DNA of 64,000 nucleotides from Photobacterium profundum SS9 (lineage in GTDB: Bacteria > Pseudomonadota > Gammaproteobacteria > Enterobacterales > Vibrionaceae): contig NC_006370.1 of the NCBI RefSeq assembly GCF_000196255.1, forward strand, positions 2,927,411 to 2,991,410, in the 5' to 3' direction. The translations under genes were made by a program, and so were the position numbers. Positions 1 through 64,000 of this stretch are shown here, piece after piece. A model generated the notes under the pieces. That model saw only the letters and a program-made list of their open reading frames with translations, ran no database searches and was not told the DNA's origin. Position 1 is the stretch's first letter. Each line of letters starts with the position of its first letter.

Positions 1-1
1 T

Positions 2-562
2 ATGCTGCTATCCAGCACGGTTCTTGATATGACAGAGTTTGATTATTGGGTACGTCAGAAAGTAACGGGGGGATATCTATATCGAATTGCCAGTTGTTTA
101 TTACCAGAACAATTAATGCTTCGCCTTTCACAATATTGCCAACATGAAAATGGGCGTGAACTGAGTTTTAATGGGGCAAGTAGCGGACAGTATCGCTATG
201 CAAATATCGAGAAGCAACGTTTACGCAGTTGTTATTTAGTCGCTGACGATTTACAGCAACAAGATTTAGATTGGCTACAAAATCTATTAGATGAACCTAT
301 CGACATTACTGTCGAACGCTCACTGATATCGGGGACAGCTGAGGGTAAGTTAGCGGCTGGTAAAACAGTTTGTGCGTGCAAACAAGTTGGAAGAAATACA
401 ATTTGCCAAGCCATTAGAGAACAACACTTAAAATCAGTTGATCAAATAAGCGCATGCACAAAAGCAGGAACAGGCTGCGGAAGCTGTGTACCAGAGTTAC
501 AACAAATATTGGATGAAGAAGGGATTGCCCAAACAGCGCTTATGTACGAAGAAAACGGGTAA
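2..562 (+). CDS. nasA: Assimilatory nitrate reductase catalytic subunit, C-terminal fragment
   Basis: This is the C-terminal end of a large molybdopterin nitrate reductase; the rest lies left of the window, so position 2 is not a true start. The last third carries a BFD-like [2Fe-2S] domain with cysteines in the pattern CxC (VCACKQ) and later CGSC, as in NasA-type assimilatory nitrate reductases. NasA reduces nitrate to nitrite in the cytoplasm. The upstream part fits the end of the molybdopterin-dinucleotide-binding domain. The 3' end overlaps the convergent esterase gene by about 23 bp. Identity rests on the Fe-S tail and general pattern, since the catalytic part is not visible. Confidence 0.8.
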   Translation: MLLSSTVLDMTEFDYWVRQKVTGGYLYRIASCLLPEQLMLRLSQYCQHENGRELSFNGASSGQYRYANIEKQRLRSCYLVADDLQQQDLDWLQNLLDEPIDITVERSLISGTAEGKLAAGKTVCACKQVGRNTICQAIREQHLKSVDQISACTKAGTGCGSCVPELQQILDEEGIAQTALMYEENG

Positions 563-1475
563 TGGTTTGGTAAACTTGAGCGCACTCTTCTTTGACCAAA
601 TCTTCCATATTCATAAAGGCGTGGATCATATTGGGGAAATGTACATGCTCAACCTGCACGCCAGTCGCTTCAACCTTTTTGCAATAGCTTACCCCGTCAT
701 CACGAAGCGGGCAAAACTCAGCAGTAAAGAGTAAGGTTTCTGGCAATGCGGGGGTAAAGCGACCATATAACGGAGAAACACGTTGGCGGTTTTCGTTATT
801 TTGTAAATAATTATCAAAATACCACGCTACCTTGTCTTTCTGAAGCAAGTACCCTGCTGCATTTTGTTCCATCGAGCCTGAGTGCATGGTGTAGTCAAGA
901 CTTGGATAGATCATCACTTGCTTGGCAATATTCACCGTGTCATCAAATTGCGCTTGGCCACTTACCGTTGCAACCAGCGCACCACCACCAGAATCGCCTG
1001 CAACAACTAATTCTCGTTGGTACTCAATTTGACAGCTATCCAATGTCGTCCAAATACCTTTCACAACCGCGTAAGCATCATTCACGCCAGCAGGATACGG
1101 ACATTCTGGCGCTAACCGGTAGTCAACAGCAACCACTATATGCTGGGTGGCACTCGCTAACTTGCGACAAATAGGATCATAAACCGCAATACTGCCTGCC
1201 ATATGCCCACCACCATGATAATAAACCAAAACAGGTAAAGCCTGCTCTGGTGCCGGATGGTAAATACGTACAGGTACGGTGTCTTCATCTTTTATGACGA
1301 CATCATCTTGAACCCAAGCAATAGCGGGAATATCGGTAACCAAATCTTTTGTTAAATTGGCTAGCCCTTCACGTGCATTGGTTGCAGTCGGTTTGAAACC
1401 ATTTTCAATTAATACTGCTACTTGCTGGTTAAAATCTTCAAGCCATGGCTGTAATTTTTCACTGACTTGGCGCAT
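540..1475 (-). CDS. Alpha/beta hydrolase, hormone-sensitive-lipase-type esterase
   Basis: A 311-residue esterase or lipase of the HSL (bacterial family IV) group. It has the oxyanion-hole motif HGGG at residues 87-90 and the nucleophile elbow GDSGGG at 160-165. The Asp and His of the triad probably lie in CPLRDDG and PNMIHAF near the C-terminus. No signal peptide is visible, so it is likely cytoplasmic. It starts 18 bp downstream of the fabV stop on the same strand and is probably cotranscribed with fabV. The natural substrate cannot be told from sequence; short acyl esters are usual for the family. Confidence 0.9.
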   Translation of the reverse strand: MRQVSEKLQPWLEDFNQQVAVLIENGFKPTATNAREGLANLTKDLVTDIPAIAWVQDDVVIKDEDTVPVRIYHPAPEQALPVLVYYHGGGHMAGSIAVYDPICRKLASATQHIVVAVDYRLAPECPYPAGVNDAYAVVKGIWTTLDSCQIEYQRELVVAGDSGGGALVATVSGQAQFDDTVNIAKQVMIYPSLDYTMHSGSMEQNAAGYLLQKDKVAWYFDNYLQNNENRQRVSPLYGRFTPALPETLLFTAEFCPLRDDGVSYCKKVEATGVQVEHVHFPNMIHAFMNMEDLVKEECAQVYQTITRFLRT

Positions 1476-1493
1476 TACATGATCCTTATGTAT

Positions 1494-2696
1494 TTATGCA
1501 ACTAATTGAGTTAGCGTTTCAAAGTCAATATCCGCTTGATAATCAACCCCCTCTAAGCCAAAGCCATTTAACTGCATAAAGTCGGCTTTATAGCCTTGGT
1601 AATCCCCCATTGTGGTAAAGTTTTCAGGGGTGATTTTTACCATTAACTCACTGACTTGCTGCTGAATGTCTTCCTCTAGTTCCCAGTCATCAACACGAAT
1701 CAAACGGCTATCATCGACTGGTACTATTTTATTCTTTCCGTAAAGACGCTGAGAATAGAGTCGCTGCATCTGCTCAATACATCCTTCATGCACACCTTTG
1801 TCTTTCATTACCTTAAACAAAGCGAGAATATAGGGCGAAAAAGCAGGAATAAAAACACTGGCTTTGGTGACTAACGCTTTACAGACAGACACATAAGCTT
1901 CACCACCCATTTCAGACATTTTGTCATTAAGCTGATCGGCTGTTGCATGCAAATGCGCCTTAGCTCTGCCTAGTGTTCCTTGGTGATAAATGGAATACGT
2001 TGCTTTAGGGCCAACATACGAATAGGCCACCGTTTTACAGCCAGTCGCCAGAACACCCGCTTCAGACAAAGTATCAATCCAGCTCGCCCAATCTTCTCCG
2101 CCCATCACCTTTTCAGTGTCTTCAATTTCTGCCGGTGTCGCCGTACCAATCGTCATCTGCTCCATGGTGTCGGTTTCGATATTGATAGTCGGCCCTGTTA
2201 CAGGCTCACCCATGGTTTTGATTGACGAGCGCCACAATTCACCAGTTTCAGGATTCGGACGTACTCCCGTTGCCAAGCTATATACAACCAAATCAAGCTG
2301 GCCACCAAATTCTGTCTTTATATAATCAATAACCTGTTGGCGCATTTGTGGCGTGAAGGCATCACCAATAAAGTTTTTGCCAATTAAGCCTGCATTTTCA
2401 GCTTCTTCTCGAAAGAAAATATTATTATACCAACCCGCTGTGCCTACGCCTTTTTCACTCGGTCCTCGCTCGAAAGAAATACCAATGGTATCTGCCTTCG
2501 AACCACCAAAAGCCAGTGAAATACGAGATGCCAGACCAAAACCCGACGAGGCACCAAGCACCAATACTTTTTTCGGCCCGTCAGTAACGGGATCAGCCGT
2601 TCTCACATAATTGATCTGATTGCGGACAGCCTGCTGGCAACCAAATGGATGCGCTGAACGTGCAACAACCCCCTTTACTACTGGTTCAATAATCAT
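1494..2696 (-). CDS. fabV: Enoyl-ACP/trans-2-enoyl-CoA reductase FabV
   Basis: FabV catalyses the last, NADH-dependent reduction of the fatty-acid elongation cycle and is the triclosan-insensitive alternative to FabI. The protein is 400 residues, the usual family length, with a Rossmann motif VLGASSGFG and the family's catalytic Tyr-x8-Lys pattern (Tyr of YHQGTLGRAK). The open frame extends 53 codons further upstream, but the ATG at 2696 gives the canonical N-terminus (MIIEPVVKGV...) and has a GAGGAA ribosome site, so I chose it. FabV is common in Vibrionaceae. It is followed closely by the esterase gene. Confidence 0.96.
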   Translation of the reverse strand: MIIEPVVKGVVARSAHPFGCQQAVRNQINYVRTADPVTDGPKKVLVLGASSGFGLASRISLAFGGSKADTIGISFERGPSEKGVGTAGWYNNIFFREEAENAGLIGKNFIGDAFTPQMRQQVIDYIKTEFGGQLDLVVYSLATGVRPNPETGELWRSSIKTMGEPVTGPTINIETDTMEQMTIGTATPAEIEDTEKVMGGEDWASWIDTLSEAGVLATGCKTVAYSYVGPKATYSIYHQGTLGRAKAHLHATADQLNDKMSEMGGEAYVSVCKALVTKASVFIPAFSPYILALFKVMKDKGVHEGCIEQMQRLYSQRLYGKNKIVPVDDSRLIRVDDWELEEDIQQQVSELMVKITPENFTTMGDYQGYKADFMQLNGFGLEGVDYQADIDFETLTQLVA

Positions 2697-2787
2697 GGGA
2701 AATTCCTCATTTTTTGGTGTCATGATACCCATACCCGAAACCGACTTGGCATGATGATAGTACCGGAGTTTTCTCTTCATCCCAAAC

Positions 2788-3309
2788 TCAATATTCACTT
2801 GCATTAGACATAACCTCAAAAACATCATTTCTATCAACATTGCTATTTTTTTCACTGAGAAATATCAGAAAATCAAAAGGTGTCAATCCGTAGTTACTTT
2901 CTTTTTGACTTAAACTGGCTCCATTTTGTAATAAAAACCCAACCAGTTTCGAGTCATTTCGGATTATTGCCGCATGTAATGGAGATAAACCATCAACGGT
3001 ACTAATAGCGTTAATCGACACACCTTCAGATAAAAAGTACTTTATATAAGCATATCGTTGACTTTTGTCTTGGATTCCAAATAAAAATGCCAAGCCAGAA
3101 TTAGCCTCTAGAGTAAGGATATCTTCGCTTGTTAGTCTAGAGTTAAAAAGATAGTACTCGCACACACCTTTAGGAAAATAATGAGTATCATCATTTGTTC
3201 CACAAATAATGATATCGTCTATTGCACTTGTTGAAAGTGAATATAAAGCCATTGATAAATATAGAACAAAGCATAATAACGGAACTGAAATGAAAACACT
3301 TTTTTTCAT
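2788..3309 (-). CDS. Membrane-anchored or secreted ankyrin-repeat protein, unknown role
   Basis: A 173-residue protein whose start (MKKSVFISVP...) gives a hydrophobic signal peptide or membrane anchor. The C-terminal half holds ankyrin-type repeats (DGLSPLHAAIIRND..., NYGLTPFDFLIFL). A longer frame starts at 3372, but the ATG at 3309 lies one base after the stop of the upstream gene and is preceded by a purine-rich GGGGGTAGG, so translational coupling is likely. The pair is AT-rich and sits between fabV and tRNA genes. Small secreted ankyrin proteins next to a second small gene often turn out to be partner or immunity proteins, but nothing in the sequence proves this. Confidence 0.75.
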   Translation of the reverse strand: MKKSVFISVPLLCFVLYLSMALYSLSTSAIDDIIICGTNDDTHYFPKGVCEYYLFNSRLTSEDILTLEANSGLAFLFGIQDKSQRYAYIKYFLSEGVSINAISTVDGLSPLHAAIIRNDSKLVGFLLQNGASLSQKESNYGLTPFDFLIFLSEKNSNVDRNDVFEVMSNASEY

Positions 3310-3310
3310 C

Positions 3311-3781
3311 CTACCCCCAAATCCTATCATTGTTAGAACTATTAAATGCAAGCATGCCAAAATGGTTGTCATTTAATTTAGCAATTCCATTAATGTGTAG
3401 ACGTAAAACATGGTCAAATCTCAATGCTAATTGATCTCGAACTCGATCATAAATTTTAATTCTCATTAAATCTTGAGTGGTTGCATGCTTAAACCAATGC
3501 CTTAAGGCTTTTTTACCAAATTTAATTAGAACTTTTTTCGCTCCAGCCCCAGGATTTACAGTAGCCCAAGCAAGTGCATCAACAAAACCTAATGCATAAG
3601 ACGCATCTACAGCCTCAATAAGCAAACCTTGAGCGAATTCTCTAACAGGATCTGTGATTTCTAGTGAGTCAATGCACCTAACCTGACTCTTAAAAATAAA
3701 CCTCAAGATCACCTTTGTCTCCTCGTCGTTAAAGATAATTTCCTCTTTCTTAAACTTTTTAAGATGCACATGTTTCTTCAT
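3311..3781 (-). CDS. Conserved-looking hypothetical protein coupled to ankyrin gene
   Basis: A 156-residue soluble protein I do not recognise. It is basic at the N-terminus (MKKHVHLKKFKKEE), has a small-residue-rich middle (VDALAWATVNPGAGAKK) followed by a basic stretch, and no signal peptide or membrane segment. The start has a strong ribosome site (GGAGAGAGG) and its stop is one base before the ankyrin gene start, so the two form a bicistron. A 15-bp perfect inverted repeat lies about 20 bp upstream. It could be a toxin, an effector or a structural partner of the ankyrin protein; function unknown. Confidence 0.7.
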   Translation of the reverse strand: MKKHVHLKKFKKEEIIFNDEETKVILRFIFKSQVRCIDSLEITDPVREFAQGLLIEAVDASYALGFVDALAWATVNPGAGAKKVLIKFGKKALRHWFKHATTQDLMRIKIYDRVRDQLALRFDHVLRLHINGIAKLNDNHFGMLAFNSSNNDRIWG

Positions 3782-3800
3782 ACCTCTCTCCTTTTATTTA

Positions 3801-3815
3801 ACACCAACATGGTGT
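3801..3815. promoter_or_regulatory. Perfect inverted repeat upstream of the two-gene cassette
   Basis: ACACCA-ACA-TGGTGT, six-base arms with a three-base centre, lies 20 bp upstream of the start of the 156-residue gene. It could be an operator or an mRNA hairpin controlling access to the ribosome site. No known regulator motif is recognised. Confidence 0.35.
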
Positions 3816-3834
3816 CAATGAGGCTGAAATAAAA

Positions 3835-3895
3835 CAATAAGTGCAACAGACTAAAACTTGAGAGATGAGACTAGATTCAAGCAATAAGTGCAACA
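3835..3895. repeat. Pair of 14-bp direct repeats
   Basis: CAATAAGTGCAACA occurs at 3835-3848 and again at 3882-3895, in the promoter-side spacer of the ankyrin cassette. This could be a binding-site pair or a remnant of an insertion-sequence end; no transposase remains nearby. Confidence 0.5.
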
Positions 3896-4024
3896 CGCTT
3901 GCCAGTAAAGACTTCAAAGGGTATTAGCCCTCCCAAAACTTCCGCGAAATTAAATTAGCAATAAGATCCTGTCCTGCCACTGGGGTATCAAGCTCTCTCT
4001 AATTTGACGCGTAGCTACCTCTGA

Positions 4025-4201
4025 TCATCCTTTACTCGGCTGTAGAATAAGAATCGGGTATGTCTTTGGTGTCATCTCCATCGTTCTATAGAGTTCCATA
4101 TATTGTTGACGAAACTGATGATCAGGTTGATGAGAGGCTGTCGTGCTAGTACAACCAACCATTAGCATACCAAGTAGATGAACATACAGAAATTTACCCA
4201 T
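4025..4201 (-). CDS. Small lipoprotein, 58 residues
   Basis: A short frame with a clear lipoprotein signal: MGKFLYVHLLGMLMVGC followed by TSTTA, giving a lipobox (L-M-V-G-C) at Cys17. The mature part is about 42 residues, rich in Gln, His, Tyr and Met, without recognised domain. Residues after the Cys (Thr, Ser) suggest outer-membrane sorting under the +2 rule. The ribosome site is weak. It sits alone between the ankyrin cassette and the tRNA-Ser genes. The signal-peptide and lipobox match makes it more likely real than chance; function unknown. Confidence 0.6.
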   Translation of the reverse strand: MGKFLYVHLLGMLMVGCTSTTASHQPDHQFRQQYMELYRTMEMTPKTYPILILQPSKG

Positions 4202-4390
4202 AGATAAGGCTCATTTTCACGGCATAATTAAACAAGCTAACTTGATTAATTGCCTGCGACTATCCTGTATTAAGTGTAAGTCACTTTCTCATTTTTGGGA
4301 CAGCAAGGTATTAAAGAGAGGGGAAAATAGAGCTCAGGTGAACCCTGTCTAGGATTCTGCATCCCTATCTTATTGGCAAACTTCAGACGT

Positions 4391-4418
4391 AAAAAAACCG
4401 CTAATAAATTAGCGGTTT
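4391..4418 (-). terminator. Rho-independent terminator of the tRNA-Ser pair
   Basis: On the minus strand a stem AACCGCTAA/TTAGCGGTT is followed by a run of seven T, ten bases after the tRNA-Ser(UGA) CCA end. Confidence 0.85.
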
Positions 4419-4427
4419 CTTTGAATG

Positions 4428-4518
4428 TGGCGGAGAGATAGGGATTTGAACCCTAGAAGGGCTATAAACCCTTGCTGGTTTTCAAGACCAGTGCTTTCGA
4501 CCACTCAGCCATCTCTCC
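4428..4518 (-). tRNA. tRNA-Ser (anticodon UGA)
   Basis: A 91-nt gene with encoded CCA, the long variable arm of class II serine tRNAs, TTCAAATC T-loop and anticodon loop CTTGAAA. It is transcribed after tRNA-Ser(GGA), 24 bp apart, and ends at a terminator. Confidence 0.95.
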
Positions 4519-4542
4519 GTTTTTATATCTCTAAAAGAGATA

Positions 4543-4630
4543 TGGCGGTGAGGGAGGGATTCGAACCCTCGATACGTTGCCGTATACACACTTTCCAGGC
4601 GTGCTCCTTCAGCCACTCGGACACCTCACC
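4543..4630 (-). tRNA. tRNA-Ser (anticodon GGA), copy 1
   Basis: An 88-nt class II tRNA with encoded CCA, long variable arm, TTCGAATC T-loop and anticodon GGA in CTGGAAA. It is identical over its whole length to the copy at 25695-25782, in the same orientation. Confidence 0.95.
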
Positions 4631-4873
4631 ACATTGTTGCCAAGACGCTGTACGTCTCAACGGCGGCTAATGTAATGTTTTAGGTCGATAGGGTCAAGGG
4701 GTTTTCTTCAAACAACTCTCGTTTGTCGACTATTAGCCCAATTCGCCTTATTCTTAAGCCAATCAATTCTATTTATTCACTGCTACACTTTTATTTTTAA
4801 GTAATTCAATACGTTTTATCGTAAGTTTATGGTTTAGAGCCTTCATGATTATGGATTTTATATAGGCATATCT

Positions 4874-7800
4874 ATGTTAAAAGCGCACCACTTTCTCTTT
4901 TTCCTTGTTCTGTCATTTCTCACTGCTTTTTCAACAATAGCTTATGAGCTTGAAGATTCACAGGCTGCGTTAATCAGCAAAATTGGAGAGCTTAATCAAT
5001 TACCTAACACCCCCGAAATAGTCAAAGAGCTTGATGACTATTTACAAGCACAGAACCAGATTGATAAAACCAAAGAATTTAATATTAGAACGCGTCAATA
5101 TCAACTTGTTACCGAAACATTCCCGCAAGAGGCGGATAAACTAAAACAACAAATTGCCGCTTATTCTTCAACTGAATTCCCTGATTTTTTTGAGTGGGGC
5201 AAAGAAGAGTTAACTATTGAAATTGCCGATCAAGACAGCGCTTTAGTTCAATTAGAAGTAACACGAAAAAATGACAAAAATCTTCTACTTGAAATTGAAC
5301 ATGGGATTGATGAGTTTTCTTATCAATCAGAAGCACTTCGAGTAAAAATAAAAAAAGTGGAAACGAAGCTAGCAAAGACTCAGCATGACAGTAATGATAC
5401 CGCTGCTCTGAATGAAACCCTGTTATTCAAAATCGAACAACAGTTTTATATTAGCCAAGTCTTTATGCTGGAAGCCGAACAACTTAGCTCAGGTAATCGC
5501 CGTACGTTAACTAAATTTAAAATCACCTATGCCAATTTAGAAATTGAAGCTCGTCAGGCCTACCGCAATAACTTGCAAAACATGCTGAACCGCGTACTTC
5601 GAACCAGCGCTGATACAAACATTGAAAATAGTGATGAGTTACAAGAAAATTTAATTGATCAGCCACCAGTACTGCGTCAGTTAATTGTAACAAATCAACG
5701 ACTGTCATCTTCATTTGGTAGCTTCTCTACGAAAAGAGAGCAAGTACAGCAACAGATAAAAACAACGAATGAACAAATCACCATCGTCTCTAAAACAGCT
5801 GATGACTTAGATATGATGTCTGAATGGCTTAAGCTAAGCCCTGCATTCAGTGAAAGCCTTCGAACCCGAATAGATCGTTTACCCTCTAACCCTCCGATTG
5901 AAGCCTTAAACAAAAACATTGCTCAGAACCAAATCAATAAATATGAGTATCAACAACAACACGATACTTTATCTGAACGCGCAAAAAACCTCACTGGAAT
6001 TGAGACTCTCACGCCAGAACAAAAAAAAACGGCAAAGAAACTCATCAGTGCTAATTTGGCTTTATTAAAAAAAGTAATCGCTGCTTCAGATACTTTAATC
6101 TACCAACAAGCAACATTAACCGTGGCTTTTGATCGGTTAAATAACATGCTTATTGATTTAAAAACCGAAGCTACAAAGCGGCTTTTTTGGGCACCAGATG
6201 CCAAGACGTTTAGCCTGAATCTTATTACCGATACGTGGGAGAAACTAAAATGGTTTTTCTCACCATTCCAATGGGTTAATTTATTAAAAGCCCCGGCCGT
6301 AATAGAAAAACTAAAGCTCTTTATTGGCATCGGTATTATCGCCCTTATTATTATGAGTTTAAATTGGTGTCGCAGCCGTTGGCTTAAACACCTTGAGAAA
6401 ACGAGCCAAAAAATAGGAAAAGTGACACAAGACAAATTCAGTTACAGCTATATCAATGTCTTTCTCTCTTTCTGCCTTGCTTGGCCAGTACCCATTATTA
6501 TCGCCATTACGGGTCTATTACTCAGCTCTGCCTGGCAGTACCCTTTCGTTCATCATTTAGGCCAAGCTTTATCATTACCTTTGGCTTTAGTTGTTTATTG
6601 TTTCATGCGTGAAATAGTAAGAGATAATGGCTTATTTATCAGTCACTTTAATTGGGATGAAAGTGTCGTAAACAAAACATTTATACATTATCGTAATCTA
6701 TTATGGATCTACCTTCCGATGATGGTGATTCAAAACTTCACCTACCTTTATAGTGATATTGATATTAGTGGTACTCTCGGGCGTTTAGCCTTTATTATCA
6801 GTAATATTGCCGTCAGTTATTTTCACTGGCGCATGTGGCAAGTAAAATTACCGATGACTTATGGCGATGTGCCTGAAGGTAAGGCACATATTGGTCACCA
6901 CATTTTTTGGTGGGCACTGATTCTAATTCCTCAAGGTTTAAACTATGCGGCTTTAAATGGTTATTTAGGTTCATCTCAAATCGTCATGAATAAGATGGAA
7001 ATGTCTGCCGTTATCGGTGTGATTACTCTGCTTATTTATTACTTAGTAAAGCGTTTGATGCTCATTCAAAAACGCCGTTTGGCTTTCGACCGAGCTAAAA
7101 TAAAACGCCAAGAAATAATCGCTCAACGACAAGCTGAAGTACTTGAAGACAAAGATGATGCCCCAATAAGCAGTGAATTACACATTGAAATAGAAGAACC
7201 AGAAGTTGATCTTGATAGAATTAGCGCACAATCTTTACGTTTATTACGTTCATTATTATTACTGATTTACATCGCCGTATTATCATTGATATGGGACGAT
7301 TTATATCAAGCAATCACGCTACTTGAAGATATTTCACTGTGGGATGCAACAAGCACCATTAATGGCATAGAACAACTCAGCGCGATTACAGTTAAGAGTG
7401 TTTTACTGGCCATTCTCGCTATCTTCTTAACGGGCATTCTCGCGCGAGATTTACCCGGAGCAATGGAGCTACTCATACTCCAGCACCTTGATCTTAGTCC
7501 TGGTACTGGTTATGCCATCACTTCCCTTACCCGCTACTTTGCTATCTTCACCGGTATCATTATCGGCTCTGGGTTGATTGGTTTCGATTGGAGTAAAATG
7601 CAATGGCTAGTTGCGGCACTGGGTGTTGGTATCGGCTTTGGTATGCAGGAAATATTTGCTAACTTCATTTCTGGTATCATTATTTTATTCGAGAAACCAA
7701 TTCGAATTGGCGATACCGTCACCATTAGGGAATTGACCGGTGTCGTAGCCAAAATTAAAACTCGCGCAACAACCATCGTTGATTGGGATCGCAAAGAAGT

Positions 7801-8182
7801 CATCGTGCCCAATAAATCCTTTGTTACCGAGCAGTTTATTAACTGGTCACTATCAGATGCCATAACTCGAGTAACGCTTACAATCAGTGTTCAATATGTA
7901 TCTGACAGCGAATTAGTTACCCAGTTATTATTTGAAGCCGCCGATGAATGTGAGTTAGTACTGGATAACCCCGCACCTGAAGTGTTCTTTTTAGGGCTAA
8001 CGGCAAACTGCCAGAACTTTGAAGTGCGTGCTTATGCGGCAGAAACAGGGCATCGTTTAGGGTTAACCCATGACTTACATTGCCGAATCAAAAATAAATT
8101 TATCAAACATGATATCTCCATTGCGTCACCTCAGTTGGAAGTATCGATAAAAGATAAAATGGCGCACCCTTTTGCTAAATAG
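4874..8182 (+). CDS. mscK: Large mechanosensitive channel, MscK/KefA type
   Basis: A 1102-residue inner-membrane channel that opens under turgor to release solutes. It has a signal peptide (cleavage near TIAYE), a roughly 440-residue periplasmic region rich in coiled coil, a cluster of membrane segments in the middle, and a C-terminal MscS domain. The pore helix region reads LVAALGVGIGFGMQEIFANFISGIIILFEKPIRIGDTV, followed by the conserved DRKEVIVPNKSFV beta domain. Length and the segment before the MscS core (QSLRLLRSLLLL..., ILARDLPG) resemble E. coli MscK more than MscM, and no psd neighbour is present as for MscM. It stands alone between tRNA genes and the tna locus. Confidence 0.93.
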   Translation: MLKAHHFLFFLVLSFLTAFSTIAYELEDSQAALISKIGELNQLPNTPEIVKELDDYLQAQNQIDKTKEFNIRTRQYQLVTETFPQEADKLKQQIAAYSSTEFPDFFEWGKEELTIEIADQDSALVQLEVTRKNDKNLLLEIEHGIDEFSYQSEALRVKIKKVETKLAKTQHDSNDTAALNETLLFKIEQQFYISQVFMLEAEQLSSGNRRTLTKFKITYANLEIEARQAYRNNLQNMLNRVLRTSADTNIENSDELQENLIDQPPVLRQLIVTNQRLSSSFGSFSTKREQVQQQIKTTNEQITIVSKTADDLDMMSEWLKLSPAFSESLRTRIDRLPSNPPIEALNKNIAQNQINKYEYQQQHDTLSERAKNLTGIETLTPEQKKTAKKLISANLALLKKVIAASDTLIYQQATLTVAFDRLNNMLIDLKTEATKRLFWAPDAKTFSLNLITDTWEKLKWFFSPFQWVNLLKAPAVIEKLKLFIGIGIIALIIMSLNWCRSRWLKHLEKTSQKIGKVTQDKFSYSYINVFLSFCLAWPVPIIIAITGLLLSSAWQYPFVHHLGQALSLPLALVVYCFMREIVRDNGLFISHFNWDESVVNKTFIHYRNLLWIYLPMMVIQNFTYLYSDIDISGTLGRLAFIISNIAVSYFHWRMWQVKLPMTYGDVPEGKAHIGHHIFWWALILIPQGLNYAALNGYLGSSQIVMNKMEMSAVIGVITLLIYYLVKRLMLIQKRRLAFDRAKIKRQEIIAQRQAEVLEDKDDAPISSELHIEIEEPEVDLDRISAQSLRLLRSLLLLIYIAVLSLIWDDLYQAITLLEDISLWDATSTINGIEQLSAITVKSVLLAILAIFLTGILARDLPGAMELLILQHLDLSPGTGYAITSLTRYFAIFTGIIIGSGLIGFDWSKMQWLVAALGVGIGFGMQEIFANFISGIIILFEKPIRIGDTVTIRELTGVVAKIKTRATTIVDWDRKEVIVPNKSFVTEQFINWSLSDAITRVTLTISVQYVSDSELVTQLLFEAADECELVLDNPAPEVFFLGLTANCQNFEVRAYAAETGHRLGLTHDLHCRIKNKFIKHDISIASPQLEVSIKDKMAHPFAK

Positions 8183-8394
8183 TTATTCGGTAATATCTTT
8201 TCGCATCTAAAAAGCAAAGTACTGTTTCATTAAACCAGTACATAGTTGCGATTTAAGTAGTAACAAGCTATGTTCCATTGAATTCTTTTCAGGGATCATA
8301 CTGTCACTATTAATAAGGACAATAATTGTAAATATGCTTTCAGTGTTCTTTGTTCACAACATGACAAGCTTTCAATTTCCACTTGCGGATTTTT

Positions 8395-8451
8395 GCTTAT
8401 CTTGGTCACATTTATTGATAATTAGTATATATTTATTAATTTAGCTATGAT
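8395..8451 (+). promoter_or_regulatory. Putative tna promoter with half CRP site
   Basis: The 316 bp between mscK and the first leader peptide hold no gene. A -10-like TATGAT lies at 8446-8451. A good right CRP half-site, TCACA (8406-8410), is centred about 55-60 bp upstream of the expected start, close to the CRP position in E. coli tna. The left half-site is poor, so this is a weak call. Confidence 0.35.
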
Positions 8452-8498
8452 ACTTCTGTTATTAGTTTAAAGCATTGCTTTTTCATATAGGACATAAA

Positions 8499-8597
8499 AT
8501 GAACGTGTACCTCAAATGGCAATCCACTTCGGCGCTAACATTGTTAGCCTGGTATAATTTAGACCACAAACTGTCCTTTCATTTGTCTTCAAAGTAA
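8499..8597 (+). CDS. tnaC: TnaC-like leader peptide 1 (lacks the critical proline)
   Basis: A 32-residue peptide beginning MNVYLKWQ with the block WYNLDHKL at residues 18-25. This matches the E. coli TnaC core WFNIDNKI: Trp18 and Asp22 have the same four-residue spacing as Trp12 and Asp16, and the lysine also matches. E. coli needs a proline 12 residues after the Trp for tryptophan-induced stalling; here that position is Ser30, and the tail is HLSSK then TAA. In E. coli TnaC stalls ribosomes and blocks Rho to turn on tnaAB. It lies 160 bp before a second such peptide. Whether copy 1 still senses tryptophan is doubtful. Confidence 0.85.
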   Translation: MNVYLKWQSTSALTLLAWYNLDHKLSFHLSSK

Positions 8598-8757
8598 TTT
8601 CTAGAGGCCATTTTTATGCGCCTTCAACAATCCAACATATTTTGACAACTAATTTTTGGTGTTGTTAGGTTAAACTTAATATGTACAAGCAAAGATGCTT
8701 TAACGTATTAAACCTACAATATTGACTATTCACTTTGATTTTATGTGAGAACATGAA

Positions 8758-8856
8758 ATGAATATGTACCTTAAATGGCAGCTTTCAACATTGTCATCGC
8801 TAATGCCATGGTATATAGAAGATTATAAAATATCTTACTATTTCCCTTCAAAATAA
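8758..8856 (+). CDS. tnaC: TnaC-like leader peptide 2 (all key residues present)
   Basis: A 32-residue peptide starting MNMYLKWQ, with WYIEDYKI at residues 18-25 and ending YYFPSK. Trp18, Asp22, Lys24, Ile25 and Pro30 have the same spacing as Trp12, Asp16, Lys18, Ile19 and Pro24 of E. coli TnaC. Two residues follow the proline, as I recall for the Proteus vulgaris peptide (two lysines after proline). The stop is TAA, not the E. coli TGA. It lies 197 bp upstream of tnaA and is the likely working tryptophan sensor. The first eight residues nearly match leader 1, so the pair arose by duplication. Confidence 0.92.
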   Translation: MNMYLKWQLSTLSSLMPWYIEDYKISYYFPSK

Positions 8857-9053
8857 ATATATAAACATTTACGTCTCTTTTCTTTGAGGCAAAGTTAATA
8901 CACCTATATTTCGTTATTTATTTGACGCGACTTTACTCACCGTAAAATCAAGCATTAAACAACATTAAAGGCATGCTATTAATTTTAATTACATAAAAAC
9001 CAAACATTAACTTCTGGTGAAATAAAACACCAAATAAAAGTAAAGGCATTATC

Positions 9054-10520
9054 ATGGAAAACTTTAAACACTTACCTGAACCATTCCGTATCCGTGTTAT
9101 TGAGCCAGTAAAACGCACTACTCGTGAATATCGCGATGAAGCTATTTTAAAAGCGGGAATGAACCCATTCCTACTAGATAGTGAAGACGTATTTATTGAC
9201 CTGCTTACTGATAGTGGAACGGGGGCAATTACTCAAGAAATGCAAGCCGCGATGTTCCGTGGGGATGAAGCATACAGCGGTAGCCGCAGTTACTACGCAC
9301 TTGCGAACGCGGTAAAAGATATCTTTGGTTATGAATTAACAATTCCGACTCACCAAGGTCGTGGTGCCGAGCAAATCTACATTCCTGTCCTTATCAAGAA
9401 ACGTGAAATAGAGAAGGGACTAGACCGTACCAAAATGGTAGCACTGTCTAACTACTTCTTTGATACAACACAAGGTCACACTCAAGTGAACTGCTGTGTG
9501 GCAAAGAATGTGTATACAGAAGATGCGTTTGATACCTCGGTCAATGCCGATTTCAAAGGTAACTTTGACCTAGTTAAGCTAGAAGAAGCAATCCTTGCAG
9601 CCGACCCTGTAAACGTACCGTACATTGTGAGTACTATTACCTGTAACTCTGCAGGTGGTCAGCCTGTTTCTATCGCTAACCTAAAAGCGGTGTATGAGAT
9701 CGCACAGAAATATGACATTCCAGTAATTATGGACTCCGCTCGTTATGCCGAGAACGCCTACTTTATTCAACAACGTGAAGATACTTACAAAGATTGGACT
9801 ATCGAAGAAATCACGCGTGAATCTTATAAGTATGCTGACGGCCTAGCGATGTCTGCAAAGAAAGATGCCATGGTACAGATGGGCGGTCTACTTTGCTTCA
9901 AAGATGAATCCATGATGGATGCATACACAGAGTGTCGTACTTTGTGTGTGATTCAGGAAGGCTTCCCAACCTACGGTGGTCTTGAAGGTGGTGCGATGGA
10001 ACGTCTTGCCGTTGGTCTCTATGACGGCATGCGTCAGGAGTGGCTAGCATACCGTATTGGTCAAGTTCAATACCTTGTAGACGGTCTAGAGTCTATTGGT
10101 GTCGTATGTCAGCAAGCGGGGGGCCACGCGGCATTCGTTGACGCAGGTAAGCTGCTTCCACACATTTCTACCGAGCAGTTCCCTGCGCATGCTCTTGCTT
10201 GCGAACTCTATAAAGTGGCAGGTATCCGCGCCGTTGAAATCGGCTCTCTATTACTAGGTCGCGATCCAGCGACAGGTAAACAACATCCTTGTCCTGCGGA
10301 GCTACTTCGTCTGACGATCCCACGAGCAACTTACACTCAAACGCATATGGATTTCGTTATAGAAGCGTTCCAAAAAGTGAAGGCAAACGCAGCAAATGTG
10401 AAAGGTCTTGATTTTACTTATGAGCCAGCAGTGCTTCGTCACTTTACAGCTCGACTTAAAGAAGTTGAGCCTGTGCAAGCAGCGGTGAAAACGGAAACCA
10501 AGATTCTAGAAGAAGCTTAA
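9054..10520 (+). CDS. tnaA: Tryptophanase TnaA
   Basis: A 488-residue PLP enzyme that splits tryptophan into indole, pyruvate and ammonia in the cytoplasm. It reads as TnaA from end to end: the N-terminal [21 protein letters not shown] block, [16 protein letters not shown], and the PLP-lysine segment [15 protein letters not shown]. Length is slightly above the E. coli 471, with a longer C-terminal tail. It is preceded by two TnaC-type leaders, implying tryptophan-induced antitermination. A strong terminator follows directly, so tnaB downstream is at best partly cotranscribed. pdxY nearby may supply its cofactor. Confidence 0.98.
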
Positions 10521-10528
10521 TCACGATC

Positions 10529-10560
10529 AAAGAGCGCCCCCCTACGGTTGCGCTCTTTTT
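10529..10560 (+). terminator. Terminator after tnaA
   Basis: Stem AAAGAGCG/CGCTCTTT with a 14-base loop and trailing T run, starting 9 bp after the tnaA stop. Confidence 0.8.
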
Positions 10561-10633
10561 CCTAAACACAGAATAAAATAAACAGTTTAGGGTGATCAAT
10601 CCAATAACGTGAAATTACAAGAGTGACTGAATT

Positions 10634-11885
10634 ATGGAACAGAATCCGTCATTAGTATCAAGTGACAGTGTTAAGGAAAAACATCCGTCATTAAGGAGGG
10701 GCGTGTATTATCGCCAGTGTCTGCGTTGGTGCGGGCATGCTGGGGCTCCCAAGTGCGGGAGCAGGTGCATGGACAACTTGGTCAGTTTTCGCGATTACAA
10801 TAACCATGGTCGTCATGACCATTTCGGGTTGGATGCTGCTAGAGGCATTCAAGAATTATGACTTAAAGGTATCTTTCAACACGGTAACCAAAGACATACT
10901 TGGTGATAAGGTCAACATGTTCAATAACCTGATGGTGTACTTTGTAGGGGGTATTTTGCTGTACGCCTACATCACATCTTCAGGCCTTATCCTTCAAGAT
11001 GTTCTGGGCCTCGATAGCAAAATCACCTCTATCTTGTTTGTTTTTGTATTTTCTCCCTTCGTTTGGCACTCAACTCGAGCAGTAGACCGAATTTCCGTTA
11101 TTTTAATCTTATTTATGGTCTTAAGTTTTGTATTTGGTGTGTCAGGGCTGGCGATCAAAGTAGATATGTCCATCTTGTTTAATACCATTGATGAAAAAAC
11201 GAGCTACGCACCCTACGCAATGGCGATGCTGCCTGTCGCTTTGACGTCGTTTGGTTATCACCATTCTGTGGCAACAATGCGTGCTTATTACGGCGAAGAG
11301 GAAAAAGCGAAATACGCGATTTTGGGTGGCACAATAATCGCGTTAAGTCTGTATGTTCTATGGTTGTTCAGCATTTATGGGAATTTACCTAGAAGTCAAT
11401 TTGGACCTGTGATTGAGCAAGGCGGTAACGTAGATGCACTACTAACTACATTAGGCTCAGTCATTGAATCTGAAAAAGTAGCGCATGCGATCCATACCTT
11501 CTCAATGGCGGCAATTCTATCTTCTTTCATTGGTGTTGGACTTGGGGTGTTTGACTATTTGGCTGATTTGTTCAAGTTCGAAGACACCAAACAAGGCCGT
11601 GCAAAAACGTGGCTAATGACTTTCATACCACCTTTGATCCTGTCATTGCTATTTCCGTTTGGTTTTGTCATTGCCATTGGCTATGCCGGCGCTGCGGCAA
11701 CCGTCTGGACATGTATTATTCCTGCACTTCTCGTAAGAAAAGCACGCACGTTAGAGAATGGTGATAAAGGCTTTAAAGCGCCAGGCGGCAAGCCAATGAC
11801 TGTTCTCGTCATTAGCTTTGGTATTTTAACTGCCGTGTTTCACTTCATGTCGATGTTAGGCATGCTTCCAGCGTTTACAGGCTAA
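10634..11885 (+). pseudogene. tnaB: Tryptophan permease TnaB, frameshifted near the N-terminus
   Basis: An aromatic amino-acid permease of the Mtr/TnaB family that would import tryptophan for tnaA. The body (frame from 10737) has about ten hydrophobic segments and TnaB-type blocks such as SFNTVTKDILG and GVFDYLADLFK. The expected start is the ATG at 10634 (MEQNPSLVSSDS...KHPSL), which is in a different frame. The N-terminal frame covers about 20 residues, then the permease frame resumes as GGACIIASVCVGAGMLGLP. The shift lies between 10690 and 10707, near TTAAGGAGGGG, and equals one extra or two missing bases. Either the gene is inactive or the read has an error. No internal start near 10737 would restore the first membrane segment. 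Confidence 0.85.
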
Positions 11886-12117
11886 ACAATCTGAGATAAA
11901 TGCATTAGCGATTGTAAAAGAAGCTGGGTTAGACGCCAACAATATCGTTAAAACCACGGTATTTGTAAAAGATCTAAATGACTTTGCCCGAGTAAATGAG
12001 GCTTATGAAGCTTTCTTCAATAATCATGAGGCGACTTTCCCTGCTCGTTCTTGTGTTGACGTTGCTCGCTTACCTCTGGATGCAAAAGTTGAAATTGAAG
12101 TTATTGCCTCACGATAA
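11878..12117 (+). pseudogene. ridA: 5'-truncated RidA-family remnant
   Basis: In the frame ending TAA at 12115-12117, the translation from about QAKQSEINALAIVKEAG through VKTTVFVKDLNDFARVNEAYEAFF and FPARSCVDVARLP to IEVIASR is the C-terminal two thirds of a RidA/YjgF enamine deaminase. The first 45 or so residues, including any start codon, are missing. The remnant begins inside the tnaB stop region, so a deletion appears to have fused the tnaB 3' end to it. RidA removes reactive enamines made by PLP enzymes, which suits a neighbour of tryptophanase, but this copy is very unlikely to be translated. Confidence 0.85.
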
Positions 12118-12333
12118 CGTTTAGGGTTTAAAAACTCTTTCTTATCTTAATTAATAGCCCTGTCATTTATAGATGATAGGGCTAAGTATTTTAAGCTAGA
12201 ATACACACAATTATTTTAAGTTCATCTAAAACAAGAAATAATCAAATTACCAAATGCTCTTTTAGATTATTTCTATAACTCTAAATACGCAATTTGGATC
12301 CCTCCTTGAGTTACTTATAGAAAGGAAAACATT

Positions 12334-13209
12334 ATGCATGGCATTCTGTCCATTCAATCACATGTTACTTACGGACACGCAGGGAATAGCTCTGCTATTT
12401 TTCCGATGCAAAGAATGGGGTTCGAAGTATGGCCAATACATACGGTCCAGTTTTCTAATCATACTCAATATAAACAAGGTTGGACGGGACGTGCTTTCTC
12501 AGCCTCAGATATTGATGAACTAGTTCAAGGGCTTGATAACATTGATGCGCTGAAGCGTTGTAAAGCAATTCTCACGGGGTATCAAGGAAGCGCTGAACAA
12601 TGTGAAGCTATTATAAGAACCGTAGAAAAAGTTAAGGCTCAAAATCCTTCATCCTTATACATCTGTGATCCTGTCATGGGGGCACCGGATAAAGGGTGTA
12701 TCGTAGCTCCCGGCATTACGGAATACTTGGTAGATCATTTAATGCCAATGGCAGATGTTATCGTGCCGAATCAATTCGAGCTCAGCCAATTTGCACAAAT
12801 GGAAATCAACACGTTGTCTGATGCCGTGGAAGCTTGCAACATTGCTTTAGCTAAGGGTCCAAAAGTTGTTCTTGTTAAGCATCTATATTGTGTTTCAGAC
12901 GATAAGTTCAGCATGCTGTTAGCCACACCTGAAGGTTGTTTTCTTGCCCAGCGTCCTCATTTAACGTTTGCTCAGCAACCCGTTGGGGTTGGAGATCTGA
13001 TATCTTCGTTGTTCACCGCGGGTTTATTAAAAGGTTACTCAACAATGCGTGCATTCCAACATTGCCATGATGCTTGTTATGGTGTTCTTAAACAAACTCA
13101 CCAGCTAAACGAGTGGGAATTGCAAACTATTCTAGCCCAAAATGAACTCGTCGAGCCAAGCGAGACATTTCCAATAGAAAGGCTCAACCTGAACTTGAAA
13201 ACAGCGTAA
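12334..13209 (+). CDS. pdxY: Pyridoxal kinase PdxY
   Basis: A 291-residue kinase of the PdxK/PdxY ribokinase-like group that phosphorylates pyridoxal to PLP in the salvage pathway. The N-terminus [18 protein letters not shown] and VQFSNHTQY are typical of PdxY; CDPVMG and the C-terminal [11 protein letters not shown] carry the Mg-ATP and catalytic Asp region. The ATG follows GAAAGGAAA. It sits after the tna genes, and tryptophanase needs PLP, so a functional link is plausible. A terminator lies 45 bp after the stop. Confidence 0.95.
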
Positions 13210-13254
13210 ATATAAAAACACGAATATCAGATAAACAATCGCTAAAAACAACAA

Positions 13255-13276
13255 AGGCACCAATGAGGTGCCTTTT
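13255..13276. terminator. Bidirectional terminator between pdxY and alaE
   Basis: GGCACC-AATGA-GGTGCC with flanking A and T runs on both sides, between two convergent genes. Confidence 0.75.
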
Positions 13277-13308
13277 CTATTTGAACCCGTACTCAATTGA
13301 TTACACGA

Positions 13309-13788
13309 TTACATTTCTTGATGCTGAGGCTCTGGGTGTGATAGCTCACGGCAGTAGCCCGGTACTTTAAACATACGACGGCATGCATCTAAGAACTGAC
13401 CATAAACAATACCCAACGCACCAGAAACAAAAGCATTACTTGTTACTGCGGTAATGATTTGATCGGTACCTGCACCTACAGCCAATAAAATACAAGCGTA
13501 GACCGGAGACTGAAACAACACGTAGGCCACCATGTCAGATAAACCCTTCATCCAGCTAGAGGGTGATAATCGATGACCTGTGCGTAATAGGTAATCGCGG
13601 AACACACCGTATGGCCATGCAATCGCAATATTAACGGGAATCGACAAGGTTCGTGATGCTAAAGACTGCTCGAAGGTCATACCCGACACGAAAACTTCAA
13701 TCATCATGCCTGTAATAAAACTAAAAATAACCATGGCAAACGTATCTGCCGCTGCGTTACGCATATTGAATTGACCTTTGACAGACAT
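13309..13788 (-). CDS. alaE: L-alanine exporter AlaE
   Basis: A 159-residue inner-membrane protein with four hydrophobic segments. It matches E. coli AlaE (YgaW) in blocks such as ADTFAMV, IEVFVSGMTFEQS, IPVNIAIAWPYG, FQSPVYACIL and YGQFLDACRRMFKVPGY. AlaE exports L-alanine to prevent toxic build-up. The gene is convergent with pdxY and transcribed away from the AT-rich desert upstream of dgt. Confidence 0.95.
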   Translation of the reverse strand: MSVKGQFNMRNAAADTFAMVIFSFITGMMIEVFVSGMTFEQSLASRTLSIPVNIAIAWPYGVFRDYLLRTGHRLSPSSWMKGLSDMVAYVLFQSPVYACILLAVGAGTDQIITAVTSNAFVSGALGIVYGQFLDACRRMFKVPGYCRELSHPEPQHQEM

Positions 13789-14668
13789 TTCAAACCCCCC
13801 AAGCTATAGCAAATAAAACCAAATTATTAGGTAATAATAGAAACTTAAACTGACTTAAAGATCCAATCCAGTTGATTTGCGTATTAGAACAGGTTTTTAT
13901 CAAAATAAAATACTAAAGTTTTTATATGTTGGTAAATTTACCACTAGTTTTAACCTCGTTTTTGGAACAAATTACTACCCACGCACCACTCACGTGCCAC
14001 ATCGACAAAAAACACCAAATCCAAACTCCATTTAAGCACTATAAGTTGCATTAAAAGCACTTTAAAAAGGCAGTAAACATATATAATTAATCAATACCGC
14101 TTACAATCATTCCGTAATGGATATTTACCCACAAAATATGACAATAAAATCAAGCAGTAATAAAAACAACAAGCGATGAGAATAAGTCATTTAATAACAA
14201 TTGGTTATGACCACATAAGAAAACGAAAAATAAAGTTATGAATGGCCAATATTAAACAATAAAAAGATAACGGATAATTAACCAGTATATGCTTATATTT
14301 ATCCAGACAAATACTCAACAAAACACGCTATCGCCACAAAGCATATAAAAGTAACATTTAACACCATGCATTCGTCATCATAATTAAAGTATAAAATCAG
14401 AATAAATCACTCAATTCCTATCGATAAATCATGATTTACAACCAGAGAGATCAAAAAGCAAACCACATCAAACTGAAAGTTAATTACATGTTGTTCACAC
14501 TTCCAACAATCACGATACAAGATCAGCTTGATACCCAATATGAAGCAAAGAATACAAATCATAGTTATGGTGATTAATACTCTCAGTAACATATTGATTT
14601 ACTAGATCATACGCATCTAATCCCTTACTCTGACAAAGGAAAATATTGATTACCTATAAGGGGTAAGT
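13789..14668. other. AT-rich 880-bp region without a supported gene
   Basis: This spacer between the divergent alaE and dgt genes is strongly AT-rich and contains many short A tracts. A 61-codon frame at 14407-14592 (minus) has no ribosome site and no recognisable family. The region must hold the alaE promoter at its left end and the dgt promoter at its right end; otherwise I see nothing definite. Confidence 0.6.
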
Positions 14669-16201
14669 ATGAGCATAAATTTCAATAGTAAAGTTCGCTA
14701 TAATCGTCTATATCGTTCCAACGGTGACATTAACGAAGCTAGACCATTCCATCCGAGTCAAAAAGGATCTGCAGAACTGACAAGTTTTGAAAGTGATAGA
14801 GGTAGAATTATCAATTCTGCAGCCATTCGTCGGTTGCAACAAAAGACTCAGGTGTTCCCTCTTGAAAGGAACTCAGCGGTACGAAGCCGTCTAACTCATT
14901 CAATGGAAGTCCAACAAGTTGGTCGATATATCGTTCAAGAAGTTTTTAAGCAATTGAATAAAGAAAAGAAGGAAGAGTACAGATTAGATATTTTGGAACG
15001 GCAATTTGAATCTATTGTTGAAATGGCCTGCCTTATGCATGATATTGGTAATCCCCCCTTTGGCCATTTTGGCGAACAGGCGATTAATGATTGGTTTGGA
15101 AAGCAGTTATATAAACTAATAAAAACCGACTTACCAGATCCTAGAATCGATCTCCCCGAACCACTTTACCGTGATCTATCAAACTTTGAAGGCAACGCCC
15201 AAGGTATTCGGTTAGTCCATACCCTACTCGGGTTGAATCTAACTTACTCTCAAGTATCTGCAATCTTAAAATACACCCGACGTGGCGATCAGCTCAGTCC
15301 TAAAGAACTAAAAAAAATTGACCCAACAAGTACCGATGATTTGAGCTACCTGAAGAAGAAAGTCGGCTACTATGTATGTGAAGACGATTTTGTTTCAAAA
15401 CTACGTTGCTGTTTAAGTATCGAAGAGGGCTGTCGCTCACCATTTTCTTATATTATGGAAGCGGCTGACGATATTTCATACGGTATCGCAGACATTGAAG
15501 ATGCTGTTGAAAAAAACATTATTAATCGAACCCATTTAGGGCAGATATTAATTAAGGAATACGCAGATCTATTCGCAGAATATGAAAGTGCAACAGCTAA
15601 TGAAATGGCAGATATTGTAAAACTTGCTTCAGAAAGCGCAGAACGAGCAAAGAATTGTGCGACTAGCCATTTTTTCATAACACTTCGAGTTGAGATCAAT
15701 AGACGGCTACCCAAATACGCCGCTTCTCAATTTATTGAAAACATCGAAGCCATCTACCACGGACGCTTTAATCGTGCGTTAATTGAAGATAAGAGCACTC
15801 AACATGCTTTAGTACAAACATTAAAAAACATTGCCGTAAAATACGCTTTTTGTGCTCCTGAAGTAGAAGCAAGAGAATTACAAGGCTATCGAATTATTAC
15901 CGGATTACTGGATATATATAAACCTATTCTTAGGCTTGAACGAAATACTTTTGAGCAAATGATTGAAGGAAAAAGAGGTACGCCGCTTTATGAAACTCGA
16001 TTATTCAAAAAGCTGCCTAACAAACACTTAAGAGCCTATATCAATGCGATGGAGACTGACGCCATCAATGCTCTACCCTATAAATATAATGTTGATATTT
16101 GGGAGTTCTATTTTCGCGTCCGACTCATTCAAGATTATATTAGCGGCATGACTGATCAATTTGCATTTGATGAATACCGTGCATTAATGGTGATTGATTA
16201 G
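14669..16201 (+). CDS. dgt: Deoxyguanosinetriphosphate triphosphohydrolase
   Basis: A 510-residue HD-domain enzyme that hydrolyses dGTP to deoxyguanosine and tripolyphosphate. The metal site is visible as RLTHSMEV, CLMHDIGNPPFGHFGE (the HD pair) and AADDISYGIADIEDA. Length is close to E. coli Dgt (505). The ATG follows AAGGGGTAAGT. It ends 30 bp before the 51-bp repeat that marks the left edge of the defence island, so it is either the last core gene or hitch-hiking accessory DNA. dGTPases have been described as anti-phage proteins that starve phages of dGTP, but core Dgt also does housekeeping. Confidence 0.95.
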   Translation: MSINFNSKVRYNRLYRSNGDINEARPFHPSQKGSAELTSFESDRGRIINSAAIRRLQQKTQVFPLERNSAVRSRLTHSMEVQQVGRYIVQEVFKQLNKEKKEEYRLDILERQFESIVEMACLMHDIGNPPFGHFGEQAINDWFGKQLYKLIKTDLPDPRIDLPEPLYRDLSNFEGNAQGIRLVHTLLGLNLTYSQVSAILKYTRRGDQLSPKELKKIDPTSTDDLSYLKKKVGYYVCEDDFVSKLRCCLSIEEGCRSPFSYIMEAADDISYGIADIEDAVEKNIINRTHLGQILIKEYADLFAEYESATANEMADIVKLASESAERAKNCATSHFFITLRVEINRRLPKYAASQFIENIEAIYHGRFNRALIEDKSTQHALVQTLKNIAVKYAFCAPEVEARELQGYRIITGLLDIYKPILRLERNTFEQMIEGKRGTPLYETRLFKKLPNKHLRAYINAMETDAINALPYKYNVDIWEFYFRVRLIQDYISGMTDQFAFDEYRALMVID

Positions 16202-16231
16202 AGCAACATCTGATGGTATTAATTCTAGTGC

Positions 16232-16282
16232 AGATAGCAAAAAGCCGTCACAAGGACGGCTTCTTTAAATGATGGCGGTGAG
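16232..16282. repeat. Left 51-bp direct repeat (att-like)
   Basis: It contains the terminator hairpin GCCGTC/GACGGC and ends with ATGGCGGTGAG, the 3' end of tRNA-Ser(GGA) read on the other strand. It differs from the right copy only at 16252 (A versus G). It lies 30 bp after dgt. Confidence 0.85.
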
Positions 16283-16526
16283 ACAGCAGACTTTATCCCC
16301 TAATCAACGGATATAAAACTATTTTACTAACTCTAACTTTAAAAAGTATTACTATAGGTATTACTTTAAGAAATGCATTCGTTTTGGCTATGAAGGAATT
16401 AACGCCGAGCCACGAATCTAACAATTTTTTAGTGTAACACCAAGTTCTACTTGCTTGCGCTACCCCCTGTTACAGTATTAGCTTTATTGTTGACTTACTG
16501 ACTATTAGAGAATAGCCATTCAAAGA
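16283..16526. other. Left end of island, no supported gene
   Basis: The spacer between the left repeat and the TOPRIM-like gene has no frame with a start codon. A roughly 57-codon open stretch without start on the minus strand (stop at 16293-16295) could be a worn remnant, but it matches no family I know. Confidence 0.5.
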
Positions 16527-17222
16527 CTATTCGATTGGAACACCTAACATACGCCCTAACACCTCTTTCATCGAATCTTGAAAGTCAGTCATTGATTTCA
16601 TGTCTGTGATTTGAACTAGGTCTATCCGGCCTTCATCGACGAGATCATTGAGTGTTTCACGAGTTGCTGCTTCTCCAAGTAATTCTTCTAACTCCCCTTT
16701 CAAAGGCTTAGGAGAATCATCGTTACCAGAACGCGCTTCAAAAGCTACGCAGTTTTGAAATCCGTTTTTCAGCGCACATAACAGCCAAGCTTCAGATTTT
16801 GGTTGGGCAACAAAAGGGACACCATTTTCATACTCTTGAGCTAAAAAGCCATCATGCATAGATTGACGCTTTCTGTCATAGTCGAGCCACTTGTTGCTGT
16901 CTGAATCGTGAAACAAAACTGCTGCACTAGGCTGCTTATCCGGGTTTGAGGCAATATAGGCTAGCGCACGAGCAGCTCGATAGAACTCTCTAGTTTCTTG
17001 CTGTTGCTTTTTACCACGCCTAGATAGAGGTTTGATGATGCTACTATCTTTTGAGACCTCGGTGATTTTGGCTTCATGAACTACCTCAAGCATCTCAATA
17101 TCAAGTAGAGAGTACCCAATATAACTTTCTACAAACCTATCAATCAGTTTACTAAGTGGTCCAATCGCTTCATTACTTTTTCCGATGTCGGTTTCACCTT
17201 CACCACTGACAACTAAATACAT
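16527..17222 (-). CDS. TOPRIM-like DUF4276-type protein, putative defence effector
   Basis: A 231-residue protein with a TOPRIM-like layout: VVSGEGETDIG at residues 5-15 supplies the first acidic motif, AVLFHDSDSN the DxD motif, and FVAQPKSEAWLL the P-x-x-E-x-W motif typical of DUF4276 proteins. It follows the AAA ATPase gene by 14 bp and is clearly in its operon. Comparable ATPase-plus-TOPRIM pairs are anti-phage abortive systems (AbiL with AbiLi/AbiLii, and more distantly PARIS AriA/AriB and OLD nucleases). By analogy this is the effector nuclease and the ATPase the sensor. The DUF assignment is from motif pattern alone. Confidence 0.75.
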   Translation of the reverse strand: MYLVVSGEGETDIGKSNEAIGPLSKLIDRFVESYIGYSLLDIEMLEVVHEAKITEVSKDSSIIKPLSRRGKKQQQETREFYRAARALAYIASNPDKQPSAAVLFHDSDSNKWLDYDRKRQSMHDGFLAQEYENGVPFVAQPKSEAWLLCALKNGFQNCVAFEARSGNDDSPKPLKGELEELLGEAATRETLNDLVDEGRIDLVQITDMKSMTDFQDSMKEVLGRMLGVPIE

Positions 17223-17236
17223 GCTTCATGCCCTCT

Positions 17237-18436
17237 TTAGTTATCGAGTAATTCAAGTGTGGCAATTTCCGATGCTAAATTTTCTAGCATGGTATCTTCA
17301 TACGCTTCACCTGGACCCATGAATTTTAGCTTGCGTTGCATAGACGGAATATCAAATAAACGAATGGCTTGCGTTGCACCAGCTTCATTTTTATAGAGAT
17401 ACACTACCCCAGCTTTAGCTACCTCATCTTCCATAAAATTGAGAATCATAGGACTGTGGGTGGTCACAATAATTTGGGTTTTAGCCGCTACTAAGCTATC
17501 CACCAGCTTTTCTATAAGCTCTGGATTGACACCATTTTCAATTTCATCAAGCAATAAAGCACTTTGCTTTTTGGTTAACTGAGCAAAAATCGCCATGAAA
17601 CGTAGCAAGCCATCGTTGATGTGTCTTGCTTCCGTTTTGATGGTTTTCTCAGCAAACTTTTCTTCAATCTCTAACTTGACTGTGCCAGTAGATTTTTGAG
17701 CCATGGCATCCACTTTAGTCAATCGAGGATATAAACCTTTAAGGGTCGACACTAAGTTAGATTTCTCGTCTTTACTCATACTGCTGATAAAGCTAGACAG
17801 CATTTTACCACCAACGCCAAGGGTTTTTCCGCCAGCGTGTTGATCTCGCAGCATTTCAGGTGAAAGCATATCCAGGGCATTGAGTTCTGTGAAGAACGAT
17901 TTGAACTGCACCAACTCTTTCGGCAGTTGTTTTTCTCTTAGTTGAGAAAGAATTGAACCTTGATAATCAAAAGTGATTGGTGCTTGCAAGTCTTCTGTTG
18001 GTAATGAGAACTTACCATCAGCAACATTAAGCAGAGCTTTACCATCCCAAGTGATTTTTTCAGAGGTGCAGTACAGATCTTTTCGGTTAAAGCTGGCTTC
18101 CCAAATAACGGGTTTGCCTGCGAAAGAAAGTTCTACTGTAAAGGTAATATTGGATTGCTTAGTCAGTGTTGAATTAAGGTCTTTTGCACTCCAGTGGCGG
18201 CTCTCTAACCATTCATCAATACCACCACTCACCTGCTGAGAAAGAAAATCAACAAACTGCAATACGGTGGATTTACCTGAACCATTTAAGCCAACTAGGC
18301 AATTAAACTTGCTAAAGGGCAGCGAGAAATCGACCAGCGACTTGAAGTTATTGGCTTTAATATTAACCAAAGAGAGTGATTGGTTAGTTTCTGTATTCAA
18401 TGAACTGCTCCCACTTTTTGATTCGCTTTGTGCCAT
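17237..18436 (-). CDS. AAA15/RecF-like ATPase, partner of TOPRIM-like protein
   Basis: A 399-residue ABC-type ATPase of the kind found in OLD, PARIS and AbiL systems. Walker A is GLNGSGKST at residues 49-57, Walker B is ALLLDEIENGVNPE, and the switch His follows in IIVTTHSPMIL. The region between is short with no long coiled coil, unlike RecN or SMC. It is the first gene of a two-gene minus-strand operon with the TOPRIM-like gene. It has no nuclease domain itself, so the downstream protein likely provides the activity. Defence function is inferred from architecture and location. Confidence 0.85.
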   Translation of the reverse strand: MAQSESKSGSSSLNTETNQSLSLVNIKANNFKSLVDFSLPFSKFNCLVGLNGSGKSTVLQFVDFLSQQVSGGIDEWLESRHWSAKDLNSTLTKQSNITFTVELSFAGKPVIWEASFNRKDLYCTSEKITWDGKALLNVADGKFSLPTEDLQAPITFDYQGSILSQLREKQLPKELVQFKSFFTELNALDMLSPEMLRDQHAGGKTLGVGGKMLSSFISSMSKDEKSNLVSTLKGLYPRLTKVDAMAQKSTGTVKLEIEEKFAEKTIKTEARHINDGLLRFMAIFAQLTKKQSALLLDEIENGVNPELIEKLVDSLVAAKTQIIVTTHSPMILNFMEDEVAKAGVVYLYKNEAGATQAIRLFDIPSMQRKLKFMGPGEAYEDTMLENLASEIATLELLDN

Positions 18437-18531
18437 ACCCTTTATCCGCTAGTTGAAACAACAACTCATCGTGATATTTTAAAAACTCAAAATTACTCTT
18501 TTTCACTCAGAGAGCCCTTTCCTGTCAAAGA

Positions 18532-18552
18532 CTACAACTACAACTACAACTA
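18532..18552. repeat. Short CTACAA hexamer tandem repeat
   Basis: The unit CTACAA is repeated three and a half times between the ATPase gene and the SMC operon. Such repeats can change length, and this one lies in the probable promoter region of the ATPase gene. Confidence 0.6.
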
Positions 18553-18594
18553 GGTTATCATATTACTGATTTTGAGACTGTCAGATAATTCATA

Positions 18595-18626
18595 GCGTTA
18601 ACACATGTCAAAGATGACATGAACGC
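18595..18626. terminator. Hairpin at the end of the SMC operon
   Basis: ATGTCA-AAGA-TGACAT (18605-18620) is enclosed by outer arms GCGTT/AACGC, about 47 bp past the last SMC-operon gene. It lacks a T run, so it may be a Rho-assisted terminator or an operator for the ATPase promoter. Confidence 0.4.
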
Positions 18627-18672
18627 TTACTACCCTCATGTCCAACAACAAAGCGTCAGTCGTAATATCTCA

Positions 18673-19239
18673 TTAAGCCTCTGCTGAATACTTTTCAACA
18701 TGTAAATTCAAAAAATGCATTCCAGCAGAACTAAGGACATAATGCTGATCGCCGCAAGGGTATAGAAAGTTTCGGTCGACAAGATAGGTTATGGCTTTAT
18801 CCCAGGTTTCTATTCCAAGTGCCTGACGAATATCGTTGTAAATGGTTTGCTCTGCGATCTCTTCAAGAGCAGTTCGTCCCAAACCGATAACAGGCGTTGT
18901 TAGATCATCAAGATCAAAGCCTTTATCCACCCAATAGCGCGCGATGATCAATAGCATGGCCTGGATCTTAGTCGCATTAGTATCCGCGTCTTCTTCAGCT
19001 TCACTACGACTAATATAGAAAAATTCCCCCTCTACGTTAAAATTGAGGTTGTAACCTATATGCAGATAGAGCGGTGTAAAGTGCTCAAGGTTGTTGTACA
19101 ACTCTGTATAGAGAGTACTTTCTATAAAGGTCTGCTGGTACAAGTCATATGCTTGCTTGGTGATCACCTTTCCGTTTACAAAGGTGGTGTATATCTGCTG
19201 GCTTTTCGCCATATTGATTTGTGAAAAAGCCGTCGTCAT
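18673..19239 (-). CDS. jetB: Wadjet/MksE-like KITE subunit (JetB)
   Basis: A 188-residue small winged-helix protein resembling the MksE/MukE accessory (KITE) subunit of SMC complexes, without signal or membrane segments. Its ATG overlaps the kleisin stop by four bases (ATGA), so the two are translationally coupled. In Wadjet/MksBEFG complexes this subunit bridges kleisin and DNA. It is the last gene of the D-C-A-B operon here. The family call rests mainly on size, predicted fold pattern and context. Confidence 0.8.
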   Translation of the reverse strand: MTTAFSQINMAKSQQIYTTFVNGKVITKQAYDLYQQTFIESTLYTELYNNLEHFTPLYLHIGYNLNFNVEGEFFYISRSEAEEDADTNATKIQAMLLIIARYWVDKGFDLDDLTTPVIGLGRTALEEIAEQTIYNDIRQALGIETWDKAITYLVDRNFLYPCGDQHYVLSSAGMHFLNLHVEKYSAEA

Positions 19240-20645
19240 TGTTTCACTCTCTCGGTTCGAATTTTACGATATAAATACACTGTCTCTTCTTGCACTAGAC
19301 GATTGCGGAAATTAGTGACTTTCACTGCGTGCCCATCTAGCATTTCATCATTACGCATCAAAAAATTAAGCCCTTCCAACAAATCAACAAAGTGATAGTC
19401 GGGCAGATGGTCTTTTAGTCGCCGCTGCAATGCGAGCGTCAGGTCTTGATATTCCGACATTTGCATTTGTTTGACCAAATTGTAAATCCGCTCTGCACGT
19501 TCCAGTCTGCGCTCGGTAGAGTTGTCTTTTGAACTAGTCAGTTCCACGTAGTGATTTTGTTTCAGTAAGCTCTGGTCTGATACTCTAGCCTCAATGTCAC
19601 TTACCACATTGTTAAGGTAAGCTTCCGAGCTGCTGATACGCAATACCTTTGGCCTTGCCTGCTGCATTAGCCCCAAAAACGCGCCGTTATCACGTGCAAA
19701 TTGTCCGTCAATCTGGCTACGCTTAAGGTTGTGTCGCGTTGCATCCAGCTCTTGGACGAGGTCACCGAATGCGGTTTCAATCGCATTAAACTGCTTAAGA
19801 CGCTTTTTAGAGCGAGCCAAAAACTGATCAACAGACTGGGATACCTTACTAATTTGGGAATGAAAGCTATTAAAACTTACCTCATATCTCAACATTGCCG
19901 TTGCGCGCTGATGATTTTGATGGTTTTCAAACTGGCCACGCAAACTTTGCAGACACTCAAATAGGTTAGGACCATCTTTAAGACGACTTTTTTCATCTAG
20001 AAACTGTCGAGTTGGTAAAATGTGTCTAGATAACAGGAGAGAGATCTTTTCAATGGATTCACGCTGTAGTACCGAGAATACATGAGGATTTTCTGACTTG
20101 GCTGCTAACTCACTTGCTTCACTCAATTCTTGATTAATCATCTGCATTTTAACTAAGTTCAAACGGATACTATTTAGCAATTCGCTCAGACGGTGGAATA
20201 GTTCATCTATCAACTCTTTAAAATCAAGATCCATATCGCTAAACAACATCGTGTTCGATTGAAGCTTAGTGAGTAATAAACGTATTCCACCTAACTGGAT
20301 CTTCAATGCCACATCGGTTAAATCTTGAAATAGACTCCGATCAAATAATCGAAATACGCCGATCACTGATCGATCGAAGATAAGCCGACTCTCACCGCCA
20401 AACTCATCTTTATCCACTAAAATATGTGCGGCCAGCAAGTTATCCGTCGAGAAGGCAGTGCGTAGCTGTTTACGTTTATCCTGACTTTGCCCCTGAATAT
20501 AACGATGTAGCCGAGCAACAAATTTAGCTTCCCGTACATAAGGCTCACCGGTTTCATTCATCTCACGAATTATGTCTCGCATAATAGTGTGATGCTCAAG
20601 CATGATGGCGAAAGTCGGAATAGTTAGAAGCCGTTGATCACTCAT
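19236..20645 (-). CDS. jetA: Wadjet/MksF-like kleisin subunit (JetA)
   Basis: A 469-residue, mostly helical protein of the MukF/MksF kind: an N-terminal winged helix region, a long helical middle and a C-terminal winged helix that ties the SMC heads. I chose the ATG at 20645 rather than 20666 because it gives an 8-bp overlap with the SMC stop (ATGAGTGA) and has GGAGAGG upstream. It lies between the SMC and KITE genes, as expected of a complex made in fixed ratio. No catalytic motif is expected. Confidence 0.82.
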   Translation of the reverse strand: MSDQRLLTIPTFAIMLEHHTIMRDIIREMNETGEPYVREAKFVARLHRYIQGQSQDKRKQLRTAFSTDNLLAAHILVDKDEFGGESRLIFDRSVIGVFRLFDRSLFQDLTDVALKIQLGGIRLLLTKLQSNTMLFSDMDLDFKELIDELFHRLSELLNSIRLNLVKMQMINQELSEASELAAKSENPHVFSVLQRESIEKISLLLSRHILPTRQFLDEKSRLKDGPNLFECLQSLRGQFENHQNHQRATAMLRYEVSFNSFHSQISKVSQSVDQFLARSKKRLKQFNAIETAFGDLVQELDATRHNLKRSQIDGQFARDNGAFLGLMQQARPKVLRISSSEAYLNNVVSDIEARVSDQSLLKQNHYVELTSSKDNSTERRLERAERIYNLVKQMQMSEYQDLTLALQRRLKDHLPDYHFVDLLEGLNFLMRNDEMLDGHAVKVTNFRNRLVQEETVYLYRKIRTERVKQ

Positions 20646-23577
20646 CCGCCTCTCCAAACATATCAAGCTGCTCTCTATCTAACGCACTTCCCTTGGTAAC
20701 AAAACTGTCTGGCATGCCGGTAAAGGCAATGGTCCGTGCAGAATGATATGGTGTCGCAGTACGCATCGCATCTAATCGAAAATGCTGACCAAATTTAAAA
20801 ATGATCTCACTGGATGCCGAATTTGTGGATGCACTCAGAACCCTGAACCCGGCCTGTTTCATATTTGGCAAAAGCCAATCAAACTGAGAGCTGTCAATAG
20901 AGGCACCTTCATCAATAATCAAAGGGAAGTGAGTAGTACAGGCGCTGTTCCTTAACCGGCCAAGCAGGATCTCAACTAGCTTGAGATTGATCAGCATAAT
21001 GGTTGAGGTCGACTGTGATTTACTCTCCCAGCCACTTTGCCCTTGTTTTTTCACTCGATAGGCGATACCAGATACAATCTGTTCCATAGTCAACAGGGCG
21101 GCTTTTCCATCTGGGAAAAACTTCCGGCTGAAGGCTTTCAGGCGATCAATAAATTGCTCTGACGCTTTTTGATCCGAGTGAGCGTCTAAGTGCTCAATTT
21201 CGCCGACTAAATCACTGAACCTTGCTTCAACTTTTATCTTCGCTTCTACCTGAGCTAAATCGTTAATCGTTACACCATCAAATGCTCGATTAATACTTTG
21301 CTCAAACTGGCGCACCATCTCCCGATTATTTTTCAATTCATTAATAATGCTGTGAACTGAGTGCTTATGCTCAACAAAGTTTTTACGCAGAATATCAAAC
21401 TCCTCATCCAAGCCTTGATAACGCGATTGTAACTGTTGGAATGCGTGCTCCAACAACTCAACTTCAACCGGTGACCTCATTAATTGGTCGTCATTTTCTA
21501 TCACTCTATTACGTACGAAATTTCGTACTTTTTCTTCAATATCAGCCTTCGCTTTTCGTTTACTTTGTAGGTTTTCGATACGGCTGTGCAAACTCTCTTC
21601 ATTGAGTTCCAACGCATGATCTGGCAAGACAGAGAAATCACTAGTCGATAAGCCATGGGCTTCAAGTTGTGCTTTCGTCGAGATCTGATACTGCCCTAGC
21701 TTCTCAAGGTCGGATTTAAGCTGTCCTACTTTAACCTCTTGCACGCTGTATGCCTGCTGCTCTGAATCTAACACTTCCTTCTGGCTTTCAAGCTGCCGTT
21801 CCAGATCCAACTGTCTGTTTTTTACTGTCTCTAACTCTTCATTGAGAGTGTGCAGCTGCTGTGTATTACTGTTACAAGCCAGTAGCAGTTCAATCTCATC
21901 CATAGTACGTTTGATTTCGGTTTTAAGTACCGTGATGGTTTTAACCTGTTCAAAGCGACTTTCTTTATCCATCGCATTAACTTCGGCCGCACGCTTACAC
22001 TTTCTTTCGAGCACCGCCCGGACTTTATCTAGCCTGCTTTGATCTGACTCGCGCTTATCAACAGATACCCCTTCGAGTTTTACTCCTAGCAGTTCATAAC
22101 CAAGCTCATCAATCACAACCAGATCAGCAAAAGCCCGAATAGTCTGCGCTTCTGAAGGTGTCAGCATTCGCCCTGGATTTGCCTCTGCCACTTCAAAGTT
22201 CACTGCTGCTAGTTTCAACCAGACTGACTCTGACAACTGGTTGAACAGCTTAAATTCCTGATTATTAACTGATGTTTGATAGCGATGCTCCATCGCTTCG
22301 AACTTGCTGATTTCCTGATTCAGATCGAGTAGCTCCTCCTGCCGCTTTTCAGCATTCTGCTTGAGTTCTAGCTTTTTCTCTTTCTTAGCTAAATGCTCTC
22401 GGTGACCTGATATAATTGTCTCAAGGGATTCTGTTTCATCATACTGATTTACCACCAACTGAGTTTTCTGCACTGTTCCATCAAGCTTTGCCTGCTGACG
22501 AAGCAGCGTTTTTATCTCCCCTTCTAAGTTTTTTTGCGCACTTTCCGTTTCCCGACACTCTTTACGAATTGCATTAGCGCGATTTTCCATCAGCTTAAAT
22601 TGGTTCTGCTCTAACCCCAGCTCCGTGCGTTCCTTGTCGATACGATTTTGTGCCATCATGGCGAATTTCATCAACTCATCTTCGGCGTTTTTATTTCTCA
22701 TTAAGTCCTGATGGCTGGTCGAAAGATTTTCAAACTCAGGTCTTAAGCTTTCAATATTTTTTAGTAGCCGTTCACGACGTGCAAGCGCATCGTTATGCTC
22801 AATAAAGGCATCAATATCAAGGTTAAGCTCGTCTTTGCGCTCTTTTTTCTGAGATTCAATAATATTGGCTACTGCTAGGCGAACTGTGTCCGAACTAGTT
22901 TTCATATCAAACAACAAACGAACCAGTGCTCGGAAAGCGCCAACATCGGCATCGTTCGTCGTACTGAGTGGGAATAGACAAAAACGCATCGCATCAATAT
23001 CAAGCAATTGATTCGCGTAAATCACTTCTTTAATTGCCGCTGAACGCATTAGAGTCTTAAAGTACTTGTCTTCTCGCTTGAGGAAAGTTTGGACTTTAGT
23101 TGGACTCAGGTCTTCTACCCTGCCTCCAATACCATCCGCCCCAGCATTAGCATCCCAAAAAAGATGGCGAATCTGTTCATAACGCAGGGAAGTAAACATT
23201 CGGCGATAATCCAGCTTATCTGTACTGCCACGATAGAGGATCTGACAGTGAGGCAAACGTCCGCCTAAGTAGTTGTCGCACTCTAGAATCAAAAAACTGC
23301 TGTTGCTTGGAAAATAGTGTTCGAAACTCTCATCGTTGGAGAAGAACTTACCTTCTTTATCTGAAAAGCCAAATTTCTTTGCTGAATCTTTGAAGTTTTC
23401 TTCTGGTAGCAAAAATAGCCTAATAGCATTGAGGATAGAGGTTTTACCTATATTTCCGCCACCTATCAGTATGCCTCCTTCACGGAGATCTATTTCAGCG
23501 ATGGCAACACCAGCTGAATCCACCGTAACTAGTCGAGATATACTGATCAGAAGGTTGTCGATTGAATCGTTTGGCAT
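20638..23577 (-). CDS. jetC: Wadjet/MksB-like SMC ATPase (JetC)
   Basis: A 979-residue SMC-type ATPase. The N-terminal head has Walker A GGGNIGKTS at residues 39-47; two long coiled-coil arms flank a hinge-like middle (about residues 450-540). The C-terminal head carries a signature-like SKSQSTSTIML and Walker B PLIIDEGASID. It is shorter than MukB and fits JetC/MksB proteins, the motor that extrudes DNA loops in Wadjet plasmid defence. The start is 3 bp after the upstream TOPRIM gene. The Walker A reads NIGKT where many JetC proteins have a Gly- or Ser-rich loop, consistent with a divergent branch. Confidence 0.9.
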   Translation of the reverse strand: MPNDSIDNLLISISRLVTVDSAGVAIAEIDLREGGILIGGGNIGKTSILNAIRLFLLPEENFKDSAKKFGFSDKEGKFFSNDESFEHYFPSNSSFLILECDNYLGGRLPHCQILYRGSTDKLDYRRMFTSLRYEQIRHLFWDANAGADGIGGRVEDLSPTKVQTFLKREDKYFKTLMRSAAIKEVIYANQLLDIDAMRFCLFPLSTTNDADVGAFRALVRLLFDMKTSSDTVRLAVANIIESQKKERKDELNLDIDAFIEHNDALARRERLLKNIESLRPEFENLSTSHQDLMRNKNAEDELMKFAMMAQNRIDKERTELGLEQNQFKLMENRANAIRKECRETESAQKNLEGEIKTLLRQQAKLDGTVQKTQLVVNQYDETESLETIISGHREHLAKKEKKLELKQNAEKRQEELLDLNQEISKFEAMEHRYQTSVNNQEFKLFNQLSESVWLKLAAVNFEVAEANPGRMLTPSEAQTIRAFADLVVIDELGYELLGVKLEGVSVDKRESDQSRLDKVRAVLERKCKRAAEVNAMDKESRFEQVKTITVLKTEIKRTMDEIELLLACNSNTQQLHTLNEELETVKNRQLDLERQLESQKEVLDSEQQAYSVQEVKVGQLKSDLEKLGQYQISTKAQLEAHGLSTSDFSVLPDHALELNEESLHSRIENLQSKRKAKADIEEKVRNFVRNRVIENDDQLMRSPVEVELLEHAFQQLQSRYQGLDEEFDILRKNFVEHKHSVHSIINELKNNREMVRQFEQSINRAFDGVTINDLAQVEAKIKVEARFSDLVGEIEHLDAHSDQKASEQFIDRLKAFSRKFFPDGKAALLTMEQIVSGIAYRVKKQGQSGWESKSQSTSTIMLINLKLVEILLGRLRNSACTTHFPLIIDEGASIDSSQFDWLLPNMKQAGFRVLSASTNSASSEIIFKFGQHFRLDAMRTATPYHSARTIAFTGMPDSFVTKGSALDREQLDMFGEADE

Positions 23578-23580
23578 AAG

Positions 23581-24360
23581 TTAATCCTGTATCAATGCAG
23601 GTAAAAAAGCTTCCTGCTCCAAAAAGTGGCGGGTTTGGTTCATTAAATCTGCCTCTGTATTCAGTTTTAGTTCTCGAGCAAGCTCAATTGCCTTGGTCAG
23701 GTGGGTACTATTTTTGGGTGCTAGCTTAAATTTGTTTCTAAATACCTCCCAATCAACTGGCGCTAACCAGTCACACTGAGGAAGTGAAGTTTTAAGAGTT
23801 TTATATGTTGTTAATCCGCCTAATTCAACATCTTGCGCACAATATAGTTCGCCATAAGTCGAAAGGAACGGTCGATTTAGGTGGTGACATATTTGATTAC
23901 CAGATCCAAAAATGATGTCACAACTATCTGCTAATGACGGGTGGCCAATTAACTCTAAAAATTCCTGATAACGATAAAAATTTTCAATGTTTTCAACAAG
24001 AACAGCTCGTTTTCCGACAAGCTTGCCTTCCGTTCTGAATCCATTAATACCAGACACAACAACAAAAGGAATCTGAGATTTAGTGAAATGATTTAAAACT
24101 AAAATGTGGGTAAAATTACTCGGAAAGTCATGAGAGCGACCAATGTGAGATGCACTAACTCTATCGCTTAGCTCTGGCTCATAAAGTGCGTTATGTTGCT
24201 CTTCATTAACTATCGTCAACTGATAACCACCACGAACGCGTGTAGCGCTATATATTCTTCGCCACTCGTTCATATCAGAATATGGCAAGCATTCGATAAA
24301 ACGATCTAGGTTTATCGAATCTCCCTGTGAAATTTTTCTGAGATATTGATTAAGTTTCAT
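23581..24360 (-). CDS. jetD: Small TOPRIM nuclease-like protein (JetD/MksG-like)
   Basis: A 259-residue protein that heads the SMC operon. A TOPRIM-like core is visible: AVLVENIENFYRY (acidic motif VEN at 122-124) and YCAQDVELGGLTTYK (D177 and E179 in the place of the GDID motif of JetD). JetD/MksG is the endonuclease that cuts looped plasmid DNA in Wadjet systems. Typical JetD is near 380-400 residues, so this one lacks much of the usual N-terminal arm. Being first in the operon is also unusual, since JetD is normally last. The D-x-E variant makes catalytic status uncertain. Confidence 0.75.
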   Translation of the reverse strand: MKLNQYLRKISQGDSINLDRFIECLPYSDMNEWRRIYSATRVRGGYQLTIVNEEQHNALYEPELSDRVSASHIGRSHDFPSNFTHILVLNHFTKSQIPFVVVSGINGFRTEGKLVGKRAVLVENIENFYRYQEFLELIGHPSLADSCDIIFGSGNQICHHLNRPFLSTYGELYCAQDVELGGLTTYKTLKTSLPQCDWLAPVDWEVFRNKFKLAPKNSTHLTKAIELARELKLNTEADLMNQTRHFLEQEAFLPALIQD

Positions 24361-24504
24361 TTCAGCAAATCCAATTTTATCAGATACATAATGTCAAATA
24401 TTTCATAGAATTCTAAAAAATGTTGCGGGGCGAATCGATTTATTGAAGAAAGTATTTTCATCTAAACCCGTGACCCGTTGATTATTATTCGCTCTTAAAA
24501 TAAT

Positions 24505-24551
24505 ATGACGTCATTAGCGACAGGTAAATACTGAATACATATACATGTCGC
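24505..24551. promoter_or_regulatory. Candidate operators in the divergent jetD/WYL promoter region
   Basis: A perfect 10-bp palindrome ATGACGTCAT (24505-24514) is followed by inverted arms GCGACA (24517-24522) and TGTCGC (24546-24551), ending 22 bp before the WYL gene start. BrxR/CapW-type WYL regulators bind inverted repeats in their own promoters, so this is a sensible autoregulatory site. Confidence 0.45.
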
Positions 24552-24573
24552 ATAACTAGACAGGAATTTCAAC

Positions 24574-25428
24574 ATGAATAAGTGGCCAATAAGGTGGGAT
24601 CTGCTCTTTCGGTATCGGATGATTGAAATTATTGCGTTGTGGGAAGGCAGGCTAACAACCAACCACCTAATACAGAGTTTTGGAATTGGGCGGCAACAAG
24701 CATCGAAGGATATCAACAGCTACTTAACAGATATCGCTCCTGGCAACCTCGTCTATGATAAGTCTCTAAAAGGTTATAAGCCCAGTGATAGCTTTGTGCC
24801 TCAGCTTACTAGCGGTCACGCCGATGAGTATTTACATATCTTGTCTCGCAGTGAGGATATGACTGTTACCTTTAATGAGCTCGATATGGGATTTGAACAT
24901 ACTGCGATGGTTCGCCCAGTAACACGTAACATTGCACCAGAAATTTTGCGATCTCTTGTTCAAGCAATCAGAGAAAAGAAACGTGTCGATATATGCTACA
25001 CACCACTTAAAGATGGGGAGAAAGTTGATAGGATCATTTCACCTCACACCTTAGTTTGCACGCCATTACGCTGGCACGTTAGAGGCTATTGTGAACATGC
25101 GAAAGACTACCGAGATTTTGTCCTAAGCCGTATTCATGGAATACCTGATTTAAACGACCATGCAGTACATGGAAAGCAAGGTGATAAACTTTGGAATGCA
25201 GCAGTCGCTGTAGAACTATCGCCCGACTCTCGTTTTAGCGAAAAGCAAAAATCTGTTATCGAAAAGGACTTTGCCATGGTGGACGGCGTGTTAAGCATCT
25301 CAACAAATGCGTCACTCATCAGATATGTGCTTGATTCCTACAACATTGATATACATGTGCAGAAATCAAACCCTCAGGTGCAACAGATCGTTGTTAGGAA
25401 TATGGATGAGTTGCTACGTTACTTATGA
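24574..25428 (+). CDS. WYL-domain transcriptional regulator, BrxR/CapW type
   Basis: A 284-residue regulator with an N-terminal winged helix (RYRMIEIIALWEGRLTTNHLIQSFGI...QASKDIN), a central WYL domain (KKRVDICYTPL..., PHTLVCTPLRWHVRGYC...FVLSRI) and a C-terminal WCX-like extension. This layout is that of BrxR and CapW, repressors that sit beside BREX, CBASS and other defence operons and are thought to respond to a nucleic-acid or nucleotide signal. It is divergent from the SMC operon, with 213 bp between that carry inverted repeats. It most likely controls the Wadjet-type operon and itself. Confidence 0.88.
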   Translation: MNKWPIRWDLLFRYRMIEIIALWEGRLTTNHLIQSFGIGRQQASKDINSYLTDIAPGNLVYDKSLKGYKPSDSFVPQLTSGHADEYLHILSRSEDMTVTFNELDMGFEHTAMVRPVTRNIAPEILRSLVQAIREKKRVDICYTPLKDGEKVDRIISPHTLVCTPLRWHVRGYCEHAKDYRDFVLSRIHGIPDLNDHAVHGKQGDKLWNAAVAVELSPDSRFSEKQKSVIEKDFAMVDGVLSISTNASLIRYVLDSYNIDIHVQKSNPQVQQIVVRNMDELLRYL

Positions 25429-25631
25429 AGAAGAGAGTCAGCCAAGGTCATACCGGGGTAGGTACCAAAAGAGAGATAAGTAATTTTATCTTGGCCAGGG
25501 CGCTTGTAACGAAACTGCCAATAGCGCGAGTTACTTGGCCTGACATAGAAATACAAGTTACCGCCATCAGAAAGGCGATAGACCTTGTCTTTGGGTTTTC
25601 GTGGATATCTTGGGGCGCTACAGGACTGTAA
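25425..25631 (+). CDS. Possible small ORF overlapping the WYL regulator stop
   Basis: A 68-codon frame whose ATG overlaps the regulator stop in ATGA, the arrangement of a coupled gene. The peptide is basic at the start and has no recognised domain. No convincing ribosome site is present and it ends 23 bp before the right repeat, so it may be chance. Treat it as doubtful. Confidence 0.3.
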   Translation: MKKRVSQGHTGVGTKREISNFILARALVTKLPIARVTWPDIEIQVTAIRKAIDLVFGFSWISWGATGL

Positions 25632-25653
25632 CTAATTAACTTTAAAGAAATTA

Positions 25654-25704
25654 AGATAGCAAAAAGCCGTCACGAGGACGGCTTCTTTAAATGATGGCGG
25701 TGAG
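25654..25704. repeat. Right 51-bp direct repeat (att-like) with tRNA-Ser terminator
   Basis: It comprises the tRNA-Ser(GGA) 3' end and, read on the minus strand, a terminator stem GCCGTC/GACGGC followed by TTTTT. It matches the left copy except at 25674. Confidence 0.85.
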
Positions 25705-25782
25705 GGAGGGATTCGAACCCTCGATACGTTGCCGTATACACACTTTCCAGGCGTGCTCCTTCAGCCACTCGGACACCTCACC
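25695..25782 (-). tRNA. tRNA-Ser (anticodon GGA), copy 2
   Basis: An 88-nt class II tRNA identical to copy 1 at 4543-4630. Its 3' end is the apparent integration site of the island. It is intact, so the element restored or did not disturb the gene. Confidence 0.95.
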
Positions 25783-26059
25783 ACAAATTGCCGTTGGATA
25801 CGGATACCACAACGGAGCGCTACTATAGTGACCATATAAGGATCGGTCAACAAAAATCATCTAAACGTCTTATAATTGTTCACTTTTCGACAGAATTAAA
25901 ATACTACGCATAAAATATAGCGTTGTGGCTACTGCTCATATTTAACTAGGCTGCTACAATACCTCGCATCATTACTTATTATTCATTGCCTTTCACTCTG
26001 TATATATTCAAGTAGGTCAATGAGTAGTAGTCAATACAAGCGATTAATCGAGATTAACT

Positions 26060-26641
26060 ATGTCTTCACAGTCACAACTGGGTGCATTACTGCAAGACCC
26101 TGAGCTAACAAACCACCTTTTAACTGAAGCGCAAACTCATGGCTTTGTGACTGCAATGGCAGCTGCACCACATTTGTTAGACCCTTCAGAATGGTTAGCA
26201 TACCTATGGGGTGGCGATGAAACATCTCCATTTACCAGCCACGAAGATCTTGAAGCTTACGCCAATGCGATTATTAATATCTGGAATGAGAGTCGTGAGT
26301 CCTTATTAGAAGGCACATGGCAATGGCCTGAAACCTGTGCACTTGATGACGCAGAACTCGTTTCAGAAGAAACCCGTGATTTTGCCGAAGGCATGTTACA
26401 AGGTTGGCAGCTAGCTCGTGATGATTGGGAAAACATTATGCCTGAGCATAGTGAAGATAACGCCTTATTAGGTGGCGTATTGCTATCAATCACACTTCTA
26501 TACGATCCAGAAAATGCAATGGTCGCTTTATCTGAAGAAGGTGCTGACGCACTCGCACAGTTTGAAGAAATCTTTACAGCAGTACCGAACATGCTATGTG
26601 GCTTAACACAGCGTGGACAAGCATTAGTGACACTACACTAA
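26060..26641 (+). CDS. UPF0149 (YecA/YgfB-like) family protein
   Basis: A 193-residue acidic, helical cytoplasmic protein. The opening HGFVTAMAAAPHLLDPSEWLAYLWG resembles the UPF0149 pattern (G-F-x-x-G...P-x-x-W), and the middle FAEGMLQGWQLARDDW is typical of the family. Its biochemical role is not established. It lacks the C-terminal SEC-C zinc motif found in E. coli YecA. It is monocistronic, with a terminator right after it. Confidence 0.85.
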   Translation: MSSQSQLGALLQDPELTNHLLTEAQTHGFVTAMAAAPHLLDPSEWLAYLWGGDETSPFTSHEDLEAYANAIINIWNESRESLLEGTWQWPETCALDDAELVSEETRDFAEGMLQGWQLARDDWENIMPEHSEDNALLGGVLLSITLLYDPENAMVALSEEGADALAQFEEIFTAVPNMLCGLTQRGQALVTLH

Positions 26642-26699
26642 TCAAAAGTACTGAATCAAGAACGCAGTGCCGGAATACTGCTGCGTAGAAATGAAAAAT

Positions 26700-26755
26700 G
26701 GTTGCCCCATGTTATGACAAATAACGGAATGACAAATAACGGGCAACCTTTTTCT
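26700..26755 (+). terminator. Terminator with repeat-containing loop
   Basis: Stem GGTTGCCC/GGGCAACC followed by TTTTTC. The 33-base loop holds two copies of ATGACAAATAACGG, an unusually long loop for a terminator. Confidence 0.7.
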
Positions 26756-26782
26756 TATGCGGTCTTTCAATTACAACTTCAA

Positions 26783-27640
26783 CTAAGGCTTCAATAATAC
26801 GCCTTGTCGTTTATTTCGATGAATAATAAGCAGTGCCGGAATATTCATAAGCACACCATACAATAACGGGGTGAGTGCTAATTCTGGTCTTTGTAATTGC
26901 ACAACAGCCACAAAAATAGCCGTTCCGGCATTTTGAATACCAACCTCTATTGCTAACGTTTTGACTAATGTCTTATCGCCACGCAATGCTTTAGCCACAA
27001 TGACCCCAAGAATCATTCCACTCAAGCACAATACGATTGCAGCAATAGACCCAACAGAAAACAGCTGATTAAAGACTTTGGTGTTTGCAGCCAACGTAAT
27101 GGTTACGGTGAAAAACAATGCCCATAATGACGATCGTCCAGCGAAGGTGATAAACGAAGAAAACCATGGAGCCTTAATATATTGCTTCATGATCATACCG
27201 AACATCACAGGTACAAACGTGACAGCCGTTAGCTGTAATATTGCCATTTTGACAGGTATAACCAACTGAGTATCGCTGAGCACTAAAGGCAGCATCAGTG
27301 GCAAGCTTATTGGAATAATTAAGCTACTTATTGCAGTCATACTGATCGATAACGCGGTATCACCTCCACTCAAATGCGTAATGGCATTAGAAGATGCCCC
27401 GCCTGGTGCTAGCGCCAATAGCCATAAGCCAACGGCAATAGGTTCTGGTAACGCCAATAGATGAATCAATGCATAGGCCAGTAAGGGTAAACCGATTAAT
27501 TGAGCGGTTAAACCTGCCAGTATTTTTTTCGGAAAAGTCGCAACCCGTTTAAAGTCAGCAAAGGTTAATGTGAGACCAACACAATACATCATCCATGCTA
27601 ACGCAAGCGGTAATGCAATGGTTAACATTGTCTGACTCAT
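26783..27640 (-). CDS. Bile acid:sodium symporter (BASS) family transporter
   Basis: A 285-residue polytopic inner-membrane protein with about nine to ten hydrophobic segments. The block LLALAPGGASSNAITHLSGGDTALS is the signature of BASS/SBF proteins (Na+-coupled organic-anion transporters), and GIQNAGTAIFVAVV carries the second conserved crossover. Substrate is uncertain: relatives transport pantothenate, keto acids or sulfur compounds. It stands alone with its own promoter and is convergent with the UPF0149 gene. Confidence 0.9.
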   Translation of the reverse strand: MSQTMLTIALPLALAWMMYCVGLTLTFADFKRVATFPKKILAGLTAQLIGLPLLAYALIHLLALPEPIAVGLWLLALAPGGASSNAITHLSGGDTALSISMTAISSLIIPISLPLMLPLVLSDTQLVIPVKMAILQLTAVTFVPVMFGMIMKQYIKAPWFSSFITFAGRSSLWALFFTVTITLAANTKVFNQLFSVGSIAAIVLCLSGMILGVIVAKALRGDKTLVKTLAIEVGIQNAGTAIFVAVVQLQRPELALTPLLYGVLMNIPALLIIHRNKRQGVLLKP

Positions 27641-27717
27641 AGAAAAACATTCCTTATCTTTATTTTAAATAACAGCTATTTATATTATGGCTATTTAATC
27701 GGCACCAAATGTAGCAC

Positions 27718-27744
27718 ATAAAAATGGCGACCACATGGTCGCCA
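27718..27744 (-). terminator. Terminator downstream of nadA
   Basis: TGGCGACC-ACAT-GGTCGCCA; on the minus strand it is followed by TTTTTATG. Confidence 0.8.
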
Positions 27745-27769
27745 CTTAAAAGACTGAGGCCCCGCACAA

Positions 27770-28831
27770 TTATGCGTTGCCTTTCACCTTCAATTGTAAT
27801 TCAGCAGCAAAGTTGAGCATGCGATTAAGCGGAATTAATGACTTTACACGTAACGCTTCATCAACGAAGATTTCATGCTTTTCTCCGCCTTCAACTAATG
27901 CACTTTCAATTGCTTTAAGCCCGTTCATTGCCATCCACGGACAATGCGCACAACTACGGCATGTTGCACCCGCACCTGCTGTTGGTGCTTCGACCAATTC
28001 TTTATCTGGCACCATTTGTTGCATTTTAAAGAAAATGCCTTTGTCGGTTGCCACAATTAATTTTGTATTCGGTAGCTCTTTTGCCGCTTTAATTAGCTGG
28101 CTAGTTGACCCTACCGCGTCAGCTAACGCCACAACGCTTGCTGGTGATTCTGGGTGAACAAGCACCGCAGCATCAGGATAGAGTGCTTTCATGTCACGAA
28201 GCGCTTTTGCTGAGAACTCATCGTGTACAACACACTCGCCCTGCCACAATAGCATTTCAGCGCCAGTATTTTTTTGAATGTAAGCACCTAAATGGCGATC
28301 AGGTCCCCAAATAATGTCTTTACCTTCACTGTCTAAGTGCTCAACAATTTCAAGGGCAATGCTTGATGTGACGACCCAATCAGCACGCGCTTTAACAGCC
28401 GCAGATGTATTGGCGTAAACGACAACAGTATGATCTGGATGAGCATCGCAAAATTCAGAGAATTTATCAGCAGGGCAACCTAAATCAAGCGAACATTCCG
28501 CTTCTAGGGTTGGCATCAGAACATTTTTTTCAGGCGTTAAGATTTTTGCAGATTCACCCATAAAGCGAACACCACAAATGATCAGTGTTTTGGCTGAATG
28601 TTGATTACCAAAACGGGCCATTTCAAGAGAATCACCAACAAAACCGCCAGTCTCTTCAGCTAGGGCCTGAATTTCGGGGTCGGTATAATAGTGAGCAACC
28701 AAAACCGCGTCTTTTTCCTTCAACAACGCTTTGATTTTCTCGACGTGAGTCAGTTTCTCTTGTTCAGATAATGGAACAGGTTTTTGCGGAAACGGGTAAA
28801 TCGTTTCAGACGGATCGTATGTTAGGCTCAT
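27770..28831 (-). CDS. nadA: Quinolinate synthase NadA
   Basis: A 353-residue [4Fe-4S] enzyme that condenses iminoaspartate with dihydroxyacetone phosphate to quinolinate in NAD synthesis. Family motifs include [31 protein letters not shown] near the N-terminus and [13 protein letters not shown] near the C-terminus; cluster cysteines are also seen in LGCPA. The length is normal for gamma-proteobacterial NadA. It is transcribed after the Tol-Pal operon in the same direction but separated from it by a terminator. Confidence 0.97.
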
Positions 28832-28920
28832 TACTTGCTCATCAGCTAGTCCTTACTATCCGGACATTATACACGGTCTAAAAAGGAATTTTTAGCTTTC
28901 GCGTAACCGATTGTTTTTCA

Positions 28921-28955
28921 AAATAAAAAGGTCCACCTTAATTCAGGCAGACCTT
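28921..28955 (-). terminator. Terminator of the Tol-Pal operon
   Basis: Minus-strand stem AAGGTC/GACCTT with an inner CCT/AGG pairing and TTTATTTT tail, 22 bp after the cpoB stop. Confidence 0.75.
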
Positions 28956-28976
28956 AAACATTGGGGGAGGAAGGTA

Positions 28977-29726
28977 TTAGTTACCAAGTTGCTTCAGGCT
29001 ACCTTCGGCTTGCCGTGAGCTGGTTGAACTTGGGTAAGTCGATATTACTTCTTGGTAATATTTCTTCGCCAATTCAACATCTTTACTACGCTCAGCAATA
29101 ACACCAAGCTTCAATAATGCATCTGAGCGTTTATTCGATTTTTCATCGCTGGTAACAGCTTTGAATTCTTTACTCGCTTCTGCTAACTTATTTTGAGTGA
29201 AGTACAACTGACCAAGCCAATAATGCGCATTCGCCTTGTACGTTGATTCTGGGTATGTCGTTAAAAAGGCATTGAATGCAGTGACTGCGCCTGCATAATC
29301 TTTCTTTTTTAAGATTAAGTTAACCGCTTTTTCATACGCTTCATTTTCGCTGATATCACCGCTGTAGGTTTCACCCGATCCAGGCTTATCAGCAGAATCT
29401 TTCTTTGCCGCTTTTTGTGGCTGTTGACTTAAGGTATCCACTTCACGATAAAGTTCACGTTGACGTTCTAGCATCTGACTTAAATCATAACTATTACGTT
29501 CAACCAAACCACGAAGTTGATCCATTTCTGAGGCTATCTGATTAAGCTGACGCTGCATATCAAGCTGAACCTGATTTCGAGCTTCAAGCATCCGCTCCAA
29601 ACGTTCAAGACTGGTGCCTTGTCCGCTTTTACTGAGTTCAGTAACAGGAGCAGGAGCGGCAACTACTTGAGTCGCCGCACCAATCAGCAACGCTAATGCG
29701 ATATTTCGCACAATGTTACTGTTCAT
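28977..29726 (-). CDS. cpoB: Cell division coordinator CpoB (YbgF)
   Basis: A 249-residue periplasmic protein with a signal peptide ending VVAAPAP. The N-terminal part (residues 35-110) is a coiled coil that trimerises, and the C-terminal half has TPR repeats (NAHYWLGQLYFTQNKLAEASKEF, LLKLGVIAERSKDVELAKKYYQEVI). CpoB links Tol-Pal outer-membrane constriction to peptidoglycan synthesis at division. It is the last gene of the operon, 18 bp after pal. Confidence 0.95.
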   Translation of the reverse strand: MNSNIVRNIALALLIGAATQVVAAPAPVTELSKSGQGTSLERLERMLEARNQVQLDMQRQLNQIASEMDQLRGLVERNSYDLSQMLERQRELYREVDTLSQQPQKAAKKDSADKPGSGETYSGDISENEAYEKAVNLILKKKDYAGAVTAFNAFLTTYPESTYKANAHYWLGQLYFTQNKLAEASKEFKAVTSDEKSNKRSDALLKLGVIAERSKDVELAKKYYQEVISTYPSSTSSRQAEGSLKQLGN

Positions 29727-29744
29727 AATCGTTTACCTGTTCTA

Positions 29745-30269
29745 TTAGTAAACTAGAACCGCACGACGGTTCTTAGCATAGTCAGCGTCAGTGTGACCAA
29801 GCACTAATGGCTTTTCTTCACCGTAGCTAACGATTGAGATCTGGCTTGCAGATACACCTAGAGCTTGTAGGTATTGAACAACTGCGTTTGCACGACGCTC
29901 ACCTAGAGCGATGTTGTATTCAGGTGTACCACGCTCATCGGCGTGACCTTCAACAATCACTTTAACATCAGAACTGTTGCTCAAGAACTCTGCGTGTGCT
30001 TCTAGCATCGCTTGGTAATCAGCTTGGATTTCTGCTGTATCGAACTTAAAGTAAACAGTTTGCTCTTGACGAAGCTCTTGACTACGTAGCTCTTGCTCAG
30101 AAAGTGCAGCTGAACCACCATCTACTGGCGTTGTTACTACTGTTTGAGTAGAACCGTCAGTGGTTTCTGATGCAGCTGAACTATCAGTGCTATCTGTTGA
30201 GCTACAAGCAGCAAGAGTCATCATTGGCAGCGCAATTGCCAAACCCTTTAAAATTTTGTTAAGTTGCAT
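29745..30269 (-). CDS. pal: Peptidoglycan-associated lipoprotein Pal
   Basis: A 174-residue outer-membrane lipoprotein. The lipobox LAAC sits at residues 19-22 and is followed by a Ser/Thr-rich linker. The OmpA-like domain contains [23 protein letters not shown], which binds meso-diaminopimelate of the cell wall. Pal works with TolB and TolA in outer-membrane invagination during division. Confidence 0.98.
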
Positions 30270-30305
30270 TTTATATTTCCTTTATTATCGCAAAAACGCT
30301 AAATG

Positions 30306-31652
30306 TTATAAGAACGGGCCCCAAGAAGGTGCACGTACTCGCCCATTTGTCGTAGGTAATCGAGCTTTAAATCGCCCATCAATCGACACTAACGACAGTT
30401 CATTAGATTTATTATTTACTGAACTGTAGATAACCATGCCGCCATTAGGTGCTATGCTTGGTGACTCATCCAAAAATGTTTTGGTTAAAATTTGAACGGC
30501 ACCGGTTTTCAAGTCTTGCTTAGCAATGTTGAAACCCGTATCAGAACGGTTCACCATCACTAAATAACGCCCATCGGGTGTCAATTGCCCCCCGAGGTTC
30601 TGACTTCCTTGCCAAGTCAAACGCTTAGTCGAGTTATCCGCTAAATTTACGCGATAAATCTGCGGTTGACCACCTCTGTCTGAAGTAAAAATCAGAGACT
30701 TACCGTCTGGATCCCAAAAGGCTTCCGTATTATTCGCTCGACCTGATGTGATTTGGGTTAATTTTTTCGTCTTTAAATCTTTAATATAAATTTGCAAACT
30801 ACCGGTTTTCGACAACACAAGCGCCAATTTTTTACCATCTGGCGAGAAACGAGGAGAACCATTATGACGTGGGTATGAAGTAACCAGTTCACGAGTACCT
30901 TTGTAGATATCCATGATATAAATCTGTGCTTGCTGATTCTCGAAGCTAACATACGCTAGCTTACTGCCATCAGGCGACCAAGCTGGTGACATCAACGGCT
31001 GCCTAGACTTTAAAACAAGACGTTCGTTAAACCCATCGTAATCAGCAACACGAAGTTGATAAGGATGTTTTGATTTATCATCAATCACGACATACGCAAT
31101 ACGGGTTAAAAAAGCCCCTTGCTCGCCAGTTAACGCTTCATAAACCACATCAGAAATACGGTGGGCATATTGGCGTAAACGAGTTTCTTTCACGATTGCA
31201 CGATTATTGACGAGCAAATGATCTTTGGTTAAGACCAACTCGCCATTCGCTAAACCCCGGCTTTCACCGCTGGTTAACTGACCACGAACAACATCAACCA
31301 ACTGATAATTAACAACATAATTACCTTCTGCATTCTTGGTTACTTTGCCCGTTACTAACGCATCAACCCCCATTGCAGTCCAAGCCCGATAATCGATTTG
31401 TTCTTCGCTATCAGGTGTTTGTGGCATTTTACTTGTCGCTATCGGGCTGAACTTACCACTTCGCTGTAAATCAGACGCAATAACCGAAGATATATCAGTC
31501 GGTAGTTTACCTTCGCCTTCCCATGTGAACGGTATAATACCGATTGGGCGGGCTGAATCGATACCTTCTGTAATCACTAATTCAAGCTCAGCTTGTGCTA
31601 TTTGGCTAAAACTCAGCAGAGCTATACATAGGCCCATCATCCAACGTTTCAT
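30306..31652 (-). CDS. tolB: Tol-Pal system protein TolB
   Basis: A 448-residue periplasmic protein with a signal peptide ending AQA, an N-terminal domain and a C-terminal six-bladed beta-propeller with repeated D-G-K-x-L/I-x-F motifs ([24 protein letters not shown]). I chose the ATG at 31652 because it follows AAGGAGATATTG; the upstream ATG at 31667 overlaps the tolA stop and has no ribosome site. TolB passes Pal between peptidoglycan and TolA. Confidence 0.97.
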
Positions 31653-31666
31653 CAATATCTCCTTCA

Positions 31667-32710
31667 TTATTGTGGGCTTACCGTAAGTCGAATACTTCGA
31701 AGCTTCTCGACAACCTGAGGGTCATCTGGCATCGGGAACTGACTGACTTTAACAACGGCAGCTTTCGCAGCACGGCAAAGGCGATTATCTCCCCCTGCTT
31801 CAGATGCATTCAGTAACAAGCCATTGGCTGATAAGCGCATTGTTAAAATACACTCTTTACCAAAGAAGCTTTGATCAACCAACAAATTCTGTTGGATCAT
31901 TTGAGTATAGATTGCACCATAACGAGAGACCTCATCAGCAACAAATTGCCCACGAGCACCACCCCGTTGCTCACTTTCCGTCTCAAGGCCTGCAAACATA
32001 TCGTTTAAAGCCGCTTCTTGCTGACGCTGAAGCTCTTTTGCTTCAGCCGCTTTACGAACTGCTTCTTTGCGTGCTACTTCTGCTTTACGCGCAGCAGCTT
32101 CGGCTTTTTCTTTCGCCGCCACTTGTGCTTTACGTTCTGCTTCTGCTGCCTTACGATCAGCTTCGGCTTTACGTGTCGCTTCTTCTGCTTTACGTTGTTG
32201 CTCGACTTTTTTCTGCCTTGTTAATTCAGCTTTCTGTGCCGCTTCTTGTTTCTGCTTTCTATCTGCTTCCGCTTTGGCTGCTTGTTGTTTTGCCACTTTC
32301 GTTGCTTCATCTGCCTTGCGTTTTTCTTCCGCCGCTTTTCGCTTCTCGACATTTATTCGCTTACGTTCTGCTTCTGCACGGCGTGTTTCTTGTTCCGCTT
32401 TTACTTTATCGGATTTCAGCTGTCTTAAGCGTTGTTCTTCTGCTTTACGTTGCTTCTCTAATGACGCTGCTTGCTGCTCAAGACGCTTTAATCTGTCTTG
32501 CTCCGATTTTTTGGCGGCTTCACGTTGTTGACGAATCTGTTTGGCTTGTTGATTAACTAACGCAGGATCAACAACCACAGCCTGAATTGTATTGCCAGAA
32601 GGTTTGGGCTTACTCGTAGAGAAATCCGTTCCCGAAAGTAACACCACTAACAATACAGCATGAAGAAGTAACGATATGATAACGGCGGTAGTATAACTAT
32701 TACTTTTCAT
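31667..32710 (-). CDS. tolA: Tol-Pal system protein TolA
   Basis: A 347-residue inner-membrane protein with one N-terminal membrane helix (residues 8-26), a long Ala/Lys/Glu-rich helical middle (residues 55-230) that spans the periplasm, and a small C-terminal domain with [15 protein letters not shown] and a Cys pair. It couples the proton motive force harvested by TolQR to TolB-Pal. The biased middle creates long spurious frames on the opposite strand. Confidence 0.97.
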
Positions 32711-32722
32711 CCGACTACCTAC

Positions 32723-33166
32723 CTATTGTTCTAATGGTTCAGTCATTAAACCAACAGAACCTACCCCTGCTTGACTTAACGCATCAAGTGTTTCGATAAT
32801 GAAAGAGTATGGTACTCGCCCATCACCGCCAACCATCACCAATGATTTAGGATTAAGTTGTAATTCGGCTTTCACTCGGGTCAATAAGTCATTCAGCACT
32901 AACCCGCGGAGCATGTCACCGTTATCAACGCTTAGGCCTAAATTGCCGTTTTGATCAACTTCAACAATAATTGGCGCGCCTGAATTATCTTTATATAAAT
33001 CAGCAACGGTTTTCGCGGTTTGAGTAGTAGGCAATTCAACATCGACCCCTTGTGTAACAAAAGGCGATGTAACCATGAAGATAATCAAAAGTACCAACAT
33101 CACATCGATATAAGGTACGACATTGATTTCAGCCGTCAATTTTCGCTTTTTAGGTTGATAAGCCAT
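32723..33166 (-). CDS. tolR: Tol-Pal system protein TolR
   Basis: A 147-residue protein of the ExbD/TolR family with one membrane helix containing the key Asp (INVVPYIDVMLVLLIIFMV), then a periplasmic domain. It forms the proton channel with TolQ. It follows tolQ by 6 bp. Confidence 0.97.
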   Translation of the reverse strand: MAYQPKKRKLTAEINVVPYIDVMLVLLIIFMVTSPFVTQGVDVELPTTQTAKTVADLYKDNSGAPIIVEVDQNGNLGLSVDNGDMLRGLVLNDLLTRVKAELQLNPKSLVMVGGDGRVPYSFIIETLDALSQAGVGSVGLMTEPLEQ

Positions 33167-33172
33167 TGCTTA

Positions 33173-33859
33173 TTACTCCTGATTAGCGGCAAATGCCTGA
33201 CGGTGAAGAATACTTGAAAACTCTTCCATAAAGGTCGCATAGGTATGCTCAAGCTTGGACACTTGGTTCGTCAGTTTGTTATAAAACATAACCGCCGGAA
33301 TCGCAGCAAAAAGCCCCATTGCAGTTGCAACTAGTGCTTCTGCAATACCAGGAGCAACCATTGCGAGTGTTGCCTGCTTTACTGCACCAAGTGCAATAAA
33401 TGCGTGCATAATCCCCCAAACAGTACCAAACAAACCAATATAAGGGCTAATTGAACCCACTGTTGCAAGAAAAGGTAAGCTGGTTTCTAATTCATCAACC
33501 TCACGTAAAAGCGATACGCGCATTGCTCGGGAGGTACCTTCCATTACCGCATCTGGCACTTGCCCATTACTGCGATGTAAACGGGCATACTCTTTAAATC
33601 CGGTATAAAAGATTTGCTCTGATCCCATCAGATCATCTTTACGCGCTTCAACTTCTTTATAAAGTTGTGACAGATCAACACCTGACCAAAAACGGTCTTC
33701 AAAACGACCAGCCTTTGAAGCTGCATTAGATAAAATTTGCGAGCGTTTAATGATCATTGCCCAAGAAGCAACTGACATACCAAGCAAGATTAGCATTACG
33801 ATCTTAACTAACAGGCTAGCCTGTAGAAAAAGATCCAGAATTGACAGTTCAGCACTCAC
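33173..33859 (-). CDS. tolQ: Tol-Pal system protein TolQ
   Basis: A 228-residue inner-membrane protein of the MotA/TolQ/ExbB family. The C-terminal pair of helices holds the conserved [13 protein letters not shown] and [23 protein letters not shown] blocks. It forms a proton-driven motor with TolR. Its start overlaps the ybgC stop by four bases. Confidence 0.98.
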
Positions 33860-34263
33860 TTAGAAATCTCCGACATAATAAATTGAGGAATTGCAGTTGG
33901 TTTCATGGTTTCAGTATTGACACAGGCTACCTTAACAGTAGCTTGACACAAGCTCTGACCTGCATTGTTAACTAAATCCTGACAAAATATGATTGACGCT
34001 TTTTTTACAGTTTCAACACATGTTTGTACGATAAGTTGCTCATCTAAACGCGCGCCTTTTAAATAATCCATATCAATATGACGAATAACAAAACTCGCTT
34101 TATTTTTAAATAGCTCTTGTTGGCTGACTCCGATACTTCTTAGTAGTTCCGTTCTTGCACGTTCAAAAAACTTTAGGTAATTAGCATGGTAAACCAAGCC
34201 GCCTACATCAGTATCTTCATAATAAATAGTGATTGGCCATTTAAATATGTTTTTTTCTACCAT
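33856..34263 (-). CDS. ybgC: Acyl-CoA thioesterase YbgC
   Basis: A 135-residue hot-dog-fold thioesterase with the active-site stretch [25 protein letters not shown], the classic YbgC motif with catalytic Asp. It is the first gene of the ybgC-tolQRAB-pal-cpoB operon, as in most gamma-proteobacteria; its link to Tol-Pal may be phospholipid-related. Confidence 0.97.
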
Positions 34264-34450
34264 GTTTAATCCACAAGAGTGATGGAACTAAATGCCTAAT
34301 AACGACTTTAAAGGCTTAATTTGCCTACTATACCTAACTTCATCCGCTTTATGAAATATCCCGAAAGCATCTTCAGCAGCAACGCATAACATTTCTAACA
34401 ATAGCAGTATTGTACAGCGTTTCTTTGCTGGTTAAGTATATTTTACGCAA

Positions 34451-34486
34451 AAAAACAGCCTATTACTCAATCAGTAATGGGCTGTC
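34451..34486 (-). terminator. Terminator of the cydAB operon
   Basis: Minus-strand stem ACAGCC/GGCTGT extended by ATTACT/AGTAAT, followed by TTTTTTTGC, about 27 bp after the ybgE stop. Confidence 0.9.
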
Positions 34487-34512
34487 TATTGTGTATCTAA
34501 ATGTAACTTTGT

Positions 34513-34818
34513 TTAGTAACTAAAACGCAGCCACATAATATAGCTCAAGATAGGTAAGGCGATAAATGGCGTAAACACAACTTGCCAATACCAATGGCGC
34601 GGTACAAAGCCCACCCCATAAATCATTGCCGAGCAGGTTGCCCATATTAATGTTGGCGATGTGATTAGGTCAAAACCACCAATAGCCTGAGCAAAATGAG
34701 TAGGATCCCACACTACCAGCCCTGCTGACGCTATCGTCAGCAGAAAGGATAATGCACGTAATAGTGCATTATCTAATAACTGATGAGCCTGTGCGACCCA
34801 TACGCTGAGGCTACTCAC
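34513..34818 (-). CDS. ybgE: Cyd operon protein YbgE
   Basis: A small protein with three hydrophobic segments and the family blocks LRALSF, VVWDPTHFA and YGVGFVPRHWYWQ, matching YbgE of cytochrome bd operons; exact role unknown. I prefer the GTG at 34818 (101 residues), which overlaps the cydX stop by eight bases and gives a normal N-terminus. An ATG at 34848 would add 10 residues but lie well inside cydX. Confidence 0.88.
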   Translation of the reverse strand: MSSLSVWVAQAHQLLDNALLRALSFLLTIASAGLVVWDPTHFAQAIGGFDLITSPTLIWATCSAMIYGVGFVPRHWYWQVVFTPFIALPILSYIMWLRFSY

Positions 34819-34918
34819 CTTTGTTATCCATATCTTCAGTTGTTTCAAGCCATAAAGCGTTGATGATACCGAATGAACAGGCTAGCAGAACACCAAGAAT
34901 CCAAGCGAAATACCACAT
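34811..34918 (-). CDS. cydX: Cytochrome bd oxidase small subunit CydX
   Basis: A 35-residue single-helix protein: MWYFAWILGVLLACSFGI then ALWLE. This is the CydX/CbdX signature (W-Y-F-x-W-I-L-G and the later W-x-E). It stabilises haem b595/d in the bd oxidase. It has a strong AAGGAG site and begins 12 bp after cydB. Confidence 0.95.
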   Translation of the reverse strand: MWYFAWILGVLLACSFGIINALWLETTEDMDNKGE

Positions 34919-34929
34919 AGTCTGTCTCC

Positions 34930-36066
34930 TTAATACAGTGAAGTTTTGTTGTCTTCGATATACTTACTATCAAGACGACCAAACATTTTGTAGTAACACC
35001 ATGAAGTGTAAATAAGAATAATTGGCACCATAACAAATGCTACACCAGTCATAATGTTTAGCGTAAGTTCACTTGATGTTGAGTCCCACACGGTCAAACT
35101 ATTCGATGGTACTAGGCTTGAAGGCATAATGAACGGGAACAATGCGAAACCAAATGTCAATATTACACCTACTATGGTTAAGCTTGATGTCAAAAATGCA
35201 AAACCTGCACGATTAGCGCGAGAAGCTACAACCGTTAGCAATGGCATAACAACCGCAAGAATTGGTGCAATCCATAGTAATGGGTAAGCATCAAAGTTTG
35301 CGAACAATGCACCTGTTTCACGCATTACTTCTTTCGCTAATGGGTTTGATGGACCATTGGTGATAATTTCAGAAGTAATAACATAACCTTCGATGCTTTG
35401 AGCCCATATACCAGCAGCTGCAAAACATACCGCTGTAATTACAGCAGTGATAGATGCAACGTTACGAGAACGCTCATGGAGTGCATCCGCTGTTTTCATC
35501 TGTAGATATGTTGCACCTTGGGTCACGATCATCATCAAGCTCACAACGCCACATAGCAGTGCAAACGGATTCAGCAAACCAAGAAAAGATCCTTTGTAGC
35601 TAGGTACCAGAAACTCACTCAGTACAAACGGTACGCCTTGCAGCAAATTACCGAAAGCCACACCAAAGATCACTGGTGGCACAAAGCTACCAACGAAAAT
35701 TGCACGGTCCCATGCACTACGCCATTTTGGCGCTTCAATCTTAGAACGGTAATCAAAGCCTAACGGACGTAACCATAAAGCCGCCAGTGTTAATACCATT
35801 GCGAAGTAGAAACCAGAAAACGCTGTTGCGTAAACAAGAGGCCAAGCCGCAAATAAAGCACCACCCGCAGTGATCAACCAAACTTGGTTACCATCCCAAT
35901 GCGGTGCAATTGAGTTAATCATTATTCGGCGTTCTGTATCTGTCTTGCCAATAATGTTAGACAAGATACCGACACCCATATCAAAACCATCTGTAATCGC
36001 GAAACCGATGCAAAGCACACCAATTAACAGCCACCAGATGAATCGCAATACTTCATATTCAAACAT
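34930..36066 (-). CDS. cydB: Cytochrome bd ubiquinol oxidase subunit II
   Basis: A 378-residue polytopic membrane subunit with the opening block FIWWLLIGVLCIGFAITDGFDMGVG and IAPHWDGNQVWLITAGGALFAAWP, diagnostic of CydB. It pairs with CydA to reduce oxygen to water at low oxygen tension. It is 17 bp downstream of cydA. Confidence 0.98.
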   Translation of the reverse strand: MFEYEVLRFIWWLLIGVLCIGFAITDGFDMGVGILSNIIGKTDTERRIMINSIAPHWDGNQVWLITAGGALFAAWPLVYATAFSGFYFAMVLTLAALWLRPLGFDYRSKIEAPKWRSAWDRAIFVGSFVPPVIFGVAFGNLLQGVPFVLSEFLVPSYKGSFLGLLNPFALLCGVVSLMMIVTQGATYLQMKTADALHERSRNVASITAVITAVCFAAAGIWAQSIEGYVITSEIITNGPSNPLAKEVMRETGALFANFDAYPLLWIAPILAVVMPLLTVVASRANRAGFAFLTSSLTIVGVILTFGFALFPFIMPSSLVPSNSLTVWDSTSSELTLNIMTGVAFVMVPIILIYTSWCYYKMFGRLDSKYIEDNKTSLY

Positions 36067-36083
36067 TGCTTACTCTCCCTGAA

Positions 36084-37670
36084 TTACGCTTCAACCTGAC
36101 GCGATACCACATTCTGTGGTGCATCATTTTGTTCAAAGTGATAACGACCTGTTTTCAGGCTACTTGGACCTTTACGAGCGAACTTAACCATCAGGTACAC
36201 TTCAACAATCAAGAACACGGTGTAAAGTGCAATCATTGACACCAATGTTGTAATAATTGCTGATGGCTCAAGATCAGAAACCGCCATAGATACAGGTAAG
36301 ATTTCACCTACAGCCCATGGTTGACGACCATACTCTGCAACGAACCAACCGGCTTCAATTGCGATCCAAGGTAGTGGTAATCCGTAAAGCGCAGCTTTAA
36401 GCAGCCACTTTTTCTCAGTGATCTTGTGACGACACGTTTGGATAAATGCAGCACCGATGATGCCCAGCATTAAGAAGCCAGCAGCAACCATGATACGGAA
36501 GCTAAAGAACAGTGGCCAAACGGTAGGGATTGAATCATCAACAGCTTTAGCAATATGCTCAGGCGTTGCATCAACAACGTTGTCTGTATATGGCTTAAGT
36601 AGGAAACCATAACCAAGATCTTGTTTCACCGCATCAAATGCAGCAATGTTTTCTGGTGAGCGATCGCCACTACGTAGTTTTTCAAGTAAACCGTACGCAA
36701 CCATACCGTTACGAATACGTACTTCGTGCTCATCTTTCAGATCACGTAAGCCAGTTACTTCGGTATCAGTAGAACGTGTCGCAATGATACCCATCATATA
36801 TGGGATCTTAATGGCGAAGTCAGTTTCCATTGTTTCTTGATTTGGCAAACCAAACACAGTAAACGCTGCAGGAGCTTCTTCTGTGTGCCATTCAGCTTCA
36901 ATTGCAGCAAGCTTCGTTTTCTGAACATCGCCCAGCTCGTAGCCTGATTCATCACCAAGAATGATGACAGACACAATCGCAGCCATACCAAATGATGCAG
37001 CAATGGCAAAAGACCGACGTGCAAACGGGATATCACGACCTTTCAGCATATAGTAAGAACTAATTGCAAGAACGAACATCGAGCCAGCTACATAACCAGA
37101 AGCGACTGTGTGAACGAATTTCACCTGCGCAACCGGGTTAAAGATAACCTCAGAGAAGCTCACCATTTCCATACGCATGGTTTCGAAATTGAACTCAGCC
37201 CCGACTGGATTCTGCATCCAAGCATTGGCAATCAAAATCCACAACGCAGAGAAGCTAGATGCAATCGCAACCAACCATGTCACCGCAAGGTGTTGACGCT
37301 TTGATAGACGCTCCCAGCCGAAAAAGAATAGACCAACCAGAGTGGATTCAAGGAAGAACGCCATCAACGCTTCGATGGCAAGAGGCGCCCCGAAAATGTC
37401 ACCAACGTAGTGAGAATAATATGCCCAGTTTGTACCAAACTGGAATTCCATAGTAAGGCCGGTGGCCACACCTAGAGCGAAGTTAATACCAAAAAGCTTA
37501 CCCCAGAACTTTGTCATGTCCTTATAGATTTGCTTTCCAGTCATTACATAAACTGATTCCATGATGGCTAGTAGGAACGCCATACCTAGAGTCAGTGGTA
37601 CGAACAAAAAGTGATACATCGCAGTTAATGCGAACTGTAATCTCGATAGTTCGACGACATCAGTGAACAT
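36084..37670 (-). CDS. cydA: Cytochrome bd ubiquinol oxidase subunit I
   Basis: A 528-residue membrane protein with the N-terminal [22 protein letters not shown] (haem b595 ligand His), a long Q-loop after residue 240, and [12 protein letters not shown] near the C-terminus, the standard CydA landmarks. Ubiquinol oxidation occurs at the periplasmic Q-loop. Two FNR-type boxes lie in the upstream spacer, consistent with induction at low oxygen. Confidence 0.98.
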
Positions 37671-37932
37671 GTTGAACTCCTTTTTTCGTCAGGCTGAGTG
37701 ACGACAGTACTTACACAGTGTACCGATTGTTGGGCTTAGCAAAATGTAGCTTACAAACCCGCAATTTGATTGCCGTTCTGGCTGCCATATCAAGTGATAT
37801 CAATGACTTCCTTCTTATGTTGCGGCTATGTGTCAAATTAGTTAGTTTATTGTTGAGCTACAGCTAATAAAGTCATTGCTAATATTACTGACAATCACTG
37901 CCCGCGGCAAAGGATTTATCACACATTTTTCT

Positions 37933-37946
37933 TTGATAAACATCAA
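37933..37946. promoter_or_regulatory. FNR-type box 1 upstream of cydA
   Basis: TTGATAAACATCAA is a perfect TTGAT-N4-ATCAA FNR consensus, about 265 bp upstream of cydA. Confidence 0.7.
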
Positions 37947-37982
37947 TAAAAGCTGTTCATTTTTCAATCAACAGTCATCGGT

Positions 37983-37996
37983 TTGATATAGATCAA
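37983..37996. promoter_or_regulatory. FNR-type box 2 upstream of cydA
   Basis: TTGATATAGATCAA is a second perfect FNR consensus 50 bp from the first. It could serve cydA or the small transcription unit on the other strand. Confidence 0.7.
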
Positions 37997-38041
37997 GTTT
38001 TACAGTACTCTTTTTGAAAATTTTATAACGTATTAAAAGAT

Positions 38042-38114
38042 AAGATTTTTCATAACATATCGAGCTAATTAATAGGATAAGACATCTTATTTTAAAATCT
38101 TCATCACTCGATAT
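38042..38114. other. Two interleaved 8-bp inverted repeats
   Basis: AAGATTTT (38042-38049) pairs with AAAATCTT (38094-38101), and ATATCGAG (38057-38064) pairs with CTCGATAT (38107-38114). The order a-b-a'-b' would allow a pseudoknot in RNA. The spacer 37671-38400 has no gene otherwise. Confidence 0.4.
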
Positions 38115-38231
38115 ACATTGTTAGAAAAAAGAAGGGTAACTCACCTTTATTCCAAATCTGTTACATGCCTATACCACCTAGGGAACAACATCAATATTAT
38201 AGAGTTAACGCATAAAATAGAACAGATTATG

Positions 38232-38248
38232 GATTAGATATTCTAATC
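38232..38248. promoter_or_regulatory. 17-bp perfect palindrome, candidate activator site
   Basis: GATTAGA-TAT-TCTAATC lies about 64 bp upstream of the inferred start of the small transcript, the usual distance for a class I activator. No matching regulator is known to me. Confidence 0.5.
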
Positions 38249-38269
38249 TAAAAAAAGAAAATTTCTTGC

Positions 38270-38297
38270 TTTTCACTTTAGGGAAAATATCTATAAT
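38270..38297 (+). promoter_or_regulatory. Promoter of the small transcription unit
   Basis: A perfect -10 TATAAT (38292-38297) is preceded, at 16-bp spacing, by the -35-like TTTTCA. Transcription would begin near 38304. Confidence 0.6.
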
Positions 38298-38400
38298 CAG
38301 CGGCAGAAACAGGTTGAACCATCCAGAGAAGAAAAGTCATCTTTTAGATAGGTTGAAAACAGTTTCCCGATTAAAACCTAAATTGATTGAGGAAGTCACA

Positions 38401-38475
38401 ATGGCTCGTATTTTTGAAAAAATCATCTCTTTATACCAACCAGCATTCGTTGAACTATACAAAAATGGTCACTAG
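38401..38475 (+). CDS. 24-residue small protein, possible dual-function RNA
   Basis: A short frame with a good ribosome site (TTGAGGAAG, 8 bp before ATG) encoding 24 residues: MARIFEKIISLY then QPAFVELYKNGH. It is an amphipathic helix-like peptide without signal sequence. It has its own promoter, an upstream palindrome and a strong terminator, giving a transcript of about 365 nt with a long 3' part after the stop. Such a unit resembles dual-function sRNAs (SgrS/SgrT or Vibrio VcdRP types), but I cannot assign it to any of them. Confidence 0.7.
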   Translation: MARIFEKIISLYQPAFVELYKNGH

Positions 38476-38644
38476 ATAACGTCCGTTTTTGACCCATCTA
38501 AAGGCTAAATCAGCTCTGTAAGATGGAATAAGTTGGCTGACAATTACTTGAACAGCAATTCAATTGTCAAATAGTTGTAAATATGAGCAAAGATTTAACA
38601 CAACAAAGACCAACAAAATCAGAAAAACTGCTTTGAAAAATGAA

Positions 38645-38671
38645 AACGAGGCGCCATCGCCTCGTTTTTTT
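38645..38671 (+). terminator. Strong terminator of the small transcript
   Basis: AACGAGGCG-CCAT-CGCCTCGTT followed by seven T. Confidence 0.95.
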
Positions 38672-38715
38672 ACATTCCCATTACATGCCTACTGCCCAAA
38701 TTCAGCTCTAAACGC

Positions 38716-38740
38716 AAAAAGCCCCATCCGAAGATGAGGC
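38716..38740 (-). terminator. Terminator left beside the tRNA-Asn fragment
   Basis: Minus-strand stem GCCTCATC-TTCG-GATGGGGC with UUCG tetraloop and T run, 7 bp after the CCA of the tRNA fragment. Confidence 0.85.
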
Positions 38741-38747
38741 CTGTCAT

Positions 38748-38801
38748 TGGCTCCCCTTGCTGGACTCGAACCAGCGACATACGGATTAACAGTCCGCCGT
38801 T
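38748..38801 (-). pseudogene. tRNA-Asn 3' fragment
   Basis: The minus strand reads AACGGCGGACTGTTAATCC, then the anticodon stem, variable loop, T-arm GGTTCGAGTCC and GGGGAGCCA, the last 54 nt of tRNA-Asn(GUU). The acceptor 5' strand and D-arm are missing, replaced by AT-rich sequence. The terminator is kept. This is the shape of a tRNA 3' end carried or displaced by an integrating element. It cannot form a functional tRNA. Confidence 0.85.
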
Positions 38802-38834
38802 GTATTATATCGACACTTTATATTCATGCTTTTA

Positions 38835-39572
38835 TTAGCAGCTATGCGCCATTAAAAACTGAATACTTTGTTCTGCAGTATAGTAAACCGGGTCTTTCCC
38901 ATGGCTAAACAACTTTAACGGCTTACCGTTCGCAGTGTGATAGCTCAATTCACCATTTAGTAGGTGTAACCATGTGCCTTCTGGAATACCGACAACGGGT
39001 TCATATTGATTAATTTCTAAGAACTCTTGAATACGTTCATCACGAGTTTCCCCCATGTGACCTTCCACATTGGCTTCAAGGTAATGAGGGTTAATTTGAA
39101 ATGGCACTAAATTTAATGATGAAAGTACCGCACCAGTAATGATCGGCATATCATTTGTTGTGCGAATGGTAGGACACGCAATGTTTGTTCCTGCACTCCA
39201 GCCAATATAAGGAGTACCTTGTTCAAGAACCGCTTTACGAATTGGGCCCACTAAACCTAAATCATGCAATGTTTTGTTAAGCACCCAAGTATTACCACCA
39301 CTAACCAAAATACCTTCGGCTTCTTGAATCGCTTTAACCGGATCTTCAGCACGATGTAAACCCGTTACGTTGCAATCTAAACCTAACGCATCAAATGTTT
39401 CTTGAACCAAGGCAACACGATCATCATGGCTAGAACGAATCACAGCATAAGGGATCAGAACTAAGTTTTTAGCCCCAGTTCGTTTGATTTGCTCGACAAC
39501 AGCTTCACTCGCAAACTCCATCACATGTTGGTTGCCCGCAATCTTGCCATTACTTAACAATAAAATATCCAT
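38835..39572 (-). CDS. pepE: Dipeptidase E (alpha-aspartyl dipeptidase)
   Basis: A 245-residue class I glutamine-amidotransferase-fold serine peptidase. The nucleophile elbow is IGWSAGTNIACPTIRTTNDMP, near-identical in pattern to E. coli PepE; the Asp/His partners fit LQINPHY-type FQINPHYLEA. It cleaves Asp-X dipeptides in the cytoplasm. The start at 39572 (MDILLLSNGK) matches the family N-terminus and follows AAGGTAGAAAAG, so I prefer it to the ATG at 39605. It ends 33 bp before the tRNA-Asn fragment. Confidence 0.95.
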   Translation of the reverse strand: MDILLLSNGKIAGNQHVMEFASEAVVEQIKRTGAKNLVLIPYAVIRSSHDDRVALVQETFDALGLDCNVTGLHRAEDPVKAIQEAEGILVSGGNTWVLNKTLHDLGLVGPIRKAVLEQGTPYIGWSAGTNIACPTIRTTNDMPIITGAVLSSLNLVPFQINPHYLEANVEGHMGETRDERIQEFLEINQYEPVVGIPEGTWLHLLNGELSYHTANGKPLKLFSHGKDPVYYTAEQSIQFLMAHSC

Positions 39573-39944
39573 CTTTTCTACCTTATGCTCTGTATTGATA
39601 CTCATCGAATTAATGACAGACAGATAACGCCTAATTACGCATATTTACAACGGAGGCGATCACAAAAAGAACAAGGGGCTAGTTTATTGATGATGCTTTG
39701 GATGATTATCCAGCAATAAACACTACCTACTTACAGTTATCCAACACAGATTCAAACTAAAACGCATGTAATACAACATCCTGATATGTCGTTAGGCTGG
39801 CTGGTTTATAAAAATAAATACACATTGCTGCATTTATAACAGGAAAATAGCACCAAACTTGAAAAACCCTGCCCGACAGGAGTTGTTATACCCTTCACAA
39901 AATCAGATAATACTAAGATCTCTTTCAAATAGAATTATGATGGT
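39573..39944. other. Spacer between divergent pepE and rsxA
   Basis: The region must hold promoters for both genes. I see no ORF, tRNA or strong hairpin, and no clear SoxR- or FNR-type box. Confidence 0.5.
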
Positions 39945-40526
39945 ATGACTGAATACCTTTTATTACTTGTCGGTACAGTGTTGGTAAACAACTTTGTACT
40001 CGTTAAATTCTTAGGTTTATGCCCATTTATGGGCGTATCTAAGAAGCTGGAAACTGCGATTGGTATGGGCTTGGCGACGACATTTGTCTTAACCTTGGCT
40101 TCCGTGTCTGCGTATCTCGTGGAAAATTACATTCTTGCGCCTCTTGGCATTGAATACCTTCGTACTCTTAGCTTTATTCTTGTTATTGCCGTTGTCGTGC
40201 AATTTACCGAAATGGTGGTACATAAAACGAGCCCAACGCTATACCGTTTGCTGGGTATTTTCCTACCGTTAATTACGACTAACTGCGCGGTGTTAGGTGT
40301 TGCTCTATTGAATATCAATGAGCACCACAACTTTATCGAATCCGTTATTTATGGGTTTGGTGCCGCAGTTGGTTTTTCGTTGGTCTTGATTTTATTCGCT
40401 TCTATGCGAGAACGTATTGCCGCGGCAGATGTTCCTGGCCCTTTTAAAGGCGCCTCTATTGCGATGATCACAGCAGGTCTTATGTCTCTTGCCTTCATGG
40501 GCTTTACTGGATTGGTGAAACTGTAG
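39945..40526 (+). CDS. rsxA: Electron transport complex subunit RsxA
   Basis: A 193-residue inner-membrane protein with six hydrophobic segments and the RsxA/RnfA blocks [20 protein letters not shown] and [13 protein letters not shown]; the conserved Cys residues bind the intramembrane 2Fe-2S cluster. The Rsx/Rnf complex moves electrons between NADH and ferredoxin with sodium or proton transport and keeps SoxR reduced. First gene of rsxABCDGE. Confidence 0.98.
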
Positions 40527-41105
40527 ATGAGCGGAATTTTAATTGCAGTTATTGTGATAGCTGTCTTAGCCGCAATTTTTGGCCTTATTCTTGGGTTTGC
40601 TTCTATTCGATTCAAAGTCGAAGCTGACCCTATTGTTGAACAAATTAATGCCATTTTACCGCAAACTCAATGTGGTCAATGTGGCTATCCGGGCTGCCGC
40701 CCTTACGCAGAAGCGATTGCAAATGGTGATGAAATTAATAAATGCCCTCCAGGGGGCCAAGCTACGATTGAAAAGCTAGCCGACTTAATGGGTGTGGAAG
40801 TACAAGATTCAGCATATAGTGAAGAAAACATAAAGACCGTGGCTTTTATTCATGAAGACATGTGCATCGGATGCACGAAGTGTATCCAAGCTTGCCCCGT
40901 TGATGCCATTGTTGGTGGTACAAAATCCATGCATACCGTCATAAAAGACGAGTGTACCGGCTGTGATTTATGTGTCGCCCCCTGCCCTACCGACTGTATT
41001 GAGATGATTCCGGTTAAAGATACGCCGGAAAGTTGGAAATGGGATCTTAACCAGATTCCGGTCGTCAATCTTCCTACTGAACCCAATACTGACAAGGTAG
41101 ACTAA
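40527..41105 (+). CDS. rsxB: Electron transport complex subunit RsxB
   Basis: A 192-residue iron-sulfur subunit anchored by an N-terminal helix. It has a CGQCGYPGC...C cluster motif near residue 50 and two ferredoxin motifs, [12 protein letters not shown] and [12 protein letters not shown]. It starts immediately after the rsxA stop. Confidence 0.98.
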
Positions 41106-41107
41106 AC

Positions 41108-43393
41108 ATGCTGTCAATAATCGAACAAATAAAACAAGGTCAGCTTTGGGATTTTCATGGCGGTGTTCACCCTGCAGAAAATAAAGCCATTTCTAATCAA
41201 GCTGAACTGCAACACGCTGGCGTACCGCAACAACTGATTCTCCCTCTAAAGCAACATATAGGGTCTAGAGGCGATGTTATCATTGAAGTTGGCGATAAAG
41301 TCTTGAAAGGTCAGCCACTGACCCAAGGTGATATTGCCATGTGTGTGCCCGTGCATGCACCAACGTCGGGAACAGTCACTGCAATAGAACAACGCACAAT
41401 CGCCCACCCATCCGGTTTAACTGATTTGTGCATTGTTATCGACAGCGATGGTAATGACCAATGGTGTGAACAATCACCTGTTGCTGATTATACATCTGAA
41501 GAATCTGCTGATCTGATCGAGAAAATACGGCTCAGTGGTATTGCCGGGTTAGGTGGCGCAGGTTTTCCGACCAGCCGTAAATTACAAGGCGGTTTGGGGA
41601 AAGTTGATATTCTAATTATCAATGCAGCTGAGTGTGAACCTTACATCACCGCTGACGATCGCTTGATGCAAGATTATGCCGCCGAAGTTATTGACGGTAT
41701 TCGTATTCTTCGCCATATCGTAAAACCAAAGCTAACGATTATTGGCATTGAAGACAATAAACTCGAAGCGATTACCGCTTTAGAAAAGCACATCACAAAC
41801 GATGACCACATCATTATTCGTGTTATACCAACGAAATACCCCTCTGGTAGTTCAAAGCAACTGGTTAAGGTACTCACAGGTCGTGAAGTACCAAGTCAGG
41901 CGCGATCAACATCGGTAGGCGTCATTGTACAAAACGTGGGGACGGTGTTTGCTGTCAAACGTGCCATTATCGATGGCGAACCTTTGATTGAACGGGTTGT
42001 TACCTTAACCGGTGAAGCTTTCCAGCAACGTGGTAATGTTTTTGCTCGTCTCGGTACACCGATCTCATACCTACTTGATAACTACAGCTACCAGCCAGAC
42101 AAGAAATATCCTCGTGTCATTATTGGTGGCTCGTTGATGGGTTTTACATTACCTCACGCCAATGTACCCATAACCAAAATCACTAACTGTATTCTTGCGC
42201 CTAAGCGAAAAGAATTGCCGTTACATACTCACGAAATGGCATGTATTCGTTGTACGGCGTGTGCAGAAGCTTGCCCTGCATCTTTATTGCCCCAACAATT
42301 GCAGTGGTACGCGAAAGATCAAGATTACGCAAAGTGCGAAGAATATAACCTCTTCGATTGTATTGAATGTGGTGCGTGTGCTTATGTGTGCCCAAGTGAG
42401 ATTCCACTTGTTCAATACTACCGTCAGGCTAAATCTGAAATCACCGCCAGAAAACAAGATGAAGCAAATGCCGAGCGCGCAAGATTACGCTTTGAAGCTA
42501 AAAATGCCCGTATGGAACGAGACAAAGCTGAGCGTGAAAATCGCTTTAAGAAAGCAGCTGATGATCGTCGTAAAGAAACCGCAACTAAAGGTGGTGATGA
42601 TGCGGTAGCCGCAGCCATTGCCCGCGTGAAAGCCAAACAAGCCGCGGCAAGCTCACCAGATACAGAAAAGAAACCCGCCGTCGCTGCCGCAATTGCTCGG
42701 GCAAAAGCCAAACAAGCAGCACAAGCAGATAAAAGCGCCGCGGTTCCTGATAATACAGAAATGGCGAAATTACGAGAAGAGCGTAAACGCTTAGCCCGTG
42801 AACGAAAAGCTGAAGCCGAGAAAGTTGCCGCAGAAGAACAAACGTCAGCACCAACAGAAAGCGGAGACGGTAAAAAAGATGCAGTGGCTGCTGCCGTTGC
42901 ACGTGCGAAAGCCCGTAAAGCGGCGCAACAAGCTGACCAAGATAACGTAGCTGAACCCGATTCGAGTTCAAACACAGAACCTGCTTCAACGGTAGAAGCC
43001 GAGATCGATCCGAAGAAAGCCGCAGTAGCTGCTGCCGTTGCACGTGCAAAAGCCCGTAAAGCAGCACAACAAGCTGACCAAGATGACGTAGCGAAACCCG
43101 ATTCGAGTTCAAACACAGAATCAACTTCAACGGTAGAAGCCGAAGTCGATCCGAAGAAAGCCGCTATAGCTGCTGCCGTTGCACGAGCGAAAGCCCGTAA
43201 AGCGGCACAACAAGCTGACCAAGATAACGCAGCGGAAACCGATTCGAGTTCAAGCACAGAATCAGCTTCAACTGAAGAAGCCGAGGTCGATCCGAAGAAA
43301 GCCGCTATAGCTGCTGCCATTGCACGTGCGAAAGCCCGTAAAGCGGCGCAACAAGCTGAAAAAGAAGCTCAACTGAATAACAAGGATAATTAA
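41108..43393 (+). CDS. rsxC: Electron transport complex subunit RsxC with Ala/Lys-rich repeat tail
   Basis: A 761-residue subunit. The first 450 residues are the FMN/NADH-binding RnfC core with GLGGAGFPTSRKL and two ferredoxin motifs (CIRCTACAEACP, CIECGACAYVCP). The rest is a low-complexity Ala/Lys/Arg-rich tail in which a 47-residue unit (KKAAVAAAVARAKARKAAQQADQD...) recurs three times and a bit, preceded by two worn copies. Such tails are known in gamma-proteobacterial RsxC and vary in length. The tail function is unclear; it may mediate docking. Confidence 0.97.
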   Translation: MLSIIEQIKQGQLWDFHGGVHPAENKAISNQAELQHAGVPQQLILPLKQHIGSRGDVIIEVGDKVLKGQPLTQGDIAMCVPVHAPTSGTVTAIEQRTIAHPSGLTDLCIVIDSDGNDQWCEQSPVADYTSEESADLIEKIRLSGIAGLGGAGFPTSRKLQGGLGKVDILIINAAECEPYITADDRLMQDYAAEVIDGIRILRHIVKPKLTIIGIEDNKLEAITALEKHITNDDHIIIRVIPTKYPSGSSKQLVKVLTGREVPSQARSTSVGVIVQNVGTVFAVKRAIIDGEPLIERVVTLTGEAFQQRGNVFARLGTPISYLLDNYSYQPDKKYPRVIIGGSLMGFTLPHANVPITKITNCILAPKRKELPLHTHEMACIRCTACAEACPASLLPQQLQWYAKDQDYAKCEEYNLFDCIECGACAYVCPSEIPLVQYYRQAKSEITARKQDEANAERARLRFEAKNARMERDKAERENRFKKAADDRRKETATKGGDDAVAAAIARVKAKQAAASSPDTEKKPAVAAAIARAKAKQAAQADKSAAVPDNTEMAKLREERKRLARERKAEAEKVAAEEQTSAPTESGDGKKDAVAAAVARAKARKAAQQADQDNVAEPDSSSNTEPASTVEAEIDPKKAAVAAAVARAKARKAAQQADQDDVAKPDSSSNTESTSTVEAEVDPKKAAIAAAVARAKARKAAQQADQDNAAETDSSSSTESASTEEAEVDPKKAAIAAAIARAKARKAAQQAEKEAQLNNKDN
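42872..43380 (+). repeat. 141-bp tandem repeats in rsxC
   Basis: Units begin at 42872, 43013, 43154 and a partial at 43295, each 141 bp and highly similar at DNA level. This makes the locus prone to copy-number change and assembly collapse. Confidence 0.9.
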
Positions 43394-43396
43394 GCC

Positions 43397-44446
43397 GTGG
43401 CTTTCAAAATCGCCAGTTCTCCGCATACTCATAATCGTCGCAGTACCAGCAACATTATGCGTACCGTTATTTTCTGCACCGTTTTCGGTGTGGCAGCACA
43501 GTGGCTCTTTTTTGGCTGGGGTACGTTAATCCAAATTTTGTTGGCATCTTCCGTTGCAGTTGTCACTGAAGCAATCATTGTTAAATTAAGAAAACGCCCA
43601 ATAATGCCTTATCTTCGCGATAATAGTGCATTACTCACCGGTCTTTTATTGGGGTTATCTATTCCACCTTTAGCACCATGGTGGATCACTGTGATAGGGG
43701 TTATTTTTGCCATTCTTATCGCTAAACACCTCTATGGCGGCCTAGGTCAAAACCTCTTTAATCCGGCAATGGTTGCCTATGTGGTACTGCTCATTTCTTT
43801 TCCAGTACAAATGACAACATGGCTACCACCAGCGTCATTAAGTGCCGAGCCAGTATCATTAATTGATAGTGTATATTCTGTTTTTACAGGGTTCACTCAA
43901 GATGGCTTTAGTGTTCATCAGCTACGCATGTCAGTCGATGGCGTAACAATGGCAACACCGCTTGATACATTCAAAACATCATTAACTACAGGGCTAACTG
44001 CCTCTGAAGCAATGGCAAACCCAATCTATGGCGCCATTGCTGGCATAGGCTGGGAATGGGTCAATATTGGTTTCTTGATTGGTGGTTTAATCATGCTGAA
44101 AATGCGCATTATCCAATGGCAAATCCCAGCGGGAATGCTAGGTATGCTATTTTTGATCAGCAGTATTGCCTATATATTAAACCCAGATGGGACGGCTTCT
44201 CCTATCTTCCATCTGTTCTCTGGTGCAACCATGTTAGGGGCATTTTTTATTGCGACTGACCCCGTATCGGCATGCACGACAGTGAAAGGACGCATCATCT
44301 TTGGCGCACTCATTGGGCTACTGGTTTATCTCATCCGTACGTGGGGTGGCTTCCCTGATGGTGTCGCATTTGGGGTCTTACTGGGCAACATGTGTGTACC
44401 ACTGATTGATTATTACACCCGACCTCGTACTTTTGGTCATTCTTAG
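43397..44446 (+). CDS. rsxD: Electron transport complex subunit RsxD
   Basis: A 349-residue polytopic membrane protein with N-terminal [18 protein letters not shown] and [14 protein letters not shown] and [14 protein letters not shown] blocks typical of RnfD/NqrB proteins (covalent FMN site at the Thr in SGATMLGAF region). It starts with GTG, 3 bp after rsxC. Confidence 0.97.
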
Positions 44447-44458
44447 GAGCGCGCTACC

Positions 44459-45094
44459 ATGCTAAATGCAATGAAAAAAAACGGTGGAGTGCTAGCAATA
44501 TTTGCCTTGTTGGCAACAGCATTAGTGTCAGTCACCCATTTACTGACAGAAGATAAAATTCAAGAACAGCAGCAAAAAGAGCTGCTAAAAGTACTGAATC
44601 AGGTAATCCCAGCGGCCAATCATGACAATGAATTGTATAAAAGCTGCACACTCATTACTAACCAACAATATATCGGCACACCAGCGCCAATGCCTGCTTA
44701 CATAGCAGAAAAAAATGGGGAACCTACTGGTGTTGCCATAGAAGCCATTGCACCCGATGGTTACAGCGGTGCTATTAAATTGATTGTTGGTTTAGACATG
44801 GCGGGTTATGTAACAGGTGTTCGTGTTCTACAGCACAATGAAACACCCGGTTTAGGTGATAAAATTGAAACGCGTATTACCGACTGGATCTATGCCTTTA
44901 CAGGTAAGAAACTGAACGGTGAGAAAGATCCTGCATGGGCAGTAAGAAAAGACGGTGGTGAGTTCGACCAATTTACTGGCGCAACTATCACACCCCGTGC
45001 CGTAGTAAAAGCAGTGAAAAATGTTTCACTATACTTTGAACGTTACCAGCAAGAACTACTCAGTCAACCTTTGAACTGTCAGAGTGAATCATGA
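44459..45094 (+). CDS. rsxG: Electron transport complex subunit RsxG
   Basis: A 211-residue protein with one membrane helix and a periplasmic FMN-binding domain; the covalent flavin Thr is in [17 protein letters not shown]. It passes electrons through the periplasmic face of the complex. Confidence 0.97.
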
Positions 45095-45792
45095 GCACAA
45101 ATAAAGAATTAATGAAAAATGGCATGTGGGTCAATAACCCTGCCATTGTACAACTATTAGGCTTGTGTCCGTTATTGGCCGTATCGTCCACAGTGACCAA
45201 TGCCTTGGGTTTAGGTTTAGCGACAACAGCTGTATTAGTCGGTTCTAATCTGATCGTATCTTTGGTTCGCCAATGGATTCCATCAGAAGTTCGTATTCCA
45301 GTATTTGTGATGATCATTGCGGCACTCGTCACATGCGTTCAATTACTAATGAATGCATACACCTATGGTTTATACCAATCATTAGGTATCTTCATTCCAT
45401 TGATTGTAACTAACTGTATTATTATTGGTCGTGCCGAAGCATTTGCCTCTAAAAATGATCCAATCCCCGCCACCTTAGATGGACTGTGGATGGGGTTAGG
45501 CATGACAGCTGCGCTCGTGGTACTCGGTGCCATGCGTGAGATTTTAGGCAACGGTACACTCTTCGATGGTGCTGATCGCCTATTGGGTGACTGGGCTTTG
45601 TCGTTGCGTATTGAAGTGTTCAACTTTGATAGCAGCTTCTTGCTTGCCATGCTACCACCGGGCGCATTCCTCGGTGTCGGCTTTATGATTGCGTTAAAAA
45701 ATGTAATAGATAAAAAACGTGAAGAGAAAAAAGCATTAACCGCCGATAAAAAGCCAGAAATAGAACGCGTACGCATTACATCTGCCGATTAG
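45091..45792 (+). CDS. rsxE: Electron transport complex subunit RsxE
   Basis: A 233-residue membrane protein, homologous to RsxA in topology, with [19 protein letters not shown] and [16 protein letters not shown]. Its start overlaps the rsxG stop by four bases. The C-terminal tail is charged. Confidence 0.97.
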
Positions 45793-45844
45793 AGCACATT
45801 CGTATTGTTAACCGTACAAAGTAAACCGCAAAACATTCATCACA

Positions 45845-45869
45845 TGATGGGCGACTCAACCGCCCATCA
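45845..45869. other. Strong hairpin between rsxE and nth
   Basis: GATGGGCG-ACTCAAC-CGCCCATC has an 8-bp perfect stem but no T run. It may attenuate or protect mRNA ends rather than terminate. Confidence 0.5.
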
Positions 45870-45929
45870 CATCCCCTACGTGAGTTCATGTGATAACAAG
45901 CCATTTGCGGTGCAGCCAGGAAGCAAGCA

Positions 45930-46571
45930 ATGAACAATCAAAAACGTACCCAAATTCTAGAACGCTTACGGGCAGAAAACCCTCACCCTGAAACGGAGTT
46001 GAAGTGGAGTTCTCCCTTCGAGCTACTGATTGCTGTGCTCTTATCCGCTCAAGCTACAGACGTGAGTGTGAACAAGGCAACAGATAAACTCTACCCTATC
46101 GCAAATACGCCACAGGCTATCTACGATTTGGGTGTTGAAGGGGTTAAAACGTACATTAAAACCATTGGGTTATTTAATTCCAAAGCTGAAAACGTCATTA
46201 AGACCTGTAAGATTTTACTGAATAAACACAATGGTGAAATTCCAGAAGATCGTGAAGCGCTAGAAGCACTACCAGGTGTTGGGCGAAAAACAGCGAATGT
46301 AGTGCTAAATACAGCGTTTGGCTGGCCGACGATTGCCGTTGATACCCATATCTTTCGCGTGTCGAATCGTACTAAATTTGCCATGGGTAAAAATGTTGAC
46401 CAAGTAGAAGAAAAACTGCTTAAAGTCGTGCCAACAGAATTCAAAGTGGATGTGCACCACTGGTTTATTCTACACGGACGTTATACCTGCATAGCACGTA
46501 AACCTCGCTGTGGCAGCTGTATTATTGAAGACCTCTGTGAATTCAAAGACAAAATATACCCTGACGAATAA
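45930..46571 (+). CDS. nth: Endonuclease III
   Basis: A 213-residue DNA glycosylase/AP lyase for oxidised pyrimidines. The helix-hairpin-helix LPGVGRKTANVVLN contains the catalytic Lys, VDTHIFRVSNR the Asp, and the C-terminal C-x6-C-x2-C-x5-C binds a 4Fe-4S cluster (CIARKPRCGSCIIEDLC). It follows the rsx operon, as in many gamma-proteobacteria. Confidence 0.98.
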   Translation: MNNQKRTQILERLRAENPHPETELKWSSPFELLIAVLLSAQATDVSVNKATDKLYPIANTPQAIYDLGVEGVKTYIKTIGLFNSKAENVIKTCKILLNKHNGEIPEDREALEALPGVGRKTANVVLNTAFGWPTIAVDTHIFRVSNRTKFAMGKNVDQVEEKLLKVVPTEFKVDVHHWFILHGRYTCIARKPRCGSCIIEDLCEFKDKIYPDE

Positions 46572-46605
46572 TCTTAAATACCTTCCCTACACACTGGAGT
46601 AACAC

Positions 46606-46998
46606 ATGGCTAATGGACGTATTCTTCACACAATGCTTCGCGTCGGAAATCTAGATCGCGCAGTCAATTTTTATACCAATGTAATGGGAATGGATTTACT
46701 TCGTAAGCGTAAAAATGAAGCCTATAAATACACCCTTGCTTTCGTCGGGTATGGTGATGAATCGCAAGGTGCAGTTATTGAGTTGACCTACAACTGGGGA
46801 ACAACAGAATATGAGATGGGCGACGCTTTTGGTCACATAGCTATTGGTACTGAAGATATCTACGCAACATGTGACGCCATAAAAGCGGCTGGTGGCAATG
46901 TAACCCGCGAGCCCGGCCCTGTTAAAGGCGGGAACACCCATATTGCCTTTGTGACCGATCCTGATGGTTATAAGATTGAGCTAATCCAACGCGCATAA
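46606..46998 (+). CDS. gloA: Lactoylglutathione lyase (glyoxalase I)
   Basis: A 130-residue metalloenzyme that detoxifies methylglyoxal as its glutathione adduct. Metal ligands are seen in [10 protein letters not shown] (His), VIELTYNWG (Glu), FGHIAIG (His) and GYKIELIQ (Glu). It lies 34 bp after nth and ends in a clear terminator. Confidence 0.97.
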
Positions 46999-47004
46999 TT
47001 CGAC

Positions 47005-47034
47005 AAAAAGCCCGAGATCATCGGGCTTTTTGAT
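47005..47034 (+). terminator. Terminator after gloA
   Basis: AAAAAGCCCGA-GATCA-TCGGGCTTTTT, a strong symmetric hairpin that also serves the convergent gene. Confidence 0.9.
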
Positions 47035-47047
47035 TTTAGCGTATAGA

Positions 47048-47386
47048 TTATTCAACTTTACTAAAATATTCCGTTACTTCAGCGCGATAATTACTATCAG
47101 CCTGCGTTGCCTTATTAAATTTTACTGAATAAAAAGGCACTTTCGACTCTTTCACTTTTTCGGAAATATTGTGTTCTAAATTATCAATACTGACAGTGCT
47201 AGATACTTCATAGGTTGTGGCACGGTTTAAACCTAACTCTTCTGCTCGTTCCACCGTAATCAACTCTGAAGTCACTTCACTGGTAACTTGTTCTAGTACC
47301 TCTGTTGCATCACTACCTACCACCACTTTGTCGTCAGCAAAAACAGTAAATGAGCACACCATTAGCAATAAAATAATTTTCTTCAT
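47048..47386 (-). CDS. Small periplasmic protein, possibly YdgH/BhsA/McbA-like
   Basis: A 112-residue secreted protein with a signal peptide ending FTVFADD. The C-terminal part (ISEKVKESKVPFYSVKFNKATQADSNYRAEVTEYF) has the alpha-beta pattern of DUF1471 stress proteins, but the match is weak. It is convergent with gloA and shares its terminator. Function unknown. Confidence 0.75.
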   Translation of the reverse strand: MKKIILLLMVCSFTVFADDKVVVGSDATEVLEQVTSEVTSELITVERAEELGLNRATTYEVSSTVSIDNLEHNISEKVKESKVPFYSVKFNKATQADSNYRAEVTEYFSKVE

Positions 47387-47502
47387 ATCACACCACTCTT
47401 TCTTTTAATTATATGTTTCAGCAATGGTTCCTGCACCACTCATCACCAAGCCCAACCTAATCATAGTTAATAATCTCAAAAAAGTTATGGTTGTTAATGC
47501 GA

Positions 47503-47517
47503 GTAATTATCATTACC
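47503..47517. promoter_or_regulatory. Fur-like box upstream of the Mn-type superoxide dismutase
   Basis: GTAATTATCATTACC, with ATTATCATTA matching Fur repeats, lies 30 bp before the sod start. It suggests repression by iron-loaded Fur, as for E. coli sodA. Confidence 0.5.
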
Positions 47518-47548
47518 ATATATAGAAATAATCAAGGGAGTCTCTTCT

Positions 47549-48160
47549 ATGCCTTTTAGCTTTCCAAAGTTACCTTATGCCTATGATGCACTTGAACCTT
47601 TTATCGATACAAAAACGGTAGAGATCCACTATAGCCGTCACCACAAAACGTACTTTGATAAGTTCATTGCTGCCATTGCCGGAACAGAGCTCGAAACCCA
47701 ATCACTGCATACTATCTTTGCCAATGTATCATCACACTCACCAGCAGTAAGAAACCATGGTGGCGGTTTCTTTAACCACAATCTTTACTGGCAATGTATG
47801 TCACCAACCGGAGGTAGCCAGCCTTCAGGTTTACTCGCTGAAGCAATTTACTGCCACTTCGGTAGTTTTGAATTATTTAAAGAAGCATTTTCTAGTTCAG
47901 CAGCAAACCACTTTGGTTCGGGGTTTATTTGGCTTTCAGTTGTAGAGGGGCGATTAGAGATCTCGGCAACAAGCAATCAAGATAACCCGTTAATGGATAT
48001 TGCAGACAATCGCGGCGAGCCGATTCTAGCCCTTGATGTATGGGAGCATGCTTACTACATCAGCTATCAAAATAAACGTCCTGATTATATTAATGCTTGG
48101 TGGAATGCGGTCGATTGGGAGCAAGTCTCGCAGCGCTACTTAGCTATCTTGCAGCAGTAA
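47549..48160 (+). CDS. Superoxide dismutase, Mn-like or cambialistic
   Basis: A 203-residue Fe/Mn-family SOD. Metal ligands are His in HYSRHHKTY, His in GGGFFNHNLYW, and Asp/His in DVWEHAYY. The GGGFFNHN motif and Gln-less start resemble Mn types rather than the AAQVWNHTFYW of the second SOD at 57.9 kb. No signal peptide, so cytoplasmic. The Fur-like box suggests it substitutes for SodB when iron is low. Metal choice needs assay. Confidence 0.93.
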   Translation: MPFSFPKLPYAYDALEPFIDTKTVEIHYSRHHKTYFDKFIAAIAGTELETQSLHTIFANVSSHSPAVRNHGGGFFNHNLYWQCMSPTGGSQPSGLLAEAIYCHFGSFELFKEAFSSSAANHFGSGFIWLSVVEGRLEISATSNQDNPLMDIADNRGEPILALDVWEHAYYISYQNKRPDYINAWWNAVDWEQVSQRYLAILQQ

Positions 48161-48286
48161 TCAGCGGCTTTAATCTACAGCTTTAGTTCGCAAAGAACAT
48201 CAATGACTGATGCTGATTGGTATCAATCACCGTTAATATCACGTCCCCTTGAGATTCAACGTTGGGGGTAAATAAAAGGAAAAACC

Positions 48287-48730
48287 ATGGACGTTTCAAG
48301 GTGGGAAACACATACCCTGCTAGCAACGGAAGCCGAAAAAAGTAATAAACCAATGATGTCCATTATTCATTATCAACTTGCTTTAGCTGAATCTCAGCTG
48401 CTTGAACCGATTCATGGTACACGTGATGAGTTAGAAGATCTGCTTACCATTAAGGTAGTTTCATGCCATAACCTTGCCGATTTTTGGCGTAAGAATGGAG
48501 ACAATGATTATGAGCTCAAATATCTTCAGCTTGCATCTGAACAAGTGATGTTGCTGATCCCACAATGCCCAAGAAAAGAGTGTGATGCTTTTATTGAAAC
48601 CCTTGGGTGCTGCCGCTCAGCATTAATTGAATTTCTAAAACGTCATCCAAACCCTGTTATCGCAAAGCAACTCTCTCATATCAGTTCGAGCAACCAATGC
48701 GAACTAATTGCTAAGTTCCGCCTGCATTAA
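48287..48730 (+). CDS. DUF2753-type TPR-like protein
   Basis: A 147-residue soluble helical protein with TPR-like repeats (SIIHYQLALAESQLL, LKYLQLASEQVMLLI) and several Cys. It resembles Vibrionaceae DUF2753 proteins by overall pattern. Role unknown. It lies between sod and motY and is convergent with motY. Confidence 0.75.
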   Translation: MDVSRWETHTLLATEAEKSNKPMMSIIHYQLALAESQLLEPIHGTRDELEDLLTIKVVSCHNLADFWRKNGDNDYELKYLQLASEQVMLLIPQCPRKECDAFIETLGCCRSALIEFLKRHPNPVIAKQLSHISSSNQCELIAKFRLH

Positions 48731-48764
48731 TACCAACTTTAGTACCTGTTCATTCTTGCTGGTT

Positions 48765-48801
48765 AAAAAAAGAGTTTCGCGTCATACACACGAAACTCTT
48801 T
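48765..48801 (-). terminator. Terminator of motY
   Basis: AAAGAGTTTCG/CGAAACTCTTT with an 11-base loop; T run on the minus strand. It also covers the convergent upstream gene. Confidence 0.85.
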
Positions 48802-48842
48802 CTACTATCGTCAATAAGCCACCAGCTGTAGTGAAATACGTA

Positions 48843-49733
48843 TTAAATAATTGTTCTACCCAGCGAGATAACAACACGACGGTTTTTATTACGCCCTATT
48901 GGGGTATCATTATCGGCAATTGGACGACGCTTACCATACGCTTCTACTTGAATACGGTTTTTAGGTAGCCCTAGCGACATAAAGTATTCTTCCAGTTTCT
49001 TTGCACGACGTTCAGATAAACTCTGATTCACGTTGGTACCCCCAGTCGAATCACTGTAGGTTGCCAGCAACACTAAATCAATATCATCACTGTAACGCAC
49101 AAAGTCTGTAATTTGAGCTAAACGCCGCTGAGAAGGTTTATTCAATTCATCGTTATCCATATCATAATGCAAGACAGTAAAAGCGATATCTTCAAAGCTA
49201 TATGGAAGCAGGTTATCTAGACAGACGCTAAATTGCTGATATGGCGCTTGAAAAGACACCGCAGAAAGCCCTACTTCAATCATTTTATCTCGATGCTGCC
49301 AATCGTTATAACTGAACGTAGGATAACGCCCACTTTCAAGCTCAGATAACATTGCCCACGCCATTTGACCACCAACGTAACCATCAAACTGCTTAAAAAA
49401 TTGGATCTGCGTTATCGGTTCAGCCGCTTCACCCGGCATCCAACGCGCAGGCATTGACACTAAATTAACATTGCGTGTTTCACCCATAGGGCGGCGCATT
49501 TTAAGTTCAAAATCTAAATTGATTTTTTTCCCCGCCTTTGACGTGAATTGAGCCTCTCCATAACTTGGAATAGCATGAATCATACGGCATTCAAGTGGCG
49601 TATCGACTGCAACTTTCCAGCTTGACTGGGCTGGTGTTGCTACATATTGTTTAGCAGCCATGACTGACGGGCTTAATACTAAGCACGTTAAAACAGAAGC
49701 ATTTAAACAAACAATTTTAAAAAATGTATTCAT
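48843..49733 (-). CDS. motY: Sodium-type flagellar T-ring protein MotY
   Basis: A 296-residue protein with a signal peptide (ending VMAA) and a C-terminal OmpA-like peptidoglycan-binding domain ([25 protein letters not shown]). The N-terminal domain ([11 protein letters not shown]..., [16 protein letters not shown]) is that of MotY, which with MotX forms the T ring around the polar sodium motor. MotY is characteristic of Vibrionaceae and relatives. Confidence 0.95.
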
Positions 49734-49902
49734 GCTTTTCCAAATCTAACAACGGGGCTTTTCGCTACTCCCTATTGTATCGAATTTAATTCAAAAATCT
49801 TTAGCCGATCATCGTGAGATCATGAACATTTGTAGCCAGAAGGTTTAGCTAGACTTCTGAATCTGACATAATGCCAGCCTCTTTTTTATCGACAGCAGTG
49901 TT

Positions 49903-50574
49903 ATGAGCGAACAAAACGAACTAAATACATTAAAAAGTCGCTTCCGCGGCTACTTTCCCGTAGTCATTGACGTTGAAACTGCCGGCTTTAATGCCAAAAC
50001 GGATGCCCTACTTGAGATCTGTGCCGTTACATTACAAATGGACGAAGATGGTTGGTTAAAACCGGCTTCGACCATTCATTTTCATGTAGCCCCCTTTGAA
50101 GGCGCAGTTTTACATAAAGAAGCATTAGAATTTAATGGCATTCGTGACCCGTTCAGCCCATTACGTGGCGCTGTGTCTGAAGAAACGGCATTAAAAGAAA
50201 TCTATAAGCAAATACGTAAAGAACAAAAAACGGCTGATTGCTCACGTGCAATCATGGTCGCGCATAATGCTAACTTCGATCATAGCTTTGTAATGGAAGC
50301 CTCAGAGCGTGCCCGTCTAAAACGCAACCCTTTCCACCCCTTTGCCACTTTCGATACTGCCGCATTGAGTGGTTTAGCGTTCGGTCAAACCGTTTTAGCA
50401 AAAGCATGTAAAACGGCCGGAATCGCATTTGATAACAAAGAAGCACACTCTGCCCTCTATGATACCGAGCGAACAGCAGAACTGTTTTGTGAGATTGTTA
50501 ACAAATGGAAGAAATTAGGCGGATGGCCGCTTTTTGAATCTCAAACAGAAGAAATCGATAAGTCTCAAAATTAA
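49903..50574 (+). CDS. rnt: Ribonuclease T
   Basis: A 223-residue DEDD exonuclease that trims tRNA and other RNA 3' ends. Catalytic blocks are VIDVETAGF (D-x-E), [10 protein letters not shown] (D), and [13 protein letters not shown] (H...D). Residues in KSRFRGYFP at the start are typical of RNase T. A terminator follows. Confidence 0.97.
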
Positions 50575-50603
50575 AACAACCAAAACTCATCAGACCTCCT
50601 ATG

Positions 50604-50626
50604 AGCCCAGCACTGCTGGGCTTTTA
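50604..50626 (+). terminator. Terminator after rnt
   Basis: AGCCCAGCA-CTGC-TGGGCT then TTTT. Confidence 0.85.
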
Positions 50627-51008
50627 GATCTACCTTTCTAAACGCCCGTTTTATTTAAAACGGTTGTTTTAAACGCAACTTAATTGAATACTGCTCAATT
50701 AGCCATCAATATCAAAAACAATGATTTACACTGGGTTAACATTTAAAACTTTCCTCTTTATACTCCATAACTGTGTTTCATATTGTTTCAGACAATTCCC
50801 ATGAGAGACTAATCGCGCAAGCATAATCACTTTGCATCATATGGATATGACGCATCTATACCTAGATAGCATCCTTTCCTTTCAGCGCGCCTAACATGGC
50901 TCTGTTTATCTGAACATTGTTGAAACTCAATAAAATTGAACTGTTTTTCCTTCATGGAATGAAGAACAAGAAGCTAAATAAAGAAGCAAATAAAGAGGCA
51001 AAATAATA
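50627..51008. other. AT-rich promoter region of the fadL-like gene
   Basis: No ORF, RNA or strong repeat is seen in this 380-bp spacer. It must contain the promoter of the porin; no FadR-type palindrome was recognised. Confidence 0.5.
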
Positions 51009-52256
51009 ATGTCCAAAAATATAAAATTCAGTGCTATTGCCGTAACAGCCGCTTTCATGTCACTTAATGTAAATGCAGCGGGCTTCCAAGTTAATGAACA
51101 CTCTGCATCTGGCCTTGGCCGAGCATTCGCAGGTGATGCTGCTATTGCCGATAACGCCGCCGTACTTTCACGTAACCCCGCCGCAATGACCCTTTTCAAA
51201 ACAGCTGAAATTTCAGGCGGATTCAGTATTGTTGACCCTAGTATTGATGTTGAAGATAAAAGCTTTGGCCAAACAGCTAAAGATGTAGCGCCCGTCGCTT
51301 TTGTACCAGCAGGTTACTACATTCAACCAATCAATGACCGCTTTGCTGTTGGCTTGGCACTCTTTTCCAACTATGGCGTGACCACCGAGTATCCAGCCGA
51401 TTTTAATGCGGGATCTTCCGCCGGTGAAACATCACTGATTACCGTTAACTTCAACCCAAACATCGCTTACCGTATCAATGACAATTTCAGTATTGGGGGT
51501 GGCGTAAGCTTGGTGTATGGCGAGGCCGAATTAAACCGTCACCTTGGCTCTCTTTCTGCTGCAGTTCCTGACTCTAGCCCCAGTGATAAAACAATCACCA
51601 TGAAAGGGGATACCTTTGATTGGGGTTGGAACATTGGTGCGTTATACGAATACAACGAAAACAACCGTTTCGGTCTTAGCTACCGTTCACAAGTCGACCT
51701 CGACTTTGAAGGTGACTTCACTGACTACCTTGGTGCCATCACTGGTACACCCAATAACACCATAACCGGTAAGCTGCCGGTAGTATTACCCGCCATTGCT
51801 GAGTTCTCAGGCTTCCACCAGTTAAACAATCAATGGGCCGTGCACTACAGCGTTCAATGGACGCAATACAGCAAATTTGAAGAATTAAAAGCAACAAGTA
51901 ACGAATGTTCACCAGGTTACAACGGGGAATCAGGCACTTGTTTGCTAAAAGAAGAAGATTACGACGACAGTTTCCGCTATGCATTAGGTGCTACATACAC
52001 CATCAATACAACATGGGCAGTACGTGCTGGTTTTGCGTTTGACGAACAAGCCGGTCAAGCAACCTTAAGTATTCCTGATACCGACCGTTACTGGTATTCA
52101 GCAGGAGCTACTTACACCTACAACCAAAATATGTCATTTGATCTCGGCCTGACTTATCTATACGGAAAAGAAGGCACCTTCGAAGAAGATGGCAGCACTT
52201 TCACTTCATCCGGTGGCGCCATTATTAGTGCCGCACAAATGAACTACACATTCTAG
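51009..52256 (+). CDS. FadL-family outer-membrane long-chain fatty-acid porin
   Basis: A 415-residue outer-membrane barrel. The signal peptide ends NVNAA, then AGFQVNEHSASGLGRAFAGDAAIADNAAVLSRNPAAM is the FadL hatch domain with the NPA motif. The last residue is Phe (MNYTF), as needed for barrel assembly. FadL takes up long-chain fatty acids. It lies 53 bp before a VolA-like lipase on the same strand, a pairing known in Vibrio where VolA releases fatty acid that FadL imports. Confidence 0.93.
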   Translation: MSKNIKFSAIAVTAAFMSLNVNAAGFQVNEHSASGLGRAFAGDAAIADNAAVLSRNPAAMTLFKTAEISGGFSIVDPSIDVEDKSFGQTAKDVAPVAFVPAGYYIQPINDRFAVGLALFSNYGVTTEYPADFNAGSSAGETSLITVNFNPNIAYRINDNFSIGGGVSLVYGEAELNRHLGSLSAAVPDSSPSDKTITMKGDTFDWGWNIGALYEYNENNRFGLSYRSQVDLDFEGDFTDYLGAITGTPNNTITGKLPVVLPAIAEFSGFHQLNNQWAVHYSVQWTQYSKFEELKATSNECSPGYNGESGTCLLKEEDYDDSFRYALGATYTINTTWAVRAGFAFDEQAGQATLSIPDTDRYWYSAGATYTYNQNMSFDLGLTYLYGKEGTFEEDGSTFTSSGGAIISAAQMNYTF

Positions 52257-52309
52257 AAATTTATTGGTGTAAATACACCATCAGATGATTTGAAAGAAAG
52301 GATTCCAGT

Positions 52310-54694
52310 ATGAATAAGAATTTATTAGCGTTATTAATTGCTTCAAGTTTGGGGCTATATGGCTGTGGTGATGAAAGTAGTCTAGAGGGTAAAGCGACCA
52401 TTGACCCTGATATTGAAAAAAGTTTAAAAGCCGAAACAAAGATCAATTTTGATTTACTTTCCACTAAAAAAGAAGTGGTAACACCTTCATTTTTAGCTGT
52501 TGATAGTTATGATGGTACGCTCGCCACAGACGGTAGTAATCTACTCAGCAATGAAAAACCTGACCCTGCTTATTCAACGAATATCGCAGATCCTAAAATT
52601 GCATTAGGTAAAAATGATGGCTGGGGAACGCTTGAACCCATCACCATCGAATTCAAGGGCAAAGCATTAACTGAAAGCCCCGACCCAAAAAGCTTTGTTA
52701 TTATTGAGTCTTTTAACCCGACCTCTCAAACAGATACAACCACACCTGCGGCCCTTACTTATGGCACCGACTATATAGTAACAACGGCAGGACAATCACT
52801 AATTGTATCATTGTTAAAACCATTAAAAGCAAACAGTAATTACATGTTTGCTGTCACGGATGCCTTACTGGATGAAAGTAATAATTCTGTTGGTACTTCT
52901 AATAGTTATGCCGTACTTAAAGTCTCTAATCCACCGCCATCAGAAGCGCTTATACCGGCCCAAAAAATTATTCATGCGACCGAGAAGACAATAGAAGCAA
53001 CTACAGGCACTCTACAAAAAGATATTGTTTATTCTACCTGGTTTACAACAGCATCTGCTGGTGACGATCTATACGCAGCCAAAGCAGCGATCGCATTGTC
53101 CGTAGGTAGTGTTGTTGAGACAGGAAATGCCAGCGCTATCTGGGGTACAGATATTGATACGCAGGGGATGTTTAGCTTTGTCAAACCAGAACTAGATGCT
53201 AGTTATACAATGCCAGGAGTTACAAAGTACACAGGCACAGTAAAACTGCCTTACTTCTTGGCATCAAATGAGGATTTAACAGCTCTTCTTTCTCAACCGT
53301 GGCAAAGTGCCACTCCAAGTTTGGCCAAAATCTTAAACGTAATTAACCGTAATGATGCCACCAGTGCAATTTTATTGGCTCAATTAACAAGTAATGATAT
53401 TGGAATAACACCAGATCAATTAACAACTCTCGTTAACGATCCTAGCGACAATGCCACTAAACTGGCTGTTATTCAAAAGTTGATTAACAAGAAGCTATAT
53501 CTAGATGAAGCCAAAACACAACAGCTTGATGCAGAACGTATAGTCACCAAATACAGCCCAGCACCTCAATTACGTTCAGTCGCAGATGTACCATATAACT
53601 TATATATGCCAGACCCATCAAACTGTAGCGATGTAAATAATATTCCAGTAAATATTTTTGGCCATGGCTTTACAAGTGATAATAACAGCGCTGATTATTA
53701 TGCAGGAAAAACCCTTGATACAAACTGTCAGGCGCTCATTGCAATAGATTTACCATTGCATGGTGAACGGTGGGATCCTGCTTTCAATGAAAAGATTACA
53801 CAAGAAATTGCTTATATGAATCTCGCAGTATTACCTGTTGCACGTGATAATATTCGACAATCTGTCGCTGACCAAATGAGTTTACGCGCCTCTCTGGGAG
53901 TTATGTTTGGAGCAAAAGATAAATTTACTCAAGCAGGAATCGAACCCACATATGGTGAATTAAGTAAACTATCCCTTATCAATAACGGTAAACCTGGTGT
54001 CGGTTATGTTGGTATTTCCTTAGGTGGAATTGTGGGTATTGGTTATACCGCAACCATGAATAAACCAGTACTTGATGATCTAGCGACTGAAGCAGGGTTA
54101 TTCAGTATTACTCGAAGCCACTTTGACGTTCCTGGTGGTGGCATTGCTTACTTCCTATTTAACTCAGAAGCATTTAGTGGCACCATCAAAGCAGCATTGA
54201 AAGCAAGTGATGGCTATACGGCCTTTAAAGCGAGTACATGTAGTGAGCTAGATGATGCTAGTTGTGACAGTGTATTCTTTAATACCTTTGCTTATGCAGC
54301 GCAATCGGTATTAGATACAACAGATCCAGCCAACTTGCTAGGTAGTATACAAACACCTGTTTATCTATCGATGGCACAAGGCGATACCGTAATTCCTAAT
54401 GGACCATTTTTAGCACAAGAAGATGTTCTAAAATCAGCAGTCGCCGGTACTATTCCGATGATAGTTAACAACAGTTACGAAATTCTGTCAGGACCACCAA
54501 CTGAAGATAATAACAGAAGTGCTGCACTATATAAAAAGGAATACAGTTTCCATGGTGCATTAGCAACACCACCATTAGGCCCTCTAGCTCCACTAGCCGA
54601 TGCTATTGGTGACATGCAAGCTAATTCAATTTCATTCTTAAGTACAGGAACCCTACCGATGAGTAAGCCTGAACTTATTTATCAAATTAACTAG
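52310..54694 (+). CDS. Surface lipoprotein lysophospholipase/lipase, VolA-like
   Basis: A 794-residue lipoprotein: signal with lipobox LYGC at residues 16-19, followed by GDESS. A Pla-1/cef-type N-terminal region precedes an alpha/beta-hydrolase domain with nucleophile elbow GYVGISLGGIVGIG and oxyanion block NIFGHGFT. VolA of V. cholerae is a surface-exposed lysophospholipase A encoded next to fadL; size, lipobox and neighbour all agree. Likely role: release fatty acids from lysophospholipids for import. Substrate not proven. Confidence 0.9.
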   Translation: MNKNLLALLIASSLGLYGCGDESSLEGKATIDPDIEKSLKAETKINFDLLSTKKEVVTPSFLAVDSYDGTLATDGSNLLSNEKPDPAYSTNIADPKIALGKNDGWGTLEPITIEFKGKALTESPDPKSFVIIESFNPTSQTDTTTPAALTYGTDYIVTTAGQSLIVSLLKPLKANSNYMFAVTDALLDESNNSVGTSNSYAVLKVSNPPPSEALIPAQKIIHATEKTIEATTGTLQKDIVYSTWFTTASAGDDLYAAKAAIALSVGSVVETGNASAIWGTDIDTQGMFSFVKPELDASYTMPGVTKYTGTVKLPYFLASNEDLTALLSQPWQSATPSLAKILNVINRNDATSAILLAQLTSNDIGITPDQLTTLVNDPSDNATKLAVIQKLINKKLYLDEAKTQQLDAERIVTKYSPAPQLRSVADVPYNLYMPDPSNCSDVNNIPVNIFGHGFTSDNNSADYYAGKTLDTNCQALIAIDLPLHGERWDPAFNEKITQEIAYMNLAVLPVARDNIRQSVADQMSLRASLGVMFGAKDKFTQAGIEPTYGELSKLSLINNGKPGVGYVGISLGGIVGIGYTATMNKPVLDDLATEAGLFSITRSHFDVPGGGIAYFLFNSEAFSGTIKAALKASDGYTAFKASTCSELDDASCDSVFFNTFAYAAQSVLDTTDPANLLGSIQTPVYLSMAQGDTVIPNGPFLAQEDVLKSAVAGTIPMIVNNSYEILSGPPTEDNNRSAALYKKEYSFHGALATPPLGPLAPLADAIGDMQANSISFLSTGTLPMSKPELIYQIN

Positions 54695-54723
54695 AATGAA
54701 TCATTTATAGTTTCTATGCATAG

Positions 54724-54759
54724 AAAAGCGGATGTTGTACTTACAACATCCGCTTTTTA
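54724..54759 (+). terminator. Terminator after the VolA-like gene
   Basis: A 15-bp stem AAAGCGGATGTTGT/ACAACATCCGCTTT followed by TTTATT; near-perfect and shared by the convergent peroxiredoxin gene. Confidence 0.95.
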
Positions 54760-54789
54760 TTGTTTAAAGAATAGCTTTCAGACTATTCC

Positions 54790-55395
54790 TTACAAATCGT
54801 CGGTGTGCTCTGATAAGTATGCCGCAACACCTGCTGGTGATGCATCCATACCTTCTTTGCCTTTTTCCCACTGTGCTGGGCACACTTCACCATGTTCTTC
54901 ATGGAATTGAAGCGCATCAACCATGCGTAGCATTTCGTCAATATTACGACCCAGCGGTAAGTCATTCACCACTTGGTGACGAACCATACCTTCTTTATCG
55001 ATCAAGAATGAACCACGGAACGCAACGCCCGCTTCAGGATGTTCAACATCGTAAGCTTTGCAAATCTCATGCTTGGTATCTGCTATTAATGGGTACTGTA
55101 CTTCGCCAATGCCACCATCTTCCACCAGCGTATTACGCCATGCGTTATGCGAAAACTGAGAATCGATAGAGATGCCGATAACCTCGACACCTTTGCTTTG
55201 AAAATCAGCATAACGCTTATCAAAGGCAATCAATTCTGATGGGCATACAAACGTGAAATCTAACGGGTAGAAGAAAATAACCGCGGCTTTACCTTTGATA
55301 TTTTCAAACAAGTTGTAGCTATCAACAATTTCGCCATTACCAAGCACTGCAGCTGCAGTAAAATCAGGTGCCGGGCGGCCTACTAATACACTCAT
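54790..55395 (-). CDS. Typical 2-Cys peroxiredoxin
   Basis: A 201-residue AhpC/Prx1-type peroxidase. The peroxidatic Cys is in YPLDFTFVCPSELIAFD and the resolving Cys in EVCPAQWEKG near the C-terminus, with a GG[L]G-type segment absent-or-replaced by DGGIGEVQYPL. It reduces H2O2 and organic peroxides in the cytoplasm, recycled by thioredoxin or AhpF; no ahpF is adjacent. I start at the ATG 55395, which follows GGAG; a four-residue longer start at 55407 is also open. Confidence 0.95.
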   Translation of the reverse strand: MSVLVGRPAPDFTAAAVLGNGEIVDSYNLFENIKGKAAVIFFYPLDFTFVCPSELIAFDKRYADFQSKGVEVIGISIDSQFSHNAWRNTLVEDGGIGEVQYPLIADTKHEICKAYDVEHPEAGVAFRGSFLIDKEGMVRHQVVNDLPLGRNIDEMLRMVDALQFHEEHGEVCPAQWEKGKEGMDASPAGVAAYLSEHTDDL

Positions 55396-55685
55396 GGTTA
55401 ACTCCATTAACTTTTAACGTTGAAATCGACAGTAACATTCTGTTCTGCCTACCAATACAGTAAATCTCAGTATAGCGTCGTGAAGATGACAAGACTAAGA
55501 CACTTGGCACAATGCCAATAAAATCCCGTACGAGTATCAACTTTTACTCGACATGTGAGAAAATTCCAGCAAACTGATTGTTTTTGAGTAGAACAGCTCA
55601 AAATATAATAAAAAAATGAGAAAAATAATTATGTACATCACATAATTAACAATTCTCTGCTTCTCACCTATGACATAACACAACG

Positions 55686-57023
55686 ATGGATCTTAGTTTT
55701 ATGAACCCTGTAGTAATTTCGGTATGCGTCATGCTTTTACTCGCGCTAATGCGGGTTAATGTAGTAGTTGCGCTTACCTTTAGTGCCATAATCGGTGGCT
55801 TGATTGGCGGCATGCCACTAACAGAGGCAGTCTCTGCATTTGAAAGCGGCTTAGGTGGCGGTGCAACGACTGCATTAAGTTACGCAATGCTTGGTACTTT
55901 TGCTGTCGCTATTTCCCGCTCTGGTATTACTGATGTATTGGCTCAAAAAGTCATTAAACGCATTAGTGGGCATGAAAATGCAGCAGCAGCAACTGGCGTC
56001 AAATATAGCGTTCTTATCATTTTAGTTTTACTGGCTATCTCTTCTCAGAACGTTATTCCGGTGCATATCGCGTTTATTCCGATTGTTATTCCGCCGCTAC
56101 TGCATGTTTTTGCTAAGTTAAAATTAGACCGTCGTTTAATCGCATGTGTACTAACGTTTGGTTTAGTAACACCTTATATGGTTCTACCCGTTGGCTTTGG
56201 CGGTATCTTCCTTAACAACATTTTGTTGAAGAACCTGCATGATAACGGGCTAGATGTAACAGCAAGCCAAGTACCAATGGCGATGCTTTTACCCGCCGCT
56301 GGTATGATTTTAGGCCTACTTTTGGCGACGTTTGTCACTTACCGTAAGCCACGCGAGTATTCTGAAGAAAAAATTCTAGCCAACGAACCTGAACACAAAG
56401 AAATTAACCTGCGCCATGTCTATATCGCGGTAGTCGCTATTTTTGCTGCACTAGGTGCTCAGCTATATAGCGGGTCGATGATTATTGGTGGTCTTGCTGG
56501 TTTCATGGTGTTCACATTTGGTGGCGTAATTAAGTGGAAAGAAACGCATGATGTGTTCACTAAAGGTGTACACATGATGGCAATGATCGGCTTTATCATG
56601 ATTGCAGCTGCTGGCTTTGCTTCAGTAATGAAAGCAACAGGTGGTGTTGAAACACTGGTTAGTTCTCTTGCTAACGTTATTGGTGATAACAAACCGCTAG
56701 CGGCATTATTGATGCTGGTTGTTGGCCTGTTTGTGACGATGGGCATTGGTTCTTCGTTCTCAACTATCCCTATTCTTGCCACGATTTATGTTCCTTTGTG
56801 CCTAACCTTTGGTTTCTCACCAATGGCGACAATCGCACTTGTCGGTACAGCGGCAGCGTTAGGTGATGCGGGGTCACCGGCATCTGACTCAACGTTAGGG
56901 CCAACAGCGGGTTTGAATGCTGATGGTCAGCACGAACACGTCTGGGAAACAGTGGTTCCAACTTTCCTACACTACAACCTGCCACTTATCGCATTTGGTT
57001 GGTTAGCATCAATGGTGCTATAG
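55686..57023 (+). CDS. Na+/H+ antiporter family transporter
   Basis: A 445-residue polytopic inner-membrane protein with about eleven hydrophobic segments. Motifs such as [23 protein letters not shown] and [26 protein letters not shown] are typical of the NhaC-like / YuiF group of the ion-transporter superfamily. Some members carry amino acids rather than sodium, so substrate is uncertain. It is monocistronic with a terminator. Confidence 0.88.
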
Positions 57024-57087
57024 CCTTTCGTTAACCAAACATTGGTTAGATAGCATTGGTTAAATAACATTTACAAATTAACATCTG

Positions 57088-57116
57088 AATCCGTCCTTCT
57101 ATGGGCGGATTTTTTT
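57088..57116 (+). terminator. Terminator of the antiporter-family gene
   Basis: AATCCG/CGGATT with inner TCC/GGG pairing and seven T. Confidence 0.85.
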
Positions 57117-57253
57117 CATCTGTCGATTGTTAACCTTGCCTAGCCTATATCCCAACAAGTTCTCGCTGATACGATTAAAGCGATTACCCCCACTCACAGC
57201 GAATGCTATGTTTGGACGAGAGTTAATTGCAGGTAGCTAAACAGCCAGATACA

Positions 57254-57280
57254 ACAAAGCCCCGACCTGCGGGGCTTTGT
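57254..57280 (-). terminator. Terminator of grxD
   Basis: ACAAAGCCCC-GACCTGC-GGGGCTTTGT, a perfect 10-bp stem 39 bp past the grxD stop. Confidence 0.8.
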
Positions 57281-57318
57281 ATATATACCCACCTAAAAAA
57301 AGGAAGGTATATTAGCGC

Positions 57319-57660
57319 TTACTCAGCAGCAGCTTCGCCATCACGACGTACAGCAGCTTCTTTGATTAGCGGCTGAAGCTCACCTTTCTGGAACATTTCC
57401 AGAACGATATCACAACCACCAATTAGCTCACCTTCGATCCACAATTGTGGGAAAGTTGGCCATTGTGCGTAAACAGGTAGTTCTGCACGGATGTCTGGGT
57501 TTTGAAGAATATCTACGTAAGCAAACTTCTCACCACATGACATTAGCGCTTGTGACGTTTGAGATGAAAAACCACAGCTTGGTAGTTTTGGAGAGCCTTT
57601 CATGTACAACAGAATTGGGTTTTCTGAAATCTGCTGCTTAATCTTATCGATGGTTTCCAT
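57319..57660 (-). CDS. grxD: Monothiol glutaredoxin GrxD
   Basis: A 113-residue monothiol glutaredoxin with the CGFS active site at residues 29-32 (KLPSCGFSSQ), and the glutathione-binding WPTFPQLWIEGELIGGCDI block. It carries [2Fe-2S] clusters for iron-sulfur delivery. Divergent from sodB with 259 bp between. Confidence 0.97.
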   Translation of the reverse strand: METIDKIKQQISENPILLYMKGSPKLPSCGFSSQTSQALMSCGEKFAYVDILQNPDIRAELPVYAQWPTFPQLWIEGELIGGCDIVLEMFQKGELQPLIKEAAVRRDGEAAAE

Positions 57661-57747
57661 AGCTTCCTCTTACGACAATTTGCTTATATAGGGTCTTATA
57701 ACAGTCACATTCTACTTTGTCACGGACTGGAAAAAAACGCCTATTAT

Positions 57748-57766
57748 ATGTAAGGATATATTACAT
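57748..57766. promoter_or_regulatory. Inverted repeat between grxD and sodB
   Basis: ATGTAA-GGATATA-TTACAT lies about 90 bp upstream of grxD and 150 bp upstream of sodB. It could be an operator for a redox or iron regulator; no firm match. Confidence 0.35.
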
Positions 57767-57919
57767 GACGATTTTTCGTGTTTAGGGCTTTTAATAAAGT
57801 AAAAACTTGCTAAAATAAAACGCGTCAGTTTAAAAAAATAATGCGGGTTCGTTTGAAGCCTGCCGGAAGCAATGTCGAGGGCTTGTCCCTCTCAAATATA
57901 CCAAATGGAGAATTGAGCA

Positions 57920-58504
57920 ATGGCATTTGAATTACCAGCTCTACCGTACGCAATCAACGCTCTTGAGCCACATATCTCTCAAGAAACGCTAGAATACCAC
58001 CACGGTAAGCACCACAACACTTACGTTGTTAAGCTAAACGGCCTTGTTGAAGGTACTGATCTAGCAGAGAAGTCTCTTGAAGAAATCATCAAGACTTCAA
58101 CTGGTGGTGTATTTAACAACGCAGCTCAGATCTGGAACCACACGTTCTACTGGCACAGCCTAAGCCCTAACGCTGGCGGCGAACCAACGGGTGAAGTAGC
58201 AGACGCTATCGCTAAAGCATTCGGTTCTTTCGAAGAATTCAAAGCGAAATTCACTGATTCAGCAATCAACAACTTCGGTTCTTCTTGGACTTGGCTTGTT
58301 AAGAACGCTGACGGCTCTCTAGCAATCGTAAATACATCTAACGCTGGTACTCCAATCACAGAAGAAGGTGTTACTCCTCTTCTTACTGTTGATCTGTGGG
58401 AACACGCTTACTACATCGATTTCCGTAACGTTCGTCCTGATTACATGGCTGCTTTCTGGTCACTAGTAAACTGGGAATTCGTAGCGAAGAACCTAGCGGC
58501 ATAA
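57920..58504 (+). CDS. sodB: Iron superoxide dismutase SodB
   Basis: A 194-residue Fe-type SOD with metal ligands in EYHHGKHHNTYV, AAQIWNHTFYWHSLSPN and DLWEHAYYID. The AAQ-x-WNHTFYW motif is typical of FeSOD. Codon use is strongly biased, as for an abundant protein. Cytoplasmic. It is about 10 kb from the Mn-like SOD in this window. Confidence 0.98.
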   Translation: MAFELPALPYAINALEPHISQETLEYHHGKHHNTYVVKLNGLVEGTDLAEKSLEEIIKTSTGGVFNNAAQIWNHTFYWHSLSPNAGGEPTGEVADAIAKAFGSFEEFKAKFTDSAINNFGSSWTWLVKNADGSLAIVNTSNAGTPITEEGVTPLLTVDLWEHAYYIDFRNVRPDYMAAFWSLVNWEFVAKNLAA

Positions 58505-58537
58505 TCTCGCTTCATTGCAGATCAATGTATAACAAAA

Positions 58538-58561
58538 ACGCCTGCAAATGCAGGCGTTTTT
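58538..58561. terminator. Bidirectional terminator between sodB and asd
   Basis: AAAAACGCCTG-CAAATG-CAGGCGTTTTT between convergent genes. Confidence 0.9.
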
Positions 58562-58603
58562 ATTAAGATAGACTTAAGTTACCTCAATATCTTTTGTTTC
58601 GTA

Positions 58604-59722
58604 TTACGCTTTTTCAGACAAGATAATGCGAAGTGTACGACGAAGTGGCTCTGCAGCACCCCATAGTAATTGGTCACCAACAGTAAAGGCATTGAGGAAA
58701 TCATCACCCATTGCCAGTTTACGTAAACGACCAACAGGAACAGACAATGTGCCCGTTACTTTCGCAGGGCTAAGCTCTTGAACGGTCGCATCGCTATCGT
58801 TAGGGATCACTTTAACCCAGTCATTATGTGATGCGATCATTTCTTCGATCTCATCTAACGGTACATTCTTCTTCAGCTTCAACGTTAATGCTTGGCTGTG
58901 ACAGCGCATTGCACCAATACGTACACATGTACCATCAATCGGCACTGGGTTATCTTGTAAGCCAAGAATCTTGTTCGTTTCTACCGACGCTTTCCACTCT
59001 TCTTTACTCTGGCCATTTTCACGCTTCACATCAATCCACGGAATTAATGAACCCGCAAGCGGCGCGCCAAATTCTTGCGAAGGGAAACCAGATGAACGTA
59101 AGGTTTCAGACACTTTACGATCAATATCTAGAATCGATGTTGCTGGGTTTGCAAGCTCGCTTGACACCGTATCGTTAATCACACCCATTTGGTTGATCAA
59201 CTCACGCATATTTTTCGCACCCGCACCAGAAGCCGCTTGGTAGGTTTGCGATGTCATCCACTCAACAAGGCCTTCTTTATAAAGACCACCAACAGCCATT
59301 AGCATTAAACTAACCGTACAGTTACCACCAACATAAGTGTTAGTACCGCTATGAATGCCCTGTTTAATTTGATCGAAGTTAACCGGATCTAGCGTAATAA
59401 TAGATTGAGGATCCATACGTAATGTAGAGGCAGCATCAATCCAATAACCTTTCCAGCCTGCAGCGCGCAATGCTGGGTATACTTTTTCTGTATAGCTACC
59501 ACCTTGACAGGTAATAATGGCATCCAGTTTTTTCAAACTATCAATATCAAACGCATCTTGCAGTAAGCCAGCATCTTTACCTAAGTTAGGTGCTGGGATT
59601 CCGATTTGAGATGTTGAATAAAATACAGGCTCAATGAAATTGAAGTCACCCTCTTCAACCATGCGCTGCATCAGCACAGAACCCACCATGCCACGCCAAC
59701 CAACTAAACCAACCTTCATCAT
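58604..59722 (-). CDS. asd: Aspartate-semialdehyde dehydrogenase
   Basis: A 372-residue NADPH enzyme of the aspartate pathway leading to lysine, threonine, methionine and diaminopimelate. The N-terminal [18 protein letters not shown] binds NADP; the catalytic Cys is in [13 protein letters not shown]; the substrate His follows in [15 protein letters not shown]. The first two codons are both ATG, so the start may be 59719. It stands alone. Confidence 0.97.
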
Positions 59723-60309
59723 CGCTTGCTACACTCCTTGTTCATAATTACAAACTCGACGCCCGTAGTAATATTCCCATTACTAAAAGAATGAGTATTT
59801 CTACCCCCATCTATAGAGATTTAAACTGTGAAAAACAAGCAGAATCTGAAGAAATTGCATAAAAATCCCAGCTACGTTTAATTTTACTGACTTAATACCT
59901 AAAGATGAGTTGGCACATAAGACAGTAAATACACACATTCGACCAACAATTAATACGGGCTAGAAAACAATCTAAAGGTGAACAATATACAACCAAAAGC
60001 CAATAAGAATGGATAATTTACGCCCCACAAACAACTTTTACTCACCAAGCAATAAAATCAAACAAACCACATTTTTTGAATAAAAACCCACACCCTGATA
60101 GTCTACACAAACTAACAAAACAGGCTTTAAACACCAATAAAATAAGTATATATAGTTATTTACACTCTATAAACCACATCGTCAATATAAAAACACAACT
60201 TATAAATCGATTAAAAAACAACACAAGAACAAATTTAAAACCTAAAATTAACAGCAATCACACATGAAAACATATATTTTTAAACGTTTATCAGTACTAA
60301 AAGATTCAG
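59723..60309. other. AT-rich spacer upstream of the nhaC leader
   Basis: This region holds the asd promoter and then a very AT-rich stretch. A 63-codon frame at 60076-60267 is Asn/Lys-rich with no ribosome site and looks like chance. Confidence 0.5.
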
Positions 60310-60407
60310 GTCACAGAAAAGTACAATATCTATCGCAGTGAGTAACTCATTTAGATAGAGTAGCGCCGAAACAACATGAGTCTCTTTAAAGAAGGACTCA
60401 GTGATCA
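60310..60407 (+). promoter_or_regulatory. Structured 5' leader of nhaC, three-way-junction RNA
   Basis: Helix P1 pairs 60310-60315 (GGTCAC) with 60402-60407 (GTGATC). Inside, P2 pairs CTATC (60331-60335) with GATAG (60355-60359), capped by TGAG/CTCA. P3 pairs TGAGTC (60378-60383) with GACTCA (60396-60401). The joining strand GTAGCGCCGAAACAACA is unpaired and GC-rich in an AT-rich setting. A hairpin ATTAACG/CGTTAAT follows at about 60422-60448 before the gene. The layout is riboswitch-like, but it does not fit the lysine riboswitch or other classes I can recall. Confidence 0.5.
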
Positions 60408-60492
60408 GAAGAAAAATTAATTATTAACGTTTTTATTGACGTTAATTTCAGGGTTTCCCCTTTAATATGCTCGATCAAACAAGGTTAACAGT

Positions 60493-61932
60493 ATGGAAAA
60501 ACAGACTACGAAGCTACCATCGATAATGCAAGTGACCCTTGCCCTTGGTACTTTCCTTGCACTGGCATTCTCTTTCACCGCTAAACTTGATTTACCTATT
60601 CAACTAGCACTTTATATCGGCTGGTTCATTATTATTACGCTAGGTATCAAACTTGGCCATGACTATAAATCGCTTGAAAAAGCAGCAACCCAAGGCATTT
60701 CAAATGGCTTAGGCGCTATCTTAATACTGCTTGCTGTCGGCTCCCTGGTGGGTACTTGGATTGCAGGTGGTATCGTGCCAACAATTATTTATTACGGCTT
60801 GCAAGCCATTCACCCGTCAATCTTTCTACTTGCAACCATGCTTATCTGTTCTCTAACAGCGTTAGCGACAGGTACATCTTGGGGTGCTGCGGGTACTGCG
60901 GGTATCGCGATGATGGGTATTGGACAAGGTCTTGGCGTGCCTGCCCCAATGACAGCAGGTGCTGTGCTTTCAGGCTGTTACTTTGGTGACAAAATGTCGC
61001 CACTATCTGATTCTGTGATTCTAGCTTCTTCTATGTCTGGCGTAGAAGTGATGGAGCACATCAAAGGCATGCTACCTATCGCTTTAATCAGCTATATCAT
61101 TACAGGTATTCTATTTACTGGTGCTGGCTTGCACTATGCAGGTAATGTAGACATGGCTCAGGTTGATTCTGTAATCCTTGCGATGGAAAATCAGTTTGTA
61201 ATCTCTCCATTCTCTTTCATACCTGTGATTATTGTTCTAGGTCTACTGGCAATGCGCCTACCGTCTTTCCCAGTTATCTCTTTCGGCTCGTTACTGGGTA
61301 TCGTATGGGCGGTAATGGTTCAAGACATGGACCCGCTTGTAGCATTTAATACAGCATGGGAACCCTTCTCTATTAGTTCTGGCGTTGACTTCATTGATGC
61401 GATTCTAAACCGCGGTGGCATGTCATCTATGCTGGGTTCAGTTGCCGTTATCATCTTTGGTCTGGGTTTTGGTGGTCTACTTGATAAAGTAGGTGTACTA
61501 CAAACGGTTGCTAAGTTATTCGAAAAACGCGTTAACTCTGCGGGTAGCTTAGCGACATCTACGATTGCGACTGCATTCTTTGGTAACGTATTTGGTTCTG
61601 CTATGTACGTATCATTAATTCTAACGCCTAAAATCTGTGCGAAGAACTATGACCGCCTAGGTTACCAACGTAAGAACCTGTCTCGTAACGCGGAATTTGG
61701 CGGCACGTTAACATCTGGTATGGTGCCTTGGAGTGATAATGGTATTTACATGGCAAGTATATTGGGGGTAGCAACCTTCTCTTACGCACCATTTATGTGG
61801 TTAAGCTTCGTCTGTATTATCGTGACTATCGTGACATCTTACATGGGTTGGTTTGTTGATCGTTGCCCACCAACAATTACTGAAGAAACTGATGAGAATG
61901 AGAACCTAGCCGTTACTCAACAAACAGCTTAA
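60493..61932 (+). CDS. nhaC: Na+/H+ antiporter NhaC family
   Basis: A 479-residue polytopic membrane protein with about eleven hydrophobic segments. NhaC landmarks include ATGTSWGAAGTAGIAMMGIGQGLG, SGCYFGDKMSPLSDSVILASSMSGVE and GTLTSGMVPWSDNGIYMA. It exchanges Na+ for H+; some family members are lysine or other amino-acid carriers. The ATG has AAGG upstream. The leader described separately lies 90-180 bp before it. Confidence 0.93.
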   Translation: MEKQTTKLPSIMQVTLALGTFLALAFSFTAKLDLPIQLALYIGWFIIITLGIKLGHDYKSLEKAATQGISNGLGAILILLAVGSLVGTWIAGGIVPTIIYYGLQAIHPSIFLLATMLICSLTALATGTSWGAAGTAGIAMMGIGQGLGVPAPMTAGAVLSGCYFGDKMSPLSDSVILASSMSGVEVMEHIKGMLPIALISYIITGILFTGAGLHYAGNVDMAQVDSVILAMENQFVISPFSFIPVIIVLGLLAMRLPSFPVISFGSLLGIVWAVMVQDMDPLVAFNTAWEPFSISSGVDFIDAILNRGGMSSMLGSVAVIIFGLGFGGLLDKVGVLQTVAKLFEKRVNSAGSLATSTIATAFFGNVFGSAMYVSLILTPKICAKNYDRLGYQRKNLSRNAEFGGTLTSGMVPWSDNGIYMASILGVATFSYAPFMWLSFVCIIVTIVTSYMGWFVDRCPPTITEETDENENLAVTQQTA

Positions 61933-61964
61933 CCGTAAAAAGCACAAAACAAGCAACTCAAAGA

Positions 61965-61991
61965 AGAGCGCCTAATAGCGCTCTTTTTTTA
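61965..61991 (+). terminator. Terminator of nhaC
   Basis: AGAGCG-CCTAATAG-CGCTCT followed by seven T. Confidence 0.9.
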
Positions 61992-62352
61992 TGTCTTCAC
62001 TGTATATAAAGCATCATATATCCTTCCGTTATATTTAAACAAAAAAACATAACTGACTGTAATAAATAAGATTAAATTAACAATCGTGTAAAATAAGCCA
62101 TTAAATTAAAAAACATCTTAATGGTGTATTTATAGTGAATAAGATCACAAAACCGCCAACTAACCCTAAAGTGTTAATATTCAGTAGCACATATTGACCC
62201 CAATCAATAAATCCCCATCAAAATCAGTGAAAATAGCGCTAGTTTATTTCAATCTTAGTTTTCACTTGTATCAAAATATTAAAAGTTTTGAACAGGATTA
62301 CGAAAGACATATTTTCGCATTTGCGATTTTAATTTCCTAAGGGGTTACATTC
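61992..62352. other. AT-rich promoter region of yjiH
   Basis: No ORF or structured RNA recognised in 360 bp; a good ribosome site (CTAAGGGG) ends it. Confidence 0.5.
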
Positions 62353-63084
62353 ATGAGCAATCAGGTTGGACAAGACCGCAAAGTCACGATTGGCAGCTAC
62401 ATTGCCCTCGCCTTTGCTGTGGTCTTCTTTTCTGGGCTACTTCAATCAAACGAATGGTATGGTGTTTTTGATTTCACAACCTTAAATGGTTCATTTGGTA
62501 ACGTTGTTTACGCTGTAAACGACACTGCTGATGGCATCCAAACGGCTACAACCTCACTGCGCGGTAAAGGCGGTAGTGGTGCTCGTGACGGTTTCATTTT
62601 CGCGTTAACATTAATTCCAACCGTAATGTTCGCTTTAGGTATGATCAATGTTCTAGAACACTATGGTGCGCTAGATGCTGCTCGTAAAATTCTAACACCG
62701 CTGCTTCGCCCTTTAATGGGTATTCCAGGTAACTCTGGCCTTGCACTTATTGCCTCGCTACAAAGTACAGATGCAGGTGCCGCAATGACCCGTCAATTAA
62801 AAGATGAAGGCCACCTAACCAAACGTGAAACCGATGTTTTCACCATGTTCCAATTTTCTGCTGGTGCGGCCATTGTTAACTTCTTCTCTTCTGGTGCTGT
62901 GCTGTTCACATTAACCAATTCAGATGGTACACCGGCAGTCACATCATCTATTGGTCTCGCTGTTGCCATCATGTTTATCTTTAAATTTGTTGGTGCCAAC
63001 ATGTTCCGCTTATACCTAAACATTACTGAAGGTAAAGCAGATAAAGAAGATACAACGCCTGAAATGAAAGAGGAAACAGCATAA
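62353..63084 (+). CDS. yjiH: YjiH-like membrane protein with nucleoside-recognition (gate) domain
   Basis: A 243-residue membrane protein with about five hydrophobic segments and gate-domain blocks LTLIPTVMFALGMINVLEHYGALDAARKIL and PLMGIPGNSGLALIASLQSTDAG. It matches YjiH of E. coli in size and its tight coupling to yjiG. The pair probably forms a transporter; the peptidase encoded next suggests a peptide or amino-acid derivative. Confidence 0.88.
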   Translation: MSNQVGQDRKVTIGSYIALAFAVVFFSGLLQSNEWYGVFDFTTLNGSFGNVVYAVNDTADGIQTATTSLRGKGGSGARDGFIFALTLIPTVMFALGMINVLEHYGALDAARKILTPLLRPLMGIPGNSGLALIASLQSTDAGAAMTRQLKDEGHLTKRETDVFTMFQFSAGAAIVNFFSSGAVLFTLTNSDGTPAVTSSIGLAVAIMFIFKFVGANMFRLYLNITEGKADKEDTTPEMKEETA

Positions 63085-63545
63085 TGACTACAGCTAAAAA
63101 ACCAATGGTGACAGACATTTTCGTTGAAGGTGCTAAAAAAGGTTGGGTAATAGCAACAACGTCAACCGTACCCAACGTATTAATGGCTTTTGTGATCATC
63201 AAAGCATTGCAGATCACTGGCGCTTTAGAACTAATGGGCACCCTATTTTCACCAATTATGGCTGTATTTGGTCTTCCTGGTGAAGCCGCTGCTGTACTGA
63301 TCGGCGCTTGGATGTCGATGGGCGGTGCGGTAGGTGTGGTTATCACACTTTTTGACCAAGGTATCTTGAATGGTCAACACATCGCAATTTTAGCCCCTGC
63401 TATCTACCTTATGGGTTCTCAGGTTCAATACATGGGCCGTATCATGGGGCCTATCGGCACTGAAGGGCGATACATTCCAGTAATGGTTGCTCTATCTGTG
63501 CTCAACGCTTTTGCTGCCATGTTTGTAATGAACATTCTGGTATAG
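63084..63545 (+). CDS. yjiG: YjiG-family inner-membrane protein
   Basis: A 153-residue membrane protein with four hydrophobic segments, the same length as E. coli YjiG. It holds the second half of the gate-domain fold (PGEAAAVLIGAWMSMGGAVGV). Its ATG overlaps the yjiH stop (TAATG), so both are made together. Confidence 0.88.
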   Translation: MTTAKKPMVTDIFVEGAKKGWVIATTSTVPNVLMAFVIIKALQITGALELMGTLFSPIMAVFGLPGEAAAVLIGAWMSMGGAVGVVITLFDQGILNGQHIAILAPAIYLMGSQVQYMGRIMGPIGTEGRYIPVMVALSVLNAFAAMFVMNILV

Positions 63546-63638
63546 GTTTTCCGTATATAGATGTTAATGGAGAGGGGCTCTACCCTCTTCCTTCTTTTCG
63601 CGATTAAAACTCACCACTGAGTCTCTTTGGAGTTTCCG

Positions 63639-64000
63639 ATGACTTTCGCCCTACAAGATTTCTCTCTAGAAAATTACTTACAAGAGCTACGCCCATTAAT
63701 TGATGTTGATTGCGGTACGTATACTAAAGACGGTATCGAAGTTATTGCCACTCAGATGCAGCAAAAATATCTGGATATGGGCTGGTACGTCAAACGTATC
63801 GATTGTGGTATTGCGGGTACTGGCATAGAAGTTCGCAACAAGCCTGAAACCAGCGATATCGACGTAATGCTTATTGGCCACATGGATACTGTTTTCCCTG
63901 AAGGAACCGCTGCTGCACGACCAATGACGTTTGATGAAAAACGCGCATACGGCCCCGGTGTTTCTGACATGAAATCAGGCCTACTTAATGTTGTTCATGC
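63639..64000 (+). CDS. M20-family metallopeptidase, N-terminal part
   Basis: A frame starting at an ATG with GGAG upstream and running off the right edge. It begins MTFALQDFSLENYL and contains the M20 zinc motifs IGHMDTVFP (His, Asp) and GPGVSDMKSG (Asp). It resembles carboxypeptidase G2/ArgE-type enzymes. It lies 93 bp after yjiG, forming a likely transporter-peptidase operon. Confidence 0.9.
   Translation, partial: MTFALQDFSLENYLQELRPLIDVDCGTYTKDGIEVIATQMQQKYLDMGWYVKRIDCGIAGTGIEVRNKPETSDIDVMLIGHMDTVFPEGTAAARPMTFDEKRAYGPGVSDMKSGLLNVVH

Follow-up and report, generated by a model that had tools for sequence, protein, structure and literature searches.

Type I Wadjet serves as the model of an SMC motor that senses the size and shape of DNA and then fires a nuclease. 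The nuclease of this system, JetD, carries an N-terminal CAP domain that is regarded as its likely autoinhibitor in the available text of a review (PMC10586767), and the accessible parts of the same review and of PMC12647877 state that the operon organisation of Wadjet types II and III differs. In Corynebacterium glutamicum, the corresponding operon is arranged as mksFEBG, with the nuclease in the last position, according to the available sections of PMC10123090. The BrxR homologues co-localised with Wadjet have already been listed in the accessible portion of PMC9122601. No description of a nuclease-first Wadjet-like operon was found in the literature searched, which is weak evidence of absence because subscription journals and preprints were mostly outside its coverage.

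The window analysed here, the whole stretch of 64,000 nucleotides from Photobacterium profundum SS9, contains a tightly packed minus-strand set of genes for a TOPRIM protein, an SMC ATPase, a kleisin and a KITE subunit (Table 1). These four genes are translationally coupled, with the intergenic distances of +3, -8 and -4 bp in the direction from nuclease to SMC, kleisin and KITE, the start of the kleisin being the ATG used by its relatives. The initial annotation had described the four genes as overlapping or nearly touching, with a divergent regulator of the BrxR/CapW type beside them, and both statements hold: the neighbouring genes overlap or are separated by 3 bp, and the WYL protein is matched by phmmer to both BrxR (7t8k, E 1e-54 over residues 8-270) and CapW (7tb6, E 1.9e-32), as well as by the WYL model of PADLOC (E 3.6e-36). 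By such a sequence match along the protein, it is assigned to the BrxR/CapW family.

Table 1. Features of the operon and of the surrounding element (positions in the window)
Feature	Position	Strand	Remark
KITE subunit (MksE-like, 188 aa)	18673..19239	-	Pfam MksE PF21980, E 2.2e-21
Kleisin subunit (MukF/MksF-like, 469 aa)	19236..20645	-	Foldseek MukF match and operon position
SMC ATPase subunit (JetC/MukB/MksB-like, 979 aa)	20638..23577	-	type I JetC profile match, conserved ATPase residues
TOPRIM nuclease subunit (JetD/MksG-like, 259 aa), operon gene 1	23581..24360	-	
Conserved putative promoter/operator block	24499..24567	-	adjoins WYL start
Divergent WYL regulator, BrxR/CapW family, 284 aa	24574..25428	+	phmmer, PADLOC WYL
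Left copy of 51-bp direct repeat (putative att site)	16232..16282	.	50/51 bases identical to right copy
Candidate defence protein PDC-M25B, same element	16527..17222	-	PADLOC E 1.1e-83
Candidate defence ATPase PDC-M25A, same element	17237..18436	-	PADLOC E 2.4e-162
Probable remnant, N-terminal part of P4-type tyrosine integrase	25430..25641	-	open frame, judged by eye
Right copy of 51-bp direct repeat, overlaps tRNA-Ser 3' end	25654..25704	.	
tRNA-Ser (GGA), integration target	25695..25782	-	ARAGORN

The SMC protein was aligned by hhalign with type I JetC over the SMC length (profile probability 98.8), and its ATPase residues are preserved among the relatives: G44 and K45 of Walker A and S856 of the signature motif in 30/30 sequences, D889 and E890 of Walker B in 29/30, with a gap in the remaining row. 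For the kleisin, the best Foldseek match was MukF of MukBEF (E 1.3e-4), and since the query model is poor (mean pLDDT 69.9), this match is taken as a pointer; at the sequence level, the profile comparison linked the kleisin neither to JetA nor to MukF. The folds and families of the two smaller subunits would point to MukF, on a weak model, for the kleisin and to MksE for the KITE. The hhalign probabilities of the pairs kleisin-JetA (0.6) and KITE-JetB (19.9) are not significant, which counts against a Wadjet-like reading. An SMC, a kleisin, a KITE and a TOPRIM protein are nevertheless combined in one operon, as Wadjet requires, the kleisin being called on that weak model. The sequence search of the PDB, both with the single proteins and with the profiles of the four subunits, did not return a chain of Jet, Mks or Muk. 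This result for the profiles also weighs against that reading, and the relationships described here are drawn from the comparison of folds and of profiles with profiles. In PADLOC 2.0.0, no family at E<=10 was assigned to the nuclease, kleisin or KITE, and the JetA, JetB and JetD models of Wadjet types I-III were not matched by these three proteins. Among the phage records, none matched the SMC with an E-value of 1e-5 or lower.

The TOPRIM residues E123 and D177 are invariant in all 30 aligned nucleases; at position 179, D is present in 21 of them and E in the other 9, which include the window protein. The nuclease is comparable to JetD in the TOPRIM part only (hhalign probability 95.6), while MksG was its best fold match in the structure search, which indicates a TOPRIM of the MksG/TopoVI type. 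Type I JetD is built of two domains (DUF3322 and TOPRIM) in about 375-490 aa, with 375-430 aa in the 10 type I proteins scanned, whereas the window nuclease has 259 aa, gave no match to DUF3322 in the Pfam scan and lacks most of the N-terminal domain of JetD. Its TOPRIM part starts at about residue 82, and the preceding 80 or so residues are predicted to form three helices and a strand hairpin, which looks like a small winged helix as read from the secondary structure, the fold search barely covering this part. With most of the N-terminal domain of JetD gone, the activation may differ, and the nuclease would be expected to be restrained in a different way, either through the SMC core or through a low level of expression. 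Some homologues of the nuclease are already named JetD-domain proteins by NCBI.

The nuclease-first order was followed in 33 loci with the window nuclease type: the window, L021-L037 of Vibrionaceae, L042-L044, L084-L091, L123, L128, and L131 and L132 on plasmids. The full order TOPRIM-SMC-kleisin-KITE (D-C-A-B) is present in 28 of them, including L131, where two small ORFs separate the SMC from the kleisin, and L090, where the KITE ORF has just 101 aa. Three loci are consistent with this order and are cut by contig ends (L044, L123) or broken by the nuclease gene being split in two ORFs (L036); two are fragments only (L035) or the nuclease alone (L087); an order other than nuclease-first was found in none of the 33. 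The candidate locus L038 was rejected as a 29-residue match with no operon, and the further search of 11 loci gave 8 duplicates, which were not recounted, and L127 (SMC-kleisin-KITE from the contig start), which is kept outside the 33. For contrast, 20 type I-like loci were fetched from 38 Pfam JetD_C matches (35/229 genomes), and 19 showed the complete A-B-C-D order and one (L099) C-D only, with the nuclease last throughout; JetD1 (type I) was the best match for 10/10 JetD proteins scanned from this set, the profiles reading the classical loci having been built partly from those same loci. The statement of the initial annotation that the nuclease is first here and last in the canonical operons is borne out by both sets, with type I-like loci as the canonical ones. 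The nuclease is also last in three further annotated plasmid loci (18 records matched; Bacillota, Actinomycetota and Betaproteobacteria), and searches of Pseudomonadota with JetD2, JetD3, JetA3 and TIGR02679, aimed at the gene order of Wadjet types II and III, either had no result or returned weak matches that are probably type I.

In the SMC-head tree (49 rows, arbitrarily rooted), the 29 new-type rows fall on one side of a branch with the support of 95/94, and a second branch, supported at 99/97, sets off the 16 rows of type I JetC; L044, with its 886-aa SMC shortened by the contig end, was left out of the tree, and the broken L035 and L036 out of the profile sets. The separate group of SMC heads, together with the nuclease, kleisin and KITE being missed by the PADLOC types I-III, supports the earlier proposal of a distinct subtype. 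The new type is adjoined in the tree by L147 and L148, which are kleisin-KITE-SMC-short TOPRIM sets similar to the window operon in the short TOPRIM protein and compact SMC and different from it in the order A-B-C-D and in a nuclease related to Pfam DUF7281 (match above the cut-off in L147 and below it in L148). The exact positions of L091, L152, L147 and L148 are unsure, since a warning that long branches meet was issued by the tree program. A divergent WYL gene is also carried by L148, and, given this gene and the short DUF7281-related TOPRIMs of both sets, the compact nucleases may constitute a broader branch in which the nuclease-first order is one arrangement.

By analogy with its family, the WYL protein would repress the operon, probably in some lineages only. 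In 13/30 loci, a divergent WYL gene is located at a distance of 90-213 bp from the start of the nuclease gene, and the 17/30 loci without an adjoining one count against such control, L042 being judged on 62 bp of upstream sequence only; in L031, the WYL gene is 5.7 kb away from the operon. The WYL genes occur also beside the distant members L044, L084, L091 and L132, and alongside one classical locus, L101. In seven Vibrionaceae loci, 57/69 columns of the block adjoining the WYL start are invariant versus 4/144 of the remaining positions, the latter figure being lowered by the short spacer of L025. The promoter-like TTTACC-17-TATTAT at 24528-24500 reads into the TOPRIM gene, is invariant in 7/7 loci and was the sole promoter-like site reported by the scan of the intergenic region; such sites are no commoner in this region than in shuffles, and hence it is conservation alone that speaks for it. 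An inverted repeat with perfect 6-bp arms common to these promoter regions was not found, which argues against a simple BrxR-type operator, although BrxR-family members without obvious repeats exist according to the available text of PMC9122601.

The reading that we prefer, and hold to be probable, is that the operon encodes one complex of a MukBEF/MksBEF-like SMC motor and a TOPRIM nuclease, which would represent a separate compact branch of the Wadjet/MksBEFG-like systems and would cut invading circular DNA. The motor would load on DNA and extrude loops. If the DNA is a small circle, the motors would reel it in completely and thereby switch on the dimeric nuclease, in the manner of type I Wadjet, and by the same analogy the activated nuclease would cut the invading DNA. 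Where the WYL regulator is present, the shared promoter region would be held down until an invasion or DNA damage releases it.

The distribution of the operon is patchy. In Vibrionaceae, 19/296 genomes gave a match and 18/296 contain the operon or its remnant after dropping L038, and nuclease matches were obtained in 4/369 genomes of the class-wide draw and 7/349 of the phylum-wide draw, the genome of the window being part of every count and the draws possibly overlapping. The hosts include Photobacterium galatheae, P. phosphoreum, P. indicum, Enterovibrio, Acinetobacter cumulans and a Methylococcales bacterium, and 2/72,556 plasmid records matched, from P. damselae and Methylophaga thalassica (L131, L132). 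In the window, the repeat copies and the comparison with relatives place the operon on a small mobile island at tRNA-Ser. The 9.4 kb between the repeat copies comprise PDC-M25A/B, the operon, the WYL gene and the probable integrase remnant, an open frame that we take to resemble the integrase arm-binding domain. In a P. indicum genome (L179), the match to the window at 13308-14552 is followed by 162 bp and then by the match from 25650 onward; within this 162-bp join only one repeat copy matches the window, and the 9.4-kb element is absent. L180 has no match to the window at 14002-25653. The dGTPase gene (14669-16201) sits outside the repeat and is missing from L179 too.

The neighbours were scanned with PADLOC in 12 hand-picked loci, giving raw counts that are not set against a background rate. 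Strong matches (E below 1e-20) were obtained at 6/12 loci: PDC-M25 in the window, a type I restriction enzyme in L024 and L025, a CBASS cyclase with a 4TM effector immediately following the KITE in L084, a type III restriction enzyme and HEC-06 in L088, and GajB in L089. The matches in L022, L027 and L043 were only weak; L026, L087 and L090 had none, and neither had the four other window genes at 4874-13209. An integrase adjoins the locus L090. The neighbours being mostly anti-phage (type I and III restriction, CBASS, Gabija), the same machine might be directed mainly against phages or other mobile elements and not against small plasmids, with such targets as replicating circular phage DNA, or DNA ends or junctions as proposed for Lamassu; the two operons carried by plasmids as large as 599 kb and 320 kb, by which not all plasmids are excluded by the system, speak for the same. 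We consider this rather unlikely, as large plasmids escape type I Wadjet too, in the available text of PMC10586767, and the make-up of kleisin, KITE, SMC and TOPRIM is that of a plasmid-cutting machine.

It is very improbable that the operon is a second chromosomal condensin, with the TOPRIM protein as an accessory for topology (TopoVI/Spo11-like strand passage or decatenation) and not for immunity. Y6 of the nuclease was considered as a topoisomerase-like tyrosine, and its catalytic-site position is putative only; a TopoVI-B-type ATPase was not seen in the operon, and the patchy distribution, the mobile element and the defence neighbours are all opposed to this role. The host has its own MukBEF-like locus, L146, elsewhere in the same genome (1486-aa SMC, MksE-family KITE and 440-aa ORF). 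Because of this separate locus and of the nuclease gene included in the operon, a housekeeping condensin without nuclease, which had been named at the outset as the competing assignment, is ruled out. A misreading of some other ABC-ATPase/TOPRIM immune system, be it Gabija, PARIS or Lamassu, as SMC-kleisin-KITE is scarcely credible. The top PADLOC 2.0.0 matches of the SMC are indeed GajA (E 8.5e-7) and LmuB (0.0022), ahead of JetC3 (0.011, the best JetC match), but the GajA match is limited to the P-loop at residues 22-73, while the SMC aligns with JetC along its length, the KITE is MksE-like, the kleisin is MukF-like, and the TOPRIM is a separate protein of the MksG/TopoVI type.

Beyond the preferred reading of a compact SMC-nuclease complex, it is possible, if somewhat doubtful, that these operons form a further, independently organised class of nuclease-armed SMC immunity ('compact Wadjet'). 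Its minimal TOPRIM nuclease, which has no autoinhibitory CAP domain, would be made first and be restrained less by its own fold than by transcriptional silencing through BrxR and by the SMC core, and the class, with the DUF7281 sets of L147 and L148, would be a second great branch. A divergent branch with a smaller nuclease, another gene order and often its own putative repressor makes it possible to ask which parts of the mechanism are essential, the key question being whether autoinhibition requires the large N-terminal domain of JetD. The operon also exposes a gap in a catalogue of defence systems, PADLOC 2.0.0.

Compared with the known systems, the proteins of LmuB-LmuA(-LmuC), GajA-GajB and AriA-AriB are absent from the operon, the SMC having only weak P-loop and coiled-coil matches to them in PADLOC. 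The BrxR/CapW regulators are represented by the window WYL protein, which would here control an SMC system. The condensins MukBEF and MksBEF share with the operon the kleisin fold nearest to MukF and the KITE of the MksE family and, unlike it, have no nuclease; the MksE family also matches in E. coli. MksBEFG of C. glutamicum shares the MksE-family KITE, and its MksG, the best fold match of the nuclease, has the N-terminal DUF3322 domain that the window nuclease is without. Wadjet type I (JetABCD/EptABCD) shares the set of four coupled genes, in which an SMC, a kleisin and a KITE are joined by a TOPRIM nuclease, with JetC and JetD detectably homologous to the window SMC and TOPRIM protein, and differs in the order A-B-C-D versus D-C-A-B and in the JetC of about 1120-1230 aa versus 979 aa. 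By profile, size and order, the operon is thus placed outside type I and, as judged from its predicted proteins, is closely related in design to Wadjet/MksBEFG.

Some genes of the window lie outside the 51-bp direct repeat that flanks the 9.4-kb element at tRNA-Ser. In the P. indicum locus without the island (L179), the lyase, permease and kinase-like genes are absent between matching flanks. The dGTPase gene is also absent from this relative, and perhaps represents a separate acquisition.

Genes outside the repeat and neighbourhoods of the comparison loci
Locus	Position	Feature
Window	8200-13307	beta-eliminating lyase, Trp/Tyr permease and kinase-like gene
Window	14669-16201	dGTPase gene, immediately beyond the 51-bp repeat
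L043	5511-6887	ORF directly 5' of nuclease gene
L123	7760-9175	ORF directly 5' of nuclease gene
L131 (P. damselae plasmid)	9926-10700	DUF5406 protein and small ORF, separating SMC and kleisin
L132 (Methylophaga plasmid)	11905-16005	1366-aa protein after KITE
L087	7614-8501	solitary short TOPRIM gene
L147	6972-12461	compact set
L148	1174-7887	compact set
L152	4727-10355	SMC-like protein (1259 aa), KITE, 406-aa ORF
L150	2989-9210	JetB-JetC, then two ORFs (277 and 410 aa)
L151	6650-15299	JetA-JetB-JetC, then 1013-aa SNF2 helicase

Extra genes accompany several loci with the nuclease type of the operon: the L043 upstream ORF carries a rhodanese domain as well as a cNMP-binding one, and the KITE of that locus is followed by Syd and PP2C proteins. 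The Methylophaga protein combines double-PIN and PIN-TPR-GreABC domains. The lone gene in L087 overlaps a carbohydrate kinase ORF, and SMC partners are absent beside it.

Among the other SMC loci, both compact sets comprise kleisin, KITE, SMC and a short TOPRIM protein (DUF7281) in the A-B-C-D order, with a divergent WYL gene in L148; PADLOC gave no match for their nuclease or for the 413-419 aa ORFs. No nuclease was recognised in the L152 set, whose KITE is of the MksE family, and neither ORF after JetC in L150 matched the JetD model. The L151 helicase, a relative of DpdE/ZorD, stands in place of JetD and is possibly another effector swap.
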